Assembly: GCA_903846555.1 (NCBI GenBank)
Contig: CAINBI010000029.1
Coordinates: 1 to 34,056, forward strand
Reading direction: 5' to 3'
Source: an uncultured Pseudomonadota bacterium
Lineage (GTDB): Bacteria > Pseudomonadota > Gammaproteobacteria > Burkholderiales > Methylophilaceae
DNA: 34,056 nt
Under the pieces are notes generated by a model. That model saw only the letters and a program-made list of their open reading frames with translations. It made no database searches and had not been told where the DNA came from. The position numbers and the translations under genes are program-made. This document shows, piece by piece, positions 1 through 34,056 of the stretch (position 1 is the stretch's first letter; the number at the start of each line of letters is the position of its first letter).

Positions 1-524
1 AGGATATTAAACATGCTTACTTGCCCTGCAACTTGGCTTTTTGTTGGCTTTTCACGCTTACGTTGAAGCGCATGCTCAATTAAATTTAAACCATGCCGCC
101 CTATCGCCTGATTCAGCAAAACGTCTTCATCGCAAATAATTGCAGCCTCAGTCCATGCCGCTTGATTACGGTAGTTTGCCGCCACTGGTAATAATAGCTT
201 TAGCATGCGCTGTACAGCCCAATGTAAATTAACAGCGGTTGGTCGGCTTTGAATAAGTTGCGTTGCAGCTTGTTGCAATGCACTATCGCTAGCATCATGC
301 TGCATCGCTAAAGCCACGCCATAAGCAGCGGCTGCGCCAATTAAAGGTGCGCCGCGAACCTGCATGGTTTTAATCGCGACCACCATTTGCTGCAAACTGC
401 TCATGTGTGCAATTTCAAAGGCATGCGGCAATTTCGTTTGATCGATGATGGCAACGGTGCTTTGCTGCACGCCTGCATTTTCAACGGGCCAAATGGTGCG
501 ATATTGTTGTTGACTCACTAGCAT
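1..524 (-). CDS. mtnA: S-methyl-5-thioribose-1-phosphate isomerase, 5' part (partial)
   Basis: The gene starts at 524 and runs off the left edge of the window, leaving 174 codons without a stop. The translation opens MLVSQQQQYRTIWPVEN and contains IIDQTKLPH, IKTMQVRGAPLIGAAAAYG and VNLHWAVQRM. These match the N-terminal half of MtnA, which isomerises methylthioribose-1-phosphate to methylthioribulose-1-phosphate in methionine salvage. The RGAPLIG segment is the family's conserved substrate-binding loop. The visible part ends just before the expected LTHCNAG catalytic-Cys segment, so that residue cannot be checked. An AGGAATT ribosome-binding site lies a few bases upstream of the ATG. It is transcribed alone, away from the tatD block. 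Identity is by motif recognition and I am confident of it. Confidence 0.88.
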   Translation of the reverse strand, partial: MLVSQQQYRTIWPVENAGVQQSTVAIIDQTKLPHAFEIAHMSSLQQMVVAIKTMQVRGAPLIGAAAAYGVALAMQHDASDSALQQAATQLIQSRPTAVNLHWAVQRMLKLLLPVAANYRNQAAWTEAAIICDEDVLLNQAIGRHGLNLIEHALQRKREKPTKSQVAGQVSMFNI

Positions 525-633
525 AAAAATCGGCAATTCCTAGCAATAAAAGGCAATCTAATTGAAAATATAAATAATTCAAAAGTTGACTTTAAAATAG
601 TTCCCTGAAACTAAAAATACTCTCCACATTATC

Positions 634-654
634 TGTGGATAACTCTGTGAATAG
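634..654. promoter_or_regulatory. Two tandem DnaA-box-like sequences upstream of mtnA
   Basis: In the AT-rich gap 525-787, TGTGGATAA (634-642) is an exact reverse complement of the consensus DnaA box TTATCCACA. A degenerate copy, TGTGAATAG (646-654), follows with a 12-base period. Nothing else in the gap is recognisable. There is no dnaA, dnaN or rpmH nearby, so this is not claimed as oriC. It may be a DnaA-responsive regulatory site or chance. Confidence 0.3.
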
Positions 655-787
655 TTGTGACTTGAAAATGTAACATCACAATTTATAAGGGGTTTTTCAA
701 AACGCTTAAAATTTGCACTATTATTTATTCATTAAAAATCAATAAGTTACATATTCGGCATTGATTGATAAGGGTTTTTTCCTGTAG

Positions 788-1600
788 TTAATGTAGCACA
801 TTAGGTGATGTGCATAAGTAAGCTAGTTTTGGTAAAACTTTAAAGGCGTTGGCACCAGTAATATCAAGCACTTGCGAGACATTTACCTGCCTTAAATCGG
901 CTAAAACCTGAGCAATTTTAGGCAACTCTAACGGACTATTCCTGCCTTTTGCTCCTAGCCATTCTGGGGGGATATCAGGTGAATCCGTCTCTAAAACGAT
1001 GGATTCTAGAGGCAATTTAACCGCAAGTTCACGAATTTTTAACGCGCGACTATAAGTCATTGCACCGCCAAAACCCAGCTTAAATCCTAGCGCAATAAAC
1101 TGCTCGGCCTGTTGAAAACTACCGTTAAACGCATGTGCAATTCCGCCAATTACTTGATATTTGCGTAAATATTTTAAGATATCGTCCACAGCATGACGCA
1201 CATGTAATATCACTGGTAAGTCATATTGCTTGGCAATTTTAAGTTGCTCTGTAAAAAAATAGGTTTGTAGCGCAATATTGATTTTATCGCCTTTAGGTTT
1301 AATGGAAAAATAATCCAAACCGATTTCGCCGATCGCTACAGGGCTGTATTGCTTGACGTAATTATTCAATATTTCAATATCATCAAGTAAGGCGCCATCC
1401 ACATACATGGGATGAATGCCGAGCGCATAAGCGCAATGACTGTGCTGATAACATAGCGCAATCACCGAATCAAAATTACTGCGTGTGACGGCGGGAATTA
1501 CCAGCTTTGCAACACCTTGATGCAAGGCCAGCCTAGCAATATCGTCTCTATCAGCGTCAAACTCAGCGGCATCAAGATGGCAATGGGTGTCGATGAGCAT
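788..1600 (-). CDS. tatD: TatD-family metal-dependent hydrolase
   Basis: This is a 270-residue TatD-family protein, a metal-dependent nuclease/hydrolase with a TIM-barrel fold. The start was placed at 1600 (MLIDTHCHLD) because the N-terminal metal-binding HxH falls at residues 6-8, as in the family. The open frame continues 24 codons upstream but only by overlapping ribD. Other family signatures are GEIGLDY, VILHVRHA, GGIAHAFNG and the C-terminal ETDSP metal ligand. The length is typical. It begins 10 bases after the ribD stop, so it is probably co-transcribed as the last gene of the glyA-nrdR-ribD block. Whether it acts as a DNase (TatD) or is a YcfH/YjjV-type paralogue cannot be decided from sequence. 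Confidence 0.85.
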   Translation of the reverse strand: MLIDTHCHLDAAEFDADRDDIARLALHQGVAKLVIPAVTRSNFDSVIALCYQHSHCAYALGIHPMYVDGALLDDIEILNNYVKQYSPVAIGEIGLDYFSIKPKGDKINIALQTYFFTEQLKIAKQYDLPVILHVRHAVDDILKYLRKYQVIGGIAHAFNGSFQQAEQFIALGFKLGFGGAMTYSRALKIRELAVKLPLESIVLETDSPDIPPEWLGAKGRNSPLELPKIAQVLADLRQVNVSQVLDITGANAFKVLPKLAYLCTSPNVLH

Positions 1601-1610
1601 GTTGAATCGG

Positions 1611-2738
1611 CTATGAACTTTTGGCGCTAGGCTTGGCGCGCAAGCGAATATCTTGCCCCACCAATCGCACATCTAAAACTTGCAAATTGCTTGCTTGCTC
1701 CATTTCGGTGAGCTCACTGATAGCAAACATCGCTTTTGCATCGGCGCCCATCAATTTAGGCGCATAGTAAAAAATAAACTCATCAATCAAATTCGCTTGC
1801 AAAAATCCACCATTCAAGCCCTGCCCTGCCTCTAGCAACACTTCATTGATGCCACGCTGGGCTAAATCTTCAAGTAGCGCGTTTAAATCTACCTGCCCAT
1901 TTAGCTTAGGTATATGTAGCAACTCCGCGCCAATAGCCTGTAAGGTGGCTGCGTGATTAGCCGTATCATTTGCATACGCAATAAGTACGGGGCTGCCTGC
2001 CAGCTTGCTTGCATCCAACATATTGCAATCAATAGGTGTTTGTAACTGACTATCCACAATCACCCGCAATGGTTGGCGAATAGTATGGCTTAGCGTTAAA
2101 TGATCTAGCCGCACATTCATCGTTGGATTATCCGCCAATACAGTGCCTATACCAGTGATAATGGCACACGATTGTGCACGCCAATGCTGCACATCCAGCC
2201 TTGCTGCCTCGCCCGTTATCCACAGGCTTTTACCATTGTTAAGCGCGGTTCTACCATCTAAACTAGCGGCGATTTTGCTACGCACATACGGTCGACCGCG
2301 CATCATGCGTGAAATAAACCCAGGGTTAAGTGCAATGGCTTCCGTTACCATCAAGCCAGTTTCAACAAGTATGCCATGCGCTTGCAGGCGCTTTAAACCA
2401 TTACCTGCAACGAGCGGATTTGGGTCTTGCATGGCGACCACGACGCGCTTAACACCCGTGTTTATCAGCGCATCTACACAAGGCGGTGTGCGCCCGTGAT
2501 GATTGCACGGCTCTAAGGTAACATAGGCATCAGCATCTTTTGCGGCTAAGCCAGCCTCACGCAAAGCAAACACCTCGGCATGTGGCTCGCCAGCTTTAAG
2601 ATGTGCGCCTTGGCCGACAATCTTTTGATTTTTAACGATAACGCAACCCACCCGAGGATTAGGTTGAGTCGTATACAAGCCCTGCTCTGCCAACCGCAAA
2701 GCTTGGGTCATATAGAGATGATCGGCGGCTGTAAACAA
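1611..2738 (-). CDS. ribD: Bifunctional riboflavin biosynthesis deaminase/reductase RibD
   Basis: This 375-residue enzyme catalyses two consecutive steps of riboflavin synthesis: deamination of the diaminopyrimidine and NADPH-dependent reduction of the ribosyl group. The N-terminal cytidine-deaminase-like domain (about 1-145) has the zinc site HAE at residues 53-55 and the two cysteines of PCNHHGRTPPC (Cys78, Cys87). The C-terminal RibD_C reductase domain (about 150-370) has RPYVRSKIAASLDGRTA and ends near LLEAGQGLNGGFL. The length is normal. Met1 fits the usual RibD N-terminus, with Met10 as an alternative. It lies 51 bases after the small BamE-like gene and 10 bases before tatD. I see no FMN riboswitch upstream, consistent with internal operon placement. 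Confidence 0.95.
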   Translation of the reverse strand: MFTAADHLYMTQALRLAEQGLYTTQPNPRVGCVIVKNQKIVGQGAHLKAGEPHAEVFALREAGLAAKDADAYVTLEPCNHHGRTPPCVDALINTGVKRVVVAMQDPNPLVAGNGLKRLQAHGILVETGLMVTEAIALNPGFISRMMRGRPYVRSKIAASLDGRTALNNGKSLWITGEAARLDVQHWRAQSCAIITGIGTVLADNPTMNVRLDHLTLSHTIRQPLRVIVDSQLQTPIDCNMLDASKLAGSPVLIAYANDTANHAATLQAIGAELLHIPKLNGQVDLNALLEDLAQRGINEVLLEAGQGLNGGFLQANLIDEFIFYYAPKLMGADAKAMFAISELTEMEQASNLQVLDVRLVGQDIRLRAKPSAKSS

Positions 2739-2789
2739 AGTAAGAAGTAGCCGTTAAGGAAGTATCTGCAAGAGCGTCGCTAAATCGTC

Positions 2790-3167
2790 TTAATGCGATG
2801 AAATACGGCTATTGATTAAACGATTATTTTCATCAAAGAAAATAAGTAAGCCATGATAGACATGCATGCATTTACCTAAATCATATTCTGCAGAATTTGC
2901 ATCCTCATAGCTCGGGCGGCCTAAAAGAACACTAACAGCTGACCTAGGTGTACCCCTAGCAAGTACATGCTGCTTTAGATCATAGGCCATGTCGCCACGC
3001 TTACATTCTTTTTCAATAGTGGCTGCACTTTGCATCCATTTTACTTGGTCAAATTTTTCAGAGCCAAATACAAAACTATCTTTCATTGCCCACCAACCAA
3101 AAAAAACGATGGTCAGCACTACGGTAAATGCAGCAAGTGCAATAGATAACCAGTGAATCAATTTCAT
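2790..3167 (-). CDS. Small membrane-anchored protein with BamE/OmlA-like domain
   Basis: This is a 125-residue protein of unknown function. A hydrophobic segment at about residues 8-28, preceded by MKLIHW, looks like an uncleaved N-terminal anchor, and no lipobox cysteine is present. The rest is probably periplasmic. The stretch ARGTPRSAVSVLLGRPS followed by a beta-rich end (HGLLIFFDENNRLINSRI) resembles the BamE/SmpA/OmlA-like fold, in which a G-T/M-xx-x-V-xx-L-LG-x-P signature precedes a pair of strands. This resemblance is pattern recognition only. Two cysteines could form a disulfide. An AGGA ribosome-binding site precedes the ATG. It lies 73 bases after nrdR and upstream of ribD, so it is probably part of that transcript, but the context gives no function. 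Confidence 0.65.
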   Translation of the reverse strand: MKLIHWLSIALAAFTVVLTIVFFGWWAMKDSFVFGSEKFDQVKWMQSAATIEKECKRGDMAYDLKQHVLARGTPRSAVSVLLGRPSYEDANSAEYDLGKCMHVYHGLLIFFDENNRLINSRISSH

Positions 3168-3240
3168 TATTTATTTCCTAATTAATAGCCTAGCCCAATA
3201 AATAGAGGCTTTCAAAATAAAACGCCTTGCAATAAATTTT

Positions 3241-3717
3241 CTAGCTATTATCAATGCGTCGTTTAGTCTGCTTGTCTAAATCACGAATCACATCGTTAAA
3301 ATCATCCACATCTGAAAAGCTACGATACACCGAAGCAAAACGTATATAGGCTACTTTATCCATCAGTTTAAGCTCATGCATCACGCTTTCACCTAGTGTC
3401 CTGGCCGGAATCTCACGTTCGCCCAAACTCAACAGTTTTTGTGAGATTCTATCCAATGCACGCTCTACATATTCAGTAGGCACAGGCCGTTTATGCAATG
3501 CGCGTGAAAAAGATAAACGCAATTTTTCACGGTTAAACTCTTCGCGCGTGCCATTAGTTTTAACCACTTGCGGCATGTGCAACTCAGCAGTTTCATAAGT
3601 GGTAAAGCGTTTATCACACCCAGTGCATTTGCGGCGACGGCGAATAGAATTACCCTCTTCATTGACCCGCGAATCAATGACCTGAGTATCGCCAGCACCG
3701 CAAAAAGGGCATTTCAT
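3241..3717 (-). CDS. nrdR: Transcriptional repressor NrdR
   Basis: This 158-residue regulator represses ribonucleotide reductase genes according to the ATP/dATP state. The N-terminal zinc ribbon has Cys3, Cys6, Cys31 and Cys34 (MKCPFC and CTGC). The Arg-rich stretch SIRRRRKC is the DNA-binding part, and the ATP-cone domain covers about residues 49-139. Length and motif order are canonical. It starts only 3 bases after the glyA stop, and glyA-nrdR linkage is common in proteobacteria. It is the second gene of the block. Confidence 0.96.
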
Positions 3718-3720
3718 TAC

Positions 3721-4980
3721 TTAGCCTTGATACACGGGAAAGCTTGCAGTTAAAGCATGTACTTTCGCTTTAGTGACTGCAATCACCGCTTCATTGGTTG
3801 GGTTATCTAACACATCGGCAATCAGATTAGCCACTAAGCGCGCTTCATCTTCTTCAAAACCGCGTGTAGTGATGGCTGGTGCGCCGATACGAATGCCAGA
3901 AGTCACAAATGGACTTTCTGGGTCGTTCGGAATCGAATTTTTATTCACGGTAATATGTGCCAAGCCAAGTGCAGCATCAGCGGCTTTACCAGTTAAGCCT
4001 TTAGTGCGTAAATCCACCAAGAACATGTGTGATTCCGTACGACCTGAAATAATGCGTAAGCCGCGTGCGGTTAATGCTTCTGCCATCGCTTGGGCATTTT
4101 TAATCACTTGGGCTTGGTAGGTTTTAAATTCTGGCTGAGATGCCTCTAAAAAAGCAGTCGCTTTTGCTGCAATCACATGCATCAACGGGCCGCCTTGCAG
4201 GCTAGGAAACACGCTTGAATTCAATGATTTTTCGAACTCGGCTTTAGCCAAAATAATGCCGCCGCGCGGACCGCGTAAAGTTTTGTGTGTGGTTGAAGTC
4301 ACAAAGTCAGCATGCGACACTGGGTTTGGATACACGCCAGCGGCTATCAAACCTGAGTAATGCGCCATATCCACCATAAAATAAGCGCCTACTTTTTTAG
4401 CGATTTCACTCATGCGCGCCCAGTCAAAACGTAAGGCATAGGCTGAGGCACCGCCAATCAACAACTTTGGTTTACATTCAATGGCAATGCGCTCCATTTC
4501 ATCATAATCAATTTCTTCTTTATCGTTTAAGCCATAAGGCACGATATTAAATAATTTTCCAGACAAATTGGCAGGTGAGCCATGCGTTAAATGCCCGCCA
4601 TGACCAAGATTCATACCCATCACCGTATCACCCGGTTTAAGAATAGAAAAATACACGGCTTGATTAGCTTGAGAGCCAGAATGTGGTTGCACATTGGCAT
4701 ATTCCGCGCCGTATAACGCTTTTAAACGATCGATGGCTAATTGTTCAACTTGGTCTACAAACTCGCAACCGCCGTAAAAGCGTTTACCTGGATAACCTTC
4801 AGCATATTTATTAGTCAGCTGAGAGCCTTGCGCCTGCATCACCGCTGGACTGGTGTAATTTTCAGAAGCAATCAATTCTATATGATCATGCTGACGCACA
4901 AGCTCTTGCTCTATCATGCCCCACAAAGCAGGGTCAGCTTGATTCAGGGTATTAGCATAATTAAATGGGGCTGTAGACAT
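3721..4980 (-). CDS. glyA: Serine hydroxymethyltransferase
   Basis: This 419-residue PLP enzyme interconverts serine plus tetrahydrofolate with glycine plus methylene-tetrahydrofolate. It is a central C1-transfer step, which fits a methylotroph. The PLP lysine is Lys233 in [29 protein letters not shown] at the N-terminus and [12 protein letters not shown] with the PLP-binding Asp/His are all present. Length is standard. It is the first gene of the minus-strand block leading to nrdR and ribD, so the promoter should lie in 4981-5086. No glycine riboswitch was recognised there. Confidence 0.97.
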
Positions 4981-5086
4981 GGTGTTTGGCTTTCCGTAAC
5001 GGTTAGTAATTAATGACTGTTAATAATTTAGCGAATAAATCTTGGTGTATCTTACTTGGTATATTTTACCACGCACTTACAGTAAG

Positions 5087-5212
5087 AGACCTTTGCACGA
5101 AGCAAAATTAAACGTAATTAAATCTAAAATCCACAATTATCGTCATTCCCGCGTAGGCGGGAATGACGGAGTTGATAGGGTTTCGGGTTAAAAAACGCTC
5201 GTGCAAAGGTCT
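5087..5212. mobile_element. 126-bp miniature inverted-repeat element (MITE-like) with dRS3-like core
   Basis: Perfect 14-bp terminal inverted repeats are seen: AGACCTTTGCACGA at 5087-5100 and its complement at 5199-5212. They are flanked by the direct repeat AAG (5084-5086 and 5213-5215). In the centre is the palindrome CGTCATTCCCGC-GTAG-GCGGGAATGACG (5141-5168). There is no transposase gene, so it would be a non-autonomous element mobilised in trans. From memory the ends resemble IS5-family termini, which is an inference. It fills most of the 4981-5313 gap between glyA and iscX. Confidence 0.72.
5145..5164. repeat. dRS3-like 20-bp palindrome, copy 1
   Basis: ATTCCC-N8-GGGAAT is the form of the neisserial dRS3 repeat. 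It is centred in the 126-bp element. Two more copies occur at 6127-6146 and 6293-6312. Confidence 0.75.
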
Positions 5213-5251
5213 AAGTAAGATTAAAGCCATGAAGCTTAAAGGCGTTCCAAT

Positions 5252-5281
5252 GATGTCGCCTACATCTAGCCACGCTATAAT
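5252..5281 (+). promoter_or_regulatory. Candidate sigma-70 promoter for iscX
   Basis: A perfect TATAAT (5276-5281) lies 33 bases upstream of the iscX ATG, just outside the MITE. The -35 region, around GATGTC at 5252-5257, is poor, so this is a -10-based guess. Confidence 0.35.
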
Positions 5282-5313
5282 GCACATTATTGACATCGTG
5301 AGGAATCAACCAA

Positions 5314-5508
5314 ATGAAATGGACAGACAGCGCAACCATCGCCGAAACACTCTACGACACACACCCGGATATTGACCCTAAAACTATACGCTTTACGGAT
5401 TTAATGCAGTGGGTGATGGATTTAGAAGGCTTTGACGACACGCCAGAAAAATGTGGCGAAAAAATCTTAGAAGCCATACAACTGGCTTGGATAGATGAAG
5501 CCGAATAA
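5314..5508 (+). CDS. iscX: Fe-S cluster assembly protein IscX
   Basis: This is a 64-residue acidic protein of the IscX/YfhJ family, an adaptor and putative iron donor that binds the cysteine desulfurase IscS. It matches the E. coli protein along its full length: [39 protein letters not shown] and the C-terminal WIDEAE. A GAGGA ribosome-binding site sits 8 bases upstream of the ATG. It usually ends the isc operon, but here no iscSUA, hscAB or fdx gene is near and a protease gene follows 21 bases later. It therefore appears detached from the operon. Confidence 0.95.
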
Positions 5509-5529
5509 GACGCAACGCTTAAAACCGAC

Positions 5530-6006
5530 ATGACTAGAAACACAATATTTGTGGCCATTATCTGGATTGCGCTGGCAGGACTGATTTTCTACTTGGTAGA
5601 CAACATTCAAAATCCCAATAAAATTGATCGCCTCGGTGAGAATAGTACGGTCGTGTTGAAACGTGGTTTAGATGGCCATTACCGCGCAGAGGCACTCATC
5701 AATGGTGAAAAAGTGAACGTGTTGGTCGACACTGGCGCAACAGGTGTGGCTATTTCACAAAACATTGCCGACAAACTCAAGCTCAGCAGCATCAACGCCG
5801 TGCGCACCAACACAGCCAACGGCGACAGTATCGGTTATATGGTGCGCCTAAATGCTGTCCAACTTGGTGGCGTTAAAGCACATAACGTTTCGGCAATGAT
5901 TGCACCTAACTTAGATGGTGATGTGTTGCTTGGCATGTCATTTTTAGGCCGCATGGATGTCAGATTATTTGATGGTGAAATGACCATTAAACAGGTGGAA
6001 TATTAA
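5530..6006 (+). CDS. Membrane-anchored retropepsin-like aspartic protease (clan AA)
   Basis: This 158-residue protein has one N-terminal membrane segment (about 7-24) and then a single retropepsin-like domain. The catalytic motif is VLVDTGATGVAIS with Asp67-Thr-Gly, and the C-terminal flap/psi-loop pattern is VLLGMSFLGRMDVRLFDG. It fits the bacterial clan-AA family (TIGR02281 type), which acts as a homodimer and, from topology, probably in the periplasm. Its substrate is not known. It follows iscX by 21 bases on the same strand and is probably co-transcribed. A hairpin (6039-6068) lies after the stop codon. Confidence 0.85.
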   Translation: MTRNTIFVAIIWIALAGLIFYLVDNIQNPNKIDRLGENSTVVLKRGLDGHYRAEALINGEKVNVLVDTGATGVAISQNIADKLKLSSINAVRTNTANGDSIGYMVRLNAVQLGGVKAHNVSAMIAPNLDGDVLLGMSFLGRMDVRLFDGEMTIKQVEY

Positions 6007-6038
6007 GGCTTAGGCTACTTGGGGTGAAACTGGTTTAT

Positions 6039-6068
6039 TGTAGGAGCAATCTGAAAATTGCTCCTACA
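6039..6068. repeat. 12-bp inverted repeat after the protease gene
   Basis: TGTAGGAGCAAT (6039-6050) and its exact complement (6057-6068) are separated by 6 bases. The stem is strong but no T-tract follows, so it may be a REP-like palindrome or a factor-dependent/3'-end-stabilising hairpin rather than an intrinsic terminator. Confidence 0.55.
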
Positions 6069-6126
6069 AATTCATTCCGATTCCTACATTTATCGTTTAA
6101 GTAAGCGCTGATTTATTACATCCGTC

Positions 6127-6146
6127 ATTCCCGCGAAGGCGGGAAT
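6127..6146. repeat. dRS3-like 20-bp palindrome, copy 2
   Basis: ATTCCC-GCGAAGGC-GGGAAT near the left end of the 248-bp element. Confidence 0.72.
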
Positions 6147-6292
6147 CCAGTCAAGCGACATACCCATCTTTGTACCGATAAAACTAAAAATTCTATAATT
6201 TATTATTTTTATAATTTCAAATCAATAGATTGATAACCATTACCTAGTTTAGGCGCGATCATGTTAATTACAGAACATTGCACTTTAACTGG

Positions 6293-6312
6293 ATTCCCGC
6301 CTACGCGGGAAT
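6293..6312. repeat. dRS3-like 20-bp palindrome, copy 3
   Basis: ATTCCC-GCCTACGC-GGGAAT near the right end of the 248-bp element, inverted relative to copy 2. Confidence 0.72.
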
Positions 6313-6349
6313 GACGGATTGAGGATTTAACGAATAAATCAGCGCTTCC

Positions 6350-8020
<1,671 letters not shown>

Positions 8021-8059
8021 TTAATCCTTATGAATTAAATAAATTATAGACGAAAAACA

Positions 8060-8140
8060 CGCCTAAAACCATTAAAACACCTGCCCCGCGAGGCAATAGA
8101 GACGGACTTCGCAGGGCATCTGTTTTTAATGTTTTGGGCG
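8060..8140. repeat. 81-bp imperfect inverted repeat upstream of pgm
   Basis: The left arm beginning CGCCTAAAACCATTAAAAC (from 8060) pairs with the complement of the right arm ending GTTTTGGGCG (8140). The pairing continues inward through TGCCCCGCGA and TTCGCAGGGCA, with a few mismatches and indels. It could be a 5'-leader hairpin of pgm (43 bases upstream of the ATG) or a decayed palindromic element. Confidence 0.5.
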
Positions 8141-8412
8141 CTAAACCCTTAAATTAACGCTCTCAAATAGCATGATTTACCCGTGTAGGATACTATCAGC
8201 CAGCAATACGCCATTGATCGCGTTAATCCAGCAATTGCAAACCAAACACTAAAACCAAAAAGTGATAATCCTAAAATGGTAAAACTCTTTCATCAAACAC
8301 TTTTTAAGCAAAAATTATATTCAATTAGTAACCATGTATCAGAACTAACATCTACCATAGTACTGATAATATATGAGTCATCAAAAAATTGTGTAATTGA
8401 CTTAATTTATGC

Positions 8413-8461
8413 TTGATTTGCAACCGCCTAAGGGTTATTGTTTAGCTAGAGCTTGTCTAGC
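8413..8461 (+). promoter_or_regulatory. Candidate promoter and operator palindrome of the aldehyde dehydrogenase gene
   Basis: TTGATT (8413-8418) and TATTGT (8436-8441) are spaced by 17 bases. Directly downstream, GCTAGA-gcttg-TCTAGC (8445-8461) is a perfect 6-bp inverted repeat placed about where transcription would start. This suits a repressor site. The leader to the ATG at 8591 would be about 140 bases. No regulator gene is adjacent. Confidence 0.3.
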
Positions 8462-8590
8462 AAAACCTTTTAATAATAATGGGTTGGACGTTTTAAGTTG
8501 GCTTTTAGATACAAAAAAAATAGTAAGGAAGTAATGCAGTTCTACGGATAGAAATACTACATTATCAATAGCAAAACTAGAGGAGTCAGC

Positions 8591-10111
8591 ATGAGTTTAG
8601 ATCTACTAAGAGGCCTTGGCGTAACAATACCTTACAAAGCAAAATACGATAATTTCATTGGTGGAAAATGGGTAGCGCCTGTTAAAGGTGAATACTTTGA
8701 TGTTATTACACCGATTACCGGCAAACCATATACGCAAGCGGCTCGCTCAAGTGCTGAAGACGTTGAGCTTGCATTAGATGCTGCGCACGCAGCGGCTGAT
8801 AAATGGGGCCGTACAGGAGCAGGTGAGCGGGCTAACCTACTGCTTAAAATTGCAGATCGGCTAGAAGCGAATCTTGAATTATTAGCCACTGCAGAAACCA
8901 TTGATAATGGCAAACCAATTCGTGAAACAATGAATGCTGATATTCCATTAGCCATTGATCACTTCCGTTACTTTGCTGGCTGTATGCGCGCCCAAGAAGG
9001 CAGTTTAAGTGAGATTGACGAAACAATGGTCGCTTATCATTTCCATGAGCCTATTGGTGTTATCGGTCAAATTATTCCTTGGAACTTCCCAATTTTAATG
9101 GCGGCTTGGAAGCTAGCGCCAGCGGTGGTTGCTGGTAACTGTGTAGTGATGAAACCAGCAGAATTCACACCAATAAGCATTTTGATTTTGATGGAATTAA
9201 TTGCAGATATCTTACCGCCAGGTGTCATTAACATTGTGAATGGTTACGGTCGTGAAGTAGGCGCACCATTGGCAAACAGCCGCCGTATAGGCAAAATCGC
9301 CTTTACTGGTTCAACGGCTACTGGCCGTGTTATTGCTCAAGCTGCAGCTTCAAACTTGATTCCAGCAACACTAGAATTAGGTGGCAAATCACCTAATATA
9401 TTCTTTGAAGACATTGCTGATGCGGACGATGACTTCTTTGATAAAGCCGTTGAAGGCCTTGTATTATTTGCTTTCAACCAAGGTGAAGTTTGTACCAGCC
9501 CATCGCGCGCATTGATTCAAGAATCTGTTTATGACAAATTCATGGAGCGCGTACTACCGCGCGTAGCGGCTATTGTGCAAGGCAATCCATTAGACTCTAA
9601 CACTATGATTGGCGCACAAGCATCACAAGATCAACTAAACAAAATCATGTCATACATGGACATTGGCAGACAAGAAGGCGCGCAAGTGCTTATTGGCGGC
9701 GAACGCAATGTATTAGGCGGCGCTTTTGCTGACGGTTATTACATTCAGCCCACATTGCTTAAAGGCAATAACAAAATGCGCGTGTTCCAAGAAGAGATTT
9801 TTGGCCCAGTGCTCGCAGTGACCACCTTTAAAGATGAAGCCGATGCGCTTGCGATTGCCAATGACACTGTATTTGGTTTAGGTTCAGGCGTTTGGACGCG
9901 TGATGGTAGCCGTGCTTATCGTATGGGTCGTGGCATTAAAGCGGGTCGCGTTTGGACTAATTGTTACCACGCTTACCCAGCACATGCTGCATTTGGTGGC
10001 TATAAAGAATCTGGTATTGGTCGTGAAACACACAAAATGATGCTGGATCATTACCAACAAACTAAGAATCTTTTAGTAAGCTATAGCCCTAAAAAACTAG
10101 GCTTTTTCTAA
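8591..10111 (+). CDS. NAD(P)-dependent aldehyde dehydrogenase (AldB/ExaC-like)
   Basis: This 506-residue aldehyde dehydrogenase oxidises an aldehyde to the acid with NAD(P). Catalytic residues are visible: Asn165 in PWNFP, Glu262 in LELGGKS and the nucleophile Cys301 in [12 protein letters not shown]. The NAD-binding FTGSTATGR and C-terminal EIFGPVLAV are also present. The NQGEVCT context, length and N-terminus fit the AldB/ExaC acetaldehyde-type subfamily. The DUF779 gene downstream is a known companion of that group. In a methylotroph the substrate could be acetaldehyde or another short aldehyde, but specificity cannot be read here. A GAGGAG ribosome-binding site precedes the ATG at good spacing. 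Confidence 0.93.
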
Positions 10112-10194
10112 TTTACGATTCATGTAAAGCAATATGCTACTAGCACTAATATCTTCATCTGATTTTGAAATAAAATTGCAAGAAGATTGATACT

Positions 10195-10221
10195 AAGAGG
10201 CGGTTAATCCGCCTCTTTTTT
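10195..10221 (+). terminator. Intrinsic terminator after the aldehyde dehydrogenase gene
   Basis: AAGAGGCGG (10195-10203), a 5-base loop and CCGCCTCTT (10209-10217) form a 9-bp GC-rich stem running into a T-tract. This is a textbook rho-independent terminator, 84 bases after the stop and before the DUF779 gene. Confidence 0.9.
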
Positions 10222-10236
10222 CGCCTTACATTTCAC

Positions 10237-10260
10237 AGTTAGTGTCATAGTTAGTGTCAT
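10237..10260 (+). repeat. Tandem 12-bp repeat upstream of the DUF779 gene
   Basis: AGTTAGTGTCAT occurs twice in direct tandem (10237-10248 and 10249-10260). It lies between the terminator and the ribosome-binding site of the next gene. It could be a regulator half-site array or a slippage duplication. Confidence 0.6.
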
Positions 10261-10283
10261 TTGTTATTTTTGGAGATTTTGTA

Positions 10284-10661
10284 ATGACTGAGCGCTTATC
10301 TGCAACGCCTTCTGCCATAGGCTTAATTCACAAACTCACCGCACAATATGGACCTATTTTATTCTTTCAATCGGGCGGATGTTGCGAAGGTAGCGTACCA
10401 CTTTGTATGCCCGTCAACGAATTCAAGCCTAGCCCGTCGGACGTAGTCTTAGGGGAGATTGAAGGCGCAGTTTTTTATATGGGCCATAATCACTTCCAGT
10501 TCTCAGAAAACACCCATACTATTTTAGATGCGCTACCTGGCTCAAGCGGCTCCTTTTCGCTAGACTGCGGGACTGGATTGGCATTTATTACACGGGGTCG
10601 CTTGTATAATGATGAAGAATTACAGCAACTTGGACCCGTTGTTCACTACGGCTATATTTAA
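10284..10661 (+). CDS. DUF779 family protein (aldehyde dehydrogenase companion)
   Basis: This is a 125-residue protein of the DUF779 family. The start at 10284 (MTERLSATPS) was chosen because GGAG lies 8 bases upstream. The frame opens 10 codons earlier but without a ribosome-binding site. The cysteine-rich FFQSGGCCEGSVPLC (Cys33, Cys34, Cys41) and the end segment SLDCGTGLAFITRGRLYNDEE are diagnostic. The family regularly sits beside acetaldehyde-type dehydrogenases such as exaC/adhB-linked genes. Its biochemical role is unknown, and the conserved cysteines suggest metal or thiol chemistry. Here it is 172 bases downstream of the dehydrogenase, beyond a strong terminator. Confidence 0.88.
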   Translation: MTERLSATPSAIGLIHKLTAQYGPILFFQSGGCCEGSVPLCMPVNEFKPSPSDVVLGEIEGAVFYMGHNHFQFSENTHTILDALPGSSGSFSLDCGTGLAFITRGRLYNDEELQQLGPVVHYGYI

Positions 10662-10758
10662 AAATGCATTTAGGTAGGCGCTGAAATGTTAAATGTCTCT
10701 ATAACAACGAACAGCATTAGGGCTGAATTCACAACTAAAAACACTTAAAGTAGATGCC

Positions 10759-10787
10759 CTGAGAGCCGCCTTGGTATTGCCTCTCAG
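10759..10787. terminator. Possible terminator hairpin between convergent genes
   Basis: CTGAGAG (10759-10765) pairs with CTCTCAG (10781-10787) in the convergent gap between the DUF779 gene and cheZ. There is no strong T-tract on either side, so intrinsic termination is only likely to be weak. Confidence 0.35.
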
Positions 10788-10806
10788 AGCCTCTATTTCA
10801 TTAACA

Positions 10807-11475
10807 TCAAAAACCTAAATCAGCCAACAAATCATCAACCTGCTCTTGGCTTGCGACTACATCCACAGCGTCAGGGTCAACTTGCGGTCCATTTAACAGC
10901 GCAGCATTGACTACTATCTCCTTTTTAGGTGTCGCAGGGGAGAAATCAACCAACACCTGTACTAACTGCCGCTCTAAGTCTTGAGCTAAACTGGTGATTT
11001 TTTTTATCACCTGCCCTGTCAAATCTTGGAAATCCTGAGCCATCATAATATCCATCAACAAGGCTTTGGTTGCCGTCGTATGCTGACTTGTCATCGCTAA
11101 AAAAGCTAAAGTTTCTTCGGCCACTTGATTATATTCACTTTTCAAAGAGGCATTGCTTAGCGCTTCTTTCCAGCGCTCTTGCAATGCTATTGCGTCTGTG
11201 GCCAATTTAGTCTGCAAAGGAATCGCTTCATCGGTCGCATTTAATACTCGCTCGGCCGCCTGCTCTGTCATATGGGCAACATAATTAAGACGTTCGCGTG
11301 CATCAGGGATATCTTTAGCGACTTGATCTAACAGCTTGTCAAATCCCAAGCCTCTTAAGCTATCGTGCAAAGATCTAGTAACATGACCAATGCGATTAAG
11401 CATCTCTTCATTATGGTTTAATTCTGGCAGAACATCTGTAAGTGCAGCTTGCGGCTGTAAAAGTTTGCTTTTCAT
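10807..11475 (-). CDS. cheZ: Protein phosphatase CheZ
   Basis: This 222-residue phosphatase dephosphorylates CheY-P and so terminates the chemotactic signal. The long helical hairpin contains DIPDARERLNYVAHMTEQAA and the catalytic segment MMAQDFQDLTGQVIKKI. Asp151 and Gln155 are the D-x-x-x-Q pair that positions and activates water. The C-terminal peptide SQEQVDDLLADLGF is the amphipathic CheY-docking helix, almost identical to E. coli CheZ. It starts 2 bases after the cheY stop, with a G5 ribosome-binding site inside that overlap. It is the last gene of the chemotaxis cluster. Confidence 0.96.
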   Translation of the reverse strand: MKSKLLQPQAALTDVLPELNHNEEMLNRIGHVTRSLHDSLRGLGFDKLLDQVAKDIPDARERLNYVAHMTEQAAERVLNATDEAIPLQTKLATDAIALQERWKEALSNASLKSEYNQVAEETLAFLAMTSQHTTATKALLMDIMMAQDFQDLTGQVIKKITSLAQDLERQLVQVLVDFSPATPKKEIVVNAALLNGPQVDPDAVDVVASQEQVDDLLADLGF

Positions 11476-11477
11476 AT

Positions 11478-11876
11478 TTAGCCCCCAGCTTTCTCTAATT
11501 TCTCGAATATTTTAGTGAGCTTTTCATCCAATGTGGCCGCTGTAAAAGGCTTAACAACATAGCCATTTGCACCAGATTGAGCCGCAGCAACAATATTTTC
11601 TTTTTTTGCTTCAGCGGTCACCATCAATACAGGTAAGTGCTTCAGTTCAGGGTCTGCGCGAATATGCTGCAACATGGTTAAACCATCCATATTGGGCATA
11701 TTCCAATCTGAAACAACAAACTCAAACCCCCCCCCTTTAAGCTTACTTAGCCCGATAGCGCCATCTTCAGCTTCATCCACATTACTGTAACCAAGCTCTT
11801 TAAGCAGATTACGCACGATCCTGCGCATGGTTGAGAAGTCATCCACAACAAGAAATTTAGTATTTGGGTTAGCCAT
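11478..11876 (-). CDS. cheY: Chemotaxis response regulator CheY (CheZ-linked copy)
   Basis: This 132-residue single-domain receiver, when phosphorylated, binds the flagellar switch protein FliM. The acidic pocket VVDDF, the phospho-acceptor Asp57 in [12 protein letters not shown], the MVTAEAK Thr segment and VVKPF with the conserved Lys match E. coli CheY closely. This is clearly the canonical motor-binding CheY. A G9 run encodes Gly48-Gly50 (KGGGFEF). The reading frame is intact in this sequence, but the tract is a slippage risk. It is paired with cheZ, and GGAGTAA lies upstream of the ATG. Together they probably form a unit downstream of cheB. Confidence 0.96.
11727..11735 (-). repeat. G9 homopolymer inside cheY
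   Basis: C9 on the plus strand, read as GGG GGG GGG in the cheY coding strand. It is the longest G/C homopolymer I noticed in the window. Gain or loss of one base would frameshift CheY before Asp57. Confidence 0.9.
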
Positions 11877-12001
11877 GCATTACTCCGTAAAAAGTGGTCA
11901 TTCTTAGCATTCGATATTAGCGCCGATTAAAAATGAAAGGCATATTATGATTTTTTATTATTGACTAGATTTACTCAAGTCATACGCTAGATTAGCGACA
12001 T

Positions 12002-12016
12002 AAAAGCTTCGCTTTT
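12002..12016 (-). terminator. Weak hairpin downstream of cheB
   Basis: AAAAGC-ttc-GCTTTT (12002-12016) read on the minus strand lies 27 bases after the cheB stop, with a short T run in the 3' arm. It may attenuate transcription before the cheY-cheZ pair. Confidence 0.35.
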
Positions 12017-12042
12017 CATAGCTACTATATACTCGCTGATAG

Positions 12043-13113
12043 TTACACACGAAGCGCCGGTGTACTATTTAGTACCAAATAATTAAGTACTAGATTCGGT
12101 AAATCGCTTAAATGTGCAATTTGATCTACACCGCCTTGAGCAATTGCCTCTTTTGGCATACCATAAACTACACAGCTTTCTTCATTTTGCGCAAAGTTGT
12201 AAGCGCCTGCATTTTTCATTTGCGCCATGCCGACAGCACCATCTTTGCCCATTCCCGTCAAAATAACGCCTATGACATTTTTGCCAGCATAGGTCGCAGC
12301 AGAATCGAATAATACATCAACAGAAGGTTTATGACGATTTACAGGTGGTGCATCACTTAACTGGGTTACATAATTGGCCCCACTCCTAGCCAATAATAGA
12401 TGTTTATCTCCAGGGGCAATATAGGCATGACCAGGTAAAATGCGTTCACCGCCCTCAGCCTCTTTAACGGTAATCTGGCAAAGAGAGTCTAAGCGGTTTG
12501 CAAATGATTTAGTAAAACCAGCTGGCATGTGCTGCGTAATTAAAATGCCAGGGCAATCTGATGGCATCTGTAATAAGAATGATTTAATTGCTTCAGTACC
12601 GCCTGTAGAAGCGCCAATAATCAGTAATTTTTCGCTACTGATTATTGGATTACGTAATGGAGATGGCGCTATATTTTCAGATTTTATTGCAGATTTTCGC
12701 GGCAAGGATGTGATTCTTGCCTGTGAAGCAATTCGTATTTTATCGGCAATAATATCGGTATATTCACGCATTCCATCTGAAATGGACATTTTTGGCTTGG
12801 TAACGAAATCAATGGCGCCTAATTCAAGTGCCCGCATGGTAATCTCAGAGCCTCGTTCGGTTAGTGTAGAAACCATCACGACGGGCATAGGGCGTAAACG
12901 CATCAACTTTTCTAAAAAATCCAATCCATCCATCTTTGGCATTTCAACATCCAGCGTCAATACGTCTGGGTTCAACTGCTTGATCATATCGCGAGCAATC
13001 AATGGGTCAGGTGCTACGCCCACCACTTCCATATCGCTTTGACTATTAATAATTTCTGTTAACAGACTACGAATCAATGCAGAGTCATCTATAACCAACA
13101 CTTTAATTTTCAT
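12043..13113 (-). CDS. cheB: Chemotaxis protein-glutamate methylesterase/deamidase CheB
   Basis: This 356-residue adaptation enzyme removes methyl groups from chemoreceptor glutamates and deamidates glutamines when phosphorylated by CheA. The N-terminal receiver (about 1-120) has phospho-acceptor Asp55 in [13 protein letters not shown] linker of about 40 residues follows. The C-terminal esterase domain has the triad Ser169 ([11 protein letters not shown]), His195 (ITQHMPAGF) and Asp291 ([10 protein letters not shown]). Length and order are canonical. It follows cheD by 41 bases in the cheR-cheD-cheB run. Confidence 0.97.
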
Positions 13114-13154
13114 CTTAATTCTCTCATTATCATATTTGTAACCCTAATTCATCG

Positions 13155-13763
13155 TTAAAACAGATCAATCTCACCACCCACGCTAATCGATTTAAGCTTA
13201 CTTGCGTACTCTTCTTCACGTTTAACCAAGGTGTCGTTATGCATACCTCTCAACTTCTTAACTAATACTCTTCCCGTTTTTGGAAAGTAATATACTTTTC
13301 TTGGATAAATATCTAACAGATCTTCACTGATCACGCGAATACCTTCATCTTTAAGAAATTTTCTTACAAATATCGCATTACGATCACCAACATTGATAGT
13401 CGTGAAGCTTTTTAACACATTACCACCACCAAAAAGCTTCGCTTCTAGGTTCTCCCGCCTAGCACCATTGCGCAGTAATTGATTAATCAACACCTCCATA
13501 GCATAAGTACCGTAGCGCATAGACTCTGATACCGGACTATCCTTGTCAGCAGTCGCACTATCAGGCAGCATAAAGTGATTCATGCCACCTATGCCTGTTA
13601 CGGTATCGCGTATACACGCTGAAACGCAAGAGCCCAACACCGTAACAATGACCATATCTTTGTCGGTATAGTAGTACTCACCTGGCGAAATTTTTGCAGC
13701 CTCACAATCAAAAGTGCGGTCAAAATATAGTGTGGTGGAAATATCTTCTTGTAGCATGCTCAT
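13155..13763 (-). CDS. cheD: Chemoreceptor glutamine deamidase CheD
   Basis: This 202-residue deamidase acts on receptor glutamine side chains. The catalytic cysteine lies in VLGSCVSACIRD and the histidine in GIGGMNHFMLPD, with the conserved MRYGTYAMEVLIN and KLFGGGNVL following. The start codon overlaps the cheR stop as ATGA, which implies translational coupling, and Met3 is an alternative start. The protein ends SVGGEIDLF. This G-x-I-D-L-F tail is shared with the CheZ-like protein at 24958-25506 and may be a docking peptide. Confidence 0.95.
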   Translation of the reverse strand: MSMLQEDISTTLYFDRTFDCEAAKISPGEYYYTDKDMVIVTVLGSCVSACIRDTVTGIGGMNHFMLPDSATADKDSPVSESMRYGTYAMEVLINQLLRNGARRENLEAKLFGGGNVLKSFTTINVGDRNAIFVRKFLKDEGIRVISEDLLDIYPRKVYYFPKTGRVLVKKLRGMHNDTLVKREEEYASKLKSISVGGEIDLF

Positions 13764-14641
13764 ACAATTTTTTCTCGATTCTGCATTGCAGATTGTTTCT
13801 TATTTCTACCATCACTTAATTCATATACGGTTTTACCACGTAGATGAAAGGCGTTGGAAACATAGAGAAAGTTCTCAGAATGGCCTGCAAACAACAAGCC
13901 ATGCGGCTTCATCAATGGTACAAAATGACTGAGTATTTTTGATTGCGTTGGTTTATCGAAATAAATCATTACATTTCGGCAAAATATAGCGTCAAATGGC
14001 TCCTTTAGTGCCCACTGCTCATCTAGTAAATTAAGCTGGTTAAAGCTAATCAAGTTGCGCAATTCATTACGCACACGCACCGAACCCTCTTGTGCGCCTG
14101 TGCCTTTTTGAAAAAAATGTTTACGCCGCTCATCCGACAGCTTACTAACTCGCTCATACGGGTACACGCCACGCTCAGCCGTTGCAATGACATTGGTATC
14201 AATATCGGTAGCAATAATCTCAACGGGTGGCTTCATAGTACCAAAAGCTTCGCATGCCGTCATGGCGATGGTATAAGGCTCCTCACCAGTAGACGCAGCA
14301 GAACACCAAATTCGAATAGGTGCTTTGAGCTTTAATAAATGCTCTGCAAGTATTGGAAAATGGTGCTCTTCACGAAAGAATGAAGTTAAATTTGTAGTTA
14401 AGGCATTGGTAAATGCCTCCCACTCATCCGGGTTATTTTCACTTTCTAGGTTATCAAGATAACCTTTAAAAGAGTCATAGCCTACAGTACGTAACCTGCG
14501 TCCGATACGGCTATACACCATATCTGTCTTAGCTTCAGATAGAGAAATGCCTGCATGTTGATAGATGAGTTTGCGCACTCTAGAAAAATCGTTCGCTGTA
14601 AATTCAAACTCTCGATCATTGTGGTTTTTTTCTTTAAGCAT
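13760..14641 (-). CDS. cheR: Chemotaxis protein methyltransferase CheR
   Basis: This 293-residue enzyme methylates receptor glutamates with S-adenosylmethionine. The N-terminal helical domain (about 12-80) has FSRVRKLIYQHAGISLSEAK and RIGRRLR. The catalytic domain has the SAM motif IWCSAASTGEEPYTIAM, the ATDID acidic end of strand 2 and FCRNVMIYFD. Length and motif order are typical. It follows the Fae-like gene by 98 bases and overlaps cheD by 4 bases. A small hairpin (14667-14685) lies in its leader. The Aer-like receptor in the same cluster ends with the pentapeptide CheR docks on. Confidence 0.96.
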   Translation of the reverse strand: MLKEKNHNDREFEFTANDFSRVRKLIYQHAGISLSEAKTDMVYSRIGRRLRTVGYDSFKGYLDNLESENNPDEWEAFTNALTTNLTSFFREEHHFPILAEHLLKLKAPIRIWCSAASTGEEPYTIAMTACEAFGTMKPPVEIIATDIDTNVIATAERGVYPYERVSKLSDERRKHFFQKGTGAQEGSVRVRNELRNLISFNQLNLLDEQWALKEPFDAIFCRNVMIYFDKPTQSKILSHFVPLMKPHGLLFAGHSENFLYVSNAFHLRGKTVYELSDGRNKKQSAMQNREKIV

Positions 14642-14666
14642 TACAAACTCTCATCACATCAAAAGA

Positions 14667-14685
14667 AGGAATAGTACTTATTCCT
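14667..14685 (-). promoter_or_regulatory. Small hairpin in the cheR leader
   Basis: On the minus strand AGGAATA-agtac-TATTCCT is followed by TCTTTT. It could partially terminate transcription between the Fae-like gene and cheR, but the stem is only 7 bp and AT-rich. Confidence 0.3.
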
Positions 14686-14739
14686 ATATTTTTCATTTGC
14701 AGGCATTCATCAAAAAGCATGCTCCGTAACACCCGATAA

Positions 14740-15432
14740 TTAACCCTTGCTTGGTGTTAATGGATTACGTTCCCTCATCTCACTCACTGCTACATCAGCA
14801 GGATCTGTCGCTCGTGGTGTGACATTAAACGGATTACGATGTCTCATCTGACTAATTGCGGTATCTGCTACTCTTCTATTGCGATCTTCTTTGTTTTTAG
14901 CCGCAAATGGATGAGAGCTATCTTTATAGACCTTAAGGAGATCAGCCGCTTTTGGCTCACGGGCTACTGCGCTCTTAATTGCAATTTTTGTCGCTTCATA
15001 ATTCCAATCCTGAATACGATCATCCATATCCGCAGTTTGATCAATAAATACACCAATACAGATAAAAATATCGTCTGCCTCTTCTACTGGAATAGTGCCA
15101 TCAGCTACACAGTCCATCACTGCCATAGAAATACCGCGCTGTGCTGGGCCAAACATTTGTAAAGATTGTTTGGTGTTTCTAAGTGTTACTTTATTGAACA
15201 TAACAGTATTTGGTTTAACCATCATATTTGGCGCAATAATCGCTAACAAGCCATTGACACCTTCTTTTTGATCAGTTAACGTGCGACAAAAAGCATCTTC
15301 AGCAGCACTGCCGCGTGGGCCCATAATTAAATCAATGTGCGCTACATTTTTAAGATCCAAACTGTCGCTACCATTTGGACGATTCTCAATGACTAAACCT
15401 TCTCCAACTAAAACACGATCAATAACAGCCAT
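14740..15432 (-). CDS. Formaldehyde-activating enzyme homologue with repeated C-terminal tail
   Basis: This 230-residue protein has residues 1-178 matching Fae, which condenses formaldehyde with tetrahydromethanopterin. Seen: VAHIDLIMGPRGSAAEDAF with the catalytic His32, IIAPNMMVKPNTVMFNKVT, MFGPAQRGISMAV, IPVEEADDIFI, WNYEATKIAIKSAV and SSHPFAAK. It differs from canonical Fae in an insertion of about 9 residues (about 16-28, just before the catalytic His) and an extra tail of about 50 residues. The tail repeats a unit with 23-residue spacing: ADTAISQMRHRNPFN (189-203) and ADVAVSEMRERNPLT (212-226). It is encoded between a chemoreceptor and cheR, all co-oriented, with a GGAG ribosome-binding site. 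Fae activity is possible because His32 is present, but the context suggests a role in sensing or taxis. That is inference. Confidence 0.92.
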   Translation of the reverse strand: MAVIDRVLVGEGLVIENRPNGSDSLDLKNVAHIDLIMGPRGSAAEDAFCRTLTDQKEGVNGLLAIIAPNMMVKPNTVMFNKVTLRNTKQSLQMFGPAQRGISMAVMDCVADGTIPVEEADDIFICIGVFIDQTADMDDRIQDWNYEATKIAIKSAVAREPKAADLLKVYKDSSHPFAAKNKEDRNRRVADTAISQMRHRNPFNVTPRATDPADVAVSEMRERNPLTPSKG

Positions 15433-15540
15433 TTTATTTCTCCTGAATATTAAAATTTATTACTTCTAAAATTAGCATCGCTAGATTGCTTTGCTGTTCG
15501 CCTAACTATTGAAACCTTACCACTACAATTTCACAGCAAG

Positions 15541-17631
15541 CTAACCATTACTTAGTAGCTTGTACTGAGCTCTATTTCCGTTGTTATTTTCTTCCAAACT
15601 AAACACACTCACCGCATTCATCAACTCATCAGCTTGCTCCATCATTGATTCTGCCGCTGCTGCCGCCTCTTCTACTAAAGCAGTGTTTTGCTGGGTCACA
15701 TCGTCCATCTTCATCACTGCGTCATTAACTTGTTCTATGCCTGCGCTTTGTTCACTTGAGGCTGCAGCAATCTCAGCAATGATGTCTGATACACGTTTTA
15801 CTGAAATCACGATCTCTTGCATGGTGTTGCCTGCATGCTCCACTTGTCTTGTGCCTTCCGCCGTTTTGCTGACAGAGTCGGCAATCAACTCTTTGATCTC
15901 TTTGGCTGCACTGGCTGAGCGCTGTGCTAAATTACGCACTTCGCCTGCCACTACGGCAAAGCCTCGGCCTTGCTCTCCAGCTCTTGCGGCTTCAACTGCA
16001 GCATTTAGCGCTAGGATGTTGGTTTGAAAGGCGATGCCGTCAATCACAGAGATGATGTCTTCAATCTTTTTAGCACTGGTGTTAATGGAGCTCATGGTGG
16101 TGACGACTTGAGAAACCACATCTCCGCCTTTTATCGCGACGCCAGAGGCTGCGCTAGCCAGTTGGTTGGCTTGTTTGGCGTTATCCGCATTCTGTTTAAC
16201 GGTGGAAGAGAGTTGTTCCATGCTGGCAGCCGTTTTTTCTAGGGAGGCTGCTTGCTCTTCTGTGCGTCGTGATAAGTCGGCATTGCCTTGGGCAATTTCC
16301 TTAGCCGCTGTGCTGATGGTTTCTACCGCAACTTTAACCGTAGCAATCGGGCCGACAATCATTTCTAGCGTCTCATTGACGCCTGCTACAATTTTGCTGA
16401 AATCACCTTGGTGATTGCTTGCATCGGCACGTACTGAAATCCGGCCTTGATGCGCTGCATTAGCCAACATTTGTACATCATTATTGAGTGCTTTCAGGTT
16501 GCTACGCACCTGCTCAATCGCCTCATTTACAAAGGCCTTTTTATTCGGAAATTTTTCTAACGGCGCATCAAAGTTACCTTCGCCGAATTCTTTGACGCAA
16601 GCTAAAGCCTTTTCTGTAAGTTCAATTTGTCCGCCCACAATATTATTCACGGCTGTAGCAATCTCGCTAAAACCACCTTTAAACATGTGCGCATGTAAAG
16701 TCATATCTATATTGCCCAACGCATGTTCGTTGGTGACCCATTTCACGGAGTCTACGATGCCTTTTAGCTTGGTTTTGAGTCGATCTAGCTTCTTATTAAT
16801 CTCTGCCTTTTTACCAGGGTATTGCTGAATTTGTGCATCAAAGTCACCATCACCAAGCGCATGCATCAATATAACAATCTGCTCTTTTTCTTGCACATGT
16901 GCCGCTACCATGGCGTTTACGCCATGTACCATTTGCGCATATGCACCTGCAAACTTCGCCTCGTCCATGGCAACATCAATTTCACCAGCATCATGCTGCT
17001 CGGCCATATGATGCATATCAGCAATAAAGGTTTGAATATTACTGCGTAACAATTCTATACCGTCATTGATAAAGACACGCTGACCAGAGAAGCGCTCTAA
17101 CGGCGCATCAAAATTACCTTTGGCAAACGCTGCAATGCACTGTGTAGTTTTGCGCATCACTTCGGCTTGATGCGCGGTCATGGCATTCATGTTTTCCGCC
17201 ATCGTTTTATAGCTGCCTTCAAATTTATCGACATCAATGTTGGCACCGAGGTTGCCAGCCTTGTTTTGTGCCGTGATATTCAACAGATCTTCAATCACTG
17301 ACCTTAGGCTTTGCTGCAGCGTATGCATAGAGGCCATTAAACTTGTGCTATCACCACGATTTAATGTGATGGTTGAATTTAAATGACCATTTGCAATTTG
17401 TTTTACTACATTAACGGCATCATCTGGCTCACCGCCAAGCTGCGCTAGTAAACTTCGTCCAATGTAATAGGCCGACATCACGGTTGCCAGAGCCGCCAGA
17501 AGCACGAGTGCAATGACCATCAACTTGTCTTGTGCAACCAGGCCTTTTTGAAGACTTAAGAAACCTGCAGAAAGCAACAAGGCAATCGTTGGAATCGCAG
17601 TCAACAACATCAATTTTGCTTTTGTATTCAT
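15541..17631 (-). CDS. Methyl-accepting chemotaxis protein with poly-HAMP array
   Basis: This 696-residue chemoreceptor lacks a periplasmic sensor domain. Two hydrophobic helices (about 8-27 and 36-58) are separated by a short loop. Residues about 60-430 form a cytoplasmic array with an exact 90-residue period. G-[NHD]-[FL]-[DN] starts (GNFDAPLE type) fall at 82, 172, 262 and 352. A second motif type (GEIDVAM type) falls at 126, 216, 306 and 396. Each 90-residue unit fits a pair of HAMP-like modules. The signalling domain (about 430-670) contains the hairpin tip [20 protein letters not shown]. The C-terminus has no CheR pentapeptide. It sits between the Aer-like receptor and the Fae homologue. 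The signal is presumably intracellular or membrane-derived, and unknown. Confidence 0.93.
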
Positions 17632-17671
17632 ACTCGCTTCTCTTTTTTAAAATTAGTCAGCTTTGCAGCTA

Positions 17672-17697
17672 TTGGGATAAACTAGACCTTATCCCAA
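17672..17697. repeat. Perfect inverted repeat between the two receptor genes
   Basis: TTGGGATAA (17672-17680) and its complement (17689-17697) are separated by 8 bases in the 95-bp gap between the receptors. There is no T-tract. It may be an mRNA-processing or partial-termination hairpin, or an operator upstream of the poly-HAMP receptor gene. Confidence 0.55.
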
Positions 17698-17726
17698 ACC
17701 TGACTATGGTTTATAGACACGTATTA

Positions 17727-20700
17727 TTAAAACTCTTCCCAGTCACCGTCATTAGTACCAGTTTTAACCGCTATCTTTGCCAATACTTTGGTTGCTACTG
17801 GTCTAGACGATGAGGTGCTAGGTGCTATGCGCACTGGAGAACGGCCTGCTGACGACTTAACGAGCGTTTTTCTGCCAGCACTTCCATTCAATTGAAAGGC
17901 ACTTACCACCTCTATTAAGCTCACAGATTGGTCAACTAACGATTCGGCAGCAGCAGCAGCTTGTTCAACTAGCGCTGCATTTTGCTGAGTCACTTCGTCC
18001 ATGCTGGTAATCGCATCATTCACTTGATCAATTCCCGCGCTTTGTTGTGTTGATGCTGCAGATATTTCACCCATAATGTCTGTCACACGCTGTACTGATG
18101 ACACGATTTCACTCATTGTTCTACCAGCATCTTCAACAAGTTTTGTACCGACATCTACTTTTGATACTGAGTCAGAAATAAGCTCTTTAATCTCTTTTGC
18201 CGCATTAGCTGAGCGTTGTGCTAAATTGCGCACTTCGCCCGCTACCACAGCAAAACCTCGGCCTTGTTCACCTGCTCTTGCCGCCTCTACTGCTGCGTTT
18301 AGTGCAAGAATGTTGGTTTGGAAGGCAATACCATCAATCACACTAATAATGTCTACAATTTTTCGTGAGCTGGTATTAATTTCTAGCATGGTGCTGGTAA
18401 CTTGATTCACTACTGCACCCCCTTTCACCGCAACGCCTGAAGCGGCAGCGGCGAGTTGATTGGCTTGTTTCGCATTTTCCGCATTTTGTTTTACTGTGCT
18501 AGCGAGCTCCTCCATGCTTGAAGCTGTTTCTTCCAAAGAGGATGCCTGTTGCTCAGTACGTGAAGATAGATCACTATTGCCAGACGAAATTTCACCCGCT
18601 GCGGTATTAATCGTTTCACCAGCCTCTCTGACCTGAAGAATCACCTCGGTCATTTTATCCATCAGCGCATTAACACCATCACACAGACTAGCGATGGCAC
18701 CTGTTTTTCCTTGTAGTGAGACACGGTTGGTTAAATCACCTGCTTTGGCATCGGCAATCACGCTCTGAGTTTCTTCTACGGCATCAACCAAAATTGCTGC
18801 ATTGTCGTGTTGCTCGGTAATATCAGTCGAGTATTCCACTACTTTAAACGGCTTACCGTTTAAATCCATAATCGGGTTGTAGCTAGCCTGCAACCAAATT
18901 TCTTTACCGCCTTTTGCGACGCGTTTGTATTGACCTACTTCAGATTCTCCGCGAGCGAGTCTTTCCCAGAACGCTTTGTATTCATGGCTACTACGGTAAG
19001 CTGGCTCTACAAACATGCTGTGATGACTACCAATAATCTCTTTTTCACTATAAGCAACTACGCGACCAAAGTTGTCATTCACCGCAATGACTTTCCCCGT
19101 AAGGTCAAATTCAATCACACCTTGAATCTTGTCGATTGCTGCAATTTGCCCTGCATTATCTGCCGCTTGAAGCTTTTGCTCGGTAATATCTATCGTGTAA
19201 TTGACTATTTTGTAGGGCTTACCATTCAAATCATAAATTGGGTTGTAAGAAGCTTGAATCCATACCTCTTTGCCACTTTTGGCGATGCGTTTGTATTGCC
19301 CAGCATCGCTACCACCACTGACCAATTTATTCCATAGTGCGCCATAGGCTGCGCTCTTAGCAAAAGTAGGGTCTAACACCATGCTGACATGCTTTCCAAT
19401 CAGCTCATTTTCGGCATAGCCTAACATTTGTAAATAAGAAGTATTGACTTTAAGCACAGTGCCGTCTAGCGCAATTTCAATCACACCTTGCGATTTACCA
19501 ATGGCATCAATCTGACCTTCAAAGTCTGCATTTCTATTTTTCTGCTCAGTCACATCTGTCGCGTATTTCACCACCTTGTAAGGCTTACCTGTTGCGCACA
19601 ATATAGGGTTGTAAGAAGCTTGCAGCCAAACATCTTTACCGTTTTTACCCACCCGTTGAAACTCACCAGAGATTGATTCGCCGCGATTGAGTTTTTCCCA
19701 AAACTGTTTGTAATCGTTGCTTGTACGATAATGGGCATCGACAAAGTTGCTATGTGGCTGACCAAGCACCTCACTCAAATTGTAACCGAGTACTTTTAAG
19801 AAAATGTCATTGGCGGCAATCACTTCACCGTCCAAGCTAAATTCAATCACGCCAGTTGATTTGCTAATCGCAGCCAATTGGCCTTCATATTGGGTAGATT
19901 GTTCTTCTACCTTTTGTGCTAGCTCTCTTGCTGCATTAAGATTAACGTTAAGCATCGTTTGCGTGGTTTTTAATGATTGCAACACACGGCTTAACTCATC
20001 ATCACCATGCACATCAATCGGCGTATCCAGTTTATTAGATGCAATATCACGGAACACTGCAATGGCTTTTTCTAAAGGTTTAGTAATCGATCTTGTAATC
20101 ACAAAACCAAGCCACATCATTAACGCAACAGCCAGTGTAAGCCCAGAAAACGTCACTAAGCGTAACGTTTCATAATGCTTAACCGCCGCAGTGTACATTT
20201 TCTTCGCTTCACGACTTTGTAAAGCAAGTAATGCTTCAATGTCTGGGCCAGCGGCATTGTAAAGCTCACGCACGGTGACTGCTTGCGCTCTACTCGTTGC
20301 ATAATTTTGCGCGCGTAAAGCAACAATCATGGGGTTTAAACCCTCCTTAACAAACTTTCCACGACTATCCGCGAACTTATCTGCCAGAATTTTTTCTTCT
20401 GGGGTTAAATAAGTCGCCAAGTATTTTTTCCATATCCCGCCAATAGTCACTATGTTGGCTTCAATCGCATCGGCTGCTTTTGTAGCTTCTAATGGCGTCA
20501 TCACCACAGAAAGTTTTTTGTCGTTGGTTTGAGCAGTGACCTCACTTAGCGCAGTTCTTAATTGCGTTCTATTTTCCAGCATCAAGGCATGAATTTTGGC
20601 TAAATCTTCGACTGGCACCATACGGTCTTCATAAACGCTATTTAAAGCTTTATTGGCAACCGATAAGTTATAAAGCCCTAAACCCGCCTGAGCAAGCATT

Positions 20701-21239
20701 ACCATCACAGCCAAAGCAACAATACTGGTGAGGCGTTGTGATGTTTTTAAACTCAGTAATTTGGTTTTAATTTTATACGTCAGTGAATTTTGTATGACTT
20801 CGCCATCAACAATGCGTAAGCCTTGGGCTTTACCATCTTTAAACAATCGGTAAGCGGCTGTCGCAGATTCTACTTGCTGGCGGCTTGGTTTTCTGCGTGC
20901 AGAAAGGTAGCCAGTCACCTGACCATTTTCAAAGATAGGTGCAGCGTTTGCCATCACCCAATAGGAATCACCTGCTTTAGTCCGATTTTTAACCATGCCC
21001 GTCCACGGCTTGCCTGCCCTTAGTTGGAGCCACATATCTGCAAAAGCTTCTATTGGCATATCTGGATGGCGCACTAAATTATGGTTTGAACCTACAAGCT
21101 CAGCCTCGCTAAAGCCGCTGATTTTAATAAAGTCCTGGTTGGCGTAGGTAATAGTGCCTTTAATATCTGTTTTGGTGAGCATGAACACTGCATCATCAAA
21201 GATGATTTCATTATTGGTCACTGGCATGTTTATTTTCAT
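17727..21239 (-). CDS. Aer-like chemoreceptor with four PAS domains and a four-helix-bundle sensor
   Basis: This is a 1170-residue receptor. Residues 1-120 closely match the E. coli Aer PAS domain, including the FAD-contacting NLVRHPDMP (Arg57, His58, Asp60) and [19 protein letters not shown], so redox/energy sensing is likely. A membrane helix (about 172-192), a 4HB_MCP-type periplasmic domain (about 195-358) and a second helix (about 362-382) follow. Then come HAMP (about 383-435) and three similar PAS-PAC repeats (about 455-567, 577-689, 699-811), each with VIE(F/I) near the start, [10 protein letters not shown] and a TDITEQ end. A linker and signalling domain (about 880-1110, tip [21 protein letters not shown]) complete it. 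The C-terminal DWEEF is a CheR-docking pentapeptide. It is 92 bases after cheW. Confidence 0.94.
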
Positions 21240-21331
21240 GGCAATCTACTCTCTCTTATGGTTTCTCAATCAATTAAAGTTATTTCTGCTACTTCAGTGG
21301 TTTTGTTACTTTTTTTATTAAATTCTTCCTA

Positions 21332-21841
21332 TTAATGCAAAGCCACACTGTCTATCAGCGCCATTTCCTGGCTGCTCATTAATTGTTCAATATCCACCAA
21401 AATCAGCATCTGCGCTTCTACCGTGGCTAGACCAACAATATATTTAGTATCAATACTGGTCACTAACGATGGCACATCGCGTATTTGGTCATCTCTTAAG
21501 GCCATTACGTCAGACACACCATCAACCACAATACCAACCACGCGACCATTTAGATTTAAAATAATCACCACAGTGAATTCATCGTATTGCACTTTTCCCA
21601 AGTGAAACTTGATACGCAAATCAACAATCGGCACGATTTTTCCGCGTAAATTCACAACCCCTTTAATAAATTCTGGCGTATTGGCAATTTGCGTCACGGC
21701 ATCGTAACCACGAATCTCTTGAACTTTTAAAATTTCTAAACCGTACTCCTCTTCACCCAAAACAAATGTCAGGTATTCACCCGCTGCACTTTTGGCTTTG
21801 CTTGGTGTATTGGCTGTGCTGCTAGCAGTTTCTGTACTCAT
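21332..21841 (-). CDS. cheW: Chemotaxis adaptor protein CheW
   Basis: This 169-residue adaptor couples receptors to CheA. One CheW domain covers about residues 23-160: [59 protein letters not shown] and a C-terminal [11 protein letters not shown]. The N-terminus (about 1-20) is a low-complexity Ser/Thr/Ala segment. It starts 12 bases after the cheA stop with GGAG 8 bases upstream, so it is translated with cheA. Confidence 0.96.
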
Positions 21842-21853
21842 TTTGTAAGCTCC

Positions 21854-24169
21854 TTAGGCGTTGCTTGATTGGGTTGTATGGTTTGCGTTATTAGTGAACG
21901 ACATTGCGCCAGTGAGGTAATTGGTTGATTGACCCATTTGAATGAGTGCGGCTATGTCTAAAATCAGTGCAACACACCCATCACCCATGATGGTAGCGCC
22001 TGATACGCCAGGCACTTTTCTATAATTAGTTTCTAAGCTTTTAATTACCACCTGTTGCTGACCGACTAACCTGTCGACAAACAAGGCGGATTTCTTGCCG
22101 TCCGACTCGACAAGCACTAATACGCCTAACGTTGGGTCGGTAATGTCAGTGTGCTGATTAAACAGGCTATGCAACGCGATGATGGGTAAGTATTCGCCGC
22201 GCACATGCACCATACGACCTTCACCTGTCACGGTTTTAATGTCTTCAGCCCGTGGTTGCAGAGTTTCTACAATCAAATTCAATGGAATGACATAAATGCT
22301 GTCGCCTAGTGAGACTGACATGCCATCTAAAATGGCTAAGGTGAGCGGTAGCGCAATGGAGATCGTAGTACCAAAACCTAATGCTGATCGAATCTCAACC
22401 ACTCCGTTCATCGCGCTGATGTTTCGTTTGACAACATCCATACCTACGCCACGGCCAGAAACATCGGTTACCACTTCTGCAGTAGAAAATCCTGGGGCAA
22501 ATATCAGCGCAAACACTTCGCTATCTGACATATTCTCACTAACAACTAAGCCATTTTTGGCGGCTTTATCTAATAGCTTGGTTCTATTCAAGCCGGCGCC
22601 ATCATCGGTCACCTCAATCACAATGCAGCCGCCTTTGTGTGCAGCAGATAGCGTTAATACGCCAATTTCACTTTTTCCAGCAGCTCTGCGTTGTTCTGGA
22701 ATTTCTATACCGTGATCAACACTATTCCGTACTAAATGGGTGAGTGGGTCGACAATGCGTTCGATGAGGCCTTTATCTAATTCAGTGGCTGCACCGACTG
22801 TGACGAACTCAACTTTTTTACCTAACTTGGCAGCAAGGTCTCGTACCATACGAGGAAAGCGTGAGAAAACAAAATCTATAGGCATCATACGGATCGACAT
22901 GACTGATTCTTGCAGGTCACGCGTATTGCGTGTGAGTTGCCCTACGCTATTAATCAAAGGTTCATGCAACAACGGGTCTAGGTGGCTAATGCGTTGCTCT
23001 ATCATAGCTTGCGTAATCACCAACTCGCCAACCAAGTTAATCAGTTGATCTACTTTTTCGATGCCGACACGAATCGATGAGGTTTCTATATTCGCTGGAG
23101 CTTTGTCTGAATCACGGCGACCAGAAATTCTTTTTTCTACAGACCCGGTAGTTTGGGCAGCGACGATATCTACCGCAGCGACCCCTGAGTTAGCTTCGGT
23201 CATTACCGTATCGTCACCGATAAGGGCGGTTATAACGGCATCAGGATGTGGTCTAAATGGCGCGAAAAAACCGTAGCCCTCTTCATCATTACCATCTTCT
23301 GAGAATAAACCGTAGCCATTCTCCTCTTCAATCTTAATCTTAGATAAATTATTGAAAGATTCTGATTCTTTTTCAGCTGCAATAGGGACGGCAACAACCA
23401 CTGAGACGGGAGCTGCCAAAATAGGAGTCGCTGAAACAGGAGTCGCTGAAACAGGCGCCAATGAGATAATTAAGTCGTCCGGGTCTAACACGAAAGAACA
23501 AATTGAAATTATATCGGCTTGAGATGAATCTGTAGTTAATACAAACACATAACGGCCATGTGCATTTTTACTGGGAACCACATCACCCAAAAGGCCAAGC
23601 TCTTCCTCAAGATTACTGGCATCTTTATCTGAAATTTCTGGCAAGTAAATATGAAATTGTGTCAGCCCGTCAGTACGCATCTGCGGTTGCTGGAGTGCTT
23701 GTTCTGGTATAGCAGCAATAATAGAGATTGGCGCTGGCTTTTGTGCAATAGACACGTTTGCTGGCTTAATCACAAGGCCACCAGCTTCCGCCAGTGAATT
23801 CAACATCATTTTAACATCCGCCACCTGCTCTTGATCAACAACAGCCGCTACTCGGTGACCATCGACTTCCATTTTAAGCACGTCTTTAGCCGCCAAAAAT
23901 GCATCAACATGCTCTGCGGTCAATGCCATCTCATTTTTTCGAATTTTATCCAGCAGATTCTCTAGCACATGCGTAATTTCCGTCATGTCTATAAAGCCGA
24001 AAGTTGCAGCTCCACCCTTTATAGAATGGGCTGCACGAAAAATCGCATTCAACTCCTCAGTGTCAGGGTTGTCAATTTCGATACCTAGCAGCAGTCTCTC
24101 AGCCTCAGCTAATAGCTCTTCCGCCTCATCAAAAAAGACCTCATAAAACTGACTCATATCAATTGTCAT
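21854..24169 (-). CDS. cheA: Chemotaxis sensor histidine kinase CheA
   Basis: This 771-residue kinase phosphorylates CheY and CheB under receptor control. The N-terminal Hpt (P1) has the phospho-acceptor His48 in FRAAHSIKGGAATFGF. A P2-like domain (about 170-238) presumably binds response regulators. A Pro/Val/Ala linker contains a short tandem repeat, and the GYGLF/GYGFF linker motifs follow. P3 starts near SIRVGIEKVDQLINLVGELV. The P4 ATPase has the N-box LVRNSVDHGIE, DDGAGL, and VSGRGVGMDVVKRN. P5 (CheW-like) ends the protein. A GGAG 7 bases upstream supports Met1. It lies between cheY-2 and cheW. Confidence 0.97.
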   Translation of the reverse strand: MTIDMSQFYEVFFDEAEELLAEAERLLLGIEIDNPDTEELNAIFRAAHSIKGGAATFGFIDMTEITHVLENLLDKIRKNEMALTAEHVDAFLAAKDVLKMEVDGHRVAAVVDQEQVADVKMMLNSLAEAGGLVIKPANVSIAQKPAPISIIAAIPEQALQQPQMRTDGLTQFHIYLPEISDKDASNLEEELGLLGDVVPSKNAHGRYVFVLTTDSSQADIISICSFVLDPDDLIISLAPVSATPVSATPILAAPVSVVVAVPIAAEKESESFNNLSKIKIEEENGYGLFSEDGNDEEGYGFFAPFRPHPDAVITALIGDDTVMTEANSGVAAVDIVAAQTTGSVEKRISGRRDSDKAPANIETSSIRVGIEKVDQLINLVGELVITQAMIEQRISHLDPLLHEPLINSVGQLTRNTRDLQESVMSIRMMPIDFVFSRFPRMVRDLAAKLGKKVEFVTVGAATELDKGLIERIVDPLTHLVRNSVDHGIEIPEQRRAAGKSEIGVLTLSAAHKGGCIVIEVTDDGAGLNRTKLLDKAAKNGLVVSENMSDSEVFALIFAPGFSTAEVVTDVSGRGVGMDVVKRNISAMNGVVEIRSALGFGTTISIALPLTLAILDGMSVSLGDSIYVIPLNLIVETLQPRAEDIKTVTGEGRMVHVRGEYLPIIALHSLFNQHTDITDPTLGVLVLVESDGKKSALFVDRLVGQQQVVIKSLETNYRKVPGVSGATIMGDGCVALILDIAALIQMGQSTNYLTGAMSFTNNANHTTQSSNA
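23423..23452 (-). repeat. 15-bp in-frame tandem repeat in the cheA linker
   Basis: AGGAGTCGCTGAAAC (plus-strand reading) occurs twice head to tail, followed by a partial third copy. It encodes repeated V-S-A-T-P units in the flexible P2-P3 linker, so copy-number change would keep the frame. Confidence 0.85.
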
Positions 24170-24312
24170 TGCCGCACTCCATCTGTATTTATTCTGCTAC
24201 CCAATTTTATTTTCTACACGACCCTTGTGAAGGAGGTATCTTTACATCACGAAAATTCGTAGCCTATAACCGGTATTATTTAGTGGACTAAAGGCCACAT
24301 CTACAAATACAG

Positions 24313-24681
24313 TTAAGATCCAATAACTTTTTGCACTACTTCGATCAAGCGCTTGGGGTCAAACGGCTTTACCAACCAGCCATTAGCACCTGCAGCTTTT
24401 CCTTTAGCTTTCATTTCATCACTTGACTCCGTGGTAAGCATTAGAATTGGCACTTTTTGATAAGAACTTAACCCACGCAGATGCTTAATCAGCGTTAATC
24501 CATCCATAATCGGCATATTTTGGTCGGTAAGCACTAGGTCAACCGTCTTTTCCGTGGCTTTAGTTAAACCATCTTGCCCGTCAACTGCCTGTATCACATC
24601 ATAACCCGCAGCCTTTAGACTAAAGGCCACCATCTGGCGAAGAGAACCTGAGTCATCGACTGCTAGAATTGTTTTTGCCAT
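24313..24681 (-). CDS. Second CheY-like response regulator (CheA-linked copy)
   Basis: This is a 122-residue single-domain receiver. Seen: LAVDDSGSLRQMVAFSLKAAGY, phospho-acceptor Asp53 in LVLTDQNMPIMDGL, LMLTTESSDEMKAKGKAAGANGW and VKPFDP with the conserved Lys. The DSGSLRQM N-terminus and TDQNMP motif are typical of the CheY that lies directly upstream of cheA in many proteobacterial clusters. It is diverged from the CheZ-linked CheY. It may act as a phosphate sink or an alternative output, and motor binding is uncertain. It is 143 bases upstream of cheA. Confidence 0.93.
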   Translation of the reverse strand: MAKTILAVDDSGSLRQMVAFSLKAAGYDVIQAVDGQDGLTKATEKTVDLVLTDQNMPIMDGLTLIKHLRGLSSYQKVPILMLTTESSDEMKAKGKAAGANGWLVKPFDPKRLIEVVQKVIGS

Positions 24682-24957
24682 TTCATACGCTCACTTTTTC
24701 GTTGTAAATCTAGTTCGTTGTTAATAAGGTACTAAAAATTTCAAAATACCAGTAAGTTAAGAAATCTCTGATTAAAATTAAAACTCGTCATCCCGACTAG
24801 AATCGGTATCAGACCACCTTAAAGACTTTGAACACCGAAGCTCTTCCATTCAAAAATGTTCATCAGTCACCACTATGCACTTTTAGGTGTTTTGAAAAGT
24901 CCACTACTACTCAACCTGTATATAACGGCGGGTATTTCCTGAAGTTTAGCCACTAAT

Positions 24958-25506
24958 CTAAAATAGATCGATGTCGCCAGAAGCCATATCTTGCTGCCCT
25001 ACCGAATGCTTCAACCCCCCTGAAAGCGCACTACTCCCAGCATCTAAACTATGGTTCATACCTTCAAGAAACTTGACTATCATTTCATGCTCATGCTCTG
25101 GGTTTATTTCGTCACTTTGATTACCCAACTCTTTAAGTAGGTCTTTTAACCCGTTCACATGATTAATCGTTTTTGCCAGCAATTGGCTTGTTAGGTCTTG
25201 GAATTGTAAGCCAGTCACTACGGCGCACATTTCATCACCAATCCTCTGCTTTAACGCTTCAAGTTGCTCTGCATCTTCGCTATCAAACTGATGCGCCGTC
25301 ATTAAGCGTTCAATAAAGTTTTGTTGGTCACAAACGAGCTTATGCACAGCCATAAAATTCAGCCCTAGATTTTCAACGGCATCATTTTGCAAACCATTGA
25401 TTTGCTGTAAATCAACCGCCACCTCGCACAAATGCCGCTGACCGTGATCAGACACTGCCGTGAGTAAGCTTCGCAATTCTGCTGTTGCTAATGTTTTCAT
25501 ATGCAT
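24958..25506 (-). CDS. CheZ-like helical protein, putative second CheY-P phosphatase
   Basis: This 182-residue, strongly helical protein is encoded between motB and cheY-2. The segment VTGLQFQDLTSQLLAKTI aligns with the CheZ active-site helix. It keeps the D-x-x-x-Q pair (Asp104, Gln108) that CheZ uses on CheY-P. The N-terminal CheZ signature is absent and overall similarity is low. The C-terminus SGDIDLF is the same kind of tail as CheD's GGEIDLF and stands where CheZ has its CheY-docking peptide. A phosphatase or CheY-binding role is inferred. Met1 and Met3 are both possible starts. A 276-bp gap with no recognised feature separates it from cheY-2. Confidence 0.75.
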   Translation of the reverse strand: MHMKTLATAELRSLLTAVSDHGQRHLCEVAVDLQQINGLQNDAVENLGLNFMAVHKLVCDQQNFIERLMTAHQFDSEDAEQLEALKQRIGDEMCAVVTGLQFQDLTSQLLAKTINHVNGLKDLLKELGNQSDEINPEHEHEMIVKFLEGMNHSLDAGSSALSGGLKHSVGQQDMASGDIDLF

Positions 25507-25563
25507 ACAATTATGTCCCTAAATACTTAATATCAATTAGATGAATACATCCAATAAAACCAA

Positions 25564-26526
25564 CTAATTCAACTTTCTTGTTACTGGCAGAGGTTGCGCA
25601 AGCACTGCGCTACCAATGTCTTCATGGCTTGCATCTGAAGCAACGCTAACCGCACCATCATCTTTTAATGCATTTTCTTCAGCTTTTTTATTCATAATAA
25701 TAATGCTGATGCGGCGGTTATTAGCGTTAAAGGGATTCTCTTTATCAAACAAAGATGCTGAGGAAAGCCCGACCACACGCAATAATTTTGTTTCATCCAT
25801 ACCGCCCGCGATGAGTTCGCGCCTAGAAGCATTGGCCCGATCTGCTGACAACTCCCAATTACTATATGATTTTTCTCCATTGGGGTAAGGTGTTGCATCC
25901 GTGTGGCCAGATAGACTTATTTTATTGGTAACGCCATTTAGCATCTCTCCAATTTGCTTCAAAATAACTTGTGCGTAAGGCTGCATTTCGGCCTTAGAAG
26001 AGTTAAACATAGGTCGGTTCTGATCATCGACAATCTGCACACGCAAGCCTTCAGTAGTAATGTCCAATAAAAGCTGGCTCTTAAACTTACTTAATGTCGG
26101 ACTATCTTCAATCGCTTTTTCAATTTTCTTTTTAAGCTCTTCAAGTTTTACTTTTTCAGCTTTTTCTAGTGCTTTTTTCATATCATCTATTTCAACCACT
26201 TTTTTCTTACCATTAGGTCCATCAACGGGTTTTACCTGTCCTTGCTTTTTAGTCATGTCTTTGCCTCCACCACCTTTAATTAAGGTGTCACTGGCCCCCA
26301 CTGAACTACCACCCATTAACGCTACATTTAATGGCGTTCTAAAATATTGTGAAATACCTTCTAACTGTGGTTTTGAAGTGGATCCTAAAAGCCACATCAA
26401 CAAAAAGAACGCCATCATTGCCGTCACAAAGTCGGCATAAGCGATCTTCCACGCACCACCATGATGGCCTGCCGCTGTTTTTTTAATCTTTTTAACAACA
26501 ATCGGTCTAACGCGAACTTCAGCCAT
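25564..26526 (-). CDS. motB: Flagellar motor stator protein MotB
   Basis: This 320-residue stator subunit anchors to peptidoglycan and carries protons with MotA. The N-terminus contains GGAWKIAYADFVTAMMAFFLLMWLLG, with the single membrane helix and the essential proton-accepting Asp32 at the same position as in E. coli. A Gly/Lys-rich plug and linker (about 50-150) follow. The OmpA-like peptidoglycan-binding domain (about 155-285) shows ISLSGHTDATPY and LSADRANASRREL and ends with NRRISIIIMNK. It is 43 bases after motA and was probably translated from the same message. Confidence 0.97.
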   Translation of the reverse strand: MAEVRVRPIVVKKIKKTAAGHHGGAWKIAYADFVTAMMAFFLLMWLLGSTSKPQLEGISQYFRTPLNVALMGGSSVGASDTLIKGGGGKDMTKKQGQVKPVDGPNGKKKVVEIDDMKKALEKAEKVKLEELKKKIEKAIEDSPTLSKFKSQLLLDITTEGLRVQIVDDQNRPMFNSSKAEMQPYAQVILKQIGEMLNGVTNKISLSGHTDATPYPNGEKSYSNWELSADRANASRRELIAGGMDETKLLRVVGLSSASLFDKENPFNANNRRISIIIMNKKAEENALKDDGAVSVASDASHEDIGSAVLAQPLPVTRKLN

Positions 26527-26569
26527 GACATGCTCTGCAATCAGCCATTATTTTCTGAGTTAGCATCTA

Positions 26570-27430
26570 TCACTTACCTCTAGCTTGCTTAACGTGAGTT
26601 TCAAGCTCAGCAAAACCTGGGCGCTCTGTTGAATAAAGAACTTTCCTACCGAATTCAACGGCAATAGCGGGTGCATAGCCATTCAAACTAGCGAGCAATG
26701 TCACTTTCACCGTGTTATACATTTTGGTACTCTCTTCTAATTTTTGCTCTAACACGCCAGAAAGTGGTCCTACAAATCCATAAGCCAGTAAAATCCCTAG
26801 GAAAGTACCAACAAGCGCATGTGCAATCAGAATACCAAGCTCACCTGGCGGAAGTGCTACATTTTCCATCGTATGCACCACGCCCATCACTGCTGCCACA
26901 ATACCAAAAGCAGGTAAACCATCGCCCAGTTTGGCAAGGCAATGCGCTGGCACATGGCCTTCCATGTGATGCGTTTCAATTTCGTTATCCATCAAATTTT
27001 CAATCTGAAACGCGTCCATATTGCCAGAGCCCATCAAGCGTAAATAGTCGGTAATAAATTCAATCAGGTGATGATCATCTTGTAATTTTGGATACTTACT
27101 GAATAATGGACTGGCCTCTGGGTTTTCAACATCACTTTCAATCGACATCATGCCGTCTTTACGAATTTTAGATAAAATCTCAAACAACAAAGCTAGCAGA
27201 TCCATGTAAAGCGCTTTATTGTATTTTGAGCCCTTAAACAAGGTTGGCAACGCTTTCAAGGTCGCTTTAATTGCCTTCATGTCATTACCAACAACAAAAG
27301 CACCGAATGCCCCTCCAAATATCATCAATAATTCTAACGGTTGCATTAAGCCGCCCAAGTGACCACCCGCAAGCGCATAACCACCAAAAACGGCGCCCAT
27401 CACGACTATATAACCTACGATAACCAACAT
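26570..27430 (-). CDS. motA: Flagellar motor stator protein MotA
   Basis: This 286-residue four-helix membrane protein forms the proton-driven stator with MotB. The start at 27430 (MLVIVGYIVVMGAVFGGY) was chosen because it aligns with E. coli MotA residue 1 and has GGAG 9 bases upstream. The frame extends 26 codons further with no ribosome-binding site. The rotor-contact residues Arg90 (LSKIR) and Glu98 (SIES) are conserved in position. DGLPAFGIVAAVMGVVHTM and ALVGTFLGILLAYGF are the pore helices. It is proton-type rather than PomA-like by its similarity to E. coli MotA. Confidence 0.97.
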   Translation of the reverse strand: MLVIVGYIVVMGAVFGGYALAGGHLGGLMQPLELLMIFGGAFGAFVVGNDMKAIKATLKALPTLFKGSKYNKALYMDLLALLFEILSKIRKDGMMSIESDVENPEASPLFSKYPKLQDDHHLIEFITDYLRLMGSGNMDAFQIENLMDNEIETHHMEGHVPAHCLAKLGDGLPAFGIVAAVMGVVHTMENVALPPGELGILIAHALVGTFLGILLAYGFVGPLSGVLEQKLEESTKMYNTVKVTLLASLNGYAPAIAVEFGRKVLYSTERPGFAELETHVKQARGK

Positions 27431-27595
27431 ACTTGCGGACTCCAGAATAGGAAATATTATTTCCTGCGGCTTATTATCTAAATAATAGCAATGCGGTGCA
27501 AAAATCAATTCGTGGATTAAAGGGATATTTTAGGGCTTACAATTCATTTGGTACTTTTCATAACGGCATAATGAAGCGTACAGAAATTAAAAAAG

Positions 27596-28414
27596 TTAAG
27601 CTATTTTCCAAATATACAAGATTGGAGACAGCCCATGACCAGCAATACAAAGACTAGGCGTAACCCCTGGAATTTCAAACTCTAGACTTACTAATATACT
27701 GCCAGGTAACATTTCCTTATGTGCTTTTTCCCATAAATTAAGCATGGCTACAGGCGATAGGTAGGCAAAAATAACATCGTAATTAGCAAAGTTAAGCGCT
27801 TGGTAATCACCTAACTTAAACACTGCAGATGAACTGCTAATTTTGGCGCGCACATAACTAATGATCCAAGGTAGTGGCGCAATTTCTATACCTTCTACAT
27901 GACTATCAGGTCTCCTTTTAGCAATGTGCATGGACAGATCTCCCAGACCGCTACCAATGTCTACGAGTCTCACAGGTCTATCTTGCGGAATAAGCTTGGC
28001 GACTTGCTGCCAAACAATTGGGCGTGATGGGAAAAACGGTACTTGAGTTCTAAATGTCGTCCAAAACAAACTTAAACTAACGACGAAACCAGCTAGATAA
28101 ATTTCATTCTGAACAGGCCAATGCGACATAGCCCATACAGCTATTGGAAAACATAAGTGTATCCATCGCCACCAGCTAGCCATACCAAATAGGTAAGAAA
28201 ATGCCATAGCAGTCAACGCCTGCATCAGCACTAAAACAAAAATCGGGATGGTTAAATCAGCTTTAAAACTAAGAGCTAATATAAGGTGTATTACATTTAA
28301 AGATAAGATGAGCGTGATGAATGCTGTACATTGAACCACTACAGCAAGCGTGGCTGGTGCTAAACGCCTCGTTGCTCTGCACATTTTGAATAGAGTTTGA
28401 TTACTCGCTAACAT
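27596..28414 (-). CDS. Class I SAM-dependent methyltransferase with N-terminal membrane helices
   Basis: This is a 272-residue protein of unknown target. The N-terminal half (about 20-120) holds three to four hydrophobic segments, while the C-terminal half is a Rossmann-type methyltransferase. The glycine-rich SAM motif is LVDIGSGLGDLS (about 150-161), the acidic strand-2 end is GIEIAP, and the motif-IV-like VIFAYLSPVAM follows. It lies between flhC and motA, co-oriented, with gaps of 81 bases after flhC and 165 before the motA start. I know no flagellar gene of this architecture. It could be a lipid or small-molecule methyltransferase caught in the regulon, or one acting on membrane or flagellar components. 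Confidence 0.78.
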   Translation of the reverse strand: MLASNQTLFKMCRATRRLAPATLAVVVQCTAFITLILSLNVIHLILALSFKADLTIPIFVLVLMQALTAMAFSYLFGMASWWRWIHLCFPIAVWAMSHWPVQNEIYLAGFVVSLSLFWTTFRTQVPFFPSRPIVWQQVAKLIPQDRPVRLVDIGSGLGDLSMHIAKRRPDSHVEGIEIAPLPWIISYVRAKISSSSAVFKLGDYQALNFANYDVIFAYLSPVAMLNLWEKAHKEMLPGSILVSLEFEIPGVTPSLCIAGHGLSPILYIWKIA

Positions 28415-28495
28415 CTGTGACGAAACATCTTATTAAAGTACATATTGCAGCAAGAGAAATATATTGAGTAGATTATCCAGACTAAAAACCTTAAT

Positions 28496-29053
28496 TTAAG
28501 CTTGCATTGCAACTATTTTATAAGTCAGTTCTTTAGCTTTTTTAGTTTTTCCAGCACGCGATGGTACGTGGCATAAGTTACAAACATAACTTTGATTTAG
28601 ATCGTAAGAATTGACAATAAAACTACCACCGCAGCAAGTACAGCTTTGCATTTTTAGCATTTTGCTTTCTACAAAACGAACCAATGTCCAAGCGCGTGTC
28701 ATGGATAACACAGGCTCGGCTTGTTCCTCACGCTCAACTTGTTGTTGATACAAGCTGTAGGCTTTAATAATGGCGTGGATACCTTTTTCGTCGGTATAGT
28801 CCACCATAAATTTATAGATATTAAAGAAAATCGAAGAATGGATATTAGGCTGCCAAGTTAAGAACCAGTCTGTAGAGAAAGGCAACATCCCTTTTGGTGG
28901 CGAAACACCTTTAAGCTCCTTGTAAAGCTTAATCAAGCGTTCACGAGATAAACTTGTTTGAGATTCCAGCAATTGCAACCTTGCGCCAAGCTTAATCATT
29001 TGCATGGCTAGTTGAATTTGCTCGGATTCAGTGACTACGCTTTTCTTTTCCAT
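28496..29053 (-). CDS. flhC: Flagellar master regulator FlhC
   Basis: This 185-residue subunit of the FlhD4C2 activator turns on class 2 flagellar genes. The start at 29053 (MEKKSVVTES) was preferred over the in-frame ATG 4 codons upstream because GGAGAG lies at good spacing only before this one. Seen: IQLAMQMIKLGARLQLLE, LSRERLIKLYKEL, the central FLTWQPNIHSSIF and the zinc site Cys138-x-x-Cys141 plus Cys158-x-x-Cys161. All are FlhC signatures. It is downstream of flhD by 139 bases. Confidence 0.96.
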   Translation of the reverse strand: MEKKSVVTESEQIQLAMQMIKLGARLQLLESQTSLSRERLIKLYKELKGVSPPKGMLPFSTDWFLTWQPNIHSSIFFNIYKFMVDYTDEKGIHAIIKAYSLYQQQVEREEQAEPVLSMTRAWTLVRFVESKMLKMQSCTCCGGSFIVNSYDLNQSYVCNLCHVPSRAGKTKKAKELTYKIVAMQA

Positions 29054-29192
29054 AACGCTCTCCATTGTTCAGCAGCATTTTATTGGTGAATTATGACTGT
29101 TGAATACACTACTTTTGCCACTATTTATCCTGACTATCTATCCAGTACATTTAAACTTATCAGCAGGACTTCTTATAAAAACAGGGCGATAT

Positions 29193-29510
29193 TTATAATA
29201 TTGCTTCTGCGGTTTGCCCTGCCATTAAAATAGCCGTATGTAAATGCGCTTGTGTGCGATCTTTAGCGTAATTGGTAAGCATGCCCAAAATGGCGCTATC
29301 ATCAAACCGAAAGCGCGCTAACATCATATTGGTGCTACTAAGTTTGAGTAACTGTAGATTACTTAAGCCTTCAAGTAAGTCGGCAATATCCTTACTGATA
29401 CCTAAGCGGAAAATTGCTGTGGCTTTGTCTGATCGGATTAATTGCTGCGCCAACATCAGATAATTGAGGTTAGCATCTTTTATTTCAGCCATTATTTCAT
29501 TTTCGCTCAT
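29193..29510 (-). CDS. flhD: Flagellar master regulator FlhD
   Basis: This 105-residue partner of FlhC has IKDANLNYLMLAQQLIRSDKATAIFRLGIS and LQLLKLSSTNMMLARFRFDD, which are characteristic. A strong GGGGA ribosome-binding site precedes the ATG. It is the first gene of the motility regulon here. The 758-bp AT-rich region upstream presumably integrates regulation of motility. Confidence 0.95.
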   Translation of the reverse strand: MSENEIMAEIKDANLNYLMLAQQLIRSDKATAIFRLGISKDIADLLEGLSNLQLLKLSSTNMMLARFRFDDSAILGMLTNYAKDRTQAHLHTAILMAGQTAEAIL

Positions 29511-30268
29511 TTTAATTCCCCAGTTCTAAATGCCTAAACAACTATGTACTTCACGTATGTGACGTACTTTGTGCTTATTAGCAGGTGCGTACAATCAGAG
29601 TTTGTCGGTTTATTTGGTAAGACAAGCGAATAAAACCACGTAGGTGTTTGTCTTACAAACACCTACGTGGTTAAAGTAATCATGATATTTTTCATGCACT
29701 TAACTATAAAAAAAAGCAATAAAGTGCAGTAATAATTGCGTTAACTGGCAGTTGTCATTAAAAAAATATCCTAATATTTTGTGGTTAAACCGTAATTTTC
29801 ATTAACACTAAACACTTAATTCAGAAATATTAATGAATATAGGCTTATTGTTACGTCGCACATGAAAACAAGTATCGGTTTCATCTAATGAGCAGTTATC
29901 GGCAGCAATTTAGTAAAATTTAGGGTGATTTAAAAAATAACTTAAAATAATTACAAAACATTTCATATCCACTTGATTTTAAATATAAAAAAAATAAAAA
30001 AAATACCTATTTACAGCATTTACATCTTAAAAACCTATGCACGGGCTTTAGGAAAGGGTGGTTTTAACCCTTTTATTCTCAAGATGCAATCGCATCAATT
30101 CACCTAATAATTGATACCTAGAAATATAAGAATGTAATAAACGAGCGTATTTAGCCAATGTTAAGAAGTTTGGCGATATACGAACGTAAGCCTCCAGTAG
30201 CAATTTCGCATTAACAATATTGATTGTTTAATGACGGGCATCTGGATTTCATAACACTGGGAATCGAC
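29511..30268. promoter_or_regulatory. 758-bp AT-rich control region between divergent flhDC and flhBAF
   Basis: There is no credible gene. It holds a perfect 39-bp hairpin (29634-29672), long A/T runs around 29930-30005, and a smaller palindrome AAAGGGT/ACCCTTT (30053-30073). Both the flhDC and flhBA promoters should be here, but I could not assign -10/-35 or FlhDC boxes with confidence. Confidence 0.6.
29634..29672. repeat. Perfect 18-bp inverted repeat with 3-base loop upstream of flhDC
   Basis: AACCACGTAGGTGTTTGT (29634-29651) and its exact complement (29655-29672) are separated by CTT. It lies 124 bases upstream of the flhD start codon. No T-tract follows on either strand. It may be an operator, a cruciform or RNA hairpin, or a small palindromic element. 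Confidence 0.85.
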
Positions 30269-31459
30269 ATGGCTGAAGATAGCGATTTAGAAAAAACAGA
30301 ACAGGCTTCGTCCAAGCGCTTAGAAAGCGCCAGAGAAGAAGGTGACGTACCTCGCTCACGCGAGCTTGCGACTGTGACGGTGCTATTTACCGCAGGCATG
30401 GTATTGCTGATGATGGGCGGCCATCTTAACCAAGCACTAAAAACATCCATGATCGGAGGCTTAACCTTTGATCGCGCTGTCGCTTACGACCCTATTGTAT
30501 TACTGGTAAAAATTGCTGATGGCTTATCAGAACTACTCTTAGCCTTTGCACCATTTGCATTGATCTTACTGTTTGTAGCCATCGCAGCACCAGTGCTGGT
30601 CGGCGGCTGGGTATTTAGCGGTAAAACCATCGTACCGCAATTTAGCCGATTAAATCCAATGCGGGGTTTGGGTAATCTATTTTCCAGCACATCGGCAGTC
30701 GAGTTGGTTAAATCTATCGCTAAAACCATTTTAGTGGCAACTGTGGCATACATCGTTGTTTCAAATGACCTAGAGCCTATTTTACAACTATCTTTATTAC
30801 CGCTTAAAAGCAGTATCTCGCAAGTGAATAGCTTGATGCTCACTGGATTTTTATCCATTGTAAGCGCCTTGGTTTTTATTGCAGCCATTGACGTGCCCTA
30901 CCAGCTTTATCATTACGCAAATAAATTAAAAATGACGAAAGAAGAAGTTCGTCAAGAGTCAAAAGAATCTGAAGGCAATCCAGAAATTAAGGCGAGAATT
31001 CGTCAGCAACAGCGAGAAATGGCTAGGCGCAGAATGATGTCAGAGATTCCTAAAGCCGATGTTGTGATTACCAATCCAACACACTACGCAGTTGCAATTA
31101 AATACCAAGATGAAGGCATGAGCGCGCCAATAGTGGTTGCCAAAGGTGCGGATGTGTTGGCTTTAAAAATCCGAGAAATTGCGACAGACAGCAAAGTGCT
31201 AATAATAGAAGCGCCAAAGCTAGCGCGGGCTTTATATACGCATACTGTGCTAGGTGATGAGATTCCTGCAGCACTTTATTCCGCAGTAGCCGAAGTATTA
31301 GCCTATGTATTTCAAATGCGTCTTTTCAAAAAAGAGGGTGGTAATCGTCCAGAAGAACCGAAAGCGATACCAGTGCCAGATGCTTTGGATCCACATAGCC
31401 TATTGCCTGCAATTAGTACCGTTAATAATGAGCTGTCTGAGTTGGGAGTGAATGCTTAA
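30269..31459 (+). CDS. flhB: Flagellar type III export switch protein FlhB
   Basis: This 396-residue membrane component of the flagellar export apparatus switches substrate specificity from rod/hook to filament. The start at 30269 (MAEDSDLEKTEQASSKRLE) was chosen because it matches the conserved FlhB N-terminus and follows GGGA. The frame runs 15 codons further upstream. It has four membrane helices (about 30-210) and then a charged cytoplasmic domain with the autocleavage motif NPTH at Asn269-Pro270, the same numbering as Salmonella. Its stop overlaps the flhA start (TAATG). It is the first gene of the plus-strand operon. Confidence 0.97.
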   Translation: MAEDSDLEKTEQASSKRLESAREEGDVPRSRELATVTVLFTAGMVLLMMGGHLNQALKTSMIGGLTFDRAVAYDPIVLLVKIADGLSELLLAFAPFALILLFVAIAAPVLVGGWVFSGKTIVPQFSRLNPMRGLGNLFSSTSAVELVKSIAKTILVATVAYIVVSNDLEPILQLSLLPLKSSISQVNSLMLTGFLSIVSALVFIAAIDVPYQLYHYANKLKMTKEEVRQESKESEGNPEIKARIRQQQREMARRRMMSEIPKADVVITNPTHYAVAIKYQDEGMSAPIVVAKGADVLALKIREIATDSKVLIIEAPKLARALYTHTVLGDEIPAALYSAVAEVLAYVFQMRLFKKEGGNRPEEPKAIPVPDALDPHSLLPAISTVNNELSELGVNA

Positions 31460-33543
31460 TGAACTCACTTAATTTACCAGCATGGATGAATAAATTTGGT
31501 AGCCGCAACATAGCGGCACCTACGATTATCATCTTACTGTTATCGATGATGATATTGCCGTTACCTGCGGTTGTTTTAGATGTTTTATTCAGCTTTAATA
31601 TCGCGCTTTCTATCATGGTGCTGCTCATCGGCCTGCAAACTAAAAAAGCTCTCGATTTTATTGCTTTTCCAACCGTACTGCTCATGACCACCATGCTGCG
31701 CTTATCACTTAACGTAGCTTCAACCCGCGTGGTATTAGCTGACGGGCATAACGGCCCAGATGCCGCAGGGAAAGTGATTGAAGCCTTTGGACACTTTTTA
31801 ATCGGTGGTAACTATACTGTGGGCATTGTGGTATTTGTGATTTTAACCATTATCAACTTCACGGTGGTGACTAAAGGTGCAGGTCGTATTGCTGAAGTTG
31901 GTGCGCGTTTTACCTTAGATGCTATGCCTGGCAAACAAATGGCGATTGATGCCGACTTAAATGCAGGCTTGATAGGTGAGGATGAAGCTCGCCGTCGCCG
32001 TGCTGAAGTCAGTCAGGAATCAGAGTTTTATGGCGCAATGGATGGTGCCAGTAAATATGTACGGGGTGATGCTGTTGCTGGCATCATGGTGACTATCATC
32101 AACATTTTTGGCGGCTTGGTGGTAGGCATTGTGCAGCATGATATGGCATTTGCTGATGCAGTTAAAAACTACACTTTACTGGCGATTGGCGATGGTTTAG
32201 TCGCTCAAATTCCATCACTCATTATCTCTGTAGCGGCCGGTGTGGTGGTATCTCGCGTAGCAAATAATGAAGATATTGGCGGCCAGTTAGTCACACAATT
32301 ATTCTCTAACTCTAAAGTTGTTTATATCACGGCGGGCATTATCGGTGGCATGGGCGCTATTCCTAGTATGCCTCACTTTGCGTTTCTAATGCTGGCGGCC
32401 TTACTGGCTGGCATTGCCTACATGATAAATGAGCAGAAAAAAGCAAATAATGCAGAACCAGTGGTAGAAGAAAGAGCCGAAGTGGTTTCAGAAACAGAAG
32501 AAGCAAGCTGGGATGATGTGACGCCCGTAGATTTAGTTGGATTAGAGGTCGGCTATCGTTTGATTCCACTAGTCGATAAAGCGCAAGGTGGTGATTTGCT
32601 GAAACGGATTAAAGGCTTACGTAAAAAATTCGCGCAAGAAGTCGGCTTTTTAGCTCCAACAGTGCATATTCGTGACAATTTAGAACTTAGACCCTCAAGT
32701 TATCGCATTACACTAAAAGGCGTGGATATTGCTAATGGTGAATCACATTATGGGCAATATTTAGCAATAGACCCAGGCATGGTAACAGGCACTTTAGCGG
32801 GCCTGACAACCACCGACCCCGCCTTTGGCCTGCCAGCAGTTTGGATAGACGGTGACATGCGTGACGAAGCACAAAACATGGGCTACACCGTAGTAGATGC
32901 TGGCACCGTGATTGCAACGCACTTAAACCACATTATTTCTATGTATGCTGCTGAACTATTAGGTCGTCAGGAAGTACAGCAGTTGCTAGACCATATCAGT
33001 AAAGATTCACCAAAACTGGTTGAAGATTTAGTGCCGAAAGTCATGTCGCTATCTGTGATACAAAAAGTATTGCAAAACCTATTAACTGAAAGCGTACATA
33101 TTCGCGATATGCGCACCATCGTTGAAACGCTTTCAGAATATGCTACCCAAACACAAGATGCCAGCGAGTTGACTGCATTAGTACGTGTGCAACTTGGTCG
33201 CGCCATTGTGCAACAGCTATTCCCTACAGGCAACGAAGTAACAGTCATGACGCTGGACAGTAATTTAGAGCGCCTGTTAACGCAAGCCATGCAGAACAAC
33301 GGTGTCAGCGGCTCTGCAATAGAGCCAGGTATGGCAGAAACACTATCAAGACAGGCAGAAGCCGCTGCAAAACAACAAGAACAAATGGGCATGACACCCG
33401 TATTACTGGTTTCTGCAACGCTTCGATCTGCGCTCTCTAAATTCTTACGCCGCGCAGTACCCAACCTTCGCGTGTTATCTCACGACGAATTACCAGATTC
33501 AAAAACAATACGTGTGACTAGTCTTATTGGAGGTTCAGCATGA
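31459..33543 (+). CDS. flhA: Flagellar export gate protein FlhA
   Basis: This 694-residue core of the flagellar type III export gate couples proton flow to export. The N-terminal half (about 1-330) holds roughly eight membrane helices and the FHIPEP-family signature around GRIAEVGARFTLDAMPGKQM and IDADLNAG. The C-terminal cytoplasmic ring domain (about 355-690) docks chaperone-substrate complexes and contains VDLVGLEVGYRLIP. Length is standard. It overlaps flhB by 1 base and flhF by 4 bases (ATGA). GGGAG about 10 bases upstream serves as ribosome-binding site inside flhB. Confidence 0.98.
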   Translation: MNSLNLPAWMNKFGSRNIAAPTIIILLLSMMILPLPAVVLDVLFSFNIALSIMVLLIGLQTKKALDFIAFPTVLLMTTMLRLSLNVASTRVVLADGHNGPDAAGKVIEAFGHFLIGGNYTVGIVVFVILTIINFTVVTKGAGRIAEVGARFTLDAMPGKQMAIDADLNAGLIGEDEARRRRAEVSQESEFYGAMDGASKYVRGDAVAGIMVTIINIFGGLVVGIVQHDMAFADAVKNYTLLAIGDGLVAQIPSLIISVAAGVVVSRVANNEDIGGQLVTQLFSNSKVVYITAGIIGGMGAIPSMPHFAFLMLAALLAGIAYMINEQKKANNAEPVVEERAEVVSETEEASWDDVTPVDLVGLEVGYRLIPLVDKAQGGDLLKRIKGLRKKFAQEVGFLAPTVHIRDNLELRPSSYRITLKGVDIANGESHYGQYLAIDPGMVTGTLAGLTTTDPAFGLPAVWIDGDMRDEAQNMGYTVVDAGTVIATHLNHIISMYAAELLGRQEVQQLLDHISKDSPKLVEDLVPKVMSLSVIQKVLQNLLTESVHIRDMRTIVETLSEYATQTQDASELTALVRVQLGRAIVQQLFPTGNEVTVMTLDSNLERLLTQAMQNNGVSGSAIEPGMAETLSRQAEAAAKQQEQMGMTPVLLVSATLRSALSKFLRRAVPNLRVLSHDELPDSKTIRVTSLIGGSA

Positions 33544-34056
33544 ACATAAAACGATTTTTTGGCAAAAACTCGCGCGAAGCGCTGAGTTATGTACGTAAAG
33601 AGTTGGGCGAAGATGCCGTCATCTTGTCTAATCGCGCGATGAATGGTGGTAATGAAATCATGGCGTTTAAAGAACAAGATATGAAGAACATGGTAGCCAG
33701 AGAAGATAATCAGCGTCATGCTATCAGTCAAAATCAGCAACAAACTAATGACAGTAATGATCCGCCCACCTTGTTATCGCTACTTCAAAAGAAGAATCTA
33801 GTGCAAGCGGCAGTTACCGATGCTGAAAAAGTGAGCGCGCCTAACACTGAATTAGTCGAGAACAAAACCACAGCAAAACCAACGGCAGCCTCAGTGCTGT
33901 TGCTAAACAAAGAATCTTCACAACAAAATCCACAAATGACCGAAATGCTGAATGAGATACGCAATATGCGTAGCGTCATTGAATCGCAGCTCACCACAAT
34001 TTCATGGGGCAATATTCAGCAGCGCGATCCGATTAAATCACAAATATTAAATACCT
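33540..34056 (+). CDS. flhF: Flagellar biosynthesis SRP-like GTPase FlhF, N-terminal part (partial)
   Basis: The first 172 codons are present and the gene runs off the right edge. The N-terminus MNIKRFFGKNSREALSYVRKE with GEDAVILSNRAM is the conserved FlhF B-domain start. A Gln/Asn/Ser-rich linker (about 55-140) is typically variable. The NG GTPase domain lies outside the window, so its motifs are not visible. GGAGG sits 6 bases upstream of the ATG, and the start overlaps the flhA stop. FlhF sets the position and number of polar flagella with FlhG, so polar flagellation is likely although FlhDC is also present. Confidence 0.93.
   Translation, partial: MNIKRFFGKNSREALSYVRKELGEDAVILSNRAMNGGNEIMAFKEQDMKNMVAREDNQRHAISQNQQQTNDSNDPPTLLSLLQKKNLVQAAVTDAEKVSAPNTELVENKTTAKPTAASVLLLNKESSQQNPQMTEMLNEIRNMRSVIESQLTTISWGNIQQRDPIKSQILNT

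Follow-up and report, generated by a model that had tools for sequence, protein, structure and literature searches.

The gene for a formaldehyde-activating enzyme (fae) in the window, by which we mean the whole stretch of 34,056 nucleotides analysed here, is probably that of the cell's working, abundant Fae, relocated once into a chemotaxis (che) operon. Its linkage to cheR goes far beyond chance, as 23 of the 24 genomes of the genus with a CheD match have fae in this place. The conserved tail at the C-terminus of the protein is found almost only on che-linked Fae and provides a handle to separate a role in taxis from the role in metabolism.

Table 1. Features in and around the fae gene of the window.
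Feature	Position	Strand	Basis or remark
fae, formaldehyde-activating enzyme, 230 aa	14740..15432	(-)	matches to PF08714, TIGR03126 and 1y5y
Fae domain, aa 9-176	14905..15408	(-)	Pfam stretch, coordinates by arithmetic
His32 codon, His of the VAHIDL motif	15337..15339	(-)	aligned to 1y5y
C-terminal tail, aa 177-230	14743..14904	(-)	nearly confined to cheR-linked Fae
Tail repeat 1, DTAISQMRHR, aa 190-199	14836..14865	(-)	motif search
Tail repeat 2, DVAVSEMRER, aa 213-222	14767..14796	(-)	motif search
cheR	13760..14641	(-)	PF01739, 1.7e-56; directly downstream of fae
cheD	13155..13763	(-)	PF03975, 7.3e-34
cheB	12043..13113	(-)	PF01339, 6.7e-67
Presumed cheY	11478..11876	(-)	relatives in the same place; name assumed
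Presumed cheZ	10807..11475	(-)	relatives in the same place; name assumed
Chemoreceptor with poly-HAMP array	15541..17631	(-)	MCPsignal, HAMP_N3; upstream of fae
Chemoreceptor with PAS domains and TarH	17727..21239	(-)	profile matches
fae-cheR spacer, 98 bases	14642..14739	(-)	without terminator-like site
Receptor-fae spacer, 108 bases	15433..15540	(-)	AGGAGA just before the start codon

Profile scores above the cut-offs and an aligned histidine place the window protein in the Fae family. PF08714 matches residues 9-176 (E 2.9e-59, 200 bits against a cut-off of 27), and TIGR03126 scores 193 bits where 118 would suffice. In a phmmer alignment with the Fae structure 1y5y (E 3.4e-54), His32 coincides with the histidine of the VAHIDL motif, the residue which we take to be catalytic in M. 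extorquens Fae. This His (AHIDL) is invariant in the alignment of 25 chosen Fae rows, and dN/dS of the Fae core is 0.00-0.05 in all 11 close pairs, which share sequences among them. The initial annotation was right in describing a Fae homologue with its His32 that lies between a chemoreceptor and cheR in the orientation of about 15 motility genes: 15 such genes, several under names that we assume, occupy the minus strand from 10807 to 29510. Its statement that genes of the tetrahydromethanopterin (H4MPT) pathway are lacking holds for the window, in which none was seen, but not for the genome, whose contig C14 carries mch and genes for an Mpt_N protein, an ATP-grasp protein and a GHMP kinase. 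The presence of mch and the Mpt_N protein rules out that this Fae occurs in a genome without the H4MPT pathway.

The host assembly (2.58 Mb in 170 contigs, 99.89% complete) has one further Fae-like gene, on contig C115 (L088, 4603-5145). Its product belongs to the same Pfam family, is 33% identical to the window Fae and has Met at the place of the motif His. As this copy still scores above the TIGR03126 cut-off, annotation by TIGR03126 alone would name it Fae. The window Fae is the sole His-bearing Fae found in the 170 contigs, among which a gene may have been missed.

This status, the conservation of the core and the codon use speak in the first place for an ordinary enzyme made in abundance, which is why we prefer to read the window gene as that of the working Fae. 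With codon weights taken from 24 ORFs of one genome's ribosomal-protein region, some of which are not ribosomal proteins (e.g., a secY-like ORF), the codon adaptation of fae is 0.67, the highest of the 27 window genes scored and above all 35 background ORFs (maximum 0.65). The ORFs of the ribosomal region, being the codon reference itself, range from 0.60 to 0.83, and the che genes together lie at 0.54-0.60 (cheR 0.58). Of 23 related loci, 22 have a fae that scores above the average of the neighbouring che genes, and in 17 it outscores every one of them; in the 38 named loci among the best 80 of 310, whose genomes overlap with the former set, the respective numbers are 37 and 32. The advantage is small or absent in L042, L047, L053 and L054. 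Where a genome has a second Fae of 53-55% identity, the che-linked copy is the higher one in eight of eight cases (0.67-0.76 vs 0.57-0.62); with second copies of 71-73% identity it is higher in G010 (0.60 vs 0.54) and equal in G035 (0.56).

We searched 101 genomes, 52 of them from the genus of the window, with Fae, MCH and CheD, and compared 58 neighbourhoods. The order fae-cheR-cheD-cheB-cheY-cheZ recurs in Methylotenera and Methylophilus, which rules out that the linkage is unique to this one genome, the outcome named in the initial annotation as speaking against its reading. CheD is matched in 24 of the 52 genus genomes, and the fae genes directly before cheR in 23 of these, the window's included, are orthologous, with at least 79% identity. 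The remaining genome, G034, has a contig edge 738 bases ahead of cheD, which hides the place of fae. A genome of another genus (G057) likewise has fae before cheR. The gene upstream of fae is a receptor in many loci and argG in six (L037-L040, L057 and L058, by gene order; confirmed by Pfam in L038); the remaining loci have a contig edge or another ORF (L042) there. Among the best 80 of 310 loci from named genomes, cheR lies directly downstream of fae in 38, while 41 are without cheR, and a 39th che locus (L122) ends after fae and has receptors upstream. The 41 include Methylobacillus, Methylovorus, Novimethylophilus and Methylophaga as well as four named Methylotenera (L138, L139, L151, L176). 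When ten genes of one H4MPT cluster (L062) are scanned as markers in these best 80 of 310 loci, at least two occur in 36 of the 41 unlinked loci and none in the other five (L138, L141, L151, L152, L176), nor in any of the 39 che loci.

The linkage of fae to chemotaxis genes and the idea of a signalling function are already in print, the linkage since at least 2013, when mmol_1253 was placed in a sensing/chemotaxis cluster (PMC3728764, as far as accessible). The accessible parts of PMC4109929 describe one fae in a conserved chemotaxis cluster of its new organisms and of Methylotenera, fae within H4MPT clusters instead in Methylovorus and Methylobacillus, and an ecotype without a true Fae. The window gene is another member of this set, with the same gene, kind of cluster and bacterial family, and what we could consult of both accounts is silent on tail, codon bias, tree and association with CheD. 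The tail and the co-occurrence of Fae with chemotaxis are the parts not found in print; literature outside subscription papers, as far as accessible, yielded neither a description of a Fae tail nor a mechanism for the linkage. Planktonic Methylophilaceae are reported to have lost motility, with formaldehyde oxidation among the redundant functions reduced (PMC6794327, in part). According to the accessible text of PMC5023235, Methyloversatilis FAM5 requires fae1, and not fae2 or fae3, for growth on C1 compounds, and its fae1 mutants yielded revertants on methylamine.

Across the genus, the occurrence of His-bearing Fae follows that of CheD rather than that of mch, a pattern confounded by descent and genome shrinkage. 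We counted as true Fae the copies more than 50% identical to the window Fae (G047 was scored positive from two fragments, and a 50-residue fragment of G041 was left out). True Fae is present in 24 of 24 genomes with CheD vs 8 of 28 without (Fisher p 3e-8) and, among the 35 genomes at least 90% complete, in 22 of 22 vs 5 of 13 (p 5e-5), p values that are weakened by descent, genome reduction and incomplete assemblies. Over the same 52 genomes mch and true Fae are unassociated (p 1). True Fae is missing from 20 of the 52, of which 19 retain mch, so the H4MPT pathway may run without a His-bearing Fae, and fae seems to follow chemotaxis. The distant paralogues, which we take to resemble Fae2/Fae3, share the Pfam family (C115 copy) but differ at the motif: all 42 inspected copies, 22 of them from 19 genomes with only such copies and 20 from 13 further genomes, lack the His and have AMPE or AEPE in place of AHID. 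In those 13, out of the 23 genus genomes with che-linked fae, no second copy exceeds 50% identity; the che-linked Fae is their only true Fae, all of their 20 distant copies are without the motif His, and mch is present in 12.

The tree of 96 Fae rows, for which the tail was excluded from the alignment, implies two changes in che-linkage and three in the tail. The 43 che-linked rows and G029 cluster together (support 90/70, not starred), and support rises to 100/96 when three unlinked, tail-less rows are added; the window Fae groups with L098 and L099 (97/92). The che group branches from within Fae whose loci mostly bear H4MPT/RuMP markers (36 of 41 named, among the best 80 of 310). We interpret this as consistent with a single origin of the linkage. 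A single origin would by itself account for all linkage seen, and fae may have landed in the che operon neutrally and stayed by descent, its tail having a purpose apart from chemotaxis, for instance in binding other H4MPT enzymes. Retention of the tail motif RRATDK in G029 (L051), whose fae has lost the cheR neighbour, agrees with such a history, and where genomes shrink, fae and che could simply have been deleted together. We nevertheless consider a neutral relocation rather unlikely, as the gene upstream of fae varies by lineage while fae-cheR persists, and as G029 is the only break of linkage inside the che group of the tree.

The tail distinguishes the che-linked proteins from the Fae of H4MPT/RuMP clusters in Methylobacillus, Methylovorus, Novimethylophilus and Methylophaga, with which they have the Fae domain and the His motif AHI[DE]L in common; among the best 80 of 310 named loci, 40 of the 41 unlinked Fae have no RRxxD tail, their last residue being at most a few positions from HPF. 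In the tree set RRxxD (RRVAD in the window) is present in 42 of 43 che-linked rows vs 2 of 53 others, and tail and linkage are concordant in 93 of 96 rows. The exceptions are L117 (G030), linked without a tail, L164, unlinked and tailed (SRRAEDN), and the G029 locus. Longer tails also bear one or two copies of A[IVL]xxMxxR: among the 24 distinct long tails (one of the 25 rows in the repeat analysis is a truncated Fae fragment) 20 have two copies and four have one, and the two repeats are alike at p < 0.05 in 17 of the 20, L100, L101 and L104 being exceptions. Short tails retain RR and D only, and many Methylotenera have just a short, RRATDK-like form. Residues N185, R186, R187, D190, A192, I193 and R199 are invariant in 15 aligned long-tail rows, outside of which L105 has Val at the position of I193. 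Purifying selection acts on the long tail: dN/dS is 0.05-0.36 in 10 of 11 close pairs and not computable in one (pairs share sequences). An AlphaFold model from 25 rows predicts weak helices at 192-197 and 211-220; its mean pLDDT of 62 makes it too weak for a fold search. The tail is not common to other proteins of the host genome, where a 57-residue query matched only itself, and A[IVL]xxM[KRQ]xR occurs in 33 Fae and two others of 1776 ORFs from the compared loci, some genomes being counted twice.

Of all features, the near confinement of the tail to the che-linked group speaks most for a putative partner protein, and a physical link of Fae to the chemosensory machinery is possible. The tail would then parallel the C-terminal pentapeptide by which chemoreceptors tether CheR and CheB (PMC7390727, PMC7698151, each seen in part), an analogy of recruitment to a Che partner; by eye the two show no likeness, and the Fae tail does not share the DWEEF end of the PAS receptor. 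Fae could in this way serve as sensor or adaptor, taking its input from formaldehyde or the H4MPT pool and altering adaptation once its tail has docked to a receptor, to CheR or to a further Che protein, as has been proposed in outline before (a signal transduction role, cited in the accessible parts of PMC4109929 and PMC3728764). The persistence of fae-cheR beside changing upstream genes, the tail in 38 of 39 named che loci vs 1 of 41 others (best 80 of 310), its low dN/dS and the co-occurrence of His-bearing Fae with CheD all speak for such a function. Against it stand the codon use of fae, well above that of cheR in the window, the tail-less G030 and the short form of many Methylotenera. 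Moreover, since linkage and tail each have essentially one origin, their association is not replicated evidence; an independent-pairs test finds only two pairs, as a rule one concordant and one without difference, too few to have any power. Also, according to the part of PMC10613068 available, a fae1 fae2 hgd mutant of Methylobacterium 22A, a strain in which fae may stand apart from che, retained methylotaxis and formtaxis. We therefore judge a sensor or adaptor unlikely. The C1-sensor reading of the initial annotation keeps its homologue, position, orientation, His and conserved linkage, whereas codon use, core conservation and the status as only His-bearing copy favour an ordinary enzyme first. 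Similarly doubtful is a double-duty enzyme, anchored by its repeats at the chemosensory machinery, with taxis reading the formaldehyde flux into H4MPT directly as a cytosolic input. Binding of the tail to a Che protein, if it occurs, would couple motility to the key step of methylotrophy at formaldehyde.

Under the preferred reading, of a working and abundant Fae, the enzyme would join formaldehyde to H4MPT and be made in large amounts. Its gene would have moved, probably once, from an H4MPT-type cluster to just before cheR, presumably in the ancestor of the Methylotenera/Methylophilus group, and the protein would have gained a C-terminal tail of RRxxD and short helix-like repeats that may bind a partner. 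The probable gain is joint production of the formaldehyde sink with the enzymes of chemotaxis adaptation, with fae and cheR presumably sharing expression. The requirement of FAM5 for fae1 on C1 compounds agrees with this reading. An ordinary enzyme needs no che-specific tail, which counts against it, as do the 19 genomes that retain mch without true Fae, the FAM5 revertants on methylamine and the loci with little or no codon advantage.

No sigma-70-like site was found in the receptor-fae spacer and no terminator-like site in 14600-15700, where the only promoter-like match lies within fae and is fewer than the shuffled mean of 3.3. The fae-cheR spacer is strongly structured in many relatives (L035-L058, z to -6.6); the window spacer has z -0.1, and a structured spacer was dropped as a feature of the window.

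The che cluster is adjoined at 8591-10661 by genes for an ExaC-type aldehyde dehydrogenase and a DUF779 protein, a pair that also stands beside che in many Methylophilus and some Methylotenera loci. In G029 the tailed fae is divergent from a CheW / CheR-TPR / CheW / receptor cluster (L051, 9811-15298), away from cheRDBYZ. The C-terminus of the PAS receptor is DWEEF, which we assume to resemble the CheR/CheB pentapeptide of other receptors. CheD ends in EIDLF and a second small protein of the che region (24958-25506) in DIDLF; their common IDLF end is perhaps a C-terminal docking motif.
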